From Sinorhizobium saheli (GTDB lineage Bacteria; Pseudomonadota; Alphaproteobacteria; Rhizobiales; Rhizobiaceae), in NCBI RefSeq assembly GCF_001651875.1, contig NZ_LNQB01000083.1, forward strand, positions 67,130-131,129: a stretch of 64,000 nucleotides of DNA, read 5' to 3'. How positions within the stretch are numbered: position 1 is the first letter of the stretch; each line of letters begins with the position of its first letter. This document shows positions 1 through 64,000 of the stretch, piece by piece. The notes under the pieces were generated by a model. It did not search any database and was not told where the DNA came from. It was given only the letters and a program-made list of their open reading frames with translations. A program made the position numbers and the translations under genes.

Positions 1-1
1 G

Positions 2-745
2 GCGCTCGGGCTTGAGGACGCCTGGCCGGTGATGACCGAGCCGTTCCGGCAATGGGTGATCGAGGACAATTTCCCGCTCGGCCGCCCGGCCTGGGAGAAG
101 GCCGGGGCGCTTTTTGCCGACGACGTCTCCGTCTTCGAGATGATGAAGCTGCGGCTGCTCAACGGCAGCCACTCGACGCTCGCCTATCTCGGCTATCTCG
201 CCGGTGCCGAGACGGTGGCCGAGGCGATGGCCCTGCCGGGCATGGAAGCGCTAATCGAGGGGCTGATGCGCGAAGAGGTGACCCCGACCTTGCCGCCCCT
301 GCCGGGCATCGACCTCGCGGCCTACAGGGCCGAACTGCTCGACCGCTTCCGCAATCCGGCGCTCCGTCACCGCACCTGGCAGATCGCCATGGACGGTTCG
401 CAGAAACTGCCGCAGCGCCTCCTCGGCACGATCCGCGACCGGATGAAGGCGGGAGCCGGCTACGATCGGCTGGCGCTCGGCGTCGCCGCCTGGATGCGCT
501 ATGCGCGCGGCCTGGACGAGGCCGGCCGCGCGATCGATGTCCGCGATCCGCACGCGGCGCGCATCACCGGGCTCGCGCAGGGGATCGGCGAACCGGATGG
601 GATCGTCGCGGCTCTCCTGACGATGACGGACGTCTTCGGCCCGGACCTCTCGACCAGTGAGCCGTTCCGGCTGGCGCTCGTCAAAGCCTTGACGAGACTT
701 CTCGAGGATGGGGCGGCAGCGACCGTTCGCTCCTACGCTCCGTGA
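2..745 (+). CDS. Mannitol dehydrogenase family protein, 3' part only
   Basis: The reading frame is already open at base 2 and continues to a TGA at 743-745, so the gene starts upstream of the window and only its last 247 residues are visible. The sequence matches the C-terminal helical domain of the mannitol-2-dehydrogenase/fructuronate-reductase family, NAD(P)-dependent polyol or uronate dehydrogenases. It includes the motif MKLRLLNGSHSTLAYLGYLA, where the family's conserved K-x5-NG-x-H active-site segment lies. The N-terminal Rossmann domain is missing from view. The gene converges on a sugar ABC importer operon, so it may catabolise what that operon imports, but this is inference. The exact substrate (mannitol, fructuronate, altronate, arabinitol) cannot be read from the fragment. 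Confidence 0.9.
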   Translation, partial: ALGLEDAWPVMTEPFRQWVIEDNFPLGRPAWEKAGALFADDVSVFEMMKLRLLNGSHSTLAYLGYLAGAETVAEAMALPGMEALIEGLMREEVTPTLPPLPGIDLAAYRAELLDRFRNPALRHRTWQIAMDGSQKLPQRLLGTIRDRMKAGAGYDRLALGVAAWMRYARGLDEAGRAIDVRDPHAARITGLAQGIGEPDGIVAALLTMTDVFGPDLSTSEPFRLALVKALTRLLEDGAAATVRSYAP

Positions 746-866
746 AGTAATCCGCACCTCATCCGCCTGCCGGTACCTTTCTCCCCGCAAGCGGTTCGCA
801 AGCGGGGCGAAGGGGCGATGCCGCGCCGTCTCAGTCCCCTCTCCCGTCCTTGCGTTCAAGCGGCGC

Positions 867-1655
867 TTACGGCCGGCGCGGGCTGGCTTCGTCTGCGGTC
901 AGCGCCGTTTCGCGCGTGCCCGAGACGATGATCTCCAGCACCTCGTGTTCGTCGGTGTTCCTGACGTAGCGATCGCCGACATATTCGCCGCGTTTCAGCA
1001 CCATCACGCGGTCGCCGACGGCGAAGATGTCGACGAGGCGGTGCGAGATGATGATCTGCGCCACGCCCTGGCGCTTGAGTTCGAGCATCGTCTCCAGCAG
1101 CCGTTCGGTCGCCATGGCGGAGAGGTTGGCGGTCGGCTCGTCGAGGATCACGACGGGCGGCTCGAAGGAGATCGCCCGCGCGATCGCCACGGATTGCTGG
1201 CGTCCGCCGGAGAGGCTTTCGACCTTCTGATAGACGGAGTTGACGTCGACCTTTAGCCGCTTCAGCACGCGGTCGGCTTCCTGATACATCCGCCGCCGGT
1301 CGACGAAGGGACCTCTGAGCGGCCAACGGCCGAGGAAGATGTTCTGGCCGACATCCATGTTCCCGCAGAGCGCAAAATCCTGGTAGATCATCTCGATTCC
1401 GGCCGCGCGGCTCTCGTGCGGGCTCCTGAAGTGCACCGGCCGGCCGGCGACGAGGATTTCGCCTGCGTCGCGCTGATAGGCGCCGGTGAGTATTTTCATG
1501 AGCGTCGACTTTCCCGCCGAATTGTCACCGACGAGGCCGAGGATCTCGCCGGGGTAAAGCACCAGGTCGACGTCGCGCAGCGCCTGCACGGCGCCGAAGG
1601 CCTTCTCGATGCCGCGCATCTCCACGATCGGCTCGATGGATGCCGCGTCAGCCAT
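867..1655 (-). CDS. Sugar ABC transporter ATP-binding protein, single-domain (FrcA-like)
   Basis: This 262-residue ATPase energises uptake through the neighbouring fused permease. Walker A is GDNSAGKSTLMK near residue 42, the ABC signature is LSGGRQQ, and Walker B is VVILDEPTAN followed by a histidine switch in IISHRL. Its length is that of a single nucleotide-binding domain, like FrcA of the rhizobial fructose importer, whereas most CUT2-type sugar importers carry a duplicated ATPase of about 500 residues. The ATG at 1655 is preceded by AGGAGG at a good distance. The gene overlaps the end of the permease gene by 8 bases, indicating translational coupling. It is the last gene of a binding protein, permease, ATPase operon. 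Confidence 0.93.
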   Translation of the reverse strand: MADAASIEPIVEMRGIEKAFGAVQALRDVDLVLYPGEILGLVGDNSAGKSTLMKILTGAYQRDAGEILVAGRPVHFRSPHESRAAGIEMIYQDFALCGNMDVGQNIFLGRWPLRGPFVDRRRMYQEADRVLKRLKVDVNSVYQKVESLSGGRQQSVAIARAISFEPPVVILDEPTANLSAMATERLLETMLELKRQGVAQIIISHRLVDIFAVGDRVMVLKRGEYVGDRYVRNTDEHEVLEIIVSGTRETALTADEASPRRP

Positions 1656-3903
1656 GCGTACCTCCTGGCGCCGAAGCGCGCTTTGCGATCCGAGCCCGCA
1701 GTTCTCCGAGAATGTTGGCCTGGCGCACCCAGATGTCGATCAGGACGGCGAGGATGAGGATGACGCCGATGAAGACGTTGATCCAGTGTTGCGGCATGCT
1801 GAAGCCCTGGACGTTCAATTGCAGCAGCGCCCGGATGAGGGTGATGACGGCCGCGCCTGCGAGCGAGCCGATCATGCTGCCATGGCCGCCGAAGATCGAA
1901 CCGCCGCCGATGATCACCGAGGCGATGGCGTCGAGTTCGCGGAACTGGCCTGCGACCGGGTTGAAGCTGCGGAAATAGGCGATGTTGATGATGCCGGCCA
2001 TGGTGGCGCAGAGCGCCGCCAGCAGGAGCGCGAGGAAGCGCACGCGGTTGGTGTTGATGCCGGCGTAAGCCGCGGCGCGCAGATTGCCGCCGGTGGCGTA
2101 GACCTTCATCCCGAAGGGGGTATAGGCAAGCACGATCGCGGCGATGACGGCGACGAGGAACATCCAGATCGTCTGGACGCTGATGACTTCGGCGACCGTG
2201 CGGACGATACCGGGCGGCAGCGAGAGGCCGAGATAGGTGAAAACGTCGTTCACCTTGCGACCGATAAGGTTGTAGCCCTCGCTCCAGCCGGTCAGCTGCC
2301 GGCCCGCCACCAGCCAGGCGGCAAGCCCCCGGGCGATGTAGAACATGCCGAGGGTGGCAATGAAGGAGGGCAACTTGAAGCCGACGGTGACGACCGCGTT
2401 GACGAGGCCCGCGAGCATTCCCGCAACGAGGCCCATCGCCACCGCGGTCATGGGATCGGCGCCGAGCACCTTGAGGAAATAGGCCGCCGTACTGCCGGCC
2501 AGCGCCAGCACGGCGCCGACGGAGAGATCGATGTCGCCGGCCGCGATCACGTAGGTGAGCCCGATCGTGATCAGCGCCAGTTCGGTATAGTTGAGCAGGA
2601 TGGCGAAGGTGTTGGAGAGCGTCCACCAGTAGTCCGGCCGGAGCGCAAGCCCCGCCAGCCAGAGGACGGCGGCGAGCATGATGGCGAGCGCATCGCGCCG
2701 GGCGAGGAATTTGCCGAGCCCGGTCGCCGAAAACTCCATGTCGGCGGCCATCGCCCCCTTGGTCTGGACGCCTTCGAGCGCCACGCCGCCCATCTCGAGG
2801 GCCGGCGGCGGCGGCCGGCCCCTGAGCCAGGCCCAGAGCCGCGCGGCCAGTTGCCGACGCATGAGGTACGGCTCGATGAGCACGGCGAGCACGAGAAGGA
2901 GCCCGAGGAACACGAGCACCGCGCCCGCCGGCAGCGTATATCTGGCGCTGACCTCGATCGTCTCGCCCTCGATGACGACGCTGCGCGTGATCGGCCAGCC
3001 TTCGCGCAGCACCTTGTCGACCAGGACCACGAGGGCAGCCCCGAGGCACGAGCCGATCACGCGGCCGCGGCCGCCAAGGATCGATGCACCGCCGATCACG
3101 ACGGAGGCGATGATCGTGAGCTCCCAGCTCACGCCGTAGAGCGGCGTCGCGCCCTTGTCCTGCGCCGCCGCGAGCAGCGCCGCCAGCGTCGCCGAGAGCG
3201 ACGAGATCAGGTAGGCGCGCACGCGCACCCAATTGGTCGGGATGCCGGCATAGACGGCCGCCTGCTCGTTGCCTCCGGTTGCAAGGGTCTCATAGCCCCA
3301 GCGGGTCTTGGCGAGCACATAGGCGCCGATGACGGCGACGATGGCGAAGACGGCGATCTGATTGTTGAAGCCGAAAAGGTTCGGCTCGCCGAGATGAAAG
3401 AACAGCGGATACTCCCGGGCCTTGCCGGAATAGTAGATCGCCTGGCCGTGCGTCAGCGCGAGCACGAAGCCGCGGCCGATGAAGAGCATGGTCAGCGTCG
3501 CGATGAAGGCCGGCACCCTCAGGACCGTGACGAGCAGGCCGTTGACGAGGCCGATCGTCCCCCCCAAAGCCAGGCACAGGAGGAGGGTCGCGACGATGCC
3601 GAGGTCGAGGAAGCTCGAAGCGAAGAGCCGTGCGAAGACGACCGCGACCAGGCCGTAGGTCGAGCCGACCGAAAGATCGAGGTCCTTGTTGACGATGACG
3701 AAGGTCATGCCGACGGCAATGATGCCGACGCGGGAGGTGTCGCGCAGAAGCGCGTGAAGGGCCTCCGTGGAGCCGAAGAAGATCGGATTGACGATCGCGC
3801 CGCCGAGGTAAAGCAACACGAGGAAGGCAAGCAGGCCGAGCTCCCAGCCGCCGGCGAGCTGCGGCGGCGGGCGTTTGAGCGAAGTCGTCTTGGTCGGCGT
3901 CAT
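1648..3903 (-). CDS. Sugar ABC transporter permease, two fused RbsC-type domains
   Basis: The 751-residue protein contains two complete RbsC/BPD_transp_2-type permease units in tandem. The first spans roughly residues 15-345 and the second 375-740, joined by a basic, proline-rich linker (around RGRPPPPALE). Each half repeats the same landmarks: a DLSVG motif (DLDLSVGSTYG and DIDLSVGAVLA), an FIATL motif, a YATGGN or LATGGN loop, and a cytoplasmic GG-S-I-GG-G coupling loop (GGASILGGRG and GGGSIFGGHG). The family normally encodes one such domain that dimerises. The chosen ATG at 3903 has GGAAG six bases upstream; an in-frame ATG at 3957 is possible. It pairs with a single-domain ATPase and an upstream periplasmic binding protein. 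Confidence 0.93.
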   Translation of the reverse strand: MTPTKTTSLKRPPPQLAGGWELGLLAFLVLLYLGGAIVNPIFFGSTEALHALLRDTSRVGIIAVGMTFVIVNKDLDLSVGSTYGLVAVVFARLFASSFLDLGIVATLLLCLALGGTIGLVNGLLVTVLRVPAFIATLTMLFIGRGFVLALTHGQAIYYSGKAREYPLFFHLGEPNLFGFNNQIAVFAIVAVIGAYVLAKTRWGYETLATGGNEQAAVYAGIPTNWVRVRAYLISSLSATLAALLAAAQDKGATPLYGVSWELTIIASVVIGGASILGGRGRVIGSCLGAALVVLVDKVLREGWPITRSVVIEGETIEVSARYTLPAGAVLVFLGLLLVLAVLIEPYLMRRQLAARLWAWLRGRPPPPALEMGGVALEGVQTKGAMAADMEFSATGLGKFLARRDALAIMLAAVLWLAGLALRPDYWWTLSNTFAILLNYTELALITIGLTYVIAAGDIDLSVGAVLALAGSTAAYFLKVLGADPMTAVAMGLVAGMLAGLVNAVVTVGFKLPSFIATLGMFYIARGLAAWLVAGRQLTGWSEGYNLIGRKVNDVFTYLGLSLPPGIVRTVAEVISVQTIWMFLVAVIAAIVLAYTPFGMKVYATGGNLRAAAYAGINTNRVRFLALLLAALCATMAGIINIAYFRSFNPVAGQFRELDAIASVIIGGGSIFGGHGSMIGSLAGAAVITLIRALLQLNVQGFSMPQHWINVFIGVILILAVLIDIWVRQANILGELRARIAKRASAPGGTHG

Positions 3904-3974
3904 GGCGTCTTCCGGGAGTGACGTGGAGCCGATACCCCCTCGCCGGGGAGCAGTCATACCGACGCGGCCACCGT

Positions 3975-5057
3975 TCAGTTCTCGAACCGCTTGCCGACCT
4001 TGCCGACCGTCTCCTTGGTCACGAGCTGCGCCCGCGTATCGAGGTTGGCGGCGGAGATGCCGCGGTCGATCTGCAGGTAGAGCTGCATCACCGGCCAGAA
4101 GCCTTGCAGGAAGGGCTGCTGCCCGAGCGAGCCGGTGAGGTTGCCGGCGGCGATGCCCTCCTGCTGCGCCGGGCCGAGGTCGAAACCGAAGGCGCAGAAC
4201 TTGTTCGTCCATCCCATCTGCTCGACCGCCTTGACGAGCGGCGGGGTGAAGACGTTGTTGGCCGTGAAGGCGCCGACCACGTCGCCGCGCGACTCGAAGA
4301 GCGAGACGAGGGCGTTCACCGGATCGTTGGGATTGGTGTCGATGCCGACATTTTCCGGACCCGCATCGACCTTGAACGCTTCGAGCTTGCCGGCGTCCTT
4401 CAGGGTCTTGACGATGGCATTGAAGGCGGCGGTGACGCGGTTGTTGACCTCGATATTGCCCATCGCGGTCGACGAGGGCAGCACGATCGTGCCGCTCGTC
4501 TTGCCGCTGTCGAGCACGCATTTGGCCAGCGCCTCGCCGCCGATCGCGGCGGCCGAGGCATCCTGGCCGGTGTGGCTGATGCCGCTGCGGTTGAGGAGCG
4601 TCCCGTCAAAGGAGTTCGTGGTGGCAACCGGAATGCCGGCCGCCTCCGCCGCCTTGACGATGTCGTTATAGGCGCCGACCTGCGGCGTCGTCATGATGAT
4701 GCCGTCTATCGTCGGGTCGCGGACGATCTGGTTCAGGATTTCGATCTCGCGGGCCGGATCGTCGACCGGCGATTCGGAACCCAGCAGCAGGATCGTGGCG
4801 CCGATCATGTTTCCGGCCACCTTCGCCCCGACATAGACCGGATCGAAGAAGCCGTTGCCGGCCGTGTGCGTGACGATGGCGAAGGTCAGGTGACCGTCGG
4901 CCGAATGGAAGTCCTTGGTTTCCGGAGCCTCCTTGGCCGCCTCATCGAAACTATAGCCGCCGACGGCCTTCTCGACGCTGCCCGACTGTGCGAACGCAGG
5001 TGTCACGCCAATTGATAACGCCGCGGCCGAAACCGCGGAGAGCAAAATTCGCCTCAT
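3975..5057 (-). CDS. Sugar ABC transporter periplasmic substrate-binding protein
   Basis: This 360-residue protein is a class I periplasmic binding protein (RbsB/FrcB type, Peripla_BP_4) that captures a sugar outside the inner membrane and delivers it to the fused permease downstream. It begins with a typical Sec signal peptide (MRRILLSAVSAAALSIGVTP, cleavage after AFA). Family landmarks follow: the VDDPAREIEILNQI region, IDGIIMTTPQ, a GIPVATTNSFD strand and an FDLGP stretch near the C-terminus. The ATG at 5057 was chosen because GGAGGAAA lies just upstream; an extension of seven residues further upstream has no comparable site. It is the first gene of the importer operon. The substrate is unknown; a fructose/ribose-type sugar or polyol is likely. 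Confidence 0.92.
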   Translation of the reverse strand: MRRILLSAVSAAALSIGVTPAFAQSGSVEKAVGGYSFDEAAKEAPETKDFHSADGHLTFAIVTHTAGNGFFDPVYVGAKVAGNMIGATILLLGSESPVDDPAREIEILNQIVRDPTIDGIIMTTPQVGAYNDIVKAAEAAGIPVATTNSFDGTLLNRSGISHTGQDASAAAIGGEALAKCVLDSGKTSGTIVLPSSTAMGNIEVNNRVTAAFNAIVKTLKDAGKLEAFKVDAGPENVGIDTNPNDPVNALVSLFESRGDVVGAFTANNVFTPPLVKAVEQMGWTNKFCAFGFDLGPAQQEGIAAGNLTGSLGQQPFLQGFWPVMQLYLQIDRGISAANLDTRAQLVTKETVGKVGKRFEN

Positions 5058-5178
5058 GGCTTTCCTCCCTCGGATCACCGTGGCGCCGGCAGGAAAGACC
5101 GGAACCCGCGTGATCGCCTCCCATCGGCTAGAGTGGGATACGGGTGAAAAACCGCCGACACTTTGCCCCTCCCGCTCT
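5058..5178 (-). repeat. Leader repeat with palindromic end, copy 1
   Basis: Starting at the ATG of the sugar-binding protein and running upstream, this leader resembles the one in front of the purine permease gene at 15342-15450. Both carry TTCCTCCCT-y-GGATCAC next to the start codon (top-strand reading). Further out, 5109-5155 aligns without gaps to 15391-15437 with 38 of 47 bases identical by hand count. Copy 1 ends in an inverted repeat, AGAGTGGGA at 5130-5138 against TCCCGCTCT at 5170-5178, typical of rhizobial palindromic intergenic elements. Confidence 0.6.
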
Positions 5179-5458
5179 GTCGTTTAGCGGGCGAAAGCCG
5201 TCCGAGCGCATGCCGAGAGGGCGCCGAACGCCTCCTCCCATGTGCTATTGTCTGCGCAAGTCGGCCGCAAGTAAATGGCGAAAAGTGCTACGAATGCGGG
5301 AGCTGTTATCTCCTCGAGACACCTCTTCCCGCAGGCTCTGTCCATTTCGCGCAGGTCCTTTTCGAATCCGTCGATTTGACAGTTGATGGACAGGTATCGA
5401 AACACAACATCCCGCCCGCGCGGGCGCATCCGCTCGTGCGCATTCGAAAGGACTGAGA
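5058..5458. other. Intergenic region between sugar importer and carbonic anhydrase
   Basis: This 401-base stretch has no convincing gene. Its left third is the leader of the sugar-binding protein gene and holds the repeated element described separately. A perfect TTGACA hexamer at 5376-5381 lies about 80 bases before the carbonic anhydrase start, but I see no good -10 hexamer at the right spacing, so it is only a weak promoter candidate. Confidence 0.5.
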
Positions 5459-6211
5459 ATGGAAAGACGTAATTTCCTCCGGGGCCTGGCTCTGCTCGCC
5501 GCCTGCCCGCTCTGTGTCAAGACGACCTTCGCTGCCGAGGGCGTGCACTGGAGCTATGAAGGCGAAGAGGGCCCTGAGCATTGGGGTTCCCTGAGCAAGG
5601 AGAACGGCGCGTGTTCGGCCGGCTCGCAGCAATCGCCGATCGACATTCGAAGCGCGATCAAGGCCGATATTCCGGACCTCGCGACCGACTGGAAGAGCGG
5701 CGGCACGATCCTCAACAACGGCCACACGATCCAGGTAAAGGCCGCCCCGGGCGGCACGCTCAAGCGCGGCGACAAGACCTACGACCTGGTGCAGTACCAT
5801 TTCCACGCGCCGAGCGAACATCTGGTCGACGGCAACAGCTTCCCGATGGAAGTGCACTTCGTCCATAAGCACGCCGAAACCGGCGCGCTCGGCGTGCTCG
5901 GCGTCTTCCTCGTGCCCGGCGCCGCCAACGCGACCTTCGCGAGCCTTGCGGCGAAATTCCCGCAGAATGCCGGCGAGGAAGTCGCGCTCGACGCCGTCGA
6001 TCCGCGCGGGCTGCTGCCGTCTTCGCTCAAGTATTGGGCCTATGAAGGATCGCTCACCACCCCGCCCTGCAGCGAAATCGTCGACTGGATGGTGGCGATG
6101 GAGCCGGTCGAGGTCGATCCTGCCGACATCAAGAAGTTCACCGCGCTTTATTCGATGAACGCGCGTCCGGCGCTTTCGTCCAACCGGCGTTATGTGTTGA
6201 GCTCCAGCTGA
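5459..6211 (+). CDS. cah: Alpha-class carbonic anhydrase, exported
   Basis: This 250-residue enzyme interconverts CO2 and bicarbonate in the periplasm using zinc. It starts with a twin-arginine-type signal (MERRNFLRG followed by a hydrophobic run, cleavage near TTFAAEG). The mature part has the alpha-CA landmarks: HWGSLS, SPIDI, the zinc-ligand segment QYHFHAPSEH with the third histidine in MEVHFVHKH, and the C-terminal block YEGSLTTPPCSE. All three zinc histidines are present, so activity is expected. It is flanked by unrelated operons and appears to be transcribed alone, with a modest hairpin downstream. Confidence 0.95.
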   Translation: MERRNFLRGLALLAACPLCVKTTFAAEGVHWSYEGEEGPEHWGSLSKENGACSAGSQQSPIDIRSAIKADIPDLATDWKSGGTILNNGHTIQVKAAPGGTLKRGDKTYDLVQYHFHAPSEHLVDGNSFPMEVHFVHKHAETGALGVLGVFLVPGAANATFASLAAKFPQNAGEEVALDAVDPRGLLPSSLKYWAYEGSLTTPPCSEIVDWMVAMEPVEVDPADIKKFTALYSMNARPALSSNRRYVLSSS

Positions 6212-6229
6212 TCATTGCAGCAACCAGGG

Positions 6230-6255
6230 CCCCGGCGGCGCATCGTTTGCCGGGG
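6230..6255 (+). terminator. Possible terminator after carbonic anhydrase
   Basis: CCCCGGC at 6230-6236 pairs with GCCGGGG at 6249-6255, leaving a 12-base loop. The run after it is short on T residues, so this is a modest candidate. Confidence 0.35.
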
Positions 6256-6360
6256 TGTCCCTTTGCGCGCTTGCGAACGGCGCATTTGGCTGCAAATGTC
6301 CCCGTGCGGGAAATCGGCTCCATCCCGCGGTTCGATGATTGAAGGCAGCGAGGGCAAGCG

Positions 6361-7110
6361 ATGTTCGACCTCAAGGGCAAGACCGCGTTGGTGACCGGCG
6401 GCGGGCGCGGACTGGGCCTCGAAATGGCGAGGGCGCTGGCAAGGGCCGGCGCCTCAACGGTGATCAACGGCCGCAACCGCGAGAGCCTCGAAGCCGCGCA
6501 GAAGCGCCTCGCCGGCGAAGGCGTTGCGGTCGGCATTGCGGCAGGCGATATCACGCGGGACGTCGACAGCATCATTGCCGGCGCCACCGAGAAGACCGGC
6601 CGGCTCGACATCCTCGTCCACGCGGTGGGCGAACGCGATCGCCGCGGCACGGAAGCGATGGAGCCGCACGCCTTCGCCGCACTGTTGAATACCGATCTCA
6701 TCGCCGCCTATGCCGTCGCAAAAGCCGCGCTCCCCCATCTGCGGCGCTCGACGGCCGGGCGCCTGATCTTCGTCACCTCGATCGCCGCCTTCGCGGCACG
6801 GGCGGGCGACCCCGCCTATACGGCGGCCAAGGGCGGGCTTTCGGCGCTGACGCGCTCGCTCGCGGTCGAGCTCGGCGCCGACAATCTGACCGTCAACGCG
6901 ATCGCGCCCGGCTGGTTCGCCACCGAGACCAACGCGCATCTCGCCGCCGATCCGGCCCTCCAGGCCTTTGTCGAGATGCGTATTCCGCTGAAGCGCTGGG
7001 GGCGGCCGGAAGAGATAGCGCCTGCCGCCGTCTTCCTCGCCTCGCCGGCGGCGAGCTTCGTCAACGGCATCACGCTTACCGTAGACGGCGGCATGACCGT
7101 GCAGATGTGA
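6361..7110 (+). CDS. SDR family NAD(P)-dependent oxidoreductase
   Basis: This 249-residue classical short-chain dehydrogenase has the cofactor motif TGGGRGLG near residue 14. The catalytic serine lies in VTSIAAFAARAG and the YTAAKG segment carries the Tyr and Lys of the YxxxK motif. The C-terminal VNGITLTVDGGM is typical of the FabG/gluconate 5-dehydrogenase group. An arginine at GRNRE after the second strand suggests NADP preference. The substrate cannot be assigned from sequence. It stands alone between carbonic anhydrase and the converging xdhC, with GAGGG upstream of the ATG. Confidence 0.9.
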   Translation: MFDLKGKTALVTGGGRGLGLEMARALARAGASTVINGRNRESLEAAQKRLAGEGVAVGIAAGDITRDVDSIIAGATEKTGRLDILVHAVGERDRRGTEAMEPHAFAALLNTDLIAAYAVAKAALPHLRRSTAGRLIFVTSIAAFAARAGDPAYTAAKGGLSALTRSLAVELGADNLTVNAIAPGWFATETNAHLAADPALQAFVEMRIPLKRWGRPEEIAPAAVFLASPAASFVNGITLTVDGGMTVQM

Positions 7111-7141
7111 GGCCTGCGCGCGGCCGTAGAGCGAGAGCGGC

Positions 7142-7244
7142 TAGAGCGGGATGCACTCACATGCGTCGCGTCACCGCTCTATCTTTTTGTTTTTGCCGCG
7201 TTTGTGCGACGTCAGGTGATTCCACCCGACTGCAAGATGCTCTA
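7142..7244 (+). repeat. Dispersed palindromic repeat, copy 1
   Basis: The segment begins AGAGCGGGATGC, contains ATGCGTCGCG and a T-rich centre, and ends with the dyad GTGATTCCACC..GACTGCAA. It matches the reverse complement of 37461-37565 along nearly its full length and its right part matches 53020-53091. The stop codon of xdhC (bottom-strand TAG at 7242-7244) lies exactly at its right edge, so insertion may have set the end of that gene. Confidence 0.75.
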
Positions 7245-8108
7245 AGCCTTCACCGGCTTTTGCCGTTCGGGCGATGTTGCTTTTTCCGGTAACGCTTGGT
7301 TCAGCGTCGCCGTCGTAATCTCAGCGGCGGCAAGTGCCGCGATCACTGCGGGGCGCTTGTCCTTCACCGCCGTGCCGCCGATCGGGCAGACGAGTCTTAC
7401 GGAAAGCTCAGGGCGTCCGATTTCGCGCGAGAGCCAGTTGCGGAAGGTGGCGCGCTTGGTCTTCGATCCAATCATGCCGACATAGTGCGCGTCCTGCCGG
7501 GCAAGCGCTTCCGCCGCAATGAGGAAGTCGAGCGCATGGTCATGGGTGAGGATGACGAAGGCGCTGCCGGGCGGCGCATCGCGGACGACCGCTTCCGGCA
7601 TGGCGGTGAGGCAGGTCTCGATCCCCGGGACGTCGGCTGACGAAAGCTCGTGCTCGCGCGTATCGACGAGAACGGTTCTGACCGGCAGCAGCGACAGCGC
7701 TTTAGCCAGCGCCTCCCCCACATGACCGGCGCCGAAAATATAGACATGCGGCCGTCGCGCGATCTCGCCGTCGCGACGCGCGACGAGCGCGGCCCGTATC
7801 GGCTTGTCGACGGTCTTGAACGAGAGCGTGACGCGGCCGCCGCAACATTGGCCGATCTCCGGACCGAGAGGAATGCTCAGCCGGTCCTCAGCGCCCGCGC
7901 CCTGAAGCTGTTTCCGGGCATGATCGATCGCCATGTATTCCAACTGGCCGCCGCCGATCGTGGCAAAGGTGCGGTCCTTCGAGACGAGCATCCAGGCATC
8001 CGTGTCGCGCGGCGTCGAGCCGGCCACGCCCGTCACCTCGACGAGGACGCAGCCCGCCTCGCGGTTCAGGAAATCCCGGATGTCCTCTTTCGGCGCCATG
8101 TGCCTCAT
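7242..8108 (-). CDS. xdhC: Xanthine dehydrogenase accessory protein XdhC
   Basis: This 288-residue member of the XdhC/CoxI family binds molybdenum cofactor and inserts its sulfurated form into xanthine dehydrogenase in the cytoplasm. The N-terminal XdhC domain includes GSTPRDTDAWMLV, IGGGQLEY and the cysteine segment GQCCGG. The C-terminal Rossmann-like part has YIFGAGHVGEALAKALS and a GMIGSKTKRA block. It sits 9 bases after xdhB, completing an xdhA-xdhB-xdhC operon. The ATG at 8108 has GAGG seven bases upstream; a second in-frame ATG at 8099 is possible. Confidence 0.93.
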   Translation of the reverse strand: MRHMAPKEDIRDFLNREAGCVLVEVTGVAGSTPRDTDAWMLVSKDRTFATIGGGQLEYMAIDHARKQLQGAGAEDRLSIPLGPEIGQCCGGRVTLSFKTVDKPIRAALVARRDGEIARRPHVYIFGAGHVGEALAKALSLLPVRTVLVDTREHELSSADVPGIETCLTAMPEAVVRDAPPGSAFVILTHDHALDFLIAAEALARQDAHYVGMIGSKTKRATFRNWLSREIGRPELSVRLVCPIGGTAVKDKRPAVIAALAAAEITTATLNQALPEKATSPERQKPVKA

Positions 8109-8117
8109 CGATGTGCC

Positions 8118-10463
8118 TCATCCATCCGCCTTGCCGCACCATTCGGCGCGCAGGCGCTCGATCGCCATCAGCACCCGTTCCGGCGTCGCCGGCGCATCGA
8201 GGCGCGGCGGGATACGATACTCCGCAACGCTCGCCGCTGCCATCGATATGGCCTCCAGAACGGAAATGCCCAGCATGAAGGGTGGTTCCCCGACCGCCTT
8301 GGAGCGGCGGATCGTCTCTTCACGGTTGACCGACCATTCCGCCAGACGCACGTTGAAGATGCGCGGCCGGTCCGAGGCAAGCGGGATCTTGTAGGTCGAC
8401 GGCGCGTGGGTGCGCAGCCGCCCCTTGGCATCCCACCAGAGCTCTTCCGTCGTCAGCCAGCCCATGCCCTGGACGAAGGCGCCCTCGACCTGGCCCAGGT
8501 CGAGCGCCGGGTTCAGCGACTTGCCGACGTCGTGGATGATGTCGGTGCGCTCCACCTGGTATTCCCCGGTCAGCGTGTCGACGCTCACCTCGGAGCAGGC
8601 GGCGCCATAGGCATAGTAATAGAAGGGGCGCCCCCTGCCCTCGGCGCGATCCCAGTGAATCTTCGGCGTCTTGTAGAAGCCGGCGGCCGAGAGCTGCACG
8701 CGCGCCGCATAGGCCGACCTGATGAGGTCGGTGAAGGCGATGCGTTCGGCGCCGATCCTCACCACGTTCGGCTCGAAGGCGATCTCAGCCTCGCTGACGC
8801 CGTAGCGCTCCGCCGCAAAGCGCACGAGCCGTGCCTTGATCTGCTGGGCGGCGTTTGCCGCCGCCATGCCGTTGAGGTCGGAGCCGGAAGAAGCGGCCGT
8901 CGCCGAGGTGTTCGGCACCTTGCCGGTCGAGGTCGCCGTCACCTTGATCCGGTCGAGATCGACCTGGAACTCGTCCGCGACGACCTGCGCGACCTTGGTG
9001 TAGAGCCCCTGCCCCATCTCGGTGCCGCCGTGGTTGAGCTGGATCGAGCCGTCGGTATAGACATGGACAAGCGCGCCGGCCTGGTTGTACTCGGTCTTGG
9101 TGAAGGAGATGCCGAACTTGACCGGTGTCAGCGCGATTCCGCGCCGGACCACGCGGCTCTCGCGGTTGAAGGCGATGACCGCCTGCCGCCGGGCGGCATA
9201 GTCGGCCGAGGCTTCGAGGTCCTCGATGATGCGGCCGATGATGTTGTCTTCCACGGTCTGGTGATAGGGCGTCAGATTGCGCCCGGCACCGCCGTAGAAA
9301 TTGAGCTTGCGAATTTCGAGGGGATCCTTGCCGAGCGTATAGGCGATGTCCTCGATCATGCGCTCGCCGCCGACCATTCCCTGCGGCCCGCCGAAGCCGC
9401 GGAAGGCGGTGTTCGACACGGTGTTGGTCTTGAGCGGACGCGAGCGCAGCCGGACATTCGGGTAGAAGTAGCAATTGTCGGCGTGGAAGAGCGCGCGGTC
9501 GGTCACCGGGCCGGAAAGGTCGGCCGAGAAGCCGCAGCGGGCGGAAAAGACCGCATCCACCGCCTTGATGCGCCCGTCGCCGTCGAAGCCGATCTTGTAG
9601 TCGACATGGAAGTCATGGCGCTTGCCGGTTGCGACCATGTCGTCGTCGCGGTCGGGGCGGACCTTGACGGCGCGGCGGTATTTTTTAGCGGCCAGCGCCG
9701 CCACCGCCGCGAAGAGATTTGCCTGCGTCTCCTTGCCGCCGAAGGCGCCGCCCATCCGGCGGACGTTGACGGTGATGGCATTTGACGGCACGCCCAGCAC
9801 CTGGGCGACCATGTGCTGCGTCTCGCTCGGATGCTGGGTCGAGGCGAAGACGGTCACTTCGTCGTCCTCACCGGGGATCGCGAAGGAGATATGGCCTTCG
9901 AGATAGAAGTGATCCTGGCCGCCGATCCGCATCTCGCCCTCGACGACGTGCTTCGCCTTGGCGAAACCCGCGTCGATGTCGCCGCGCTCGAGCTTCAAGG
10001 GGTCGATGACCAGCGGATAGTTCGCGGCCGCCGCCTCGACGACATCGGTCACATGCGGCAGATCGCGATAGTCGACCTTGACCTTCGCTGCCGCGCGTCG
10101 GGCGGCGTCGCGCGAGGTGGCGATGACGGCGAAGATCGGCTGGCCGTGAAACTCGACCTTGCCGGTCGCGAAGACCGGATCGTCATGCTTGTGCGCCGGG
10201 CTGATGTCGTTCTCGCCGGGTATGTCGTCCGCCGTCAGGATGCCGATGACGCCGGGGCTGCTCGTCACCGCCTCGAAATCGATCGACAGGATTTCCGCAT
10301 GGGCACGCCCGGAGAGGCCAAGATAGCCGTGCAGCGTACCGGCGGGTTCGGGAATATCGTCGATATATTCGGCCGTGCCCGACACATGCTTGTGGCCGGA
10401 CTCGTGCCGTTCCTTCTCGTGGACGCCGCCGCGGATGCGGTCGACAGGCTGCATCACATTCAT
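8118..10463 (-). CDS. xdhB: Xanthine dehydrogenase molybdenum-binding (large) subunit
   Basis: This 781-residue molybdopterin-binding subunit oxidises hypoxanthine to xanthine and xanthine to urate. It starts with the a/b-hammerhead domain (HVSGTAEYIDDIPEP). Next come the cofactor-binding domain landmarks RMGGAFGGKE, AFRGFGGPQG, GGTEMGQGLYTK and TSATAASSGSDLNG, and the conserved C-terminal glutamate region KAVGEPPFMLG. The length fits bacterial XdhB. Its ATG is preceded by a clear GGAGGAAA. It forms the catalytic complex with the XdhA subunit encoded 12 bases upstream. Confidence 0.96.
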   Translation of the reverse strand: MNVMQPVDRIRGGVHEKERHESGHKHVSGTAEYIDDIPEPAGTLHGYLGLSGRAHAEILSIDFEAVTSSPGVIGILTADDIPGENDISPAHKHDDPVFATGKVEFHGQPIFAVIATSRDAARRAAAKVKVDYRDLPHVTDVVEAAAANYPLVIDPLKLERGDIDAGFAKAKHVVEGEMRIGGQDHFYLEGHISFAIPGEDDEVTVFASTQHPSETQHMVAQVLGVPSNAITVNVRRMGGAFGGKETQANLFAAVAALAAKKYRRAVKVRPDRDDDMVATGKRHDFHVDYKIGFDGDGRIKAVDAVFSARCGFSADLSGPVTDRALFHADNCYFYPNVRLRSRPLKTNTVSNTAFRGFGGPQGMVGGERMIEDIAYTLGKDPLEIRKLNFYGGAGRNLTPYHQTVEDNIIGRIIEDLEASADYAARRQAVIAFNRESRVVRRGIALTPVKFGISFTKTEYNQAGALVHVYTDGSIQLNHGGTEMGQGLYTKVAQVVADEFQVDLDRIKVTATSTGKVPNTSATAASSGSDLNGMAAANAAQQIKARLVRFAAERYGVSEAEIAFEPNVVRIGAERIAFTDLIRSAYAARVQLSAAGFYKTPKIHWDRAEGRGRPFYYYAYGAACSEVSVDTLTGEYQVERTDIIHDVGKSLNPALDLGQVEGAFVQGMGWLTTEELWWDAKGRLRTHAPSTYKIPLASDRPRIFNVRLAEWSVNREETIRRSKAVGEPPFMLGISVLEAISMAAASVAEYRIPPRLDAPATPERVLMAIERLRAEWCGKADG

Positions 10464-10475
10464 CGCTTTCCTCCC

Positions 10476-11957
10476 TTAGACGGCCACCGCGGCGGTGCGG
10501 TCGATGCGGACGTCATGCGTGTCCTGCGTTTCGAGATAAAAGCGCCGCAGGAGGTTCTTGGCGACCAGCATTCGGTATTGAGCGGAAGCGCGCCAGTCGC
10601 TGAGTGGGGTGAAATCCTGCGTGAAGGCCGCGGCGGCGGTTTCGATCGTAGCCTCGTTCCAAACCGCGCCCTTCAGCGCCGCCTCGACGTTCGTTGCACG
10701 TTTCGGCGTGGCGGCCATGCCGCCAAAGGCGATCACCGCATCCGCGACCCGGCCGTCGCCGAAGAGCCTGACCCGGAACGCACCGCAGAGGGCAGAGATG
10801 TCCTCGTCGAAACGCTTGGAGATCTTGTAGACGGCGATGCGGTCGGCCTCGCAAGGAAAAGGGATCCTGACGCTTTCCAGGAATTCGCCCGGCTCGCGGT
10901 TCTGCTTGCCGTAGTCGATGAAGAAGGCTTCGAGCGGCAGCGTCCGGCGCCTCGCCCCCTTGCGCAGGGTTATCGAAGCACCAAGCGCGATCAGCGCCGG
11001 CGGCGTGTCGCCGATCGGCGAGCCGTTGGCGATGTTGCCGCCGACGGTTCCCATGTTGCGCACCTGCTCGCCGCCGATCCGGTCCCAGAGCTCGCGCAGT
11101 TGCGGGAAGTGGCGGACGATTGCCGGATAGGCCTCCGTGTAGCTGACGCCGGCGGCAAGCGTGACACCGTCCGCGTCCACCGAAATCCGGCGGAGCTCCT
11201 CGAGGTGCGAGAGGTGGACGACTGGCGCGATGTCGCGCATGAACTTCGTCACCCAAAGACCGACGTCGGTGGAGCCGGCGACGATCGTCGCCTTGGGTTT
11301 GCTTGCGAGAACCTCGGCGAAATCGTCGAGCGACGCCGGAAGCACGACGCGCTTGTCTTCGTCACCGATCTCGACGCGGCGGCCGTCGCGGAGGGCGGCC
11401 AGTTGTTGCGTGACCTTCTCGCGCTCGGCGACCAGCGGATCCTTGCCGAGCTCGCCGATCGAGGAAATCGTCTCTGCCGCACGAATGATCGCGGCGTAGC
11501 CCGTGCAGCGACAGAGATTGCCCTGCAGCGCCTTCTCGATCTCCGGGATGCCCGGCTTGGGGTTCGCCATCCAGAGACCATAGAGCGACATCACGAAGCC
11601 CGGCGTGCAGAAGCCGCATTGCGAGGCATGCGTGTCGACCATCGCCTGCTGCACCGGATGGAGCGGACCGTCCGGCCGGGCGAGCGCCTCGACGGTAACG
11701 ACGTGGCAGCCGTCTAGCGAGGCGACGAAACGGATGCAGGCGTTGACGGATTCGTATTTGAGTTGCCCGTCGAGGAGCCGGCCGACGAGCACGGTGCAGG
11801 CGCCGCAGTCCCCCTCCGCACAGCCCTCCTTGGTGCCGCGGAGATTGCGATCGATGCGCAGGAAGTCGAGCAGAGTTTCGACCGGCGAGACATCGGCAAG
11901 CTCGACGAGCCGGTCGTTCAGCAGGAAACGGATCGTGTTTCGGATTTCGATCGTCAT
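10476..11957 (-). CDS. xdhA: Xanthine dehydrogenase FeS/FAD (small) subunit
   Basis: This 493-residue subunit carries electrons from the molybdenum site to NAD. The N-terminal [2Fe-2S] domain shows the cluster motif CAEGDCGACTV. The second helical FeS domain has QCGFCTPGFVMS and LCRCTGY. The FAD domain has TIVAGSTDVG and the flavin-binding block GGNIANGSPIGD. The C-terminal CO-dehydrogenase-flavoprotein-like domain includes KISKRFDEDIS. It starts 6 bases after the end of uraH, placing urate production and hydroxyisourate hydrolysis in one transcript. Confidence 0.96.
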   Translation of the reverse strand: MTIEIRNTIRFLLNDRLVELADVSPVETLLDFLRIDRNLRGTKEGCAEGDCGACTVLVGRLLDGQLKYESVNACIRFVASLDGCHVVTVEALARPDGPLHPVQQAMVDTHASQCGFCTPGFVMSLYGLWMANPKPGIPEIEKALQGNLCRCTGYAAIIRAAETISSIGELGKDPLVAEREKVTQQLAALRDGRRVEIGDEDKRVVLPASLDDFAEVLASKPKATIVAGSTDVGLWVTKFMRDIAPVVHLSHLEELRRISVDADGVTLAAGVSYTEAYPAIVRHFPQLRELWDRIGGEQVRNMGTVGGNIANGSPIGDTPPALIALGASITLRKGARRRTLPLEAFFIDYGKQNREPGEFLESVRIPFPCEADRIAVYKISKRFDEDISALCGAFRVRLFGDGRVADAVIAFGGMAATPKRATNVEAALKGAVWNEATIETAAAAFTQDFTPLSDWRASAQYRMLVAKNLLRRFYLETQDTHDVRIDRTAAVAV

Positions 11958-11963
11958 GGCCGG

Positions 11964-12326
11964 TCAGCTCCCGCGATAAGTGGAGTAGCCATAGGGCGAA
12001 AGCAACAGCGGCACGTGGTAATGCGCGTCGTTGTCGCCGATGCCGAAGCGGATGGGGATGACGTCCAGGAACGGGTTGGCGCCGTCGGTCCGAAGGTATT
12101 CGCCGGCATGGAAGCGCAGTTCGTAGACGCCGCACTGCATCGACGCTCCGCTGAGCAAGGGCTCGTCGCACCGGCCGTCGCCGTTCGTGCGGGCGGAAAC
12201 GAGACGCTCCCGCCATTCGCCGTCGAGGCGATAAAGCTCGACGCGCAGGTTCGCGGCCGGCTTGCCGCTTGCGGTGTCGAGCACGTGGGTCGTGAGCCGC
12301 CCCGCGGTTCCACCTTGAGATTGCAT
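11964..12326 (-). CDS. uraH: 5-hydroxyisourate hydrolase (transthyretin-like)
   Basis: This 120-residue cytoplasmic enzyme hydrolyses 5-hydroxyisourate to OHCU, the second step of urate breakdown. It has the family's N-terminal block [14 protein letters not shown] and the internal arginine segment. [19 protein letters not shown] ends in the diagnostic YRGS tetrapeptide. The length is that of a single HIUase domain. The ATG at 12326 has GGAGGAG about eight bases upstream; longer in-frame starts were rejected for lacking this. It opens the xanthine dehydrogenase operon and is divergent from the allantoinase/OHCU decarboxylase gene that performs the following steps. No urate oxidase gene is in view. 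Confidence 0.95.
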
Positions 12327-12407
12327 GCCTCTCGCTCCTCCGATGGTCAATTCTGCCGCCGAGTATCCAGGGCTCGCGCGCCCATGTGTAGCAGGCTCAA
12401 ACTTCGA

Positions 12408-12424
12408 GACTTTCAAATTTTTCG
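12408..12424. promoter_or_regulatory. Possible regulatory site shared by purine genes
   Basis: Within the divergent promoter region of uraH and puuE, GACTTTCAAATTTTTCG resembles GAGTTTCAAATTTTCC at 15673-15688, upstream of the purine permease gene. Two occurrences next to functionally linked genes are suggestive only. Confidence 0.25.
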
Positions 12425-12505
12425 AGGGGAATAGGCGGGTGGATTTCTCGCTACCAATCGGCCCGGAAAGAATTTGCAAGACAATCTTCAAGAGGAGCTG
12501 TTGCG

Positions 12506-13933
12506 ATGAGATATTCCCGCGATCTTTGGGGCCATGGTCCGAGCCCCCGTACCTCCTGGCCGGACCAGGCGCGGATCGCCGTGCAATTCGTCGTCAATTA
12601 CGAGGAAGGCGGCGAGAACTGCGTGCTCCATGGCGACGCGGCGTCGGAAGCCTTTCTGTCGGAAATCGTCGGCGCTCAAGGATGGCCTGGCAAGCGCCAT
12701 TGGAACATGGAGTCGATCTACGAATACGGCGCGCGCGCCGGCTTCTGGCGGCTGCACCGCCTCTTCACCGGGAAGAACGTGCCGGTCACCGTCTATGGCG
12801 TCGCCACGGCCCTCAAGCGATCGCCCGGCCAGGTCGCGGCGATGCAGGAGGCCGGCTGGGAGATCGCCTCGCACGGGCTCAAATGGATCGAGCACCGGGA
12901 TTTCGACATCGAGCGGGAACGCGCCGAGATCGCCGATGCGATCCGGCTTCACACGGTCGTCACCGGCGAGCGGCCGCGCGGCTGGTACACCGGCCGCTGC
13001 TCGGAAAACACCCTCGATCTCGTCACCGAGGCCGGCGGTTTCGACTATGTGTCCGATTCCTACGCCGACGACCTGCCCTATTGGCACGAACATGCCGGCC
13101 GGCATCAGCTCGTCATCCCTTACACGCTCGACGCCAACGACATGCGTTTCGCGACGGCGCAGGGCTTCAACAGCGGCGACCAGTTCTTCACCTATTTGAA
13201 GGACAGTTTCGACATCCTCTATGCCGAGGGTCTGGCCGGCTCGCCGAAGATGATGAGCATCGGCCTCCACTGCCGCATCGTCGGCCGCCCGGGCCGCGTC
13301 GCCGCGCTGGAGCGCTTCCTCGACTATGTGAAGGGCCATGAGAGGGTCTGGCTCGCCCGGCGTGTCGACATCGCGCGCTACTGGACGGAAAGCTATCCGT
13401 TCCAGCCGAACGCCGATCGTCCGTCGCGACTTTCCGAGGAGGCCTTCGTCGCCCGTTTCGGCGGCGTCTTCGAGCATTCGGACTGGATCGCCAGGCGGGC
13501 CTTCGAGCGTGAGCTCGGCCCCGCCAACGACACGGCGATCGGCCTGCATGCGGCACTGGCCGCGGTCTTCCGCGAGGCGAGCGAGGCGGAACGGCTCGCC
13601 GTCCTGAAAGCCCACCCGGATCTCGCCGGCAAGCTCGCCGCGGCGAAACGGCTGACCGAGAGCTCGACCGAGGAACAGGCCTCTGCCGGCCTCGACGCAC
13701 TGACCGATAGCGAACGCGAGCGCTTCGCGGCGCTGAACGGCGCCTATGTCGAGAAGTTCGGCTTTCCCTTTATCATGGCGGTCAAGGGTCGCAGCAAGGA
13801 TGAGATCCTGGCGGCCTTTGAGTCTCGCATCGCCAACGATCGCCAGAGCGAGTTCGAGACGGCGTGCCGTCAGGTGGAGCGGATCGCGCTTCTGCGACTG
13901 CGCGGGCATGCTGAGGGAGTGACGAGACAATAA
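12506..13933 (+). CDS. puuE: Allantoinase (PuuE type) fused to OHCU decarboxylase
   Basis: The 475-residue protein joins two steps of urate catabolism. Residues about 1-310 are a polysaccharide-deacetylase-fold allantoinase of the PuuE type, opening allantoin to allantoate ([49 protein letters not shown]). Residues about 320-475 are an OHCU decarboxylase that makes S-allantoin ([42 protein letters not shown]-x-ND near the end). The order is product-first: the decarboxylase precedes the allantoinase in the pathway but follows it in the protein. Such fusions are known in rhizobia. AAGAGGAG precedes the ATG. It is divergent from uraH-xdhABC and ends at a strong hairpin. Confidence 0.95.
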
Positions 13934-13963
13934 TCTCGACGCCTTCGGATCCCGCTCCCAATG

Positions 13964-14001
13964 AAAATGGCCGGCCCGCGACGTGACGGGCCGGCCATTT
14001 T
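13964..14001. terminator. Bidirectional terminator between puuE and purine permease
   Basis: A perfect 15-bp stem, AAAATGGCCGGCCCG at 13964-13978 with CGGGCCGGCCATTTT at 13987-14001, encloses an 8-base loop. T runs on both strands let it serve the two converging genes. Confidence 0.9.
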
Positions 14002-14048
14002 TCTCGTCTTGCAAAAGGGGCGCTCACACGCCCCTCCCGCAAAATCCG

Positions 14049-15341
<1,293 letters not shown>

Positions 15342-15450
15342 TTTTCCTCCCTTGGATCACGGCGACCCGGGGCGCGCCCGGGATCAGGACCGTGATCGAC
15401 TCTCATCAGTTGGAGCGGGACACGGGCGCAAAACCGCTCCCACCTTTTCA
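15342..15450 (-). repeat. Leader repeat, copy 2
   Basis: The leader upstream of the purine permease gene repeats that of the sugar-binding protein gene: the ribosome-site region (TTCCTCCCTTGGATCAC) and the ungapped 47-base block 15391-15437 match 5109-5155. Both blocks begin about 50 bases from their start codons and have the same orientation. Confidence 0.6.
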
Positions 15451-15756
15451 CCCCCGTTGCGGCCGCCGTCATCCGACGCTGCCGAACGGACAGGCCGGCG
15501 TTGCTCCTCCAACTGCCGGCCATTCGATTGCAATCACGCCGAACTTCTTCCGCGGTGATCCGGGCCCTTGACCCCACACCGGACCGAGCGCAGCCGCTCC
15601 TTGTCCGGCGCGATGATTGTGCGTCTTCACGGCCATCACCGCTAGCCGCCCATTTCGACGCCGGGAGCGAAAGAGTTTCAAATTTTCCGGGATATTCGGG
15701 AGCACTGCCGGCCGTCGCGGCCGGTCCAAATCTAGCGCCAAAGGGGGTTCGTGCGG
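15342..15756. other. Intergenic region between purine permease and epimerase-SPW-VKOR gene
   Basis: No convincing gene is visible in these 415 bases. The right-hand side carries the GAGTTTCAAATTTTCC motif (15673-15688) that resembles one near uraH/puuE. The left-hand side is the repeated leader. The remainder has GC-rich rhizobial spacer composition. Confidence 0.5.
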
Positions 15757-18297
15757 TCAGACGATCGCCCGGTCCCAGCCGCCATAATGCTCTTCACTGC
15801 GCGCCCCGCGCGGCAGGCTGAGGGCGATCAGCGCCAGCCCGATCGCAACCCCCGCGAATGCGCCTGCCGTATTGCCGCCGGCCAGCAGGAATGGCGATGC
15901 CGCCACCCATGCGCCGAGCGCCGCGTTCAGGAAGCGCAGCGGACGCACAACCTCCGCCATCGCCGTCACCGCGACCAGGATGACGAGGCAGCCTGCGATG
16001 TGATCGCTGTAATAGAGAGGCGGATCGCTGCCGAAGACGAGCGGTGTTGCCATCAGCATCGCGCCGAGCGGAATGCTCGCCGCAAGGGTCCAGGGGAAAT
16101 TCACGCCGCCCGTGATGAATTCCTTCAGCACTTGAGCGGCCGGACGGTCGAGGTCCGGTTCAGGCTTCTGGTCTTCCGAAAGCGCAGGGCCGCCCGTCCA
16201 GAAGGTCCGCCAGAACGGCTCGCCGGCCCTTTTTGCCCGCCACAGATACTGGATCGTCGCCAGCACCTCGTCGACCGAATAGGGGATCATCACGACCGTG
16301 ACGGCCGCCTGGATGATGCAGAGCGTGCAAAGCGCGCCGATCAGCGGCGGTTGGATGATGATGAAGGAGACGCTGACCACGCCGAGCGGGATGATCAGCA
16401 GTCCGAACAGCAGCACCATCCAGGGCATGGTGCGCCATCGGCGGCGGTCACCGATCGCACCGGCGAGGATGTCGAGCGCGTAGGCCAAGGCGCCGAGCCC
16501 GGCATCGGCGATCGGGAAGCCCTTGGACACCGACGACGTGACGACCGCCTCGCTGCCATTGCGGACCGGAGCACCGCCCGGGCCGAAGAACGGCTCCCAC
16601 AGGCCGTCGATATGGCCCATCTGGTAGGCTGCGAGATAGCGCGAGACGAACAGGCCGACGAAGGCGAGCGCCACGATCGGGATGCGCTGGGTGAAGGCGG
16701 ACGGCGAATAGCTCCAGCCGAGCGGGCGGTCATCATCCGCCGCGAGCGACCGCACGCTGATGCCCGGCGTCGGCGGGATCATCACGGCGAATGCGATGAT
16801 CAGCATGCCGGCGAGCATGTCCGTCGCATAGGCGGCGGCACTTGCCGTCCAGAAGACAAGCGGCGCGAGCATGACCCATACGCCGAGAGCAGCGGTGATC
16901 CATTGCGCCCATGACCAGCGGCGGTACATGCCGAGAAGCGCGAAGGCGGCGACAAGCAGCCCGGAGACGATTTCGCTCACGCCGAGCCGCGCGCTGCGCA
17001 CATCGGCTGCGGCAATCTCGTGCCCGAGCGCCGGCGGCAGGGGCGCGTCGATGGGATCGAACAGGCCGAGCGTCACCGGCGAGGCGACGAGCCAAAGGCC
17101 GAGCGCGACGTTCGACAGCGGCGCCCAGAGCGTCCGCAGCCGGTGTCGTTCAACGGCGGTCTCGACCTCCTCGTCGCTGCGCTCCAGCGGTCGGTCGAGC
17201 CTTTTGGCGGCTTCTTCGATCTCCGGCCCGGAGGCGGCCACGAGCGAGGGTTCCAGCTTGTTCTTCGCGTACCACTCGGTCGGGTCTTCCTTCAACCGCC
17301 GGATCATTTCCGGCAGTGTTTCGCCCAGACCGTGACGCGGCGTCCAGCCGAGAAGCGAACGGGCGCGGGAAATGTCGATCTCGTAGTGGTCGTCCGAGCT
17401 CTCGATCATCCATGGCCTGATATCGGTGTCCTGGTCGAGCACCTCCGTCTGAAGCCATGCCCCGGATTTGGCGAGACCCTGGGGCAGCACGAGCGTGCGC
17501 CAGTCTTCGCCGTGAACCAGGCGCCCGATGCGCTTTTGCAGATCGCCGTAGGAAAGGGTCTCCTCCTCGCCGATCAGCAGCGCGCATCCGTCCGGAAGTT
17601 CGGCGCGACGCTCGACGGTGCGCCGGAAGGACTCGACCAGGTCGTCCTTGTGCAGGTACGGCTGCCCTGCACCAAGATCACCGCTGAAGAGGTAGGCGGT
17701 GGGGCGCCGCTCGAAGATGCGGGCGATCTGTTGCGCGATGAACGCGGCGCGGCAGTCCTCGTCATAGACGCCGGCGAGCCGCAGGATCACCGTCCTGATC
17801 TTGCCATGCTCTTTTGCGACGACTTCCTCGGTTTCGGCCTTCGACTTCGGGTAGGCCCAGGACGGCTCGAGCGGAGCGTTTTCGTCGATGCGCACGCCCT
17901 TCTCCGGACTTGGCGCGTGCACCAGCAAGGTGCTCGCAAAGATGAACTGCTCTGTCTCCAGCGCTTGCAGCGCGGCGAGCAGCCGGCGCGTCCCCTCGAC
18001 GTTGACGGCATCATATTTGGGATTCTGCTTGCCGGTCGTATCGTAATAGGCGGCGAGATGGATGACCGAGGCCAGGCGGCCGCCGCAGCGCTTGCCAAGG
18101 GCTTTCACCGCCGCCCCCACGCTGTCATCGGACGTGAGGTCGATCTCGATCGTCTCGAGACTGTCGGGAGCCTTCGGAGCGACCACGTCGAATCCGATCA
18201 CCCGGTAGGAATCGCTTAAGGCGTCAGCGATTGCCCGGCCGAGAAAGCCACTCGAGCCGGTGATGAGAATGGTCGGCTGATCTGTTTCTTTCGGCAT
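15757..18297 (-). CDS. Fusion of NAD-dependent epimerase, SPW repeats and VKOR-like membrane domain
   Basis: The 846-residue protein has at least three parts. Residues about 8-330 form an extended-SDR epimerase/dehydratase with ITGSSGFLGRAIADAL at the cofactor site, VIHLAAYYDT, the YPKSK catalytic segment and VLRLAGVYDE. Residues about 385-520 contain membrane SPW-type repeats (SNVALGLWLVASP, ITAALGVWVMLAP). Residues about 530-700 have several transmembrane helices and a CxxC motif in ALCTLCIIQA, resembling vitamin K epoxide reductase-type thiol oxidoreductases. A final SPW-type repeat (LNAALGAWVAASP) ends the protein. The substrate is unknown; the CxxC suggests quinone-linked thiol chemistry at the membrane. 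It stands alone. Confidence 0.8.
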   Translation of the reverse strand: MPKETDQPTILITGSSGFLGRAIADALSDSYRVIGFDVVAPKAPDSLETIEIDLTSDDSVGAAVKALGKRCGGRLASVIHLAAYYDTTGKQNPKYDAVNVEGTRRLLAALQALETEQFIFASTLLVHAPSPEKGVRIDENAPLEPSWAYPKSKAETEEVVAKEHGKIRTVILRLAGVYDEDCRAAFIAQQIARIFERRPTAYLFSGDLGAGQPYLHKDDLVESFRRTVERRAELPDGCALLIGEEETLSYGDLQKRIGRLVHGEDWRTLVLPQGLAKSGAWLQTEVLDQDTDIRPWMIESSDDHYEIDISRARSLLGWTPRHGLGETLPEMIRRLKEDPTEWYAKNKLEPSLVAASGPEIEEAAKRLDRPLERSDEEVETAVERHRLRTLWAPLSNVALGLWLVASPVTLGLFDPIDAPLPPALGHEIAAADVRSARLGVSEIVSGLLVAAFALLGMYRRWSWAQWITAALGVWVMLAPLVFWTASAAAYATDMLAGMLIIAFAVMIPPTPGISVRSLAADDDRPLGWSYSPSAFTQRIPIVALAFVGLFVSRYLAAYQMGHIDGLWEPFFGPGGAPVRNGSEAVVTSSVSKGFPIADAGLGALAYALDILAGAIGDRRRWRTMPWMVLLFGLLIIPLGVVSVSFIIIQPPLIGALCTLCIIQAAVTVVMIPYSVDEVLATIQYLWRAKRAGEPFWRTFWTGGPALSEDQKPEPDLDRPAAQVLKEFITGGVNFPWTLAASIPLGAMLMATPLVFGSDPPLYYSDHIAGCLVILVAVTAMAEVVRPLRFLNAALGAWVAASPFLLAGGNTAGAFAGVAIGLALIALSLPRGARSEEHYGGWDRAIV

Positions 18298-18469
18298 GTC
18301 GACGTCTTTACGGGAAGGCTCTTCGCAAACGTCCGCTGCGGCGGGAATGTTCCGAGCCTCACACGCTTTCGATGCGTCGTTTCACCCTCGATCCTTGGAA
18401 GGCCGCCCCAAAAGCGGCTCCAGCCTGTTCGGTTGAACGCCAAACGCATCGTCGGCCGACCTGTCGAAG

Positions 18470-20068
18470 TCACTCGGGCAAGCCGGCCAGTCTCAGGCCA
18501 TCCACAAACCGCGCGAGATCTTCCGGGCGATGGATGGGCAGCCAGTCCTTGAGGTTGGAAATGCGTAAGGACGGATCGAGCGTGCGTATTCGCCGCACCG
18601 CCTGCCGCGCTTCGCCGACGCGCCCGGCAAGCGCATGGCTCGCGGCCAGCAGGGCGACGCCGACGAGCAGGCTCGGCAGGTTCCCAAGGGCCTTTTCCGC
18701 CCAGGCCGCGGCGGTATCGAAGCGTCCGGCGAAGAAATGCGCCAGAGCCATCCCGACCTGCATCCGGAACATTTCCGGATCGAGCGGGCTCAGGCGGACG
18801 GCATGCGCCAGGTGCTCGATCGCTGCATCCGTTTCGCCGCGGAGAGCGCGCAGAGCCCCGCCGAGGAACCAGGCGATGGCGAGATTGGGGTTGAGCAGCA
18901 CGGCCCTGTCGAGCAAGGCGATGCCGCCGTCGAGGTCGCCGGCGAGATGGGCGAATGCATGCCCGCCTCTGGTGAGGGCGACCGCATCGTCGCGGCCGAG
19001 TTCCACCGCCAGCCGCGCCAGCCGCACGCCCTCGGCGATTTCTTCGGCCCGCTCGGTCATCCAGCCGTTCAACTTGCGCCAGAAATGGCACCAGGCAGCC
19101 GCCGCGTAGGCCGATGCAAATTCGGGGTCGAGCTCGATCGCCTTGTAGAACGAGGGCAGCGCCGCCTCGATTGCCTCACGCGTTCCGTTGTGCAGCTTCG
19201 CCATGCCGCGCAAATAGTAGTCGTAGGCGTCGAGGCTCTCGGTCGGCTTGCGCTTCGCCCGCTCGATCTCCGCCCTTTCGAGCTGCGGCGCGATCGCGCC
19301 GACAACGCTTTCGGCTATCCCGTCCTGCAGCTCGAATATGTCATCGAGCGTGCCCTCGAAGCGTTCCGCCCAGAGATGCGTCCCGGTCGTCGCGTCGATC
19401 AGCTGTCCGGTGATGCGCACCCTGTTGCCGGCCTTGCGCAGGCTGCCTTCGAGCACGTAGCGCACCCCCAGTTCGCGGCCCACTTCCTTCACATCCACGG
19501 CGCGGCCCTTGTAGGTGAAGCTCGAATTGCGCGCGATGACGAACAGCCAGCGGATGCGTGACAGGGCAGCGATGATGTCCTCCACCACGCCGTCGGCGAA
19601 GTAGTCGTGCTCGGGATCGCCGCTCAGGTTCTGGAAAGGCAGGACGGTGATGGAGGGCTTGTCCGGAAGGATGAGCGCGGAGGGCGGCTCCCCCGATCCG
19701 GGATGTGCAAAGAGGTTTGAAGTGCCGTGCTGTCGCGCGTCCTCGATCTCGCCCAGCGTGATCTCGCCGACGAAGCGGAAACCCTTTCGCGCGACCGTCC
19801 GGACGAGGCGCTGTTCCTCGCCGCTGTCGCCGATGGCCTTGCGAACCGCGTTGATGTGGCTGGTGATGGTCGACTCGGAGACGATACGGCCGCTCCACAC
19901 CGCCTGCAGCAGGTCATCCTTGCTGACGACGCGGTCGCGGTTGGTGACGAGATGCAGCAACAGATCGAAGACCTGCGGCCCGACAGCCACGACTTCCCCG
20001 CGCAGGGTGAGCTCCCGGCGTTCCTGATCGAGCACGTAGTCTCCAAACATGAATGGCAAGGCCGGCAT
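18470..20068 (-). CDS. Winged-helix (OmpR/CadC-type) regulator with TolB-like and TPR regions
   Basis: This 532-residue protein begins with an OmpR-type winged-helix DNA-binding domain (FMFGDYVLDQERRELTLRG to TVARKGFRFVGEI, residues about 5-105). A region with SITVLPFQNLSGDPEHDYFADG and VLEGSLRKAGNRVRITGQLI follows, as seen in adenylate-cyclase-like and CadC-like regulators. The C-terminal half is TPR-like helical repeats (FYKAIELDPEFASAYAAAAW, ALAGRVGEARQAVRRI). There is no obvious transmembrane helix. The ATG at 20068 was chosen because the DNA-binding domain begins right after it. It is divergent from the NmrA-cupin-EmrAB operon and may regulate it; this is inferred from position only. Confidence 0.82.
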   Translation of the reverse strand: MPALPFMFGDYVLDQERRELTLRGEVVAVGPQVFDLLLHLVTNRDRVVSKDDLLQAVWSGRIVSESTITSHINAVRKAIGDSGEEQRLVRTVARKGFRFVGEITLGEIEDARQHGTSNLFAHPGSGEPPSALILPDKPSITVLPFQNLSGDPEHDYFADGVVEDIIAALSRIRWLFVIARNSSFTYKGRAVDVKEVGRELGVRYVLEGSLRKAGNRVRITGQLIDATTGTHLWAERFEGTLDDIFELQDGIAESVVGAIAPQLERAEIERAKRKPTESLDAYDYYLRGMAKLHNGTREAIEAALPSFYKAIELDPEFASAYAAAAWCHFWRKLNGWMTERAEEIAEGVRLARLAVELGRDDAVALTRGGHAFAHLAGDLDGGIALLDRAVLLNPNLAIAWFLGGALRALRGETDAAIEHLAHAVRLSPLDPEMFRMQVGMALAHFFAGRFDTAAAWAEKALGNLPSLLVGVALLAASHALAGRVGEARQAVRRIRTLDPSLRISNLKDWLPIHRPEDLARFVDGLRLAGLPE

Positions 20069-20253
20069 CCCCTGTCCCGAGTGCCTTCGGCTCGCTCCGA
20101 GGCAACTGGCGAATACAGCGTTCCTTTGGACGGAAAAGCAAGCGTCCTTCAAGAACAATTCAAGCCCGCCACAGGGACTTCCCTTACGCCCGCGGGCATT
20201 CTCCATCCACATCGACGGCAATGGTTGCGGTCGGCAAATGTGGAGAGAAGCCC

Positions 20254-21006
20254 ATGAAGATCGTCGTCATCGGAGGCACCGGCCTCATCGGATCGAAACT
20301 CGTGAAGAACCTCCGCGAGCGCGGGCATGACGTGCTCGCGGCCGCCCCGAACACGGGCGTGAACACCATCACCCGCGAAGGCTTGGCCGAGGCAATGGAC
20401 GGCGCCGAGATCGTCGTCGACGTGGCGAACGCGCCGGTTTGGGAGGACAAGGCCGTCCTCGAATTTTTCGAGACCTCCGGCCGCAACCTGCTGGCCGCGG
20501 AAGCTGCCGCCGGCGTCCGCCACCACGTTGCCCTGTCGATCGTCGGCAGCGAACGGCTGCCCGACAACGGCTATTTCCGGGCGAAGGTCGCGCAGGAAAA
20601 CCTCATCAAGGCCTCCGGCATTCCTTACACCATCCTGCGCGCCACGCAGTTCTTCGAGTTCGTCGGCGGCATTGCGCAGGCCGGGGCGGTCGGCGAGGAG
20701 ATACGCGTGTCGCCGGCGCTGTTCCAGCCGATCGCGTCGGACGACGTGGCGGCGGCGCTCGCCGATGTCGCGCTCGCATCGCCGCTCAACGGCACGGTCG
20801 AGGTCGCCGGCCCCGAGGCGATCCCGCTCGATGAAGTGGTCAGGCGCTACCTGCGCGCGACTGACGACGCGCGCAAGGTCGTGCCGGACGTTCACGCACG
20901 CTACTTCGGCTCCGTTCTCGACGATCAATCGCTGACGCCCGGCGGCAACGCGCGCATCGGCGCGATCCGCTTCGAGGAATGGCTCGGTCGGCAAGCCGCG
21001 CGGTAA
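20254..21006 (+). CDS. NmrA-like NAD(P)-binding protein
   Basis: This 250-residue atypical SDR starts MKIVVIGGTGLIGS with the GxxGxxG nucleotide motif. It has VDVANAPVWED and GYFRAKVAQENLIKASG, followed by the TILRATQFFEFVGG stretch common in NmrA/NAD(P)H-binding family members. These often act as redox sensors or reductases of small quinones. A catalytic Tyr-Lys pair of the YxxxK type is only partly represented (YFRAK). GGAGAGAAG precedes the ATG. It is first in an apparent operon with a cupin protein and an EmrA/EmrB-type efflux pair, divergent from a large regulator. Confidence 0.85.
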   Translation: MKIVVIGGTGLIGSKLVKNLRERGHDVLAAAPNTGVNTITREGLAEAMDGAEIVVDVANAPVWEDKAVLEFFETSGRNLLAAEAAAGVRHHVALSIVGSERLPDNGYFRAKVAQENLIKASGIPYTILRATQFFEFVGGIAQAGAVGEEIRVSPALFQPIASDDVAAALADVALASPLNGTVEVAGPEAIPLDEVVRRYLRATDDARKVVPDVHARYFGSVLDDQSLTPGGNARIGAIRFEEWLGRQAAR

Positions 21007-21077
21007 GGCCCCACGAATACGGACGTCGGCCCGGCGCGGGCCGGCCTTCACGTCAAAAGCCTCGAAGGAGAATTCCA

Positions 21078-21491
21078 ATGCTCAAGCGATTTCTTTCGGC
21101 CGCCGCCTTCGCGGCGCTCACGATCACCGCAGCTTCGGCCGGCGACCGGCCGGCGGGCAAGGTGACGGTCGTCTTCGACCACCCGCTTCCGAACGTCCCC
21201 GGCAAGAGCATGCGGGGCGTGCTCGTCGAATACGGGCCGGGCGGAGGATCGCCTGCCCACACGCACCCGAAATCCGCCTTCATCTATGCGACGGTCATCG
21301 AGGGCGCGATCCGCAGCGGCGTCAACGGCTCGCCGGAAAAGGTCTACCAGGCGGGCGAAAACTTCTACGAAGAGCCCGGCTCGCATCATGAGGTCAGCGC
21401 CAATGCCAGCGACACCGAGCCGGCGCGGCTGCTGGCGGTGTTTGTCGTCGACACCGACGAAAAGGAACTGGTTACGCCCGACGGGCAATGA
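21078..21491 (+). CDS. Exported small cupin protein
   Basis: This 137-residue protein has a Sec signal peptide (MLKRFLSAAAFAALTITAAS, cleavage near ASAGD). Its single cupin domain carries the metal-binding motif region SPAHTHPKSAFIYATVIEGAI and the second motif ENFYEEPGSHHEVSAN. It should be periplasmic and metal-binding, but the substrate is unknown; similar proteins are often found with NmrA-like genes and drug efflux genes. AAGGAG lies just before the ATG. Confidence 0.85.
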   Translation: MLKRFLSAAAFAALTITAASAGDRPAGKVTVVFDHPLPNVPGKSMRGVLVEYGPGGGSPAHTHPKSAFIYATVIEGAIRSGVNGSPEKVYQAGENFYEEPGSHHEVSANASDTEPARLLAVFVVDTDEKELVTPDGQ

Positions 21492-21566
21492 CCGAACCGG
21501 TCGATGCTGGCAGCCCTGGGATGCCAGGGCTGCCTTTCCGATCGACATTCAGGAGGGATCGAGAAA

Positions 21567-22661
21567 ATGGATTCGCTCGCCGACAAGGTCGCCATCGTCA
21601 CGCGCGAAAAGCCCGGCACCGGGGTCGTGGCGCAACCCAGGAAGAAAAAGGTCGTCGGCCTGCTGCTGTGCGTCAGCGCCGTCGCCCTCATCGCCGGCGG
21701 ATGGGCCTGGGCTCGTTCGGGCGGCGAGGCTGCAACCGACAATGCCTATGTCCGCGGCGACGTGACCTCGCTCGCCCCCAAGGTGGCGGGCTACGTCACC
21801 GCCGTCGAGGTCGAGGACAACCAAACCGTCCGAGTGGGCGACGTCCTGTTCCGCATCGACGATCGGGATTATCGTGCACGGCTTGCGCAGGCGGTCGCCA
21901 ATGTCGAAGCGGCCAAGGCTCGGCTCATCAATGTCGATGCGGAAACGGAACTTCAGCATGCCCTGATCCGGCAGGCCGAAGCCCAGAGACGTTCGGCCGT
22001 GGCCGAGTTGAACCTGGCGATCAAGGCCTATGACCGGCGCCGTGAGCTCATTCGCAGCAACACCATCAGCCAGGCTCATGTCGATGAAAGCGACGCCGCG
22101 CGGTCGAGAGCCGAGGCGAGCGTGTCGGCCGCCTCCGCATCGCTGGAGGCTCAGCAGCAGCGCCTCGCCGTAATTGCCGCTGAGCGCGAGGCAGCCGTCG
22201 CCGCCGTTGCGCAGGCAGAAGCCGCGCGCGATCTCGCCCGGATCGATCTCGACAGCACGGTGGTCCGGGCGCCTGTCGGCGGCGTCATCGGCAACCGCCA
22301 GGTCCGCCTCGGCCGGCTCGTCGCGCCGGGTGCCTCCCTGCTCGATATCGTTCCGGTCAACGATGTATGGATCGTCGCAAATTTCAAGGAAACCCAGCTC
22401 GAACATATCCGGCCCGGCCAGCGCGCCCGCATCACCGTCGACGGCTACCCGAGCGGCGCTCTCGACGGCGTGGTCGACAGCTTTGCGCCCGGCAGCGGGT
22501 CGGCCTTCAGCCTGCTTCCCTCAGACAATGCCACCGGCAACTTCGTTCGCGTCGTCCAGCGCGTTCCGGTGAAGATCCGCCTTGCCGAAAATCCATTGCC
22601 CGGCCGCCTCGTGCCCGGCCTCTCCGCGCGTGTCGAGGTCGATCTCGGGAGCGGGTCATGA
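21567..22661 (+). CDS. emrA: HlyD/EmrA-type membrane fusion protein
   Basis: This 364-residue periplasmic adaptor has one N-terminal membrane anchor (VVGLLLCVSAVALIAGGWAW), a lipoyl/biotinyl-like half (TDNAYVRGDVTSLAPKVAGY), a long coiled-coil hairpin (residues about 95-215) and the second lipoyl half (DLDSTVVRAPVGGVIGNRQV). This is the EmrA architecture, bridging an inner-membrane MFS pump to an outer-membrane channel. AGGAGGG sits nine bases before the ATG, which rules out longer starts. The stop overlaps the start of the EmrB-type gene by four bases (ATGA). Substrates are probably hydrophobic toxic compounds. No outer-membrane channel gene is nearby. Confidence 0.92.
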   Translation: MDSLADKVAIVTREKPGTGVVAQPRKKKVVGLLLCVSAVALIAGGWAWARSGGEAATDNAYVRGDVTSLAPKVAGYVTAVEVEDNQTVRVGDVLFRIDDRDYRARLAQAVANVEAAKARLINVDAETELQHALIRQAEAQRRSAVAELNLAIKAYDRRRELIRSNTISQAHVDESDAARSRAEASVSAASASLEAQQQRLAVIAAEREAAVAAVAQAEAARDLARIDLDSTVVRAPVGGVIGNRQVRLGRLVAPGASLLDIVPVNDVWIVANFKETQLEHIRPGQRARITVDGYPSGALDGVVDSFAPGSGSAFSLLPSDNATGNFVRVVQRVPVKIRLAENPLPGRLVPGLSARVEVDLGSGS

Positions 22662-24400
22662 CCACCGCCGTCGCCATTACGCCGAACCGCGCCGGATCGA
22701 CGCCCGGTGCGCTCCTTGTCGCCGGCATAGTGCTTGCCACGCTGACGGAGGCAATCGCCAGCACCGTGCTCTCGCTCGGGCGAGCCGACATCATCGGTGA
22801 CACCTATGCAACGCCCGACGAGTTCGCCTGGCTGGAGGTCGGCTACACCGCATTCAAGCTCATCGGTTTCATGGCAGCCTCCTCGCTGATGAACCGTATC
22901 AACCCGCTGAGCCTCGTCGTCGGCTCAACGCTTGCAATGGGCGTGGCGTGCGGCCTTGCTGCGGTAACGACCCGGTTGGACCTGCTGGTCGCGCTTCGGA
23001 TCATTCAGGGCTTCTCCGGTGGTACCCTCATCGTCGGGGGCCAGGCGATCATTTTTCTCGCCTATCCGCGATCTCGGCAGCCGATTCTCCAGGCTCTCTT
23101 CGCCATGGGCTCCGTTGTCGCCCCCGCGACGCTTGCACCCGCCCTTCAGGGATGGCTGCTCGATAGCCGGTCCTGGGCATGGATATTCTTCAGCGTCGTG
23201 CCGGTGGCGCTCTCCGCTACGGGACTTCTGCTGATCGCGGACGGACCGGTGCCGGCCAGAACCCCGCACCGTCCGTTTGACAGGATCGGCTTCTCGCTCA
23301 TCTCCGTCACGCTTTGCTGCTTTACCTACGTCTTGAGCCAAGGCAGCCGGTGGGACTGGTTCGAGGAACCTCGCATCCTGTGGCTGACGGTGATCGGTGC
23401 GACCACTCTCGCGGCATTCCTCGGCCGGCAAGTGTCGGCCAAAGGCCGGGGACTGCTCGACTTCACCCTGTTCAAGTCGGAGGATTTTTCCTTTGCCTTC
23501 ATCGTCAGCTTCGTCGCCGGCGCCGCATTGTTCGGGAGCGCCTATCTCATCCCGTCCTTTGCCGTGTCCGTCCTCGCCTTGACGCCGATCGATGCCGGCC
23601 TGCTCCTGTTGCCGAGTGGCGCGCTTTTCATCGGCGCGCTCCTCCTTGCCGCCTTTCTCGTGCAGGTTCGCCGCCTCCCTCCTTTCGCCACAGTGCCTTT
23701 TGGCATCCTGATGATCATGATTGCGATGTGGATGCTGTCCGGATCGACCAGCGAGAGCGGGGCCGACGACATGATGGCCGCGATCCTGTTGCGCGGCCTC
23801 GGCCTTGGCTTCCTGTTCCTGTCGATCACCCTGATCGCCTTCATGAGCCTCAACAGCCGGAACCTCGCCTCCGGCATCGGCCTCTTCAACACGGGTCGCC
23901 AGCTTGGCGGGCTGATCGGGGTAGCCGCGCTCCAGACACTGATCGAGCACAACGTCGTCGCCAATGTCGCCGTGCTCGGCGCCAACGTCACCGCAGGGCG
24001 GCCCGCCGTTTTCGAACGGCTGGCGACGACAACAGCCATGCTGGCGGCGAAAGGGATGGAGCCGGCTGCCGCCAGCCGGGCAGCGACCAGCCTTCTGGAC
24101 CGGCTCGTGACTGGTCAGTCCACCGTAATTGCCTTCGACACGGCGTTCAACGCAGTCGCCCTGCTCTTTGTAATCGCCGCCCCCGTGCTGGTCGGCATCA
24201 AAATCGCGCTCGCCCGGCACGCGAAGCGTGCCAGGCACACTCACCGCCTGAAGATGTGGATCGCGCCGCCGGCGTCGTCGGAGACGAGGACGGAACCGTC
24301 GGGCGCTTCCTTGACGTCCACTGGACGGCCGACATTCCGCAGGAAAGTCTCCGCGGATACCGGGCGGTTGCCCCGGAAGCGCACCCGCACCACCTGGTAG
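22658..24400 (+). CDS. emrB: EmrB/DHA2-type MFS drug efflux transporter
   Basis: The 580-residue inner-membrane protein belongs to the 14-helix DHA2 family, with motif-like segments EFAWLEVGYTAFKLIGFMAA, RIIQGFSGGTLIVGGQA and NTGRQLGGLIG. It should pump drugs or toxins outwards through the EmrA partner encoded just upstream. The last 55 or so residues (after RHAKRARHTHRLK) are hydrophilic and are read from DNA that is also the 3' end of the converging sorbosone-dehydrogenase-like gene. The tail therefore looks like a readthrough extension after loss of an earlier stop. Translation is coupled to emrA by an ATGA overlap. Confidence 0.92.
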   Translation: MTTAVAITPNRAGSTPGALLVAGIVLATLTEAIASTVLSLGRADIIGDTYATPDEFAWLEVGYTAFKLIGFMAASSLMNRINPLSLVVGSTLAMGVACGLAAVTTRLDLLVALRIIQGFSGGTLIVGGQAIIFLAYPRSRQPILQALFAMGSVVAPATLAPALQGWLLDSRSWAWIFFSVVPVALSATGLLLIADGPVPARTPHRPFDRIGFSLISVTLCCFTYVLSQGSRWDWFEEPRILWLTVIGATTLAAFLGRQVSAKGRGLLDFTLFKSEDFSFAFIVSFVAGAALFGSAYLIPSFAVSVLALTPIDAGLLLLPSGALFIGALLLAAFLVQVRRLPPFATVPFGILMIMIAMWMLSGSTSESGADDMMAAILLRGLGLGFLFLSITLIAFMSLNSRNLASGIGLFNTGRQLGGLIGVAALQTLIEHNVVANVAVLGANVTAGRPAVFERLATTTAMLAAKGMEPAAASRAATSLLDRLVTGQSTVIAFDTAFNAVALLFVIAAPVLVGIKIALARHAKRARHTHRLKMWIAPPASSETRTEPSGASLTSTGRPTFRRKVSADTGRLPRKRTRTTW

Positions 24401-25254
24401 CCGACCGGAACCGATCTGTCCCAGCTGCCGTGCTCGGCGACCAGCGCGTCGCCGCCGAGACTGCGGAAGAAATGGATCCCGAGCGCTGCGACATGCGCCT
24501 GGAACTCGAAGACCGGCGGAATTTGCCGCTCGGGCGGCGTTGCGTCCTCAAAGCCTGTGAGCCGGGTTCGGCCTCCGAAATAGGGAAAGCCGTAAAAGCC
24601 GCCCGGTCGAAGCGCGTTCAACTCGTCGGGTGGAATGTCGTCACCCATCCGGTCGGCGCCGTTGTCGGTAAAGAACATGGTGCCGCCGCGCCAGTCGAAG
24701 CCGACCGAATTGCGCAGGCCCCAGGCGACGCGCCGAAGGTCGGATCCGTTCTGGTTCATGCTGACGATCGTGCCTTGCAGGCCGCGCGGCAGGCAAATGT
24801 TGCACGGCGATCCCAGCGAGACATAGAGCCGGGAATCGGGGCCGACGCCGATATAGCGATAGCTGTGGCCGCCGGAATCCGGCAAGCCCCGACGAATGTC
24901 GCGCCTGCCGCTGAGCGTGCCTCCCGGCCCGATGTCGAAGGCGGTGATGCGGCTCCTCGAAGCGACGAACAGACGCCCGCCGGCGCAGGCGACCCCGTTC
25001 GCAGCAGAGAACCCCGAGGCGGCGCGCCGGGCGCGGCCGCCGGTCAGCGGCACGGAATAGACCGAGGAACCCTTGGTTCCGACGAACAACATGTCGCCGC
25101 AGACCGCCATTTCGCGCGCGGCCGGAACACGGGCGAGCAACTCGGCCCGCGCCGGGCCGAGGCCCAAGGCGCAGGCGATCGTTGCGATAGGGGCGAGAGC
25201 GAGAAACCTCGATCCGGTGGAGAGAAATCCGGCCCTGAGGGACAAGAGGTCCAT
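24241..25254 (-). CDS. Sorbosone dehydrogenase-like beta-propeller protein, exported
   Basis: This 337-residue protein resembles the PQQ-dependent L-sorbosone/glucose dehydrogenase family: a six-bladed propeller with SYRYIGVGPDSRLYVSLGSPC, RVAWGLRNSVGFDWRGGTMFFTDNG, GDDIPPDELN and AEHGSWDRSVPVGYQ. An N-terminal hydrophobic stretch (residues about 15-36, ending ARA) should export it. The family oxidises aldoses or sorbosone in the periplasm using PQQ, but many members are unproven. Its 3' end overlaps the converging emrB gene by 160 bases. The two cysteines in SPCNICLP may form a disulfide. Confidence 0.88.
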   Translation of the reverse strand: MDLLSLRAGFLSTGSRFLALAPIATIACALGLGPARAELLARVPAAREMAVCGDMLFVGTKGSSVYSVPLTGGRARRAASGFSAANGVACAGGRLFVASRSRITAFDIGPGGTLSGRRDIRRGLPDSGGHSYRYIGVGPDSRLYVSLGSPCNICLPRGLQGTIVSMNQNGSDLRRVAWGLRNSVGFDWRGGTMFFTDNGADRMGDDIPPDELNALRPGGFYGFPYFGGRTRLTGFEDATPPERQIPPVFEFQAHVAALGIHFFRSLGGDALVAEHGSWDRSVPVGYQVVRVRFRGNRPVSAETFLRNVGRPVDVKEAPDGSVLVSDDAGGAIHIFRR

Positions 25255-25491
25255 CGCACCCTCCGACTGCTGGCGGAATTTTCGAAGGAGATGGAGCGGC
25301 CCGCTCCCCTTTCAAGCCGGAGCCCCGGTCTCACGGCGAAGTGATCTGCCGGAGGGAGGAGCGGCGCCCCCAGGGCCTCGACGCGCGAAGAACGAATGCG
25401 GGCGCGGGGAAATTTGGGGGCGAACGGAGCGGCGCTGCGGCGGTTCCGCTCTGAGGTGAAGCATGATCGGTGCTCCGAGCCCGTCCCCGGA

Positions 25492-26277
25492 TCAGGTCGA
25501 CGGATCGGCGGCCAATTCCATTGTTCCCAGTTCGACGGGGAACGCGTCGTTGAGCTTGTAAGCCACCTCGGTCCTGTTCGTGGCCTTCAGCTTTTTCATG
25601 ATATTCCGGATGTGAACCTTTACGGTGCTCTCACGCAGATTGAGCTCATAGGCGATGATCTTGTTCGACTTGCCGCGCCTGAGCGCCTGGATGACTTGTT
25701 CCTGGCGTTGCGTGAACATGCCGGCCATGGGCCGCGGCGCGTTCCCGGCAGCGACGGTGGCCTTTCGCATGGTGAGAACACTGCTGGCGGGCACGAAGAT
25801 TCCACCGGCCCGCGCCAGGCTGACGGCTTGCACGCAGACGTCAAAACCGATTGAGGACGGAATATACCCCCTGGCCCCGCACTCCAGTGCCTTCAGGACT
25901 TGTGCCAGTTCGTCGGAATCGGAAAGGATCACCACCGGAATCGGGTGAAATTCCCTTACGCGCGCCGATATCTCAGCCGCGTTGCTCGAGTCGGCGATTT
26001 TCTGGGCACCGATGTTCAGGAGGACTGCGGCGATGGGCGGATGGAGATCCTTGTCCTTCCGCCATTCATCGATCGATCCGAAGGCCAGGACCTGCATCCC
26101 CGCCCCATGCGACACGAGACATTGGGCCAGGCATTCCCTGTCGAGTGTTCGATTGTCCAGTACGAGCAGAGCGGAGTTTGATTCCGTGTGGTCACGAGCG
26201 TCATTGCCAGGACGGGATGTGCTCAGGGCATCGATTTCAGGCGCACGTTCATCATGAAATCGAGCTATTGAATGCAT
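25492..26277 (-). CDS. LuxR/NarL-type regulator with degenerate receiver, copy 1
   Basis: This 261-residue protein has a receiver-like N-terminal region and a LuxR-type helix-turn-helix at residues about 195-250 (FTQRQEQVIQALRRGKSNKI, ESTVKVHIRNIMKKL). The receiver is degenerate: the phosphoacceptor position reads AVLLNIG (Asn where Asp is expected), the first acidic pair is DN, and the conserved Lys is missing from GARGYIPSS. It is therefore unlikely to be switched by ordinary phosphorylation. The ATG at 26277 was preferred to a TTG four codons upstream. It borders the AT-rich region before the polysaccharide genes and is closely similar to the regulator at 61680-62462. Confidence 0.9.
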   Translation of the reverse strand: MHSIARFHDERAPEIDALSTSRPGNDARDHTESNSALLVLDNRTLDRECLAQCLVSHGAGMQVLAFGSIDEWRKDKDLHPPIAAVLLNIGAQKIADSSNAAEISARVREFHPIPVVILSDSDELAQVLKALECGARGYIPSSIGFDVCVQAVSLARAGGIFVPASSVLTMRKATVAAGNAPRPMAGMFTQRQEQVIQALRRGKSNKIIAYELNLRESTVKVHIRNIMKKLKATNRTEVAYKLNDAFPVELGTMELAADPST

Positions 26278-26999
26278 GCTACCCCCCAACCGGTAAATCA
26301 GCGCAAATCAAACCGGAAGACGCGCCTCAACGACCTGTTCACGTCACCATGCGCTGATGCCGTTTTAAACGCCGCCGGCAAGCATCGATCCTTGCTGTAT
26401 ATGGTATGAATCTTATAGAACGACCCTGCCTAGAAAATATGCACGCCTAGCCACCTAAGTTATCACTTTAAAAATATACCACCAAACCGAACCCATTGAA
26501 ACAACTAAACTAGTCTAATCGCCCAATCATACTTTCGTGATTGCTTCCTATACTGCAATCCTTTTGAGCTAAAATATTGTAACCCTTTTGAGCTAATATT
26601 TGAGCTCGCACGGCGCTTCACGCATGCACAGGTCTGCAGGGCAAGGCGAGGTGCTATTGGAGCGTGTCCGTGCGTCGCCCCCGGTGCAGGAACGCTCCGC
26701 GGCGCACCATGGACCGAGGCGCCTCGAGTCCGGGGATCTATTGCGCATCCGCTGCTTTCAGTTTACCTTTTGCATTCTTGCTTGAACGACTTTTGTTGGT
26801 ACTGCAGGCAGAAAGCTCAGTGACAGTGCGGAATTTCACCCGCCGTGCGGTAGCTTGTCGTTCGCGAACCGAATTGGCCTTTCATCCCCTTCCCTTTTTG
26901 CCGGCCTGCCAACATTCGCGCGAGTGGGCGGCGACAGTCATTACCTCACGGACCGGAAGCTGAGCCGCTGAACCAGCGGCATGTACCCTCGGATCACCA
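26278..26999. other. AT-rich intergenic region upstream of the polysaccharide plus-strand arm
   Basis: These 722 bases separate the first LuxR-type gene from the Wzy-like gene. The segment about 26380-26610 is strikingly AT-rich compared with its surroundings and contains short direct repeats (listed separately), as expected of a regulated promoter region. I find no convincing gene; the next reading frame opens only after a stop at 26961-26963. Confidence 0.6.
26560..26606 (+). promoter_or_regulatory. Direct repeats in the promoter region of the polysaccharide locus
   Basis: CCTTTTGAGCTAA occurs at 26560-26572 and again at 26584-26596, exactly 24 bases apart, each followed by an A/T run (AAATATT, TATTT). 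A shorter TTTGAGCT follows at 26599-26606. Near-integral helical spacing suggests cooperative binding of a regulator, possibly one of the flanking LuxR-type proteins. This is inference. Confidence 0.45.
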
Positions 27000-28283
27000 T
27001 TGCTGCAGGTCTCCCTTCTGTTGCTCGTCGGGTCGATCTGGTTCCCTGGCGCCACGCGGATTGCCGGGACCGATGGCTCGCTTTCCTTCCTGATGGCGCT
27101 GTTCTGCGCGGTCATCAGCGTCGCGTCCTATGGTGAGGTTGCCAAGCGCGTCCATCGGTCCGAAGCGACGCTCGCGGTGGCTCTGCTGACGACCGCCGGA
27201 TTGATCATCATTCTCTCGCTGCTGTCGATGCTTTACACGGGCAGCCCGATGAGGACCATGCGCGCAATTTTCGCGCAGATCTTCGGTTTCGCCACGATTC
27301 CGGCGTTTGCAGCCTTGTCGGCGCGGCCCAACGGCGCCGAAACGCTGGACAGGATCGTATCGGCGATGATCCTCATGAGCCTCGCAACGGCCGGTCTCGT
27401 CATCCTTGGGCTGGGCGGCGCCAAGTTCGCCGATCGGGCAGCCGGGTTTTTCAAGCATGCAAACCAGCTCGGAATCGCCATGTCGGCGGCCCTTCCGCTC
27501 GTCGCCGCCAGACTTGTCACGTCGCGCAAACACCGGCTTCTTCTCGCGGCCTGCCTTGTCGCCGTGCTTCTCGGACTGGTGAAATCCGGATCGAAGACAA
27601 ACTTCGTCGTTGGCGTCATAGGGCTTGGCATTTTCTTTGTCCTGTACGCCATTTACCTCATTCTCAGGAGACAAAGGCCGTTGGCGATCATCGCCGGCGC
27701 GATCACGGCTCCGTTGCTGCTACACGCGGCGTTGTTGGCACTGCAGGCGCTCAACCCGCGAGCCTACCGGATATTGACCACGCAACTGTCGGGCGGCGAG
27801 GCGGATTCCATGGTGGCGCGCGAGCGGCTGTGGTCGATCTCGATCGATCTCGGCCTCGCACACCCGTTTACCGGGGTGGGCGCCGGACAACCGATCGGCG
27901 ACATCGCCCCGCACAGCCACAACCTGTTCGTCGAATATTTCCGAACGCTCGGCGTCCCGGGTGTTGCGTTGATAACGGTCATGGTCCTGCTGGTCCTGAT
28001 CTGCCTCATCAACGCGGTCATGGCAGGGTTGATCGCGAAAGGCAGAACCACCGACGCCACCGACACGAACGTGATGGTGCTCGGGACATCGGTCTGCGTG
28101 TTGAACTATCTCGTCGCGAACCAGATGAGCGACTCTTTCGGTCCGTCGACCGCACCGTTCTTCTGGATCCCGCTGGCATTGCTGATCGCCTACCGCAACG
28201 TGCAACGATCACTTGTAGACAAAAGCATCGGGCGGGTGCCGGATCCCGTGATACCCGGCGCCTTTCACACATTGAGAACCTGA
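27000..28283 (+). CDS. Wzy/O-antigen ligase-like polysaccharide polymerase
   Basis: This 427-residue integral membrane protein has about 10-12 hydrophobic segments. A periplasmic loop contains ARERLWSISIDLGLAHPFTG and GAGQPIGDIAPHSHNLFVEY, the Wzy_C/O-antigen-ligase signature with the conserved histidine in SHN. It should join lipid-linked repeat units in the periplasm. The start is uncertain: the frame opens after a stop at 26961, contains no upstream ATG, and the first usable codon is TTG at 27000 without a clear ribosome site. It is the first gene of the plus-strand arm and partners the Wzx and Wzc-like proteins of the opposite arm. Confidence 0.82.
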   Translation: MLQVSLLLLVGSIWFPGATRIAGTDGSLSFLMALFCAVISVASYGEVAKRVHRSEATLAVALLTTAGLIIILSLLSMLYTGSPMRTMRAIFAQIFGFATIPAFAALSARPNGAETLDRIVSAMILMSLATAGLVILGLGGAKFADRAAGFFKHANQLGIAMSAALPLVAARLVTSRKHRLLLAACLVAVLLGLVKSGSKTNFVVGVIGLGIFFVLYAIYLILRRQRPLAIIAGAITAPLLLHAALLALQALNPRAYRILTTQLSGGEADSMVARERLWSISIDLGLAHPFTGVGAGQPIGDIAPHSHNLFVEYFRTLGVPGVALITVMVLLVLICLINAVMAGLIAKGRTTDATDTNVMVLGTSVCVLNYLVANQMSDSFGPSTAPFFWIPLALLIAYRNVQRSLVDKSIGRVPDPVIPGAFHTLRT

Positions 28284-28345
28284 GGAAAGCGCGAGGCTCC
28301 CCCTCGCCCTTTCCCGCGCCCGAACCTACCCCAGGATTGGATTAG

Positions 28346-29164
28346 ATGAACCCGCACGAGCCGCACGAGAGGGACACGCGCGATAGGCCAGGCGCGGCAG
28401 GTTCCCTGTTTCCCGAGCGCATCCGCTTCGTCGAGTTCTTCGGCCTTCCCGGCATCGGGAAGACCACCGCTTCCCGTCTGTTCGCCAACAGGTTGCGCCA
28501 GTTGGGGATGCCCGTGGACGAGGCAAGACAGGAAAGAAAAGGTTTGATCGTTCGACAGATGGACAGGATCGTCCTCGTTCTTCCCAAACTGCTCAACAGA
28601 GAGTTTCGTTCGCTGGCCGCGAGAATTGCGCGGTTCGTTGCGCAGGGCGGGCAGGAAACGCCGATCGATGTGCTGCGCGTAACGTGGAACCTGTGCACGG
28701 TTGCCGCTTATATCGAGGAGCAAAGATCAAGGGGCGGGCCCCTGATGGTCCTTGACCAGGGATTGCTGCAGGGCTTCTTTTCGGTCCTTTTGCAGCACAG
28801 GGATAGGGCCACATCGGAGCCGTGGCTCGATATCCTTTCTGCCTTCGGCGTCGAGGATTTCGTCTTCGTGGATCTGCGGGGCGGGATCGACGTCGCACAC
28901 GGCCGGCTCCGGGCCAGAGGCGATCGCGTCTCGCGGCTTCAACGAGCGGCCCCCGATCGCGATGTCGGTCTGCGGATCATGGCGGAGCGCGCTTACCAGA
29001 GGATCACCGCGGAAATTGCGCAGAGATCGGATGCGTCCGGTAACGCGCCACTCATCGTCTCGGTCGACATCGACTCCTCCATATCGCCGGAACAGGTCGC
29101 CGACCGCGCGCTTCAAGCCGTGTTCCACGCCTGCCGCGGCTGGCATTGGGCGCAGAATTCGTGA
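28346..29164 (+). CDS. P-loop kinase-like protein, thymidylate-kinase-related
   Basis: This 272-residue protein has a clear Walker A (FFGLPGIGKTTASRLFANRL) near residue 32, an LDQGLLQGFF segment where a kinase DRx-type motif would lie, and an ARGDRVSRL lid-like stretch. It resembles the P-loop kinases found in surface-glycan and Tat-peptide-type gene clusters rather than true thymidylate kinase. Its substrate is unknown. It lies in the same direction as the Wzy-like gene and is followed after five bases by the beta-helix gene. A second, longer relative is fused to a nucleotidyltransferase at 55992-57587. Confidence 0.7.
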   Translation: MNPHEPHERDTRDRPGAAGSLFPERIRFVEFFGLPGIGKTTASRLFANRLRQLGMPVDEARQERKGLIVRQMDRIVLVLPKLLNREFRSLAARIARFVAQGGQETPIDVLRVTWNLCTVAAYIEEQRSRGGPLMVLDQGLLQGFFSVLLQHRDRATSEPWLDILSAFGVEDFVFVDLRGGIDVAHGRLRARGDRVSRLQRAAPDRDVGLRIMAERAYQRITAEIAQRSDASGNAPLIVSVDIDSSISPEQVADRALQAVFHACRGWHWAQNS

Positions 29165-29169
29165 ACGCG

Positions 29170-30204
29170 ATGGGCGTGAAGATGGACAGACGGACATTCC
29201 TGCGCATCGCCGGCGCATGTCCTGCCCTTGCCTTGGCGCCGATCTCCGCTGAAAACCACAGGGAGCGGATGTTTGCCGTCGGCCAACTTTCGGAAGGCCC
29301 CGAGATCGTCCTGAGTGGCGAATACGGCTACGCACAGAAAAACATTCGCAACCTTCCGGTCAGGGCGATGATCGATGCGAGAAATGCGTCCTTCACGGTG
29401 GCGAACAGCAGGAATTCCGCTCCGAACGCGCTTATCGGCTGCGACATGGGTTGGCAGCCGATCAATCGATACCCTCTCGTCATTCGCAACTGCCCGGGTG
29501 TGCATTTCATCGGCGGAAGGTTCGATGGCCGGGTGCCGCTCACGACCGACTGGCGACACACCTATTGCAACAGTGCCGCCATGCTCGTCAGAGATGGAAC
29601 GAGCCATGCGACGATAGAGGGTGTGCGCGCGCGGCGCTGCTGGGACGGCGTACGGTTCATCGACCATGTGAACGACTTTCGCCTGAAGGGCTCCTGGCTC
29701 AGTGAAATCAGGGACGATGCGGTTGAAAACGACTATCTCGCGAGCGGCGTCGTGGAGGATTGCCTGTTCGACGGGTGCTTCTCCGGGATCAGCCTGGACC
29801 CCGGTTCTCGCGAAGGGGACGGCCGACAGGAAACCGTGACGATTGATCGATCGCTCATTCGCATGGGCGCCTATCTCGCCAAAGGCGAGGTCACCCATCA
29901 GGCTCCCGTCAAGGCCGCCGACGTGTCCCCCAGGCTGAAGATAACGGAAACCATTTTCGCTCTGACGGCTGCAAACATGCGGGGCTTTCGACGGCTCGAG
30001 CGGACCTGGGCACGGATGATCGAGAGCCGCGACAATGCTCTCTTGTGGCTGCCCGACGAACCGATCCCGGCCGAGTTGCCGCTACCGCGCGCAGGCTTCG
30101 CGTTGCACACCGGCGCCGACGCCCGCGAGTGTTGGGACAAGGCGCGCCGGCAGTGGATCACCTCTCATCCGGATGTGCCGCGATTCCCGGACGACGAGCC
30201 GTAA
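29170..30204 (+). CDS. Tat-exported right-handed beta-helix protein
   Basis: This 344-residue protein begins with a twin-arginine signal (MDRRTFLRIAGACPALALAP, counted from the second ATG at 29182). The body shows short repeated strands typical of parallel beta-helix proteins: CPGVHFIGGRFDGRVP, DGTSHATIEGVRARRCWDGV, DHVNDFRLKGSWLSEIRDDA, ASGVVEDCLFDGC. Such folds occur in pectate lyases, alginate epimerases and other polysaccharide-acting enzymes. No catalytic triad is obvious, so lyase, epimerase or binding roles remain open. The start could be 29161 (GTG), 29170 or 29182. Its place between the kinase and sulfate-activation genes suggests glycan modification outside the cytoplasm. Confidence 0.72.
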   Translation: MGVKMDRRTFLRIAGACPALALAPISAENHRERMFAVGQLSEGPEIVLSGEYGYAQKNIRNLPVRAMIDARNASFTVANSRNSAPNALIGCDMGWQPINRYPLVIRNCPGVHFIGGRFDGRVPLTTDWRHTYCNSAAMLVRDGTSHATIEGVRARRCWDGVRFIDHVNDFRLKGSWLSEIRDDAVENDYLASGVVEDCLFDGCFSGISLDPGSREGDGRQETVTIDRSLIRMGAYLAKGEVTHQAPVKAADVSPRLKITETIFALTAANMRGFRRLERTWARMIESRDNALLWLPDEPIPAELPLPRAGFALHTGADARECWDKARRQWITSHPDVPRFPDDEP

Positions 30205-30315
30205 TCGTCCATCGAGACCCGAGCGCAAACCCTGACAACCCTGTCCGCTTTGGGCGGGGCCACGTCGGCCCGCTCATCAAGAACAACAAGTCGAAGCGAT
30301 GCAAAGGTAGGAGCC

Positions 30316-32496
30316 ATGAAGGTCAAAGAAGTCGAGCTCTTGTGCACACTGGGCCCAGCGTCCCTCAACGACCGTGTGATCCATTGGCTGGAACGGGCCG
30401 GCACCTCGATACTGCGCCTCAATCTGTCGCACACGAAGGTGGAGGATCTGGAGCGGATCATCCATTTCATCCAGAAGCGCACGTCCCTGCCCCTTTGTCT
30501 CGACACGGAAGGTGCCCAGGTCCGCACGGGACCGCTGGCCGACGGCAGGGTGAGCGTTCGGGAAAACCGGTTCCTGACCGCTCATGCGCGGCCGGTGGCG
30601 GGCGACCAGTTCTCGATCAGCCTCTACCCCGCCTATATCGTCAACCAGCTGGAAGTCGGAGATTTCGTCAGCATCGATTTCAACTCGGTGCTGTCGCAGG
30701 TCGTGGAGAAGCGCAATGACGAAGTCGTCCTCAGGATCCTGAACGGCGGCGAGATCGGCCCGAACAAGGCGGTGACGGTCCAGCGGCCCATCGAGATGCC
30801 GCCGCTTACCGACAAGGACCGCGCGGCGATCGCCATCGGACGCCGGATGGGGATCCGCCACTTCGCGCTCTCCTTCGCCCACCGGGCATCGGATGTCGAT
30901 GCGATCCGTTCGCTTGCCGGTGGCGAGGCGATGATCATCTCGAAGATCGAATGCCTGACCGGCCTGCGCAACCTCGCAGCCATCGCCGAGAAATCGGACG
31001 CAATCCTGATCGACCGCGGCGACCTGTCCCGGGAGGTGCCGATCGAACAAATCCCCGCCATCCAGAAGATGATCATTCGCGGCGCAAAGGCCCACGGCGC
31101 CAAGGTCTATGTGGCGACGAACCTGCTCGAGTCGATGACGACCGCGCCGACGCCGACCCGGGCGGAGGTCAACGACATCTACAACACGCTGGCGGATGGC
31201 GCCGACGGGCTCGTCCTCGCCGCGGAGACGGCGATCGGCCAGTATCCGGTGAACTGCGCCAGGATGGTCATGAAGGTCGCCCAGCAATACCAGCGGAACC
31301 TGAATGCCGCCCCGCGCAGCATCCGCGTGCGCCCCTCCTCGCTGATGGCGGGCGTCGAGCCGCATGGCGGTCGTCTGGTCTGCCGCACGGCGGGTCATGC
31401 CGAGCATCTGGAAATCGCGGGCTTGCCGACGATCACGATCGGCGACGAGGAATTGACGGATGTCGAGCAGATCGCACGCGGCACGTTCTCGCCGCTCCGC
31501 GGCTTCATGGACAAGGCGTGTCTCGAGAGCGTCCTCGAGGACAACCAACTGCCCACCGGACTGGTCTGGACGATGCCTGTCGTACTGGCCGTGCCACTGG
31601 AGGCGGCATGCCGCTACTCGAAAGGCGATCGCGTCGTGCTCGCCACCGGATGCGGGTCGCCGCATTCCCTCCTCGAAATATCCGAAACCTACTATCTCGA
31701 TCCCGAGCTGCTCGCCCGCAAATGGTTCGGTACCGACTCCAGCGACCATCCGGGCGTTGCGCGCGTCATCGCGCGCGGCGGGCACTTTCTCGCCGGCGAG
31801 GTCACGCTCATTCAGCCGCTCCCCTTGCCGTACCGGCGCTACGATCTGACCCCGGCGCAGCTCAGAACCGTTTTCGCCCATAAGGGCTGGACCCGGGTCG
31901 TCGCCTTCCACAGCCGCAATCTCGTCCACCGCGGTCATGAGCGTATCCAGATCGAGGCCCTGGAGCGCACCTTCGCCGATGGCCTGCTGATCAATCCCAT
32001 CGTAGGACACGGCAGGCGCGGAGATTTCCTCCCGCACCTGATCCTCGACGGCTATCAGGCCATGCTGGACTACGGGGTCTACCCGGCGGGCAAGGTCGTG
32101 CTCGCAAGCTTCATCACGTACCCGCGCTTTGCCGGGCCGCGCGAGGCGGTCTTCACGGCCCTCTGCCGCAAGAACATGGGCTGCAGCCATTTCATCGTTG
32201 GACGCGACCACTCCGGCGTCGCCAGCTTCTACGGGCCCGACGGTGCCAAGGCGCTGTTCGAGGAGCTTGGGGATCTGGGCATCGAGCCTATCTTCTTTGA
32301 TGCCGTCGGCTACGACACCCAGTCCGAACGCTATGTCGATCTAAATGCCTGCGAGACCGCCAAGCCGATCAGCGGCACCGAAATCCGCCGCGCCCTGATG
32401 GCGGGAGAGGCGCTGCCGAACTGGATGATGCGCTCCGAAGTGCAGGACGTCGTGCGCGCCGAACTGATGATGAAGCATGCGCTGTTTCAGGAATAG
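30316..32496 (+). CDS. Fusion of pyruvate-kinase-like domain and ATP sulfurylase
   Basis: The 726-residue protein has two parts. Residues about 5-335 are a pyruvate kinase TIM barrel without the usual C-terminal regulatory domain: CTLGPAS, RLNLSH, SKIE with the catalytic lysine, RGDL, ATNLLESM, PTRAEV and ETAIGQYPV. One loop reads DTEGAQVRTG where pyruvate kinases have DTKGPEIRTG. Residues about 340-726 are a Sat/MET3-type ATP sulfurylase: the PUA-like start EPHGGRLVCR, GTFSPLRGFMD, active-site HSRNLVHRGHE (usual form QTRNPxHRAHE), GPREAVFTALCRKN, VGRDHSGVASFYG and SGTEIRR. It should make APS from ATP and sulfate; the kinase part could regenerate ATP from phosphoenolpyruvate. The APS kinase gene follows after 32 bases. 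Confidence 0.92.
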   Translation: MKVKEVELLCTLGPASLNDRVIHWLERAGTSILRLNLSHTKVEDLERIIHFIQKRTSLPLCLDTEGAQVRTGPLADGRVSVRENRFLTAHARPVAGDQFSISLYPAYIVNQLEVGDFVSIDFNSVLSQVVEKRNDEVVLRILNGGEIGPNKAVTVQRPIEMPPLTDKDRAAIAIGRRMGIRHFALSFAHRASDVDAIRSLAGGEAMIISKIECLTGLRNLAAIAEKSDAILIDRGDLSREVPIEQIPAIQKMIIRGAKAHGAKVYVATNLLESMTTAPTPTRAEVNDIYNTLADGADGLVLAAETAIGQYPVNCARMVMKVAQQYQRNLNAAPRSIRVRPSSLMAGVEPHGGRLVCRTAGHAEHLEIAGLPTITIGDEELTDVEQIARGTFSPLRGFMDKACLESVLEDNQLPTGLVWTMPVVLAVPLEAACRYSKGDRVVLATGCGSPHSLLEISETYYLDPELLARKWFGTDSSDHPGVARVIARGGHFLAGEVTLIQPLPLPYRRYDLTPAQLRTVFAHKGWTRVVAFHSRNLVHRGHERIQIEALERTFADGLLINPIVGHGRRGDFLPHLILDGYQAMLDYGVYPAGKVVLASFITYPRFAGPREAVFTALCRKNMGCSHFIVGRDHSGVASFYGPDGAKALFEELGDLGIEPIFFDAVGYDTQSERYVDLNACETAKPISGTEIRRALMAGEALPNWMMRSEVQDVVRAELMMKHALFQE

Positions 32497-32528
32497 CGCC
32501 CAGCTCAGAGGAACCGAGGGATAACGGC

Positions 32529-33083
32529 ATGGAGTTGAAGCGCGAAATTCGGCGAGAGCCCGCCCGTCCGCAAGCCGGAACGGTGCTGTGGCTGCTCGGC
32601 CCCACTTCGGCCGGCAAGACGACGCTGGCGACGCGCGTCGTGGCGGATCTGCGAAAGAAAGCGATCCCCGCCATTCTCTTCGACGGCGACGAGGTCCGCG
32701 ATTTCTTCGGCGACGGGCTGGGGTTCGGCGCGGAAAGCCGACTGCGCGTCGTCTCGGTCCTAGTGCATCTGGCCAACAAGGCCGCCGAGGCCGGCCTCAA
32801 TGTCGTCGTCGCCGCGCTGACGGCCGGGCAGGATGCCCGTGCCCATGTCCGCGCAAACGTGAAGAACCTGACGATCGGCTACGTTTCCTGCTCCATCCAG
32901 GGCTGCGCGCAAAGAGATCCGAAGGGCCTCTACCAAAAGGCGATGCGCGGCGAGATCGACACTCTCATCGGATTTAACAGCGCCTATCAGCCGCCGGACG
33001 ATCCGGACCTTGTCCTCGATACCGAAGCGCATTCGCTGGACGCGCTCGCCGCGCGCATCGTGGCTTCCTATGCGCAAGACTGA
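32529..33083 (+). CDS. cysC: Adenylylsulfate (APS) kinase
   Basis: The 184-residue protein phosphorylates APS to PAPS, the sulfate donor for sulfotransferases. It has Walker A GPTSAGKTTLA near residue 24, FDGDEVRDFFG matching the family's LDGDxVR block, and the diagnostic RDPKGLYQKAMRGEI. It is somewhat divergent: the GFS-xx-DR-xEN region of classical CysC reads GFGAESRLRV, and the ISPYRADR segment reads ALTAGQDARAHV. It lies directly after the ATP sulfurylase fusion, giving a complete route from sulfate to PAPS, while a sulfotransferase gene lies in the opposite arm of the locus. No cysD/cysN or PAPS reductase is present, favouring sulfation over assimilation. Confidence 0.9.
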   Translation: MELKREIRREPARPQAGTVLWLLGPTSAGKTTLATRVVADLRKKAIPAILFDGDEVRDFFGDGLGFGAESRLRVVSVLVHLANKAAEAGLNVVVAALTAGQDARAHVRANVKNLTIGYVSCSIQGCAQRDPKGLYQKAMRGEIDTLIGFNSAYQPPDDPDLVLDTEAHSLDALAARIVASYAQD

Positions 33084-33148
33084 GGCGAAAACGCGCGGCG
33101 AGACGGCGCGCCGGCGCCGCGCCGGACGCGCCCACCTTTGAGACCATC

Positions 33149-34405
33149 ATGACCGATACCGAACTCACGCGGTTCTTCCTCTCGCTGGTCCTGCTGCTCG
33201 TAGCGGCGCTCGGCGGCGGCCTCGTGTTCGAGAAACTGAAGATGCCGCGTGTGATCGGGGAGATCGCGGGCGGGATAGTGCTTGGTCCATCCGTGCTGGG
33301 GCTGATCGCGCCCGGGGCCCATCAATGGCTGTTTGCAGGGTTTCCGGCGCAGGGTGCCCTGCTTTCCGGCTTCTATTGGTTCGGCCTGGTGCTGTTGATG
33401 TTCACGGCCGGGTTCAAGATGCAGGCGGAAGGCGCGGGCGGATCGGCGCGTATCGTCCCGGCTTTGGTGGTCGGGGCGCTGATGATCCCCTTCGCGCTCG
33501 GCTATGCGAGCGCCCCGTTGTTTGAGGATACGCAGCGCGGCGATCCTTTCGCGTTCAAGCTGGTGATGGGCATTGCCATGGCGGTCACGTCCATCCCGGT
33601 CATCTCCCGGATCTTCCTCGATCTCGGGCTGATGGCGACGCCATTCGCACGCCACGTCATCGGCGCGGCCACGATTCAGGATCTCATCCTATGGACGATC
33701 CTGGCCGTTGCCACCGCAGTCCAGCATGGCGATGCGGCCGACGCCGCCGGCATCGCACGGGTGGTCGCCATCACCCTCGGCTTCGTCCTCGCCTCGCTGT
33801 ACTTCGCGCCCGCCGGCATGCGTCTCATGCGCCGATGGCTCTTCGGGAAGTTCAGCGAAGCGTCCCTGACCGGCTACAGCATGCTGCTCTGCCTTGTCTT
33901 CGTCGCCGCGGCAAGCCTCCTGAGCGTGAACATCGTCTTCGCCGCGCTCGTCGCGGGCCTGGTGATGGCGCGCCTGACCTCACGCCAGCTTGTCGCCGTC
34001 AAGCAACATATCGCCGACATGGCCATATGGTTCTTCGTGCCGATCTATTTCGCTGTCGTGGGACAGAAGCTCGATCTCGCGCAGCAGTTTGACGGCGGCC
34101 TGACGCTGCTCTTCATCGGCGCAAGCACGGCGATCAAACTCGCAAGCTGCACGCTTTCCGCCTGGAGCGCCAATGCTGGCTGGGCGAGAGCCTTCGACTA
34201 CGGCGTCGCCATGAACACGCGTGGGGGACCCGGGATCGTGCTCGCGAGCGTCGCGCACGCGGCCGGTATCATCGACGCGCGCATGTTCACGGCGCTCGTC
34301 CTCGCCTCCATCCTCACCTCGTTCGCCACGGGACTGTGGCTTCGCTGGCGGCTCGTGCGCAATCCGGCAGTCTTCGCCAATCTGGCGCGACTGCCTGCCG
34401 AGTGA
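33149..34405 (+). CDS. CPA2-family cation:proton antiporter
   Basis: This 418-residue membrane protein of the Kef/NapA-type monovalent cation-proton antiporter family has about 12-13 hydrophobic segments. The N-terminal motif KMPRVIGEIAGGIVLGPSVLG and a central AVTSIPVISRIFLDLGL are typical. A GVAMNTRGGPGIVLA segment falls where the C-terminal half of this family carries a conserved motif. There is no TrkA-N domain. It sits between the PAPS genes and the PqqD/HprK-like fusion; a role in ion balance linked to an acidic, sulfated glycan is possible but speculative. Confidence 0.88.
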   Translation: MTDTELTRFFLSLVLLLVAALGGGLVFEKLKMPRVIGEIAGGIVLGPSVLGLIAPGAHQWLFAGFPAQGALLSGFYWFGLVLLMFTAGFKMQAEGAGGSARIVPALVVGALMIPFALGYASAPLFEDTQRGDPFAFKLVMGIAMAVTSIPVISRIFLDLGLMATPFARHVIGAATIQDLILWTILAVATAVQHGDAADAAGIARVVAITLGFVLASLYFAPAGMRLMRRWLFGKFSEASLTGYSMLLCLVFVAAASLLSVNIVFAALVAGLVMARLTSRQLVAVKQHIADMAIWFFVPIYFAVVGQKLDLAQQFDGGLTLLFIGASTAIKLASCTLSAWSANAGWARAFDYGVAMNTRGGPGIVLASVAHAAGIIDARMFTALVLASILTSFATGLWLRWRLVRNPAVFANLARLPAE

Positions 34406-34488
34406 CGAGACGCCCGGGACGGCGGCGCGACAGAAGGATGTATCCTCGAATGAGACATCAAGGCCCACACGCAGTCGGGAGCAGACCC

Positions 34489-35613
34489 GTGACACCGAGC
34501 GAGCAAACCATGGCTCTGCAACGCGCCGACGGCAGCCGGGCTACCTTCGTTGCCCAGGCGCGGCTGGTGCGTGTCGGCGATCAGAACATCCTGTTCAGTC
34601 CATCCCGGCGCGCCATGTTCGCCCTCAACGATTCGGCCGCCGAGATCTGGCGGGCACTGCAGGAGGGCGCGGCAGGAAAAACGATCCAGCGCAGGCTCAT
34701 GGAGGCGAGCGTCGAGACCGCCCTTGACGATTGGGAACGCCTAGGGCTCATCCGGCCGCTGGCGCCCTCGCCGCCCGTGTTCTCGCGCGACTATGTGAAC
34801 CAGGTGCTCGCGATTGCCGGACGCCGGATCCGCATCGTCTATCCGGCGGGCATTGCCCACCCCACGGCCAGCGTTTTCGCGCATCTGCAGGTTCCAGGCG
34901 AAGCCGCCGATGTCCTGTTCCAGGCCGTTCAGCACCGCGAGCGGATTCACCTCTTTCGAAATGGCGCTTGGGTTCTCTCCTGCCCGCCCGCGGGGCTCGC
35001 TACCGCACTCAAGGGCGAGTTGCTGGCGGACGCGCTCGGGCGCGACGATTACGAACTTGCGCTCCACGCCGCCGCCCTCTTCAACGGCGAACGCCTCATG
35101 CTTCTCTGCGGCCAACCCGGTGCCGGCAAGACGACACTGACATTGGCGCTCGCCCATGCGGGGTTCGGCTTCGCTTCGGACGACGTGACGCTGCTCAACG
35201 CCAACGGGCTTGGCGTCGGGCTTCCCTTTGCCGCCGCGGCCAAGTCGGGCGCATGGCCGCTTCTCGGCGAATTCTGTCCCGACCTCGATGCCGCTCCCGT
35301 CTTCCGACGCCCGGACAACAAGCGGGTGCGTTACGTCCTGCCGCAGCAATTCTCGCCATCATCCATGTCACCCCGGGCCGTCGGCTGGGTGATCCTGCTC
35401 CGGCGCGACCGCACCTCGACTCCGCGTCTGGATCCGGTCGATCCGGTCGCTGCGCTGCGCGGCCTGCTCACCGGCGCCTTTGCACCGGCCCAGGAGCTCG
35501 GCAGCACCGCTTTCGACGCGCTCGCACACGTCATCGGATCGGCGCAGGCCTATTGCCTGACCTATTCCAGCCTGGCGGACGGGGTGGAACTGATCCGGGG
35601 AGCCTGCCGGTGA
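34489..35613 (+). CDS. Fusion of PqqD-like domain and HPr-kinase-like domain
   Basis: This 374-residue protein combines an N-terminal PqqD-like helical domain (residues about 20-95; RRAMFALNDSAAEIWRALQE), the kind that recognises leader peptides, with a C-terminal HprK-like serine-kinase fold. The kinase part has Walker A CGQPGAGKTTLTLAL at about 206-220 and ASDDVTLLNANG after it. From memory, separate proteins of these two types are named HPr-rel-A system components by NCBI and often neighbour a nucleotidyltransferase. The GTG start at 34489 has GGGAG at ideal spacing; an ATG at 34510 is possible. It overlaps the nucleotidyltransferase gene by one base, so the two are coupled. Confidence 0.82.
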   Translation: MTPSEQTMALQRADGSRATFVAQARLVRVGDQNILFSPSRRAMFALNDSAAEIWRALQEGAAGKTIQRRLMEASVETALDDWERLGLIRPLAPSPPVFSRDYVNQVLAIAGRRIRIVYPAGIAHPTASVFAHLQVPGEAADVLFQAVQHRERIHLFRNGAWVLSCPPAGLATALKGELLADALGRDDYELALHAAALFNGERLMLLCGQPGAGKTTLTLALAHAGFGFASDDVTLLNANGLGVGLPFAAAAKSGAWPLLGEFCPDLDAAPVFRRPDNKRVRYVLPQQFSPSSMSPRAVGWVILLRRDRTSTPRLDPVDPVAALRGLLTGAFAPAQELGSTAFDALAHVIGSAQAYCLTYSSLADGVELIRGACR

Positions 35614-36611
35614 TGCGGGCCGGCAGTGCGCTTGACGCGTTGGTCGCCGGACTTCGCGGCAGCCTGGCCGCGGAGGTCGACTGGCAAGCCGTGATTGCGC
35701 TTGCCAACCATACCCTGGTGACGCCGGCCTTGTTTTCATCGCTCGCTCATGCGGGCGAGTTGCACCGGCTGCCGCCTGACGTGCGCGAATATCTCGCGTT
35801 CATTCACGACCGCAACCGGGAGCGGAACCTGCGCCTCAAGGCGCAGTTGGGCGAAGCCGTTGCCGCCCTCAACCGGCGGGGCATCGTTCCGGTTCTGCTC
35901 AAGGGGGCCGTTCCGCTGTTTCTGTCGCCGCCCGACCGGCTCCCCGACAGGATCACGAGCGATCTCGACCTGGCGGTGGAGGCATGTGAGCTGGCGACCG
36001 CCGAAGCCTGTCTGGCAGAACTTGGCTATCGTCCGGTGCCGAACGACCGCGGCATGGCGCGCCCGCAGGACGTTGGCGTCCTGGAACTGCGTCCATGTCG
36101 GGCGGGCGCCATCGAAGATGTCCGATCCACCCGGCAAGGTGACCTTGAGGTGAATGTCCCCTCGGCTCAATCGCGTGCCTTGCACTGGATCCTGCACGAC
36201 CTCCTCAAGGAAGGCGACTATTGGCGCGGAAGGATCGATTTGAGGCACATGCACGATCTGGCGCAATTGGCCGACGGCGAGGAGATTGATTGGACGGCGC
36301 TGCGGGCGATGGTGTCGGACAGGACGGCGCGAAATGCGCTCGACACGCAGCTGCTGACGTTGCACCACTTCTTCGGCACGAGGATCCCGCCCACCTGCGC
36401 GAAGCGCCCGATGGCGCGCCTTCAGCACTGGAGACGCGTCTTCACGGCCAGACACCCCGTATTTGGCGCCCCGCTGCGCTTCGCCGGCAACCTGGTGTGG
36501 GGGACCCAGCGGCTTTCGCGCGCGCGTGAACTGGCGCAACGCGACCCGGTCGATCTCCTGCGCCGTGCTTTTCTCATCCTGATCAACAAAGGTCTTCGTT
36601 CCAAGATCTAA
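35613..36611 (+). CDS. Nucleotidyltransferase family protein (NTP_transf_5-like)
   Basis: This 332-residue protein carries the family's signature VPVLLKGAVPLFL followed by the metal-binding SDLDLAVEACE motif near residue 117 and ILHDLLKEGDYWRGRIDLRHMHDLA further on. Members sit next to PqqD-like and HprK-like genes in glycan or peptide-modification clusters; the transferred group and acceptor are not known. Its start overlaps the upstream fusion gene (TGATG), and a GTG one codon earlier is also possible. The two small Tat-signal genes follow within 90 bases. Confidence 0.85.
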   Translation: MRAGSALDALVAGLRGSLAAEVDWQAVIALANHTLVTPALFSSLAHAGELHRLPPDVREYLAFIHDRNRERNLRLKAQLGEAVAALNRRGIVPVLLKGAVPLFLSPPDRLPDRITSDLDLAVEACELATAEACLAELGYRPVPNDRGMARPQDVGVLELRPCRAGAIEDVRSTRQGDLEVNVPSAQSRALHWILHDLLKEGDYWRGRIDLRHMHDLAQLADGEEIDWTALRAMVSDRTARNALDTQLLTLHHFFGTRIPPTCAKRPMARLQHWRRVFTARHPVFGAPLRFAGNLVWGTQRLSRARELAQRDPVDLLRRAFLILINKGLRSKI

Positions 36612-36625
36612 ATTGCTAAATATGA

Positions 36626-36654
36626 TTGTTGATAACCATCCTGCGTGATAAAAT
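36626..36654 (+). promoter_or_regulatory. Candidate promoter for small Tat-signal protein 1
   Basis: TTGTTG at 36626-36631 and TAAAAT at 36649-36654 are separated by 17 bases in an AT-rich stretch after the nucleotidyltransferase stop. Transcription would start near 36661, leaving the ATG at 36697 rather than the one at 36661 as the likely start codon. Confidence 0.5.
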
Positions 36655-36696
36655 TAGAGCATGTATACTACTCAGGAAGTAGACAAGGTGGACGCC

Positions 36697-36948
36697 ATGC
36701 CGGAAGATAATACTAATGGATTAGAGAAGGCGCCCGATAACCTGGCGTCTGAGGATCATGCACGCCGCGACTTCCTGGCCAAGGCGGGACGTTTCGCTCT
36801 TGTGACACCTCCTGCCATAACGCTATTGCTTGGAACAAGCTTGAGCTCGCGCGCCATTGCAAAGTCGAACGGCTCTTCGCGCCCTGGTTATGGTTGGGGT
36901 GATAAGAATCATTATCACTCTGGCCCTCCCGGTCTCAACAAGCCATAG
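36697..36948 (+). CDS. Small twin-arginine-signal protein, tandem copy 1
   Basis: This 83-residue protein has an acidic N-region, a twin-arginine motif at 23-24 (ARRDFLAKAGRFA), a moderately hydrophobic stretch with a central Pro-Pro (VTPPAITLLLG) and a possible signal peptidase site after RAIA (residue 55). The tail of about 28 residues is rich in Gly, His, Tyr and Pro (GYGWGDKNHYH). The start at 36697 aligns exactly with the start of copy 2 (MPEDNTNGLEK against MSADHENGLEK); the ATG at 36661 would add twelve unmatched residues. It may be the substrate of the upstream PqqD/HprK-like fusion and nucleotidyltransferase. No function is established. Confidence 0.75.
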   Translation: MPEDNTNGLEKAPDNLASEDHARRDFLAKAGRFALVTPPAITLLLGTSLSSRAIAKSNGSSRPGYGWGDKNHYHSGPPGLNKP

Positions 36949-36980
36949 CGACGGCTGCCCGATTCCTTGAATGCTACAGC

Positions 36981-37006
36981 GCGGCGCGTCTTGATGGACG
37001 CGCCGC
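36981..37006 (+). terminator. Hairpin after small Tat-signal gene 1
   Basis: GCGGCGCGTC at 36981-36990 pairs perfectly with GACGCGCCGC at 36997-37006 around a six-base loop. It lacks a strong T run but lies 30 bases after the stop. A sister hairpin follows gene 2. Confidence 0.6.
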
Positions 37007-37063
37007 GTGCGGGTTTGCGCAGCATAAAGCCTATTTCTGAGTATTTCACGCACTAAAATCTGG

Positions 37064-37092
37064 TTGCAAATAGTAACTTTAAGTCGTATATT
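37064..37092 (+). promoter_or_regulatory. Candidate promoter for small Tat-signal protein 2
   Basis: TTGCAA at 37064-37069 and TATATT at 37087-37092 are 17 bases apart in an AT-rich stretch. The expected transcript would begin near 37100, about 35 bases before the GTG start codon. Confidence 0.55.
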
Positions 37093-37133
37093 AGATTTTG
37101 ATAATTTAATTGCCAGTAGAAAGAGGTTTCTCC

Positions 37134-37376
37134 GTGTCGGCAGATCACGAAAATGGATTAGAAAAGACCCCCGAAAGCCTGGCATCAGAAGCCCAGGCAC
37201 GCCGCGATTTCCTGGCAAAGGCCGGGCGTTTCGCGATAGTGACCCCCCCTTCCGTAACGCTGCTGCTGGGAACAAGCCTGAGTTCCCGCGCGATCGCCAA
37301 GTCGAGCGGCTCGAGCTCCGACGGCTACCGCCCCCATGGTGGGCAGGATCGGAACCGCGACCGCGTCGAGAAATAG
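37134..37376 (+). CDS. Small twin-arginine-signal protein, tandem copy 2
   Basis: This 80-residue paralogue of the preceding small protein is almost identical from the twin arginines to the predicted cleavage site (QARRDFLAKAGRFA, VTPPSVTLLLG, SSRAIA). Its tail differs and is rich in Gly, Asp and Arg (SSDGYRPHGGQDRNRDRVEK). The GTG start at 37134 has AAGAGG seven bases upstream; a TTG start 24 bases earlier is possible. It has its own promoter candidate and hairpin, so each copy is an independent unit. A conserved leader with a diverging tail is what one expects of precursors modified or processed by shared machinery. Confidence 0.75.
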   Translation: MSADHENGLEKTPESLASEAQARRDFLAKAGRFAIVTPPSVTLLLGTSLSSRAIAKSSGSSSDGYRPHGGQDRNRDRVEK

Positions 37377-37387
37377 CCGCTGCAGCA

Positions 37388-37415
37388 GCCGCGCGTCTTC
37401 ATTCGGACGCGCGGC
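37388..37415 (+). terminator. Hairpin after small Tat-signal gene 2
   Basis: GCCGCGCGTC at 37388-37397 pairs perfectly with GACGCGCGGC at 37406-37415 around an eight-base loop. It resembles the hairpin after gene 1 in sequence and position, supporting duplication of the whole unit. Confidence 0.6.
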
Positions 37416-37460
37416 GCTGTAGCACCTTGCGTTGAGGGCTGAAGGCACTCTTCGCGCCCT

Positions 37461-37565
37461 GAAGCATTTTGCAGTCAGGTGGAATCACCTGCCGTCGCAG
37501 AAAATGCAGCAAAAACAAGCAGATATGGCGATGGCGCGAACGCATGTGAGCGCATCCCGCTCTGG
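37461..37565 (-). repeat. Dispersed palindromic repeat, copy 2
   Basis: In reverse complement this segment reads AGAGCGGGATGC, CTCACATGCGT, CTTGTTTTTGC and TGATTCCACCTGACTGCAA in the same order as 7142-7244. It lies in the space between the small Tat-signal genes and the converging secreted phosphoesterase gene. Confidence 0.75.
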
Positions 37566-37627
37566 ACGCGCGGCGAACTACCTTGCTGACGTGGACAGCA
37601 CCGTATTCTCTTCCGGGAGGGATGGCT

Positions 37628-40600
37628 TCACGCAAGGAGCAGGTCGGTCCGAAAGTCGCTGTCCTGGAACTGGGCCACCTGAACCCCGACCAGCGTGATC
37701 CGATCGCCATTCCCGAGCTCTAACACGACATCAGAACCCTGGTTCGTTGCAAACTGTCGGAATTCGGCCGCACTGTCGATGCCGAAGGCCCTGAGATCGA
37801 GAACGTCGTCGGTGTTCGTGCCAGGCACGAAATCGGCAATGATGTCCGCGCCATCGCCGAGGCGGAAGATGTAGAGGTCGTTGCCGGCGCCGCCGATCAG
37901 CATGTCGTTGCCCCGCCCGCCGGTCAGCGAATCGGTGCCGCCAAGCCCCCACAAATAGTCGGCAGCGGCCGTGCCGTTCATGACGTCGTTGCCGTTGACG
38001 AACAGCGGATTGCCCCCGACCGGTGCCTGCATGAAGTAGGAATCCCGGCGGACGCCGTCGACCGTGTAGAACTCGATCAGCATGCCGGCATCGGTGACCG
38101 TCACCAGGCTCGCACCGACATTCGGCGGGCTATTGCCGGCGCCGCCAAGCCCCGTCGTGGTGTAGGGGAGCGGGACCCCGTCGCCGTTGTCGTCGCGCAT
38201 GACGCGGAAATATTCGTGATCATGGCCGGCGAAGACAGCGTCCACCCCCCAATTCTCGAAGGGCCATCGCATGTCGCTTTCGCCGCCTCCCGGCGTGTAC
38301 GGCGTGTGATGGAAGTAGGCCACGTTGAACAACGCCTCGGAAGTTGCGAGTGCGGATTGCAGCCATTGGCCCTGGACCGAGCTGGCGCTGTCGCCGTCCG
38401 GTTCCTCGCTGTTGCTGTTGAGCGCGAAGAAACGAACCGATCCTACCTGGAAATCGTAATAGCGCTCGTTGTCCGGCAGGGTAAAATAGTTCAGATAGCC
38501 GGGCACGTTCCCGTCGTCGTATTCATGATTGCCGATGGTTGGAAAGAAGCGGTTGACCGCGCTGCCGCTACCATACGCGCCCTTATAGTTGCCGATATAG
38601 TCGTGGTAGAACTGGCCGATCGCGTTGTCGATCGTTTGCGGCGCATAGACATTGTCCCCGACGGTGAGGATGAAATCCACGTTCCAACCGTGGACGAGCT
38701 GGGCGACGGCCTGCTCGCCGGAGAGTGACGTGTCGCCGTAATCGCCGAAGACGGCGAAGCGGAACAGAACCTGCGGGGCTTCCGGAGCGACATTGACGGT
38801 GAAGTTCTGGGTCGCGCTGGTCGTATCGGAGGACGTTGCAGTCACGGTGAGGGTGATCGTCGGCTCGGACTGGGCATTGAGCGTGCCCGATCCGGAGCGG
38901 GTGATGACGCCGGCCCCGTCGATCACGAAACGCGGGTCGTTGATGCCGTAGGTCACCGTCGAGCCCGCATCGGGATCCCTGGCCGAGGCCGTGATGCCAA
39001 TCCTCGTGCCGGCAGCAGCGTTCTCGACGATCCGATTGGTGGACGCGTCGGCATCTGCCGGCGTGTTGAAGGCGACCGGTTCCGGGCTGTCGAGAATGCC
39101 GAGAGTGAAGGTCTTCGTCGCGGTGCTGCGATCGGACGAGGTCGCCGTCACCGTGAGGGTGATCGAACTCGAGGTCTCGAAATCGATCGTGCCGGTGCCG
39201 GAGCGCGTGATGACGCCGGTGTTGGCGTCGATCGCGAAGCGAGAATCGTTGATGCTGTAGGTTACCGTCGAGCCGGCATCGGGATCGCTGGCCGAGGCGG
39301 TGATGCCGACCTTCGTGCCGGCGATCGCCAGTTCGGCGATCTGGCTGACGGCGGGATCGGCGTCCGCCGGGGTATTGAAGACGACGGGCGCGCTGCTTGG
39401 GCCGGGGAGGATGTATTCGACATGCAGGAGCGGCGCGGCCTCCGGCCGGCTGTCATAGGCCCGGGCGATGCGCGTGCCGCTGCCGGTGACCAGGAACACC
39501 ATGTCATTGAGCGCTGTCCAGCCGAGGCGGTCGACGATCTCCTGCACGATTGCCGTGAGGTCCGGCGTGCGCTGGGCAAGACCAGCCTCGCCGCGCGTCG
39601 TCCAGCTCGGCGGCTGCCAGGCGACCGATGCACCGGTGGTAGGGCGCGAAGAGGCATTGAACTGGGCGGTCGTGAAGGCGGCCGCGTTGTCCGCATCCTG
39701 TCCGCGGATCAGGAGCGACACCGCCCCGCTGCTGACGGAGTCGACCGTGAACTGGATATAGGCGTTGGTGATGATCGCGCCCTGGGGAATGTCGAGGCCG
39801 GTGAAGCGCATCCCGACCGTCTGAACCTTGGTGCCGTCGACGGCAAGCTCGAGATCGCTGCTGGCGATGGACATCGAGCCGGAGGCAGCCTCCTCCACGT
39901 CGTCGGTGCTCGATGCGACCCTTCTTTCGAGTATCGTCGGGGTGCTGCCGCTGACCACGGAAACATTGAAGCTTTCGGTGTCGCTGCTGCCGTCGGACGA
40001 GGTCGCCGTGACGATAAGGGTGATGGTCGGCTCGGATTGGGCGTTGAGCGTCCCGCTGCCCGAGCGGGTGATGACGCCGGTATTGGGGTTAATGACGAAG
40101 CGCGGGTCGTTCAGGCTGTAGGTGACCGTCGAGCCGGCGTCGGGGTCCCTGGCCGAGGCGGTGATCCCGACCTCCGTGCCGGCCGCCGCGTTCTGGGCGA
40201 CGCGATTGACGTCCGGATCGGTGTCGGCCGGGGTGTTGAAGGCGACCGGCTCCGGGCTGTTGAGAATGTTGAGGGTATAGGTCTGAGTTGCGGTGCTTCG
40301 GTCGGACGAGGTCGCCGTCACCGTGAGCGTGATCGACGTCGCGGTTTCGAAATCGAGCGTACCGGTATTGGAGCGGGTGATCACGCCGTTGGCGTCGATG
40401 GCGAAGCGCGAATCGTCGATGCTGTAGCTGACCGTGTCGCCGGCATCGGCATCGCTCGCCGAAGCGGTGATGCCGACCGCCGTGCCCGCGATCGCCAGTT
40501 CGGCGATCTGGTTGACGGCACCATCCGCATCGGCCGGATTATTGAAGACCACCGGATCGCCGGCGAGCGGCACATAGTATTCGATGTGCAAAAGCGGCGC

Positions 40601-41698
40601 CGAAGCGGGCCGGCTGTCATAGGCGCGTGCGGTGCGCGTGCCGGTGCCGGTGATCAGGAACGCCATGTCGTTGAGCGCCGCCCAGCCGAGGCGGTCGACG
40701 ATCTCCTGCACGATCGCCGACAGGTCCGGCGTGCGCTGGGCGAGGCCGGCCTCGCCCCGAATCGTCCAGTCCGGCGGCAGCCAGGCGACCGATGCACCGG
40801 TGGTCGGGCGCGAGGAGGCGTTGAACGGGGCGGTGGTGAAGACCCCCGCGTCGTCCGCATCCTCGCCGCGGATCAGGAGTGACACCGCACCGCTCGCCAC
40901 CGTGTCCACCGTGAACTGGATATAGGCGTTGGTGATGATCGCGCCTGGCGGAATGTCGATGCCGGTGAAGCGGATCCCGACCGTCTGGACCTTGGTACCA
41001 TCGGTCGTCAACTCGAGGTCGCCGCTGTTGAGCGACATCGTACCCTTCGCCACTTGTTCGACGTCATCGGCGCTGGATGCGACCCTCCTCTCGAAGATCG
41101 TCGGGGTGACGCTGCTCGTGACGGCCAGCTGTTGTCCTGTCGTCGCGGCGAGGACGACCGCATTGCCGGCACCAGATGTTGAAGGGGCCGGTTTTTGGAA
41201 TGACGCCCCCTGCTCTTCTTCGCCGGTGGCCGTGGCGGCCCCGGTCGTAACGGGGGCGGCAGCATCCGCAGTCACCGTGGCGAGCAACGTATCGTCACGA
41301 AAGATATCGATGCCCCGTTCCCGCTCGGCGCCGGATATGCGGTGCAAGCCGCTTTCGTCGGGCATGATCGGCGTGATCCCGGGTGCGGCGGTGTCGTCGA
41401 TTGACGTCACCAGCGGGTCCGAAGCCTGCCGATCCCTGCCGCTGCCGGTTTCGGCGACGAGACCATGGGTATCGTCAGGCACCTCAGGGGTCACGTAACG
41501 CCAGTTGCCGCTCTCGTCGGAGATTGTCGTCCCCAGAAGGACGCCATCGGCATACAAGCGCACGGTGACATTCGGAGCGGCGAGGCCGGCAAGCGTGACC
41601 GACGCGTCATCGGCCAGCCGATCGCCTTTGACGCCGGTATCGACGCTGAATGCCGTGATGACAGGTTTTATGCCAGGAAATCGATCCAATCTCGTCAT
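37628..41698 (-). CDS. Very large type I secreted protein: cadherin-like repeats, phosphoesterase and RTX end
   Basis: The 1356-residue protein has no N-terminal signal. Residues about 200-380 and 585-765 are two copies of a DNRLRE-like beta module (DVEQVAKGTMSL, GAIITNAYIQFTVD). Each is followed by two cadherin-like repeats (NPADADGAVNQIAEL, ATSITLTVTATSSD). Residues about 978-1235 form a purple-acid-phosphatase-type metallophosphoesterase with FGDYGD, GDNVY, GNHEYDD, AYFHHTPYT and GHDHEYF, all metal-binding blocks present. RTX calcium-binding repeats (GGRGNDMLIGGAGNDLYIF) and a hydrophobic C-terminus ending LLLA mark it as type I cargo. The transporter genes lie nearby at 47366-51170. AAGGAG precedes the ATG. 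Confidence 0.9.
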   Translation of the reverse strand: MTRLDRFPGIKPVITAFSVDTGVKGDRLADDASVTLAGLAAPNVTVRLYADGVLLGTTISDESGNWRYVTPEVPDDTHGLVAETGSGRDRQASDPLVTSIDDTAAPGITPIMPDESGLHRISGAERERGIDIFRDDTLLATVTADAAAPVTTGAATATGEEEQGASFQKPAPSTSGAGNAVVLAATTGQQLAVTSSVTPTIFERRVASSADDVEQVAKGTMSLNSGDLELTTDGTKVQTVGIRFTGIDIPPGAIITNAYIQFTVDTVASGAVSLLIRGEDADDAGVFTTAPFNASSRPTTGASVAWLPPDWTIRGEAGLAQRTPDLSAIVQEIVDRLGWAALNDMAFLITGTGTRTARAYDSRPASAPLLHIEYYVPLAGDPVVFNNPADADGAVNQIAELAIAGTAVGITASASDADAGDTVSYSIDDSRFAIDANGVITRSNTGTLDFETATSITLTVTATSSDRSTATQTYTLNILNSPEPVAFNTPADTDPDVNRVAQNAAAGTEVGITASARDPDAGSTVTYSLNDPRFVINPNTGVITRSGSGTLNAQSEPTITLIVTATSSDGSSDTESFNVSVVSGSTPTILERRVASSTDDVEEAASGSMSIASSDLELAVDGTKVQTVGMRFTGLDIPQGAIITNAYIQFTVDSVSSGAVSLLIRGQDADNAAAFTTAQFNASSRPTTGASVAWQPPSWTTRGEAGLAQRTPDLTAIVQEIVDRLGWTALNDMVFLVTGSGTRIARAYDSRPEAAPLLHVEYILPGPSSAPVVFNTPADADPAVSQIAELAIAGTKVGITASASDPDAGSTVTYSINDSRFAIDANTGVITRSGTGTIDFETSSSITLTVTATSSDRSTATKTFTLGILDSPEPVAFNTPADADASTNRIVENAAAGTRIGITASARDPDAGSTVTYGINDPRFVIDGAGVITRSGSGTLNAQSEPTITLTVTATSSDTTSATQNFTVNVAPEAPQVLFRFAVFGDYGDTSLSGEQAVAQLVHGWNVDFILTVGDNVYAPQTIDNAIGQFYHDYIGNYKGAYGSGSAVNRFFPTIGNHEYDDGNVPGYLNYFTLPDNERYYDFQVGSVRFFALNSNSEEPDGDSASSVQGQWLQSALATSEALFNVAYFHHTPYTPGGGESDMRWPFENWGVDAVFAGHDHEYFRVMRDDNGDGVPLPYTTTGLGGAGNSPPNVGASLVTVTDAGMLIEFYTVDGVRRDSYFMQAPVGGNPLFVNGNDVMNGTAAADYLWGLGGTDSLTGGRGNDMLIGGAGNDLYIFRLGDGADIIADFVPGTNTDDVLDLRAFGIDSAAEFRQFATNQGSDVVLELGNGDRITLVGVQVAQFQDSDFRTDLLLA

Positions 41699-41870
41699 AT
41701 CGAATCTCCTTTGCGCGCGCGTTTCCCCGTCTTGAGGACGCGACAGCGCTCAAGTGTTTGCAATTCGCGGCTGCCGACCTTGCCGCGGGCACGGGCGAGG
41801 CCATTCCGGAGGCCGCAGGATGATCCGGCGCGGTGGCGCCGATCTTCAGATGGGCATTTGCCCCCGCAAC

Positions 41871-44570
41871 TCAGGAGAGCAGCCAGTTGTCGATGTGGAA
41901 CTCGTACACCTTGCCGTCGTTCTCATTCGGATTTGAGTCGTTGTCGACGCCGCGATCGACGATGTAGAGGCTCATCTCGTTCGGATTGCCGCTGCTGGGG
42001 GCCAGCGCCAGTCCCGCCGGATTGCGGGCGCCTGCCGCCGAGATATCGAGCATGCCCAGCAATTGCCCTGTGGTCGTCAACATCGCCACCTTGCTACGCG
42101 AGGCAATAACGTAGAGGAGGTCGTGGGCGGGATCGTACTCGACCCCTTCGGGATCATTGATGCCCAGGGAACCCACGGAAAAACTCGTGACAATGTCGTC
42201 GCCGCCGACGGACGGCACGCCGTCGAACTTGCCGTTGGCGCCGGGCTTGACCGTGTAGATGGTGTCGCTTACGCCATCGGCGATATACAGCACCCCACGC
42301 TTCGTGTCATATGCTATCCCTTCCGGATCCGTGCTGCCGAAGGCCGATGTCTTGAACGAGGTCACGATGTCGTCGGAGGTATGGTAGAGACCGTCGGCTC
42401 CCGGGTTCAGTTCGTATACGCTCTTCGTGCCGGTATCGTCCGTGTAGAAGAGGTGCCGGTTGGCAGGGTTGTAGGCGACCCCCGTCGGCTCATCGGAAAA
42501 ACCGGTTGTCGATCGCGACCCGACGAGCTGGCCGCTGGGGCTCATTTCAAAGACATTCTTGCCTTTGAAGATCGACATCTCGTCGACTTCCCCGTCGGAA
42601 ACCAAAAACGTGCCCAGATGCGGGATATAGGCGATTCCCGAGGGGTCGGGGCTCGCTGGCGACCATTGTGAAGTGAGGATTGTCCTGACCAGGGTTACCG
42701 ATGACGGGGGCTGATTGCTCGTGCCGCTCGTGACGCCCAGGTTGAAGCTTTCCGTGTCGGTGCTGCCGTCGGACGAGGTCGCCGTGACGGTAAGCGTGAT
42801 GTTGGCCTCGGACTGGGCATTGAGCGTGCCGGTCCCCGAGCGCGTGATGACGCCGGTCGTGGGGTCAATGACAAAGCGCGCGTCGTTGAGGCTGTAGGTG
42901 ACCGTCGAGCCCGCGTCCGGATCCCTGGCCGAGGCCGTGATCCCGACCTCCGTACCCGCGGCCGCGTTCTGAGCGATGCGATTGGGGTCCGAGTCGGTGT
43001 CGGCCGGGGCGTTGAACGCGACCGGCTCCGGGCTGTTAAGGATATTAATGGTATAGGTCTTCGTTGCGGTGCTCAGGTCGGACGAAGTCGCCGTTACCGT
43101 GAGCGTGATCGAGGTCGCGGTTTCGAAGTCGAGCGTACCGGTGTTGGAGCGTGTGATCACGCCGTTGGCGTCGATGGCGAAGCGTGTGTCATCGATGCTG
43201 TAGCTGACCGTATCGCCGGCATCGGGGTCGCTGGCCGAGGCGGTGATGCCGACCTTGGTGCCGGCGATCGCCAGTTCGGCGATCTGGTTGGTGGCACCAT
43301 CCGCATCGGCCGGATTGTTGAAGACCACCGGATTGCTGGTGGTCGGCAGGTAGTATTCGATATGCAGCAGCGGTGCGGTCGCGGCATTGCCCTCGAAGGA
43401 CGTTGCCGTGCGCGTGCCGGTGCCGCTGATCAGGAACGCGATATCGTTGAGCGCCGCCCAGCCGGACCGGTTGATGATCTCCTGTATGATCGCCGAGAGG
43501 TCCGGCGTGCGCTGGGCGAGACCCGCCTCACCCTCCGTCGTCCACGGGGCCACGTCCCACGCAACCGACGCGCCCGTCCTCGCGCGCGAGGAGACATTGA
43601 ATTTTATGTTTGCAAAGGCGGCCGCATCGTCCGCGTCTTCTCCCTCGATCCGCAGCGATGCGGCACCGGTCTCCACCTCGTCGGCCGCGAACTGGATGTA
43701 GGCGCTGGTGATGATCGCGCCCTGAGGAATGTCGATGCCGGTGTAGCGCAACCCCAAGATCTGAGCACTCGTGCCATCAAAACCCATGTCGAGATCAGAA
43801 ACGTTGCTGGAAATCCCGCCGGAGACCCGTTGTTCGATGTCATCGCCGGCGGCGGCCACTCTTGCCTCGAAGATGGTCGGCGTGCTGCTGCTCGCGGCAA
43901 AGGTGGTCATCATCGGGGCGGTCGCGGCCGTACTGACGAGGGCCTGCGACAGCAGACTGGTCTCGACGCTCGTATCGACGGTGGTGTCAGCTGAGGTCGC
44001 GAGCCGCATCTCCCCCGAATACGGGTCGGCGTCATTGCCCGTCGGGGGCGCCGGCTCCGCGCTGTCGGCATCGGCCTTGCCAGGGTCGACGTTGGCCTTG
44101 CCGACGTCGACGCGCGGCCTGCCCACATCGGCGACATCGTGGTCCTTGGCCGAGTGGTCCCTGATCACAGTGTCGGGCTCCCTCGGCTCGTCAGGTACCG
44201 CACTCACGCGATGGCCGTCGGCCCGCGTCGCCGGGGCGGTACCCGGTCCGTCTTCGTCCGCTATGACCGGGGTCAGGTCGGGCGTGAAGTCGTTATCGGG
44301 CGCGGAGGGTGCGTCCTGCCGGTCCTTGCCTTCGTCGGTGTCCGAGGTGGAGCGCTGGGGATCGTCGGCGAACGCCGGTGGAGTGACGCGCCAGCCGTCA
44401 GTGAGCGGAGGCAAGGTCGCCAGCAACGCGCCTTCGGTAAAGAAACGCGACGCGTTGTTCCGATCGGCGGCCCCGAGCGGCGGAACTACCCCGTCGATCG
44501 CCAGCCGGTCGCCTTTGAGGCCAAAATCGATGCTGAACTCTGTTACAACGGGTTTAGACAGTTTAGACAT
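41871..44570 (-). CDS. Large secreted protein: cadherin-like repeats and C-terminal beta-propeller
   Basis: The 899-residue protein shares its N-terminal pattern (VVTEFSIDFGLKGDRLA against VITAFSVDTGVKGDRLA), one DNRLRE-like module (about 230-405) and two cadherin-like repeats (about 412-610) with the adjacent RTX phosphoesterase. Residues about 630-890 form an NHL/SMP-30-like propeller with repeated segments such as DPSGIAYIPHLGTFLVSDGE, DPEGIAYDTKRGVLYIADG and DPEGVEYDPAHDLLYVIAS. It lacks recognisable RTX nonapeptides but ends in NWLLS, similar to the neighbour's hydrophobic end, so type I export is likely though not certain. Residues 100-200 are low-complexity and acidic. AAGGAG precedes the ATG. 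Confidence 0.85.
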   Translation of the reverse strand: MSKLSKPVVTEFSIDFGLKGDRLAIDGVVPPLGAADRNNASRFFTEGALLATLPPLTDGWRVTPPAFADDPQRSTSDTDEGKDRQDAPSAPDNDFTPDLTPVIADEDGPGTAPATRADGHRVSAVPDEPREPDTVIRDHSAKDHDVADVGRPRVDVGKANVDPGKADADSAEPAPPTGNDADPYSGEMRLATSADTTVDTSVETSLLSQALVSTAATAPMMTTFAASSSTPTIFEARVAAAGDDIEQRVSGGISSNVSDLDMGFDGTSAQILGLRYTGIDIPQGAIITSAYIQFAADEVETGAASLRIEGEDADDAAAFANIKFNVSSRARTGASVAWDVAPWTTEGEAGLAQRTPDLSAIIQEIINRSGWAALNDIAFLISGTGTRTATSFEGNAATAPLLHIEYYLPTTSNPVVFNNPADADGATNQIAELAIAGTKVGITASASDPDAGDTVSYSIDDTRFAIDANGVITRSNTGTLDFETATSITLTVTATSSDLSTATKTYTINILNSPEPVAFNAPADTDSDPNRIAQNAAAGTEVGITASARDPDAGSTVTYSLNDARFVIDPTTGVITRSGTGTLNAQSEANITLTVTATSSDGSTDTESFNLGVTSGTSNQPPSSVTLVRTILTSQWSPASPDPSGIAYIPHLGTFLVSDGEVDEMSIFKGKNVFEMSPSGQLVGSRSTTGFSDEPTGVAYNPANRHLFYTDDTGTKSVYELNPGADGLYHTSDDIVTSFKTSAFGSTDPEGIAYDTKRGVLYIADGVSDTIYTVKPGANGKFDGVPSVGGDDIVTSFSVGSLGINDPEGVEYDPAHDLLYVIASRSKVAMLTTTGQLLGMLDISAAGARNPAGLALAPSSGNPNEMSLYIVDRGVDNDSNPNENDGKVYEFHIDNWLLS

Positions 44571-44806
44571 CTCCAGTCTCCTTTCCGTTGCATGGCCGGC
44601 CCGTCATAGCGGCTGCCGGCCCATGGTGCGACGCGCAGTTGCCGCCGCAGCGATGATGGTGGAATCGTCGGAACGTTTTGCCTGTGAACGCCTTGGTAAT
44701 TCCCCGTCCCCTGAAACGCGCCTGCGAGCCATTGCCGGCACCCGGCAGTGGCTCGCAGTCGAAGACGGTAATGTGATGGATCGCCCCGGGTCGGGCGTGC
44801 CCTGCA

Positions 44807-46309
44807 CTATCCCGGGCGACTGCGCTGCAGAAAGGCCGGTGTCATTGCCGCCAGCATCCGCAGCACCGACCGGCCTTCCCGTCCGAGAAACAGCGACGGC
44901 AGGAGCCAGCAAAGCACCAGCCCGGCGGTCGCTCCTACCAATGCCACCTCGATGAGCAGGGTGAAGGGACCCACCTCCGCCCGGCGCAGCTGCTCCGTCA
45001 TCGCCCAGACCGGGGTCGCGACCGCGACCGCGAGGGCGAGCCCCGGCAGGTGCGCCACGGCGAACTCGGTCCAGGACATTCCGGTGACACGCAGGCTGAG
45101 CTGCGCCATCAGGAAGAAGTTGAGCGCGACGGCGGCGACGACGCCGAGCGACATCCCCGCCACCCCCCAACGCTGCCCGGTTGTGGCCCCGACCGCGACG
45201 GCGACGGCGAAGATCGCCTGTCGCCAGGCGCGGGCATAGACGGCGCCGGTTGCCCGCACCAGGGAGTCGCTGAGCTTGTAGCTCGTGCGAAACAACATGC
45301 CCGAGGCGAGGATCTGCAGCGGGATGACGACGCCTTCCCATGCCGGGCCGAGCATCACGCGCACGAGCTCCGGCGCCACGATGACCACGATCGCGCTCGT
45401 CGGCAGGGCGAACAGCGCGCAAGCCGCAATCGCGCTGCGGTAGGCGCGGGCGAGCCGGGCGGGCTCCTGCTGGATGAGCGCCATGGTCGGAAACAGCACG
45501 CGGTCGAGAATCTGGCCGACGAGCATCGCCGGTGCCGTCATGAGCTGCGAGGCAAGCGAGTACGCGCCGAGCGTATCGGCGCCCAGCCAGCGGCCCGCGA
45601 CAAGCCTGTCGATTTGCGTGGCGAGATAGTTGAATATCCTCGCAAGCGTGAACCCGCCGCCGAAATAGAGCAATTCGCCGATCGCGGGGCGTTCGAGCAT
45701 CGGCCGCTTCGCATGCGGCTGGCCGAGCACCAATACGACCATACGCACGAGGTTCTGGATAACCAGAGCGCCGATAAGCGCCCAGATGCCGAAGCCGAGC
45801 CAAGCCAGCACGGGAGCGGCGACGACATAGCCGATGGCAAAGGCGGCCGCATCGACGGCCGCGAGCCAGCGGAACCGCAACGCGCGCTGGGCGCTAGCCT
45901 GCGCGACCATCGCCACCCCTTGGCAAAGGAACACGACGCAGGAGGCCCGCACCACAGGCGTAAGACCGGGAAGGCGCAGCAAATCCGCAATTACCGGCGC
46001 CACCGTCCAGACGAGCGCGGCGACGGTGAGGCTGAGGACGAGCGACAGGGTGAACCCGACCCGGAGATGGCGCTCCTCGAGTTCGTGCCGCTGCACGATC
46101 GCCGGGGCGACGCCGAGGCCCTCGAAGATTGAGGAGAATTTGATGACGACGAGCGCGGCGGCGTAAAGGCCGAATTCATTGGGCGACAGGAGCCGCGCCA
46201 GGACGAGCAGCGCGACGAGCTCCGCCACGGCAAGGGCACCCATGGACAAGCCTGTCCAGAATATGCCCACGACACTCCGCTTCGCCAGTCCTTGCCGGAT
46301 GTTGCTCAC
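44807..46309 (-). CDS. Wzx-type polysaccharide flippase
   Basis: The 500-residue membrane protein has about 12-14 hydrophobic segments and belongs to the MOP/PST flippase superfamily (ExoT/WzxC-like). It includes LLVLARLLSPNEFGLYAAALVV near the N-terminus, NYLATQIDRLVAGRWLG and GPAWEGVVIPLQILASG. It should move lipid-linked repeat units across the inner membrane for the Wzy-like polymerase. The GTG start at 46309 has GGGGAG six bases upstream. It lies between the sulfotransferase gene and the secreted-protein genes on the same strand. Confidence 0.92.
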   Translation of the reverse strand: MSNIRQGLAKRSVVGIFWTGLSMGALAVAELVALLVLARLLSPNEFGLYAAALVVIKFSSIFEGLGVAPAIVQRHELEERHLRVGFTLSLVLSLTVAALVWTVAPVIADLLRLPGLTPVVRASCVVFLCQGVAMVAQASAQRALRFRWLAAVDAAAFAIGYVVAAPVLAWLGFGIWALIGALVIQNLVRMVVLVLGQPHAKRPMLERPAIGELLYFGGGFTLARIFNYLATQIDRLVAGRWLGADTLGAYSLASQLMTAPAMLVGQILDRVLFPTMALIQQEPARLARAYRSAIAACALFALPTSAIVVIVAPELVRVMLGPAWEGVVIPLQILASGMLFRTSYKLSDSLVRATGAVYARAWRQAIFAVAVAVGATTGQRWGVAGMSLGVVAAVALNFFLMAQLSLRVTGMSWTEFAVAHLPGLALAVAVATPVWAMTEQLRRAEVGPFTLLIEVALVGATAGLVLCWLLPSLFLGREGRSVLRMLAAMTPAFLQRSRPG

Positions 46310-46393
46310 GCGTTGCTCCCCTCACGCGGCCGACTGCATGTCCCCTTGGATCGCCCTCTATGCAAGGACAAGGACACGCAGCGATTCAAAGTG

Positions 46394-47326
46394 CTACAGC
46401 GATCTTTGCGCATCCGACGGAATGCGCGGCGCCGCCGAAACTCCGGCTAATCGAAGGGGCTCCGGGATTTCGTAGCCGTAAAACCCCATCTCCTCCTCGA
46501 TCTCCGGCAGGATCGCCCGCAGTTCCTCCCGGTCGAGGCGCAGCCATTTCTCCTGCCGGGTCGGATCGACCATCTCCTTCGCCGCGCGGACGATGTCGTC
46601 GCTGCAGGCCAGTCCGCAGTGCTCATAGATGCGCCGCAGGGTGGCCTCGGTGTCCTGCATCAGATCCTCGTAGCGGAACCACAACACCCGCCCGTTCCCG
46701 AGCCTGGCGAGGTCTTCCCGGGCCTTGCGATTGCCTCGCGCCCACTGCCGCGCGATCACCTTCATGTTGTTGCGCTCGTTCAGGTCGTGATCGATCCCCC
46801 GATATCGCGGCCCATAGCTCGGGGTGTATTTTCGCCTCAGCAACTTCTTCACGATCATTTGCTTCACGAAGCCGCCGACGTAGTAATGCAATTGCGTGAT
46901 CGGTGTGACGGCGAGCGTTCTGCGCAAACCCTTTATCGTTTTTGTTCTCTGCCACTTCAATTCCATCGAACTGATGCACGAGAACGGATTCCGAGTTATG
47001 TAAAGATATGTCGCTTCCGGGAAGATCTTATGGACGTAGGGCACGCGCAAGACGTTTGACGGCGTGTTTTCCATGATCTGCCGGTTGCCGGACCGCACCT
47101 GGAATTCGAGGAATCGACCGCGGATGTAGCGGATCACCTTTTCCGTGGCATCGCTCTCGGAAAACTCATCGTGACGCCGCCCCGGATCCGCATAGAGCCA
47201 GAGCGTCCTCGGCTCGTACCAGGTCACGACGTCCGGGTGCAGCCCGATCAGATTCTGCGCGATCGTCGTGCCGGAGCGATAGTTGCCAATCAGGAAAATC
47301 GGAGGCCTCAAATTCGTTGCCAGCAT
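46394..47326 (-). CDS. PAPS-dependent sulfotransferase
   Basis: This 310-residue cytoplasmic protein should transfer sulfate from PAPS to a sugar, probably a lipid-linked repeat unit. It has the 5'-phosphosulfate loop IGNYRSGTT at residues 14-21 and the 3'-phosphate motif YITRNPFSCISS near 115, followed by RYEDLMQD. These are the features of the sulfotransferase family related to Nod-factor and LPS sulfotransferases. The ATG at 47326 was preferred over a TTG ten codons upstream because AAGGGGG precedes it. The PAPS genes are 14 kb away in the opposite arm, and no other sulfotransferase is visible in the window. Confidence 0.9.
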   Translation of the reverse strand: MLATNLRPPIFLIGNYRSGTTIAQNLIGLHPDVVTWYEPRTLWLYADPGRRHDEFSESDATEKVIRYIRGRFLEFQVRSGNRQIMENTPSNVLRVPYVHKIFPEATYLYITRNPFSCISSMELKWQRTKTIKGLRRTLAVTPITQLHYYVGGFVKQMIVKKLLRRKYTPSYGPRYRGIDHDLNERNNMKVIARQWARGNRKAREDLARLGNGRVLWFRYEDLMQDTEATLRRIYEHCGLACSDDIVRAAKEMVDPTRQEKWLRLDREELRAILPEIEEEMGFYGYEIPEPLRLAGVSAAPRIPSDAQRSL

Positions 47327-47365
47327 GGGCAAAATCCCCCTTCGATGAAATACCAACTTCTGCGT

Positions 47366-48685
47366 CTATTGGTCCCGGAAGGCGCGCATCATCTGGTCCG
47401 TCAGGGGCTTCGTCAGATAGGAGATCACCTTGCGCTCGCCGGCCTTGATGAAAACCTCGACCGGCATGCCCGGAACGAGCGCCATGGAGCCGAGGCTCTC
47501 CACCTTGCTGGGATCGGGCATGACGCGCACGACGTAGTAGTGCTCATTCGTCCGCTGATCGCGCGTGACGTCGGCCGCGATAAGCGAGACCACCCCTGGA
47601 ATCTCCGGCGTGCTGCGCTGGTTGAAGGCGGTGAAACGCAAGAGGGCGCTTTGGCCGACGAGAAGCTGGTCGATATCTTGCGGGGCAATCCTCGCTTCGA
47701 CCGTGAGGGTGTCGGCGTCGGGCACGATCAACATGATCGGCTCCCCGGCGCTGATCACGCCGCCGACGGTATGGACGGTCGACTGGTGCACGATGCCGCT
47801 CGCGGGAGCGCGGATGTCGATGCGCGTCAGCTGGTCCTGCGCCATCACCCTGCGCTCCTCGAATTCGGCGATCTTGGCGTCGACCTCGCGCAGCTCGCTT
47901 GCCGTCTCGCTGGAGAATTCCTTGTCTAACTGCAGGATCTGGAGCTCCACCTCGGCGATCGCCCCTCGCGCCTGCGCGATGCTCGAGAGCGTTTGCGCGC
48001 GCTCGCCTTCGATGCGCGTCGCCTCGCGTTCATAGGACGTCAGCTTCGATAACGACACGAGCTTGCGCTCGACGAGGCTGCGGATGCCCTTGAGCTCGCT
48101 CTTTATCAGTTCGATTTCCTTGCCCTTGGATATTTCCTGCGCCGTATAGCCCTCGATCTGGTTCAGCAGCTGGTCCCTGCGTTCGCGAAGCCGCGCCTTG
48201 TTGCCCGTCCTGGCGATGCGGCGTAGCTCGAAGAGCCGTTTCTCGCTGGCAATCAGTTTCGCGACGTCTCCTTCCTGCATGCGCATGGCAAGCTCGGGAG
48301 CAACGGTCATCTGCTCGAGCCCATCGCGCTCGGCCCCGAGACGGGCTTTGCGCGCGTAGAGCTCGTCCAGGCTCTTCGCGACGAAAGCAAGGTTTGCTCT
48401 CGGAACGACGTCGCTGAGCTGGACCAGGAGATCACCGGCTTTGACGTGGCCGCCATCGCGCACGAAGATCTTGCCGACAATGCCCCCCGTCGGGTGCTGG
48501 ACCTTCTTCTCGTTGTCGTCCACGACCACCGTCCCATAGGCGATGACGGCTTCCGAAATGTCGGTGGTCGCCGCCCAGCCGCCGACGACGCCGACGAGCA
48601 ATGCAACAACCGTCGCTCCACCCAGCAGGTTGTGGCGGATGGATCGCCGCGTAGAATGGTGTGCTTTCACCCGGATCTCTGGCAT
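47366..48685 (-). CDS. Type I secretion periplasmic adaptor (HlyD/PrtE family)
   Basis: This 439-residue adaptor has one N-terminal transmembrane helix (ATVVALLVGVVGGWA), a lipoyl-like half (AYGTVVVDDNEKKVQHPTGG), a long coiled-coil region (about 95-290) and the conserved C-terminal block GIVHQSTVHTVGGVISAGEP followed by PGMPVEVFIKAGERK. It links the ATPase encoded 25 bases upstream to an outer-membrane TolC-type channel, which is not in the window. Cargo are probably the two very large repeat proteins nearby. Confidence 0.94.
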   Translation of the reverse strand: MPEIRVKAHHSTRRSIRHNLLGGATVVALLVGVVGGWAATTDISEAVIAYGTVVVDDNEKKVQHPTGGIVGKIFVRDGGHVKAGDLLVQLSDVVPRANLAFVAKSLDELYARKARLGAERDGLEQMTVAPELAMRMQEGDVAKLIASEKRLFELRRIARTGNKARLRERRDQLLNQIEGYTAQEISKGKEIELIKSELKGIRSLVERKLVSLSKLTSYEREATRIEGERAQTLSSIAQARGAIAEVELQILQLDKEFSSETASELREVDAKIAEFEERRVMAQDQLTRIDIRAPASGIVHQSTVHTVGGVISAGEPIMLIVPDADTLTVEARIAPQDIDQLLVGQSALLRFTAFNQRSTPEIPGVVSLIAADVTRDQRTNEHYYVVRVMPDPSKVESLGSMALVPGMPVEVFIKAGERKVISYLTKPLTDQMMRAFRDQ

Positions 48686-48710
48686 CGTGCCGCTCGCTCT
48701 CTCACCGTCT

Positions 48711-51170
48711 TCAATTCGGCCGCTGTGGCGACATCAAAGCGGGCTTCAGACTGTCGTTGTTGGCGGCCTCCATGGGAAAGAGTTTCGCCAGCACCCGCTC
48801 TCGCGGTCCGAACATGTGCATCTGTCCATCCTTTATCGCCAGCAGGAGGTCCAGGGCGGCAAGGATGTTCGGCCGATGAGCGACGACCACGACGATACCA
48901 TGACGCGCCTTTATTCCCCGGATCGCTTCGGCAAGTGCGGTTTCGCCCTCGACATCGAGATTGGAATTCGGCTCGTCGAGAACGACCAGGAAAGGATTTC
49001 CGTAAAGCGCGCGTGCAAGGGCGATGCGCTGGCGCTGCCCGGCTGAAAGCGCGGCACCGCCCTCGCCGATCTGGGTCTCGTAGCCGTTCGGCAGGCTGAC
49101 GATCAGGTCATGAACGCCGGCCGCGCGCGCGGCCGCAACGACAGCCGTCGCGGTTGCTTCCGGGTCGAAGCGGGCGATGTTCTCGGCCACCGTTCCGGAG
49201 AAGAGTTCGACGTCCTGCGGCAGGTAGCCGATATGCCGCCCCAGTTGGTCTGGAGACCACTGGTCGAGCGCCGCGCCATCGAGCTTCACTCGCCCCGCCA
49301 AGGGTCGCCACGCACCGACAAGTGCGCGCGCCAGGCTCGATTTACCGGAGCCGCTCGGTCCGATGATGCCGAGGCCCGTACCCGCACCCAGACTGAACTC
49401 GATACCCTGAACCAGGATCCGCTGCGTGCCCGGTGCGCCGATTGCCACCCGGTCGACCGCCAGGCTGGAGCGAGGCGCCGGCAGGGCCATCGGCTGCGCC
49501 TCCTGCGGCAAGTGCGCCAGCAACTGGCTCAGTCGACGCCAGCTCTGGCGTGCGGCCACGAAGTTGCGCCAATGGGCAATGGCGAGATCGACGGGCGCAA
49601 GCGCCCGCCCGGCCAGGATCGAACCGGCGATGATGATTCCGGCTGTCGCCTCCCCGTGGATCACGAGCCATGCACCGACGCCCAGCATCGCCGACTGCAG
49701 CATCAGGCGGAGGGCTCGGGAAGCACTGCCGAGCCCGCCGGCGACATCGCTGACGCGCTGCTGCTGGGCGAGGCACTCCCGGCTCGCATTCCACCACCGG
49801 TCATGCAAGGGCCCTGCCATCGCCATCGCTGCAAGCACCTCGGCATTGCGGCGGCTGGCCTCGGCCAGGCTGTTGCGCCGAATGCCGGTCGATACCGCGG
49901 CACTCGAGGGCCTGCGGGTCAGAGCCTCGGTTGCAGCCGTCAGGATCACCAGCACGATTGCGCCGCAGATCGCGGTTATTCCGAGGATCGCGTGGAAGCT
50001 CCAGATGATCGCCAGGTAGAATGGCAGCCACGGCAGTTCGAAAAGCGCGTTGAGCCCCGGTCCGGAGAGAAATGTGCGGATGCCGTCGAGATCCCGCTGC
50101 GGCTGCAGCCCCTCCCCCTGCTGGCCGGTCATCAAGGGCAGCCGTGTCATTGCGGCGAACACCCGCCCTCCCACGGCCTCGTCCAGTTCTGTTCCGATGC
50201 GGGTCATGACGCGGCCACGCACGAGATCGATCGTGGCCTGCCCGACGAAGAGAATGGCAGCGAGTATCGCGAGACCCGTCAGCGTCGGCACGCTTCTGCT
50301 CGGCAGCACGCGGTCATAGACCTGGAGCATGAAGATCGCGCCGTTCAGCATGAGGATGTTGCTGACGCCGCTGAAGATCGCGACGCCGGCGAGCGCCTGC
50401 TTGCAGGACCCGAGAGCGCTCGCCAACTCTTTGCCAGGCGCCGGCCGGAAGCCGCCCGCGACGGATTGCGGACGCAGGGTCATGCGCCGTGCGGAATCCG
50501 CCGGCCTCCGCCTTGCCGGCGCGGCCACGAGCAGCAGCCCGAGAGCTCCTGCCGCCAGCCAAAGCGGGAGGCCATCCAGGGCGCTGAGCAGGTCTTTGTA
50601 AGGCGCCAGATCGGGCCATTGGCCCGTCAGCGCAACGAGAGCGCCAATGCCCTGCCTGACCAGCCGGGCGGGCAGAAGCTGTCCCCAGGAATCGGCCATC
50701 CCCCGCAGTCTGCCGATGTCGAACACCCGCGGCAGCAGCTCGAATGCGGCCCGCGCGAGGGTGAGGGCGATCAGTACGAAACCGGCGACCTGCCATTTCG
50801 TGACGGCGCGGCCTCGACGATGCCTGCGGCGCGGCGCCCGGCGGCGACCCCCGCCACGCAGAAGCGCCATCGGTTCCGGCTGCGCGACATCGGGCATCGA
50901 GCGCGCGCGGCGTGCGACGAGGATCAGGGCGGCTCCAGCGAGCATGACGCCGGCCGCGAGGACGAGATCGGCATCGGCAAAGCCGGCGACTCCTGCTGCC
51001 GTAAAATAGGACGTCAGGCGTGTCAGCATTGCCCCGGAAAAGTCGAAAAGCAGGCGCGGCTGAACCAGCGCAGCAAGCCCGGCCACAAATAGGATCAAGC
51101 CCGCGCTCGTGCCGAGCGCGGCGAAAGAAACCCGGCGCACGCGCTGCGCTCCTTTGGCTTTTATCGACAT
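48711..51170 (-). CDS. Type I secretion permease/ATPase (PrtD family) with N-terminal extension
   Basis: The 819-residue protein contains a PrtD-type ABC exporter in its last 580 or so residues: GVSNILMLNGAIFMLQVYDR, six membrane helices, Walker A GIIGPSGSGKSSLARAL near residue 605, QDVELFSGTVAENIARFD, signature ALSAGQRQRIALARAL and Walker B FLVVLDEPNSNLD. The first 240 or so residues are extra: about four further hydrophobic segments and a strongly basic stretch (GGGRRRAPRRRHRRGRA) not found in usual 580-residue members. The ATG at 51170 starts this extension. The protein should export the large C-terminal-signal proteins of this locus. Confidence 0.92.
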   Translation of the reverse strand: MSIKAKGAQRVRRVSFAALGTSAGLILFVAGLAALVQPRLLFDFSGAMLTRLTSYFTAAGVAGFADADLVLAAGVMLAGAALILVARRARSMPDVAQPEPMALLRGGGRRRAPRRRHRRGRAVTKWQVAGFVLIALTLARAAFELLPRVFDIGRLRGMADSWGQLLPARLVRQGIGALVALTGQWPDLAPYKDLLSALDGLPLWLAAGALGLLLVAAPARRRPADSARRMTLRPQSVAGGFRPAPGKELASALGSCKQALAGVAIFSGVSNILMLNGAIFMLQVYDRVLPSRSVPTLTGLAILAAILFVGQATIDLVRGRVMTRIGTELDEAVGGRVFAAMTRLPLMTGQQGEGLQPQRDLDGIRTFLSGPGLNALFELPWLPFYLAIIWSFHAILGITAICGAIVLVILTAATEALTRRPSSAAVSTGIRRNSLAEASRRNAEVLAAMAMAGPLHDRWWNASRECLAQQQRVSDVAGGLGSASRALRLMLQSAMLGVGAWLVIHGEATAGIIIAGSILAGRALAPVDLAIAHWRNFVAARQSWRRLSQLLAHLPQEAQPMALPAPRSSLAVDRVAIGAPGTQRILVQGIEFSLGAGTGLGIIGPSGSGKSSLARALVGAWRPLAGRVKLDGAALDQWSPDQLGRHIGYLPQDVELFSGTVAENIARFDPEATATAVVAAARAAGVHDLIVSLPNGYETQIGEGGAALSAGQRQRIALARALYGNPFLVVLDEPNSNLDVEGETALAEAIRGIKARHGIVVVVAHRPNILAALDLLLAIKDGQMHMFGPRERVLAKLFPMEAANNDSLKPALMSPQRPN

Positions 51171-51392
51171 CCGCGACCGGTGGCGCCCTGCAAGGTGGCC
51201 GCCTGGCTGGCCCTGCAATTCGCATGCGTCGGCGCTCCCACGACTTGAGCGCCGTGATTGACGGCCGATATGGAGTTTCCACAGACCGCAGTACGCTGTT
51301 GCAAAATGTTCATTCTTTCTGATTATAATATTATCATAATGCGTTACTTGCGGATGGGCTTGCAGGCCGGTCGCGGTCGTAAGGAGCAGTCG

Positions 51393-51626
51393 GTGTTAGA
51401 ACTCGCGGTCCTGTTGACGATCGGCTATCTGGGGGGACGTTTCCAGAGCGTTGCCTGGATCTTTCTTTCATCCGCCCTGGTGCTCGTCACAGCGCCCTTT
51501 TATCTGGTCGAGCGGATGGGGATCGCCAGTCCGCTTGCCTTGGTTTGCCTCACGCTCATCGCCATAGCGGCGATCCAGTCGGGCTCGTTGACGGGCCTGC
51601 TCAAGACGCACCATCAACCCGACTGA
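51393..51626 (+). CDS. Small two-to-three-helix membrane protein
   Basis: From the GTG at 51393, preceded by a textbook AAGGAG six bases upstream, this reads 77 residues. Nearly all are hydrophobic segments (LELAVLLTIGYLGG, SVAWIFLSSALVLVTAPFYL, ALVCLTLIAIAAI) with a short polar tail. It is the only plus-strand gene inside the minus-strand arm, divergent from the type I ATPase and converging on the ExoF-like gene. I do not recognise the family; it resembles small inner-membrane proteins often found in polysaccharide loci. Upstream in-frame ATGs exist in an AT-rich stretch, but they lack a ribosome site as good. Confidence 0.6.
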   Translation: MLELAVLLTIGYLGGRFQSVAWIFLSSALVLVTAPFYLVERMGIASPLALVCLTLIAIAAIQSGSLTGLLKTHHQPD

Positions 51627-51703
51627 TCGCAACGTCTTCATCGCCATTTCCCGAAACCGCTGTACGGGCTTGCGTCAGGTGATGCCCACCCTCGCGGCAA
51701 ATG

Positions 51704-53104
51704 TCAGAGGCCGTTGACGCCCGCCTCATGCCCGGACCGATCGGCCTTGCCGGAACCGGCATCGGTTCCGGAGGCTCCCGGAGCGTAAAAGCCCTTGTTT
51801 GCGACGACCGAGACCTCGATCACGTCGCCGGCCTTCACTTCGGTGTTTTCGTCCGCCAGGATGTCCTGGCCCGTCTTCTGGCCGCGTCTGAAGATTGCGA
51901 TCTTGACTGAGCCCTGCAGGTCCTCGAGCGTCCTGTGCTCGCCATATTCGAAGACGAACAGCAGCTTGTCGGTGATGTACCTCAACTGACTCGCAAGTTT
52001 TGCGAGCGCCACCTGGGTATCCTGGATATTGGCGATCAGTTCGGACTCGTGGGTCTGCCGTTTTCTCCGCAGCTCGCTCTCCAGATTGAGCATTTCCTGC
52101 TCGACGCGCGTCTGCTGCAGCTCGGCCTGGGCGAGGTCCACCCGGTAGTTGTTATGCGCCCGTTCCAGCGCCAGGACGTTGGAATTGGTCATGAGACCTT
52201 TTTGACGGAGAGTGCGGATGGAATTCAGCTCCTCAAGCTGGTTCTTGACAGCCTTTTCCCGCTCCTCCCTCGCCTCGGCGACCATGTCCGCTTCCTTCTT
52301 CAATCGAGACAGCGAGGCCTCGATGAATGAAACCTCGTCCTGGAAGGCGGAGAGCCGCGCCCTCAGTTGCGCCTGTTCCGAGGCGACGATGTCCGCGATC
52401 ACCAACTCGCCGAGTTCGACCGGCGGATCCGCCGGGACGGAGAAGGACTTCTCCTGCCGGCTCTCGGCTCGAAGCCGGGCCAGCCGAACCTTCAGACGGT
52501 ACTCTTCAATGGTGAGGTTTGCGCGTTCACTGCGCAGATCGGCGATTTTGAAGGCGGGTACGGATTCGCCGGCTGTCGTCGGACGGAAGCCGCCTGCCAG
52601 GGCAAGGGCATGGCGAACGGTGATGCCCGGCTGAAACGGGTAGGACCCGGGATGCGCGACCGCCCCGGCTATGAAGAATGGCCGGTACTGGCCGATCTCA
52701 ACCTTGACAAAGGGCTCGAGGATCAGCTTCCGCTCCTTGAAAGCGCGCTGAATGTCCTTGGAAAGCGCGACTGGGGTGAGCCCGCGCGCGGGAACGTCTC
52801 CGAGCAGCGGAAGCGATATCGCTCCCCTGTCATCGATGACGACCTCCAGAGGATAGGCCGCTTCGCCGAAGACGGTCACGCGAACCATGTCGCCCGTGTC
52901 GAGCACGTACCCGTCTGCGCGAGAGGCGTCCGCACCAAGCAGCGCGACGATGAAGACGAGTCCCCGAAGCACCGCATGCAGGCGATTGACTGCGCTCCAG
53001 ATGCCGCGCAGTCGCGCCACCGCTCTACCTGTTTGTTGTTGCCGCAGTTCTGCGACGTCGGGCGATTCCGCCCGACTGCAAAATGCTTTAGCGAACCAGT
53101 TCAT
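51704..53104 (-). CDS. ExoF-like polysaccharide export protein with coiled coil
   Basis: The 466-residue protein has the polysaccharide-export (Wza-type) domain after an internal signal-like stretch (LRGLVFIVALLGADASRADG, then YVLDTGDMVRVTVFGE). A SLBB-like segment follows (GQYRPFFIAGAVAHPGSYPF), then a long coiled coil (about 230-390) and a final block GDVIEVSVVANKGFY, as in ExoF of succinoglycan systems. It should form or feed the export channel with the Wzc/ExoP-like protein. The ATG at 53104 has AGAGGAAG upstream. About 24 residues before the signal stretch (KAFCSRAESPDVAELRQQQT and following) are encoded by a dispersed palindromic repeat, so the real start may be downstream or the leader may have been lengthened by insertion. 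Confidence 0.88.
   Translation of the reverse strand: MNWFAKAFCSRAESPDVAELRQQQTGRAVARLRGIWSAVNRLHAVLRGLVFIVALLGADASRADGYVLDTGDMVRVTVFGEAAYPLEVVIDDRGAISLPLLGDVPARGLTPVALSKDIQRAFKERKLILEPFVKVEIGQYRPFFIAGAVAHPGSYPFQPGITVRHALALAGGFRPTTAGESVPAFKIADLRSERANLTIEEYRLKVRLARLRAESRQEKSFSVPADPPVELGELVIADIVASEQAQLRARLSAFQDEVSFIEASLSRLKKEADMVAEAREEREKAVKNQLEELNSIRTLRQKGLMTNSNVLALERAHNNYRVDLAQAELQQTRVEQEMLNLESELRRKRQTHESELIANIQDTQVALAKLASQLRYITDKLLFVFEYGEHRTLEDLQGSVKIAIFRRGQKTGQDILADENTEVKAGDVIEVSVVANKGFYAPGASGTDAGSGKADRSGHEAGVNGL
53020..53091 (+). repeat. Dispersed palindromic repeat, partial copy 3, inside a gene
   Basis: CACCGCTCTACCTGTTTGTT, TGCGACGTCGGGCGATTCC and CCCGACTGCAAAATGCTTTA match the right-hand part of the repeats at 7142-7244 and 37461-37565 (there GTGATTCCACC with GACTGCAA). 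The dyad GTCGGGCGATTCCGCCCGAC is intact. This copy is in frame within the 5' end of the ExoF-like gene. Confidence 0.75.
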
Positions 53105-53183
53105 AGCGGTCTTCCTCTGGGTTTCAGAGCTGCTCTGACGGCGGGGGCCTTCACGGGCGCCGGTGTCGACCGAACGGGGCACG

Positions 53184-54596
53184 TCAGAACGCATTGTCGT
53201 GCAGGAGGACCCGCAAGGTCCTGAAGATGATCGTCACGTCCAGCCACAACGACCATGTCCGGATGTATTCCAGATCGGCCGCGACCCGGTTCTCGATCTC
53301 GCTTCTCTTCTCGGTCGGGCCGCGATAGCCGCGGATCTGGGCGAGCCCCGTCAGGCCTGGCTTCATCGAGTGCCGTTGCCAGTATGCCGGAACGACCTCC
53401 CAATACAGCGCGCCTTCGGCCGATGCGCCGAGCGCGTGCGGGCGTGGTCCAACGAGACTCATTTCGTCGCGCACCACGTTCCAAAGCTGCGGCAATTCGT
53501 CGAGGCTGGTGTGGCGCAGGAAGTGTCCGAGCCGCGTGATGCGCGGGTCGTCCCGTTCGGTGAGGCGCGTGCCGGCCGCATCCGCGAGATCGGCCCGCAT
53601 CGTCCTGAATTTGATGCAGTCGAAATATCTGTTGTTCGCCCCGATGCGCCTCTGCACGAAGAAGACGGGCCCGGGTGAATCGAGGCGAATGAGGATGGCC
53701 AGGATGCCGACAAGCGGCAGGACCACGGGCGCCGACACAAGCACCAGCATCAGATCGAACGCACGCTTGAGGGCGCGCTTGCGCAAGGTGAGCGGTTCGG
53801 CGGAGACCACCAATGTCGGCGTTGAGTCGAGATAGCGCAGCGACCGCGGATGCAGATCGGCGAGGCCGGGCTCGAGCAATTCGATCTCGAACCCGATCTC
53901 GATCAGGAGCCGCGCCCATTGCCGGCGTTCCTCGACATCCAGGAACGACAGGACGATTCGATCCGAACCGGCCACGGCCTCGGAGAGTTCGTTCAGGAAA
54001 TTCGGATCGCTCTCGACCGGCTGCCAATTGCACGCCCGCACGTTGAAATCTGCGGCGACCCGCCGATCGCGATTCAAGCGGACACTCTCGTCGCCCAACA
54101 ACACGATTCTCGGCTTCGTCTTCCCGTCCTTGCGCAACATCCCTGCTGCAACGCCCCAGCGCAGCAGTACGAGTCCGGCCGCGGCGAGGGCCGAGAAGAA
54201 CAGCGTATCCTCGCGCCATACGCTGGCTGTCACGTTGAAGGCGAATGCGGCAAAGAGCGCGAGGCCGACGGCCGCGGCAAGGGACATGAGTGCAGTGCGA
54301 AGCGACAGCGAGACGGACCGCAAGGCCCCCAATCGGTAAGCCCCGAGCCGCCAGGCAGCAAGGAGATAGGCCGGCAAGACGACATGGGGCAGATTGGCGT
54401 CATCGATGTCGATCGCCCCTGCATGATAAAGTTCCGTGACGGTGGCCGCGGCAAGGATCATGCACAGGTCGCCCACCATAACCGATCCACGGAAGAGGCA
54501 CCTGATGACATTGCGATTTGCGGCACGCCCGATGCCGAGCAGGCTCGCGTTCCGCGCAGCCCGCGCAGCTCCAATCGGCAATTGCGTATCACTCAT
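53184..54596 (-). CDS. Initiating sugar-phosphate transferase (WbaP/WcaJ/ExoY type)
   Basis: This 470-residue membrane enzyme transfers a sugar-1-phosphate (glucose or galactose type) to undecaprenyl phosphate to start repeat-unit synthesis. The N-terminal half has about four membrane helices and a nucleotide-binding-like fold (PRIVLLGDESVRLNRDRR). The C-terminal bacterial sugar transferase domain has KRAFDLMLVLVSAPVVLPLV, SPGPVFFVQRRIG, IKFRTMRAD, LRHTSLDELPQLWNV and DEMSLVGPRPHA followed by KPGLTGLAQIRGYRGPTE. It belongs to the long form with an N-terminal membrane domain rather than short ExoY. It is on the same strand as the ExoF-like gene, 79 bases apart. Confidence 0.94.
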   Translation of the reverse strand: MSDTQLPIGAARAARNASLLGIGRAANRNVIRCLFRGSVMVGDLCMILAAATVTELYHAGAIDIDDANLPHVVLPAYLLAAWRLGAYRLGALRSVSLSLRTALMSLAAAVGLALFAAFAFNVTASVWREDTLFFSALAAAGLVLLRWGVAAGMLRKDGKTKPRIVLLGDESVRLNRDRRVAADFNVRACNWQPVESDPNFLNELSEAVAGSDRIVLSFLDVEERRQWARLLIEIGFEIELLEPGLADLHPRSLRYLDSTPTLVVSAEPLTLRKRALKRAFDLMLVLVSAPVVLPLVGILAILIRLDSPGPVFFVQRRIGANNRYFDCIKFRTMRADLADAAGTRLTERDDPRITRLGHFLRHTSLDELPQLWNVVRDEMSLVGPRPHALGASAEGALYWEVVPAYWQRHSMKPGLTGLAQIRGYRGPTEKRSEIENRVAADLEYIRTWSLWLDVTIIFRTLRVLLHDNAF

Positions 54597-54697
54597 GATA
54601 CACCTCAGAGCCAGTCGATAAATGCCTCGGTGAACTCATCGCGCAAAGGGCATGAAGGCCGATGGAAGCGGCCGGCCAATTCGCGAGCACGCGTCGT

Positions 54698-55882
54698 TCA
54701 TGCGTGTCTCGCGCTCACGGCCGTCACGCGAGGCTCGCGAGCGGATCGAAGGACGGAGTGGTAGACCGTCTCGACACTGTCGCACATGGCGTCGAGCCCC
54801 CAGGACGTGAGGTCGGTTCGTCTCGCACCTTCGGCCAGTCGGGCGCGATAGGCTCCGTTTTCAAGAAGATCGGCGACCGCTATGGCGGCGCCGCCCACGT
54901 CGCCTGCGGGCGTGACGATGCCGTTGACGCCGTGCCTGAGGACTTCCTCCAGCCCCGGCAATTGCGTGGCGATGCAGGGGCGACCGCCGGCAAGATACTG
55001 CATGATCACGCGAGGCAATCCTTCCCGCATCGACGTCAGGACGCATACGTCCGCCAGACTGATCAACCGCTCGGGTTCGCTGTGATAGCCGATCAGGTGA
55101 ATATTGGCTTGAACCGGGGAACGCGCGATCGCCGCCTCCACGGCGGGTCGGGCCGGCCCTTCTCCGGCCAGGAGCAGTTGCACGTCGGGGATGCGCTCGA
55201 CCACCGGCGCGAACGCCTCGATGAATTCGACATGGCGCTTCCTTGGCTCCAGTGCCGCCAGCATCAGCACCACAGGCGGCTTGGGCTGGTCGGGAGCGGT
55301 GCCGAGCAGCCTGTGCGCCTCGCTCGGCCAACGCGCCTCAGCGAAGCGCTTGAGCTCGAAGCCTGAGTGAACGACATGGTGCTGGTCGGGACTGCCGATA
55401 TGATTGGCGACGCAAATGTCGCGCATCGACTGACTGACATCGATGAAGGCGCGCGTGAACCTCGCGACCACGCGCTCCGCCGCCAGAAACGCCACCTTCC
55501 GCACATTGCCGACGTGCAGGAAAGGCAGGATGTGAACGCCGTGAATGATCCCCGGCACGTTGGCCTTTCTTGCAGCGAGGCGGCCGATGATGCCGGCCTT
55601 GCTTTGATGCGTGTGCACGATGTCCGGCTGCCACTTGAGCAGCAGCCGCTTCAAATCCCTCAGGGCCAGAGCGTCCTTGGAAGGCGATAGCGGATGAACG
55701 AGTGCTTCGAGAGTCGTCACCGGCAGGCTTTCGGCAACCGAGGCCCGCAATGCCGCATCATATTCATTGCCATGAACCAACAGCACCTCGTGTCCGTGTC
55801 TCACCTGGGAGAGACAGCACGCAAGCGTATTCTCTTCGGACCCTGCCCGAAGAAGTCGGGTTAGCACGTGAACGATCCTCAT
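54698..55882 (-). CDS. Family 4-type glycosyltransferase
   Basis: This 394-residue cytoplasmic GT-B enzyme starts MRIVHVLTRLLRAGSEENT and has the GT4 landmarks IVHTHQSKAGIIGRLAA, VVHSGFELKRF, MLAALEPRKRHVEFIEAF and a C-terminal donor site SMREGLPRVIMQYLAGGRPC with the paired-glutamate region (LTSMREG..E). It should add a sugar to the lipid-linked intermediate made by the neighbouring initiating transferase. It is the only recognisable glycosyltransferase beside that enzyme in the locus. The ATG at 55882 has GGAG about eight bases upstream; a longer in-frame start was rejected. Confidence 0.92.
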   Translation of the reverse strand: MRIVHVLTRLLRAGSEENTLACCLSQVRHGHEVLLVHGNEYDAALRASVAESLPVTTLEALVHPLSPSKDALALRDLKRLLLKWQPDIVHTHQSKAGIIGRLAARKANVPGIIHGVHILPFLHVGNVRKVAFLAAERVVARFTRAFIDVSQSMRDICVANHIGSPDQHHVVHSGFELKRFAEARWPSEAHRLLGTAPDQPKPPVVLMLAALEPRKRHVEFIEAFAPVVERIPDVQLLLAGEGPARPAVEAAIARSPVQANIHLIGYHSEPERLISLADVCVLTSMREGLPRVIMQYLAGGRPCIATQLPGLEEVLRHGVNGIVTPAGDVGGAAIAVADLLENGAYRARLAEGARRTDLTSWGLDAMCDSVETVYHSVLRSAREPRVTAVSARHA

Positions 55883-55991
55883 TTTTTGATCTCCGCGAGC
55901 CTGCGAACGTGCGTGACCGCCCACGCGAAAGGCCGCGTTCGGGCGTCTGGTGTGGCGTCTTGGTGAAAGGGGATGGAGGGGTCGCCGTCCG

Positions 55992-57587
55992 CTACAGGGA
56001 CAGCCAGATCTGCCTGAAGAGTTCCCGGTTTACCGCTTCCGCGCTGGCGCTCGCGTCAACGGCCCTGATGTCCTTGTCCCGGTTCCTGAGCTCGGTCATG
56101 AGCGCCATCCGCGCCTCAAAACCCTCTTTCCGGATTGCTCCCGGCTTGCGCTTCTCGGAGACGGAAAAATCGGAGACGAGGTGGAGGATCAGATGCGGTC
56201 TGCACGCCTCCATGTTGCGGTAAAGCCTTTGCTCGAGCCGGATCAAGGTCGCCAGACCGGGGAACGACGGGAGGTTCGACGGTATCATCGGCCCGTCCAG
56301 ATATCCCTGGCGAACCATTTGCGGCCACCGGTCTGAGATGACGATCAGGCCGCGCGTTGCCCAGCGGCAGGCCCGTTTCACGACGACGTATCGCTCGACC
56401 GCAATGAGGACGCCCCACAATGCGAGCCCGAGCGCCAGCACTTTCCGCTTGGCCCCGCCTCGGGGAGTGGATTCCTCGCCGCCGCGCGCGATGACTGCCT
56501 TGAACTCGCGCCTGCGGGGAAAGACCAGTTGCTGCAGGCCTTTGCGGAACCACCATCCGCTCCCCTCACCGGTTCCGACATAGGCCCGCGCACAGCCGAA
56601 CTTCCATCGAAATCTCCGTGTCAGGAGATCGACCTGGGTGCTCTTTCCCAGTCCATCCGGGGCGACGAGCGCCACGACGAGCCCGCCCGATGAAGGCCGT
56701 CTCTTTGGCGGGACGGCGCCGGGCATCAGGCGACCAAGCACCCTCAGCGCCAGGTAGGAAGTCTTGCGGACCAGATGAACCGCGGCGTCCGCCATGCCGC
56801 TGACGGTCGAGAAGCCGGCCCGCCGACGGATCGCGCGCCGGAGCCCGGCGAGATCTCCACCATGCACGAGCAGGCCGCGACCGCTCGGCCGCACTCTGCA
56901 ACTGACGGCATCGCGCCCAAGTTTGAATTCGACGCGGTGGGGAGCGTTCCCGCCTGATGCCGACTCAAGGCGGGACAGTTGCTCTTTCCAGTTGCCGCCG
57001 ATGGTCACCCATTGTTGCCAGGGCAATCTCCAAAGGCGAAACGCGAAGCGGGCAAGGGAAAGGCGGATCTCATCCTCCACGGAGACGAGGGGGACGGACA
57101 CCCCGTCGGACGAAGTTCTCTCCCATCGCGCTATTGCCGGATAATCCAGGGCCAGATAGCGCTTGCGAAACTCCCAGCCGACACGAATGCCGACGTGCAG
57201 GTCGAGGTGGAGATAGGCGCCTCGCGAAAAATCGGGGACGAACCAGTCCTCTCTGCCGGCGCAGACATTGTCGTAGCAGGAAAGGCTCACGCCCCGCACG
57301 CCGTTCAGCTCAGCCATTATCGAACAGAACAGCTGGTAGTCCTGCTTATCGACGAGCAGGTCGATGTCGTCGCGGCCGGCAAGCGCTGCAGGCAGGCTCG
57401 CGAGATCCTGGATGATCCCGTAGCGCACGCCGGCGACATCCAGGGCGCCGAAGAGGACGGCTGCAACCGGCAGAGCGGCTGCCCGCTCTCCCATGCTTAA
57501 AGGGGCGCCTGTATCCATCCGAGAAGGCGCGGTGTCGTCGAGGGTGGCCGACTTCAAGTGCATCGTCGCCTCACCGAGTACCGTCAT
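55992..57587 (-). CDS. Fusion of nucleotidyltransferase-like and thymidylate-kinase-like domains
   Basis: The 531-residue protein has an N-terminal nucleotidyltransferase-like part with GRDDIDLLVDKQDYQLF (acidic D-x-D site near residue 75) and YLHLDLHVGIRVGWEF. A C-terminal thymidylate-kinase-like P-loop domain from about residue 305 follows, with ALVAPDGLGKSTQVDLLTRR and a DRx motif in LIVISDRWPQMVRQGYLDG. A GFEARMALMTEL stretch falls near the end. Proteins of this type occur in surface-glycan loci, but their acceptor is not known. It is paralogous in its second half to the plus-strand kinase at 28346-29164. Another ATG at 57563 has a better ribosome site (GAGG), so the start may be eight residues later. 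Confidence 0.78.
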   Translation of the reverse strand: MTVLGEATMHLKSATLDDTAPSRMDTGAPLSMGERAAALPVAAVLFGALDVAGVRYGIIQDLASLPAALAGRDDIDLLVDKQDYQLFCSIMAELNGVRGVSLSCYDNVCAGREDWFVPDFSRGAYLHLDLHVGIRVGWEFRKRYLALDYPAIARWERTSSDGVSVPLVSVEDEIRLSLARFAFRLWRLPWQQWVTIGGNWKEQLSRLESASGGNAPHRVEFKLGRDAVSCRVRPSGRGLLVHGGDLAGLRRAIRRRAGFSTVSGMADAAVHLVRKTSYLALRVLGRLMPGAVPPKRRPSSGGLVVALVAPDGLGKSTQVDLLTRRFRWKFGCARAYVGTGEGSGWWFRKGLQQLVFPRRREFKAVIARGGEESTPRGGAKRKVLALGLALWGVLIAVERYVVVKRACRWATRGLIVISDRWPQMVRQGYLDGPMIPSNLPSFPGLATLIRLEQRLYRNMEACRPHLILHLVSDFSVSEKRKPGAIRKEGFEARMALMTELRNRDKDIRAVDASASAEAVNRELFRQIWLSL

Positions 57588-57725
57588 TTCTCGCCTGCAA
57601 GCTCATATCCCGGACCATTTTTTTGCAAGCTACCGCACCGAGGGTGAGTCGTATCACTCATCACCTGCGCCTTAACCATAAATATCTGCAAAAACGCAAC
57701 AAAGAAATATAACTCTAGAACAATC

Positions 57726-58292
57726 TTAAGTTACTATCAAGAATTTATCGCGATCGATGTAGATCGGAACTGCACGGTTCATAATATCAATCAGAATCCT
57801 GACAGCACCTGATCGGCCAACGTAATCGAGTGTTCCCAGCTGATCTGTAAACGGGCCGTTAGTAACGCGAATCTTTTGACCAGGCTCCAGTAATTCTTTT
57901 GGATGAAGGAACCCCTCATCGTCCGTGGCCGCCAATAGGGACTCGACGACCCCATGGGGGACAGGCAGCGGCGCGTGCTCACTCATGACGAGCCGCCGCA
58001 CGCCGACCGTCGAATTGATCGGCGACCATCTTTGCTGCCGGATATCCAGGGAAACAAAGAGATAGCAGTCGAAATAGGCGCTGCAGACCGTCCTGATGCT
58101 GTGCGCGTGCCGAATGGTACGGCGCCGTCGCGGCAGATAGGTTCGGAAGTTCTGCGACGACAGATGCATTGCAGCCAGGTTCTCGCAGCGCTGGTGCGTC
58201 TGAACCACGTACCAACGAGCATCGCCCGCGGCTTGGACGCCGTCCGGCCGCTCGAACACGGCCCCTTGCTGTAAGTCTTCCCTCCGCATCAT
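57726..58292 (-). CDS. NusG/RfaH-like transcription elongation factor
   Basis: This 188-residue protein has the NusG N-terminal domain (ARWYVVQTHQRCENLAAMHL, FRTYLPRRRRTIRHAH, FDCYLFVSLDIRQQRWSPI) and a C-terminal KOW-type domain (LEPGQKIRVTNGPFTDQLGT). It is too short and divergent to be housekeeping NusG. Its place within the polysaccharide arm argues for an RfaH- or LoaP-like specialised antiterminator acting on long glycan operons. I did not identify an ops-like element with confidence. The start is set at 58292 (ATG ATG after GGGGG); an in-frame ATG at 58319 is possible. The surrounding spacers are AT-rich. Confidence 0.88.
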   Translation of the reverse strand: MMRREDLQQGAVFERPDGVQAAGDARWYVVQTHQRCENLAAMHLSSQNFRTYLPRRRRTIRHAHSIRTVCSAYFDCYLFVSLDIRQQRWSPINSTVGVRRLVMSEHAPLPVPHGVVESLLAATDDEGFLHPKELLEPGQKIRVTNGPFTDQLGTLDYVGRSGAVRILIDIMNRAVPIYIDRDKFLIVT

Positions 58293-58435
58293 TACCCCCA
58301 AATTTACGTGGGGTCGCATCGCGTATATCTTCTAGTTCTTTCGCAGACACGACCAATAATTACAGGAATAAAATGAATATGTATTTACATGTTTACTTTT
58401 GTTACAAAGACACTAAACAACTAAAACTTTGACAC

Positions 58436-60538
58436 TCAGTTTCTGTAGTATCCGCTCGATGCATTCCCTTCGATGGATACGTAGCGGCCATATCTCGGCA
58501 GCTTTGGCTCGTCCACCATCGTGAGGGCGATGCCCGCAATTCTGGTCCGGCCGCCCAGGTGCCGAATTCCCTCGAACACCGCCTCGCGTGAGGTTTCACG
58601 CCACTTCACGACGAAAACCACCTTGTCGACATATCGCTCCAGGATCGATGCGTCGGCCGCCGGCCCGACGGGCGGGGCGTCGATGATCACCGTGTCGAAA
58701 TTGCCCCGCAGCTCCTCGAGGACGGCGTGCATGCGCGTTGACGCGATGAGGGCAGGCGGATTGAGCGTCTTTGCGCCGGCGGGAAGAACGTGGATACCGG
58801 ACCGCTCGTCGAGGTGAATCGCGTCCACCGGCTTCATCGGCAGAGACAGGAGATCGACCAGACCGACATTCTCTCCCATGCCGAAGAAGGCGGTCGCGGC
58901 TGACATTCGGAGGTCCGCATCGACGACAAGCACGCGTTCGCCATCCGCGACAGCGGAATAGGCAAGACTCAACGCGAGCGTCGTCTTCCCCTCGCCTTGC
59001 ATTGCCGATGTGACGAGGATGAGCTGCGGCTGGGGTTCGGTCTCGGGGACTCCATCAATTCCAAGGCGGAGCCGTCGCACGGCTTCGCTGTATCTCGACA
59101 AGGGTTTACGCTCGAGATAGGCGACGGGCTGGGCCCTCGTCTTGCTGGCGCCGGACCACTCGGTCATTCGTGGCAGGGAGGCCAGAACCGGTACGGCCAG
59201 CGCCTCCTCCACCTGGCGCTTTGCCATGAAGCCGGGTGCGAACAGTTCGCGAAGAAGCGCGCCGGCACCTCCGATGGCGAAACCGAAGACCAGGCCCAAC
59301 GCAGCAAAAAGCGGTCGGTTCGGGAAGCTTGGGCCGGCCGGGACTTCGGCGCGCGTGATCACGCGTACGCCACTGTTGAGCAGAGTCGATTTCTCCTCGG
59401 CGATCTTGGCGCGTGAAAGAAAGGTCTCGAAGAGTTCCTTGTTTGCAGCCGCAATCCTCTCCAGATCGCGCAGTTGCACGGCGACCTGGTCTTCGGCCTC
59501 GGACTGGTTGGAAACCGATGCAAGAGCGCGGCTGAGCGCGACTTCGCGCGCTTCCGCCGCTTCGACTTCGTTTTTCAGGTTTCCGATGAGCCGCTGAATT
59601 TCCGCGGAGATCTGCTCCTCGATATCGCGGCGCTCCGCCTGGGCAGCCGTCACCTCCGGATGCAGTTCGCCGTATTTCAGCGAAAGATCGGTTTCCTTGC
59701 GGGCCACCACCGCTTGCTGGGCGCGAAGCGCGGTGACGACGACCGATTGCAGCACGTCGGGTATTGTCTGCGTATCGCCCCCCGTCCGAAGGAGTTTCTC
59801 TGCCTGTTCATACTTGGCGCGTTTCGCCGCCAGCTCGGCGCGCGCGTTGATGAGGGCAATGTTCAACTCCGACAGCTGTTGCCCGGTCAGGCTTCCATGC
59901 GTCGTCGCCAGGAGGTTGTGCTCCATGCGGAATTTCTGCACCGCCTCCTCGGAGCGGCTGAGTTCCTCCCGCAGGACGGCCGCCCTTTCGCTGAGCCAGG
60001 TGGAGGCTTTCTTGGCGCCCTCATAGCGAGACTCGATGCGATCGAGCACATAGACATCGGCAACGGCGTTCGCGAGAGCCGTCGCCTGCTCCGGATCGTG
60101 CGAGGTCACCGACAGTTCGATCACGTCTGCAAGACCGACGCGCGAAACCTCGAGAGCGCCCTTCAGCCACTCGAGCGCGCTTCCGTCGATATTCTCGTCC
60201 TCCGTCAGTTTTTGACCATCGACGACCTTCTGGAGCAGCGATGCGGATCGGAGGACCGAAATCTGGCTCTCCACAAAGGTCGTATTGTCGCGAAATTCCG
60301 GGGCGAGCTCTTGAGCGGAGATGTAATCTTTGGGCGCGTCGAGCAGGATTTCAGCAACCGCCGTGTACGATGGCGTCACGACATAGGACGCTCCGACAAA
60401 CGCACCCAGGGTGATCGCCGCAATACAGCTGATCAGTTTCCATCGCCGGAAAAGGAAGTCGATAATCTCTCGCAGATCGAGCAGCGCTGGTTCCGGGGGA
60501 ACGGGAGTGGCAACCATGCGATCCGTCGAACTCTGCAT
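58436..60538 (-). CDS. Wzc/ExoP-type polysaccharide copolymerase tyrosine kinase
   Basis: This 700-residue inner-membrane protein controls chain length and export. Two membrane helices (ISCIAAITLGAFVGASYVV and ALGLVFGFAIGGAGALL) flank a Wzz-type periplasmic region with a long coiled coil (about 165-400). The cytoplasmic BY-kinase domain has Walker A VTSAMQGEGKTTLALSLAYS near residue 515, VLVVDADLRMSAA and FDTVIIDAPPVGPAADA. The C-terminus carries a tyrosine cluster (RYGRYVSIEG..GYYRN) for autophosphorylation. It opens the minus-strand arm. It should cooperate with the ExoF-like, Wzx- and Wzy-like proteins in assembling the glycan. Confidence 0.95.
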   Translation of the reverse strand: MQSSTDRMVATPVPPEPALLDLREIIDFLFRRWKLISCIAAITLGAFVGASYVVTPSYTAVAEILLDAPKDYISAQELAPEFRDNTTFVESQISVLRSASLLQKVVDGQKLTEDENIDGSALEWLKGALEVSRVGLADVIELSVTSHDPEQATALANAVADVYVLDRIESRYEGAKKASTWLSERAAVLREELSRSEEAVQKFRMEHNLLATTHGSLTGQQLSELNIALINARAELAAKRAKYEQAEKLLRTGGDTQTIPDVLQSVVVTALRAQQAVVARKETDLSLKYGELHPEVTAAQAERRDIEEQISAEIQRLIGNLKNEVEAAEAREVALSRALASVSNQSEAEDQVAVQLRDLERIAAANKELFETFLSRAKIAEEKSTLLNSGVRVITRAEVPAGPSFPNRPLFAALGLVFGFAIGGAGALLRELFAPGFMAKRQVEEALAVPVLASLPRMTEWSGASKTRAQPVAYLERKPLSRYSEAVRRLRLGIDGVPETEPQPQLILVTSAMQGEGKTTLALSLAYSAVADGERVLVVDADLRMSAATAFFGMGENVGLVDLLSLPMKPVDAIHLDERSGIHVLPAGAKTLNPPALIASTRMHAVLEELRGNFDTVIIDAPPVGPAADASILERYVDKVVFVVKWRETSREAVFEGIRHLGGRTRIAGIALTMVDEPKLPRYGRYVSIEGNASSGYYRN

Positions 60539-61154
60539 GTCTTGGATCCCAAAAAAATGTCAACAACAATATATTTCAACGCTTCCGCGGCGGCCGAAGG
60601 GCCTGCAGCACACGATCGTTTTGAGAGCGAACCGCTAGCCACCGTCAGGCGCGTGGGCCTTTAAACATTTTGCGCATATTCAATTTCGATCGAGCCACTG
60701 CCCGGCTGAAAAACATAGCAGGTTCGCGGATAATCGTTCCATCAGCACTAGGACGTAGCGCGCTGAAGCAACACCGAGCCGACCGGCACCTTTTGCCGAT
60801 CGACCCCCATGAAAAGGTACAATGGGGATACCACCACAGGGGGATCTGGGTGGAATAGTTACGCCGTTCGGGCCAGGCAGGCCCACGGGTGAACGATGCC
60901 GGCACCTAAAGCACGGGCGTGATCATGTGTATCCACGCGACGCGCTTTATGCATGTCGTTTTTCCCAAAACCGCCGCGCGCTTTTGGGAGGCATGCCTTG
61001 TCCGATGCCCACCCCCGCGGGTCACCTCCGGGGATCGGCTCGCATGACCATAAAGAGCGGCAGTGAAACTTTCATGACGGTTCGCAGATGGTGTCCCATG
61101 GAACTCCGGGGGCAAATGTGTAAAACTCCCGCCATTCATCGATCGGTAGTCGAC
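60539..61154. other. Intergenic region upstream of the copolymerase gene
   Basis: These 616 bases hold the probable promoters of the copolymerase gene (leftwards) and of a small membrane protein (rightwards). Reading frames exist but have no family resemblance or good ribosome sites. I see no repeat or RNA gene here. Confidence 0.5.
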
Positions 61155-61574
61155 ATGGACACTCTCATCGAATTCACTTTGGAGAGCGCGGACTGGATCG
61201 CGAGCAAGGCCGGAGTCATCCTGGTGCTGCTGGCGACCTTGCCATGGGTGCCTTTCCTGAAGGGTGGCCGACTGCCGAGATATGGTGCCATCGCGGTGTT
61301 CGCTGGCGCGGCGACGGCGATCCTGCTTGGCATCGAAAGCCTCGCGGCAGCCGTCACCATCGTCATCGCCAATTCGCTCCTGCTTTCAATTGTCGTGCTG
61401 TCGACCTCGAGACGGCTGGCACGGGTGGAGGCGCATCTCAAGGAGGTCGCGGCGGCCGTGCAGAGCCTGGAAACCGCGGAACAGAGACGGCAGACCTTCG
61501 CCGTCAGGAACCCGCTCAAGGTCGCCTCTCGTCCTCATGCGAATGGTGGCGGCGAGCATCGCGGAAAATTCTGA
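61155..61574 (+). CDS. Small membrane protein with C-terminal coiled coil
   Basis: From ATG 61155 this reads 139 residues: an N-terminal amphipathic stretch, two or three membrane helices (VILVLLATLPWVPFL, AIAVFAGAATAILLGIESLA, VTIVIANSLLLSIVVL) and a coiled-coil-like segment (RRLARVEAHLKEVAAAVQSL) before a polar tail. I do not recognise the family. ATGs at 61098 and 61119 are in frame and possible starts, as the ribosome site at 61155 is weak. It lies between the copolymerase gene and the second LuxR-type regulator. Confidence 0.55.
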   Translation: MDTLIEFTLESADWIASKAGVILVLLATLPWVPFLKGGRLPRYGAIAVFAGAATAILLGIESLAAAVTIVIANSLLLSIVVLSTSRRLARVEAHLKEVAAAVQSLETAEQRRQTFAVRNPLKVASRPHANGGGEHRGKF

Positions 61575-61679
61575 TCCGGGGCTCTTTAGATCGAGTTCGA
61601 TCAAGGACAGGCAGCAATTCGAGCGCCGACAGGGTCTTTGCGCAAATCGACCCACGACGCTGCAGCAAATCTTATGAAG

Positions 61680-62462
61680 TCAGGAGTGATTATCGCCCGA
61701 AAAAAGGTCGTTCAACTTGCAGGCCACTTCGGTCCGGTTCGTAGCCTTCAGTTTCTTCATGATGTTGCGGATATGAACCTTGACCGTGCTTTCGCGAAGA
61801 TTGAGTTCATGGGCGATTATTTTGTTTGCCTTGCCCCTTCGCAAGGCCTCGACCACTTCCGCTTGACGGAGGGTGAACATTCCCGCGAGCGGCGAAGCCT
61901 GCCGCTTCTCGGTCTCGATCAGGTGGCGCACCGCGAGAACGCTGCTTGCCGGCACGAAGACACCGCCCGCCATCGCCAAGCCGATCGCTTCAATGCACAC
62001 GTCGACACCGACGGACGCCGGGATATACCCGTGCGCGCCGCTTTCGAGGATCTGCAGGATCTGTGCGATGTCGTCACTGTCGGAGAGGACGACGACGGGA
62101 GCGGGGTGAAGCTCGGATGCGAGCGCGGCAATGTCTGCCTTGACGTCCTGCGGGTTGCGGCCGCCTATATTGAGGAGGACGGCACCGACCGGAGGGCAGT
62201 CCTCCTTGTTCTCACGCCATTCGTCGATCGAACCGAAGGCGGCGACACTCATGCCGAGACCATGATCGATCAGCGTCCTCGCCAGGCATTCGCGGCCCAA
62301 CGCCCTGTTATCGAAAATAAGCAGGCACGGTTTCGCTACATTCTCTACGGGCTGCCGTTCCGCTTCCCTTGCCGCTTGTCTGACGCCGTTCGCGCGGTGC
62401 GGCTTCTGCGCGGCTGCCGGCACTTTCGCGAAAGAAGCCATTGCCGAAACCCCATTGATCAT
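61680..62462 (-). CDS. LuxR/NarL-type regulator with degenerate receiver, copy 2
   Basis: This 260-residue paralogue of the regulator at 25492-26277 has a near-identical C-terminal helix-turn-helix (ESTVKVHIRNIMKKLKATNR) and the same degenerate receiver: FDNRALGREC for the acidic pair, AVLLNIGGRN with Asn at the phosphoacceptor position, and SGAHGYIPAS without the conserved lysine. The first 40 residues are low-complexity and differ between copies. It closes the right end of the polysaccharide locus as its relative closes the left. Its recognition helix matches copy 1, so both probably bind the same sites. Confidence 0.9.
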   Translation of the reverse strand: MINGVSAMASFAKVPAAAQKPHRANGVRQAAREAERQPVENVAKPCLLIFDNRALGRECLARTLIDHGLGMSVAAFGSIDEWRENKEDCPPVGAVLLNIGGRNPQDVKADIAALASELHPAPVVVLSDSDDIAQILQILESGAHGYIPASVGVDVCIEAIGLAMAGGVFVPASSVLAVRHLIETEKRQASPLAGMFTLRQAEVVEALRRGKANKIIAHELNLRESTVKVHIRNIMKKLKATNRTEVACKLNDLFSGDNHS

Positions 62463-62490
62463 CGCACACTGACAAACTCGTCCAGGAAGG

Positions 62491-62751
62491 CTAAGGACAA
62501 TTTCTGCCGAAGCTGTCTGGAATACTTCTTTTACTGAATACCGTTCGATCTTTGCCCTTTGGGCGAGATCTCGTTAACTCAATTAATAGTTGTACTATCC
62601 AAAACAACTGCTCTTCGGAAAGAGAGCGGTCTCTCAAATATGCACCGCGAGGATCAACTACTTTATCCTCATCCTTCAGATTAAGTGATGCGGCGAACCG
62701 TTTTGCAATGGGCGAAATGAGAGGATGGCTATCACCTTGGAGGTAGACCAT
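62491..62751 (-). CDS. Possible small hypothetical protein
   Basis: An 86-residue frame (MVYLQGDSHPLISPIAKRFA, SLSEEQLFWIVQLLIELTRS) starts at an ATG with purine-rich sequence upstream (AAGGAG then GAAGGG) and ends 28 bases before the second LuxR-type gene. Its amino-acid composition is balanced despite the AT-rich DNA, which favours a real gene, but I recognise no family. It may be cotranscribed with the regulator. Confidence 0.4.
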   Translation of the reverse strand: MVYLQGDSHPLISPIAKRFAASLNLKDEDKVVDPRGAYLRDRSLSEEQLFWIVQLLIELTRSRPKGKDRTVFSKRSIPDSFGRNCP

Positions 62752-62859
62752 AACCCTTCGCTTCTCCTTTCGGGGGACGGCATCATCCTCCGCCCTGTCA
62801 GATCAGCTAGCTGATGCAGGTCTGCGCGAGGCTTTAAGCGATGGGCCCGGCCGAGCGCA

Positions 62860-63312
62860 TCAGGCGCCAGACACCTGCAGCGGAATGGGCAATGGCGTGT
62901 GCGCCTGATCGAGGATCTCGAAGCGGTATCTCCCCTCCGGGTCGACGCTGACCGAGTAGCTCAGCCGGTCGCGTATATTGTTTTTCTCGTCGAATGTGAG
63001 CACCTTCGGCTTCAGCGAGGTGATCCGGCTTTCTTCGAGATAGACCGAGTTGCAGATGATGATCTGGTCGCCGGGTTGACAGGTGCGCGCCGCGGCACCA
63101 TTGAGGATGCAGCATTTCGAGCCGCGTTCGCCAAGGATGACATAGGTGGAGATCCGCGCACCGGAATTCTTGTTCCAGATCTCCACGAACTCCATCGGCA
63201 GAATCCCGGCTTCCTCGCAGTGATCGGGATCCAGCGTTATCGATCCGTGATAGTTGAGGTTTGCCTCGGTCACATGGATGCCGTGCAACTTGCCTGCGAC
63301 CAGCTTTCTCAT
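62860..63312 (-). CDS. panD: Aspartate 1-decarboxylase
   Basis: This 150-residue pyruvoyl-dependent enzyme makes beta-alanine from aspartate for pantothenate synthesis. The proenzyme self-cleaves between Gly23 and Ser24 in YHGSITLDPD, turning the serine into the pyruvoyl group. Other landmarks are KLHGIHVTEANLNYHGS, the RISTYVILGERGS strand and LNGAAARTCQPGDQIIICN. The length is slightly above the usual 126 because of a C-terminal extension rich in prolines. GGGGAGAG lies just before the ATG. No other pantothenate genes are in the window. Confidence 0.95.
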   Translation of the reverse strand: MRKLVAGKLHGIHVTEANLNYHGSITLDPDHCEEAGILPMEFVEIWNKNSGARISTYVILGERGSKCCILNGAAARTCQPGDQIIICNSVYLEESRITSLKPKVLTFDEKNNIRDRLSYSVSVDPEGRYRFEILDQAHTPLPIPLQVSGA

Positions 63313-63438
63313 ATTCTCTCCCCGTCACTCTCGTCGCGCTTTATTAGAAAAAAGTCAGCCGGACGGGAAGAGCCCAACGTGCCACGGCATGGATCGGCGT
63401 GAAACCGGGCCGCTGGTGGCGGCGCCCTTGATTTCGCC

Positions 63439-63469
63439 TTGACCTTCCAACGGTTGGAAGCTCCATCCT
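63439..63469 (+). promoter_or_regulatory. MerR-type operator-promoter upstream of the copper regulator
   Basis: TTGACC at 63439-63444 is followed directly by the perfect palindrome TTCCAACGGTTGGAA at 63445-63459. A weak -10-like CATCCT begins after a 19-base spacer. A dyad within an over-long spacer is the hallmark of CueR/HmrR-controlled promoters. It points towards the regulator gene itself. Confidence 0.6.
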
Positions 63470-63540
63470 CCTCTCATACCACTTCCGGGCGACATGCATT
63501 ATATCTCCGGCATGTCCTGCCGCGATCGAAAGGTGATGTC

Positions 63541-64000
63541 ATGAATATCGGCGATGTCGCACGCGCCTCCGGCGTCTCGGCCAAGATGATCCGTTACTAC
63601 GAGACGATCGGCCTCATTCCGCCGGCCGAGCGCAGCGAATCCGGTTATCGCAATTACGACGACAATGACGTGCACCGGCTGCGCTTCATCCGCCGCGCCC
63701 GCGATCTCGGCTTCACCGTCGAGCAGATGGCAGACCTTCTGGCGCTGTGGCGCGACCGCTCGCGCGCCAGCAGCGAGGTCAAGAAGATCGCCCTTCAGCA
63801 AGTGGCCGTACTGGAGCGCAAGGCTGAGGAGCTCAAAGCCATGAGCCGGACGCTCAAGCACCTCGCCGCCCATTGCCACGGCGACGAAAGGCCGGACTGC
63901 CCGATCCTCGACGATCTTGCCGACGCTGCCGCCGATCCCGGAAAGGCGCCGGAACCGGCGCGGTTCGGTCCCGGCGGCATCGATCCAGTGCGCGTGAGAT
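63541..64000 (+). CDS. hmrR: CueR/HmrR-type copper-responsive MerR regulator, 3' end missing
   Basis: The first 153 residues are visible and no stop is reached. The MerR-type winged helix (MNIGDVARASGVSAKMIRYY, ETIGLIPPAERSESGYRNY) is followed by the dimerisation helix and a metal loop with Cys112 and Cys120 in HCHGDERPDCPIL, the CueR spacing for Cu(I), Ag(I) and Au(I). It should activate copper export genes by untwisting over-spaced promoters. Such a gene usually follows a copper P-type ATPase in rhizobia, but here panD lies upstream, so its targets are elsewhere or to the right. AAGGTG precedes the ATG, and a dyad lies 80 bases upstream. Confidence 0.92.
   Translation, partial: MNIGDVARASGVSAKMIRYYETIGLIPPAERSESGYRNYDDNDVHRLRFIRRARDLGFTVEQMADLLALWRDRSRASSEVKKIALQQVAVLERKAEELKAMSRTLKHLAAHCHGDERPDCPILDDLADAAADPGKAPEPARFGPGGIDPVRVR

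Follow-up and report, generated by a model that had tools for sequence, protein, structure and literature searches.

Here, we describe a protein of Sinorhizobium saheli in which a pyruvate kinase barrel that has lost the usual C-terminal domain is joined through a short linker to a complete ATP sulfurylase, and we find that this fusion is rare yet very widely scattered across bacteria. Judged from its sequence, its gene neighbours and its relatives, the 726-residue product is probably a bifunctional pyruvate kinase-ATP sulfurylase for making PAPS, serving sulfotransferases that act on surface polysaccharide, with phosphoenolpyruvate (PEP) being used to recycle the ADP left by APS kinase.

The protein is encoded in the window (the whole stretch of DNA that was analysed, 64,000 nucleotides) by a single uninterrupted frame on the forward strand, which runs from the ATG at 30316, with AGGAG immediately 5' of it, to the stop codon ending at 32496. 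Residues 1-336 (30316-31323, forward strand) form the pyruvate-kinase-like domain, with a Pfam PK match (PF00224) at residues 4-313 that scores 231.4 bits against a cut-off of 30. The linker comprises residues 337-345 (31324-31350, forward strand), and the ATP sulfurylase (31351-32493, forward strand) consists of a PUA-like part (PF14306, PUA_2, residues 348-500, 129.9 bits against 27) and a catalytic part (PF01747, ATP-sulfurylase, residues 508-714, 217.7 bits against 24.3). These three are the sole Pfam matches in the protein, and none was obtained for the C-terminal domain of pyruvate kinase. An earlier note on this DNA had read the frame in the same way, as a pyruvate kinase core that lacks the C-terminal allosteric domain and is fused to a Sat-type ATP sulfurylase, and the motifs on which it relied are all in place: CTLGPAS at residues 10-16, DTEG for DTKG at 63-66, SKIE at 209-212, RGDL at 234-237, PTRAEV at 280-285 and ETA at 304-306. 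Both halves score below the NCBIfam equivalog models, with 267.8 bits against 306.4 for TIGR01064 (pyruvate kinase) and 298.4 against 322.95 for TIGR00339 (sopT, ATP sulfurylase); because of the former score we file the kinase half as a pyruvate-kinase-like subfamily and not as an equivalog. The structure predicted from 42 fusion sequences has a mean pLDDT of 89.3 and a pTM of 0.67, and is weak in the linker at residues 337-345 (pLDDT below 50). It matches the ATP sulfurylase of Methanothermococcus thermolithotrophicus (8a8d; E 6e-38, TM-score 0.94 by target length, 37% identity) and the pyruvate kinase 4yng (E 1e-32), where we count the barrel part alone since matches to pyruvate kinase structures extend past it at high rmsd. 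Solved relatives exist for both halves, and by sequence the kinase half is closest to 7oo1 from Pseudomonas aeruginosa.

Within the genus, 3 of 33 genomes, among them the source genome, have the same full-length frame, and so do two plasmid records titled complete sequences (83% identity); fusion relatives in other phyla are 38-55% identical. In comparisons with five rhizobial relatives the kinase half shows dN/dS values of 0.055-0.128 and the sulfurylase half values of 0.109-0.135, so both halves are under purifying selection among the rhizobial copies, and a chance frame is rejected because the values are low in both. The earlier note had raised the possibility of a sequencing artefact joining two genes; such an artefact, of sequencing or assembly, is ruled out by 66 fusion loci from nearly all different assemblies together with the two complete-titled plasmid records. 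The genus search and the broader ones used strict E-value limits, and the latter recovered the full fusion in 1 of 397 genomes drawn from the order (the source genome), in 3 of 385 from the class and 2 of 299 from the phylum (each including the source), and in 1 of 246 Planctomycetota (the centre genome itself, with sulfurylase-only matches in seven others). The class draw also gave a kinase on its own in G532 and a sulfurylase on its own in G614, and the phylum draw one genome, G1206, with kinase and sulfurylase as adjacent separate genes.

A pattern scan of 84,980 species, with one genome per species, found 91 relatives, of which 80 were kept; together with the window and the two plasmid records these make up the 83 loci examined. 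Sixty-six carry the fusion and 17 the kinase alone, and among the latter L090, L094 and L103 are cut by a contig end, L097 is a fragment near a contig start and L101 has its kinase fused to APS kinase. The fusion occurs in Ensifer, Mesorhizobium, Pseudaminobacter, Nitratireductor, Methyloversatilis, Thauera and Rhodospirillales MAGs and in Planctomycetota, Omnitrophota, KSB1, Chloroflexota, Actinomycetota (Salsipaludibacter), Bdellovibrionota, Elusimicrobiota and Bacteroidota. Many of the loci come from MAGs or single-cell genomes, and the 66 are counted unweighted, including near-copies such as two Mesorhizobium amorphae strains and L042 and L059, whose kinases are identical. The earlier note took pyruvate kinase for an unusual partner of a sulfurylase. 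The protein is not a single oddity: sought elsewhere, the architecture recurs in 66 of the 83 loci, from rhizobia to Planctomycetota, Omnitrophota and Actinomycetota, with a sequence signature of its own. This scattered occurrence suggests horizontal transfer.

Is the kinase half still equipped as a kinase? We checked 13 positions (R34, N36, S38, D63, T64, R70, K151, K210, E212, G235, D236, T268 and E304), whose roles with PEP, ADP and Mg and in phosphate transfer are presumed to carry over from pyruvate kinase. Of the 66 fusions, 60 agree at all 13, five differ by T64S and one by D236E; Lys210, Glu212, Thr268 and Arg34 are kept in every fusion and Asp236 in 65. The kinase is also the better-conserved half, with a median identity of 55% compared with 45% for the sulfurylase (60 fusions). 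In a quick tree, for which the close relatives L029, L033, L034, L035, L086 and L089 and the kinase-only fragments L094, L097 and L103 had been set aside, 60 kinases from fusions group with 16 further ones (lone or split, one truncated at a contig end, one joined to APS kinase) to the exclusion of nine ordinary pyruvate kinases (100% SH-aLRT). The label "fusion" requires seven changes on this tree, and well-supported branches make at least four of these unavoidable; the fusion has therefore been gained or lost more than once. The clade has its own letters, namely (T/S)EGAQ, DRGDLSR, VATN and LAAET, although the search pattern CLDTEGAQ itself favoured E65, A67 and Q68 in part; seven loci without the exact pattern, found through another one, read SEGAQ in six cases and TEGAQ in L052, and two loci found without patterns (L025 and L110) carry SEGAQ. 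Clade-wide changes lie beside the nucleotide and cation site, in rabbit numbering K114E, P116A, E117Q and SGET to AAET, so that position 117 is Gln, with Thr at 113 and 120. Relative to pyruvate kinase (PF00224; 7oo1), the fusion shares the A and B domains and the checked catalytic positions, but is without the C-terminal domain, reads DTEGAQ, DRGDLSR, VATN and LAAET, and belongs to a clade apart from the nine ordinary enzymes compared.

In the sulfurylase half of the window protein the active-site motifs RN, HxxH, GRDH and ISGT are all present (as HSRN, HRGH, GRDH and ISGTEIR). Leaving ISGT outside the count, RN, HxxH and RDH are kept in 52 of 66 fusions, GRNH is the sole difference in six, and the site is broken in eight (L056, L062, L069, L071, L074, L075, L083 and L088), which means that some fusions do not make a working pair. 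Their 13 kinase positions are nevertheless intact, save for T64S in L071 and D236E in L075, in all eight. As in the Sat-type ATP sulfurylases (PF01747/PF14306; 8a8d), the whole PUA-like and catalytic domains are there, with HxxH, GRDH and ISGT, but the fusion differs in its N-terminal kinase, in its score below the sopT equivalog and in a His for the Gln of QxRN: this motif reads HxRN in the window and in 59 of the 65 other fusions, and Gln is found in all four ordinary sulfurylases compared. In a tree made after the six close relatives had likewise been set aside, the fusion sulfurylases form one group with that of L110, where kinase and sulfurylase are two adjacent genes, against nine other sulfurylases (99% SH-aLRT). 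Distances in the kinase and sulfurylase halves are correlated, with r = 0.74 over 60 fusions, a value that includes shared descent.

The surroundings of the fusion in the window would fit a role in sulfation. An APS kinase-like gene starts 33 nt 3' of it (32529-33083, forward strand; Pfam 116.5 bits against 21.1, but 128.8 against 138.7 for the NCBIfam apsK equivalog) and contains a P-loop, DGDEVR and RDPKGLY, which we take to be APS kinase motifs. Next comes a CPA2-type cation/H+ antiporter (33149-34405, forward strand) that scores below the NCBIfam subfamily cut-off; an antiporter gene lies close to the fusion in some non-rhizobial loci too. Upstream on the forward strand are an O-antigen ligase/Wzy-like membrane protein (27000-28283) and two proteins without a Pfam match, by eye a putative P-loop protein (GLPGIGKTT; 28346-29164) and a putative right-handed beta-helix-like protein (29146-30204). 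These genes belong to a rhizobial cassette that is syntenic in the window and 11 further loci, with the order O-antigen ligase (the leftmost gene compared), P-loop protein, unknown, fusion, APS kinase, antiporter, HprK-like and nucleotidyltransferase-like. The wider context is a polysaccharide region containing a sulfotransferase: on the reverse strand lie a Wzx-like polysaccharide flippase (44807-46309), the PF13469 sulfotransferase found by Pfam (46397-47356), which is likely a PAPS user, and between 51704 and 60538 genes for a Wza-like export protein, an initiating sugar transferase, a glycosyltransferase, a NusG-like regulator and a Wzz-like protein, among which the ORF at 55992-57587 has no Pfam match. 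The source genome has four PF13469 ORFs, the window's included, all on one contig, and the fusion is its sole PF01747 match. It also encodes two CysD and one CysNC-like protein, the other sulfate route, which suggests that ordinary sulfate assimilation is independent of the fusion. An ordinary pyruvate kinase (open frame of 502 residues) is present as well, and the idea that the fusion stands in for a missing housekeeping enzyme is rejected for the source genome, which carries both. Pyruvate kinase matches number more than one in 20 of 28 searched genomes and one in the other eight (G1206, G841, G846 and five of six SAR11 single-cell genomes), all eight possibly incomplete.

Similar neighbours recur across loci. 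Within 300 nt on the same strand, 31 of the 66 fusion loci have an APS kinase, 21 a sulfotransferase-like gene, 50 either and 16 neither; for the 17 kinase-only loci the figures are 4, 6 and 10 for APS kinase, sulfotransferase-like and either. These are raw counts without a genome-wide baseline, to which L091 and L101 contribute through their own fused domains, and the sulfotransferase-like genes were called with an in-house profile built in up to four rounds from ten neighbours, which also caught some long ORFs; among its members, those of L091 and L102 were checked against Pfam. At non-rhizobial fusion loci (L089 also excluded), one of the two genes lies within 1 kb in 38 of 52 cases and neither in 14. 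Single cases go further: in L101, from Omnitrophota, a kinase of this clade is fused to APS kinase, and in L091, from a KSB1 genome, sulfotransferase, kinase and sulfurylase are on one chain. No PF01747 sulfurylase was found in the genomes of L101 and of the SAR11 loci with kinase and APS kinase, which are possibly incomplete. At half of the fusion loci (33 of 66) the analysed stretch around the fusion holds no APS kinase gene; 25 of these 33 genomes were searched, and 24 carry APS kinase elsewhere. Altogether an APS kinase match was obtained in 45 of the 46 genomes searched, two of the SAR11 matches being weak (G852 and G853), and the one fusion genome in which none was found is a MAG, G841. 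A PEP-dependent replacement of APS kinase is disfavoured by these matches, including those in the 24 genomes.

What could a pyruvate kinase contribute to sulfate activation? ATP sulfurylase converts sulfate and ATP to APS and pyrophosphate and makes no ADP; APS kinase converts APS and a further ATP to PAPS and ADP; pyruvate kinase converts ADP and PEP to ATP and pyruvate. The earlier note proposed that ATP regenerated from PEP on the same polypeptide could drive sulfate activation, and this is still the likely purpose suggested by the sequences, but direct coupling to the sulfurylase is not, and the APS kinase gene next door had gone unmentioned: because the sulfurylase yields pyrophosphate and not ADP, the coupling must run via APS kinase. 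The sulfurylase half would form APS and pyrophosphate from sulfate and ATP, and the adjacent APS kinase would spend a second ATP on turning APS into PAPS, releasing ADP. From this ADP the kinase half would regenerate ATP on the spot using PEP, and the ATP would feed both the sulfurylase and the APS kinase steps. Removal of ADP would free APS kinase from an enzyme-ADP-APS dead end, and with APS kept low the unfavourable sulfurylase step could proceed. The domains, the conserved active sites, the selection on rhizobial copies, the gene neighbourhoods and the single fusions to other enzymes of the pathway are observations; from them we infer that both halves would be active, that ADP would be the acceptor, and that the benefit would lie in ADP removal and local ATP supply, with channelling. 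PMC9885120 describes the same chemistry for recombinant PAPSS1, with PAPS practically missing when the PEP/pyruvate kinase system was left out, which its authors attribute to an enzyme-APS-ADP dead-end complex of APS kinase; this dead end is also described in PMC3734648.

Several observations favour this PEP-fuelled route to PAPS: the retained kinase site, the APS kinase and sulfotransferase neighbours, the L101 and L091 fusions, the split pair of L110 and the separate clades, and also the separate ordinary pyruvate kinase and CysD/CysNC-like proteins, the polysaccharide context, the predicted fold and the chemistry in PMC9885120. It is weakened by the 16 loci without such neighbours, the eight broken sulfurylases, the repeated gain or loss of the fusion and the missing APS kinase of G841, by the sub-equivalog scores of both halves and of the APS kinase and the clade-wide changes at the nucleotide and cation site, and by the fact that a housekeeping pyruvate kinase could provide ATP anyway. 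A bolder extension, which we consider unlikely, is that the DTEGAQ kinases constitute a new functional class of PEP-dependent phosphotransferase, dedicated to sulfate activation within a PAPS-making complex and acting on ADP bound to APS kinase or on another nucleotide of the pathway, for example APS, so that sulfation would be powered by PEP and not by the ATP pool; in SAR11 (L102, L105 and L108) a minimal nucleotidylyltransferase of 117-123 residues may then replace ATP sulfurylase.

The changes near the nucleotide and cation site mean that ADP may not be the acceptor, and an unlikely alternative is that the kinase half passes the PEP phosphate to another acceptor of the pathway, such as APS, PAP or another nucleotide. 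The clade-wide substitutions at rabbit positions 114, 116 and 117 and in SGET would fit this, as would a kinase that is retained where the sulfurylase is broken and the 33 fusion loci with no APS kinase gene in the analysed stretch. However, 24 of the 25 genomes searched among those 33 have the gene elsewhere, and in L101 a kinase of this clade is itself fused to APS kinase. Position 117 is Glu in K+-dependent and Lys in K+-independent pyruvate kinases according to the abstracts of PMC8835810 and PMC4374775, and the latter paper lists Ser, Gln, Arg, Asn, Gly or Val at this position in a crenarchaeal branch. Measurements on enzymes of this branch that carry Ser or Arg showed pyruvate kinase activity in the absence of a monovalent cation (PMC4374775), so odd residues at 117 are compatible with pyruvate kinase activity and a change there need not, taken alone, signal an inactive enzyme or another reaction.

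The same substitutions, the absent allosteric C-terminal domain and the ordinary pyruvate kinase elsewhere in the source genome would also suit a PEP sensor, in which the kinase half binds PEP, and perhaps a nucleotide, and gates the sulfurylase by carbon status with little or no turnover. We consider this quite improbable: a sensor need not retain Lys210, Glu212, Thr268 and Arg34 in every one of the 66 fusions together with Asp236 in all but one, and in L101 and the SAR11 loci the kinase accompanies APS kinase in genomes, possibly incomplete, where no PF01747 was found. Much like the inactive binding module offered in the earlier note, the kinase half might have no catalytic activity and act structurally, holding the sulfurylase or its partners together. 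This reading, a sequence argument from DTEG and the missing C-terminal domain, is highly improbable, being hard to reconcile with a kinase that is the more conserved half and whose active site, the same at 13 positions in 60 of 66 fusions, outlasts the sulfurylase site where the latter has decayed.

How does the proposed PEP-fuelled PAPS synthesis relate to known systems? Bifunctional PAPS synthases are ATP sulfurylase-APS kinase fusions of metazoa, fungi and bacteria. They likewise couple sulfate activation physically to a second step that pulls it, but the partner fused here would recycle ADP instead of producing it, and APS kinase is a separate gene. Activation of the CysDN/NodPQ type, also present in the source genome, makes APS for PAPS as well, through a protein unrelated to the fusion, and its energy coupling runs via the CysN GTPase. 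Stramenopiles and haptophytes have ATP sulfurylase-pyrophosphatase fusions (PMC2275785, PMC3734648), in which the sulfurylase bears an enzyme that eases the unfavourable reaction (PMC2275785); those remove pyrophosphate, whereas the pyruvate kinase fusion would remove ADP and restore ATP. The term "pyruvate kinase" does not occur in the portion of PMC2275785 available to us. The laboratory PAPS mixture with pyruvate kinase and PEP, as set out in PMC9885120, runs the same reactions in the same order, but its enzymes are separate and combined by hand. No report of a pyruvate kinase-ATP sulfurylase fusion was found among the titles and abstract openings listed in searches of the open-licence literature, a body of work that mostly excludes subscription journals. 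None of the reactions is new; the union of the two enzymes and the conserved subfamily of kinases appear to be previously undescribed within the open-licence literature searched.

In conclusion, PAPS is costly to make, as ATP sulfurylase has to run a strongly unfavourable reaction and APS kinase is choked by the ADP that it releases. If the proposed function is correct, bacteria in many phyla carry on one polypeptide the PEP/pyruvate kinase remedy that PMC9885120 describes for the laboratory. The fusion would then be a ready-made, self-fuelling enzyme for producing sulfated polysaccharides, and its simple sequence signature would show where surface sugars are likely to be sulfated, in rhizobia and Planctomycetota as well as in Omnitrophota and others.

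The sulfurylase active site is broken and the kinase site retained in eight fusions of the pyruvate-kinase-like barrel to ATP sulfurylase (loci L056, L062, L069, L071, L074, L075, L083 and L088), among which the kinase-site changes are T64S (L071) and D236E (L075).

In three SAR11 single-cell loci, an APS kinase and a small nucleotidylyltransferase-like ORF adjoin a lone DTEGAQ kinase. These ORFs (L102:9636-10004, + strand; L105:9642-9992, + strand; L108:11476-11841, - strand) encode 117-123 residues with the motifs GRFQPFHxGH and ISATxIR, and all match PF01467, that of L105 with an additional sub-cut-off ATP-sulfurylase match. Neither PF01747 nor CysD was found in the genomes of these loci, which are possibly incomplete. 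The SAR11 ORF may be a minimal APS-forming enzyme. Its predicted structure is poor (pLDDT 62.9), and the top solved matches to this poor model are phosphopantetheine adenylyltransferases, with E of 0.04 at best.

A CPA2-type cation/proton antiporter gene (window 33149-34405) lies near the S. saheli fusion on the same strand. Among the 66 fusion loci, 21 have such a gene on the fusion's strand and no more than 1 kb away from it: 13 rhizobial loci and 8 of the 52 others, and the non-rhizobial cases include Planctomycetota, Chloroflexota and Thauera.

Elsewhere in the window, two short ORFs read by eye (36661-36948, 95 aa; 37110-37376, 88 aa) follow genes for PqqD/HprK-related and nucleotidyltransferase-like proteins. 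By eye they are paralogues, with RRDFLAKAGRFA and LLLGTSLSSRAIAKS common to both, and their products are perhaps modified peptides. Two large repeat-rich proteins, one recognised only by eye (37628-41698) and one with weak cadherin/Ig-like matches (41871-44570), are encoded close to HlyD and ABC exporter genes and may be substrates of type I secretion. A eukaryotic-type (alpha) carbonic anhydrase (PF00194) is encoded at 5459-6208.

Finally, a second sulfation region (L120) is located on the same contig, C83, about 41-60 kb past the window's right end, and contains two sulfotransferases and a CysNC-like protein, with CysD just past it. Contig C83 would carry two different PAPS routes, one in the fusion region and the other in L120 together with CysD.
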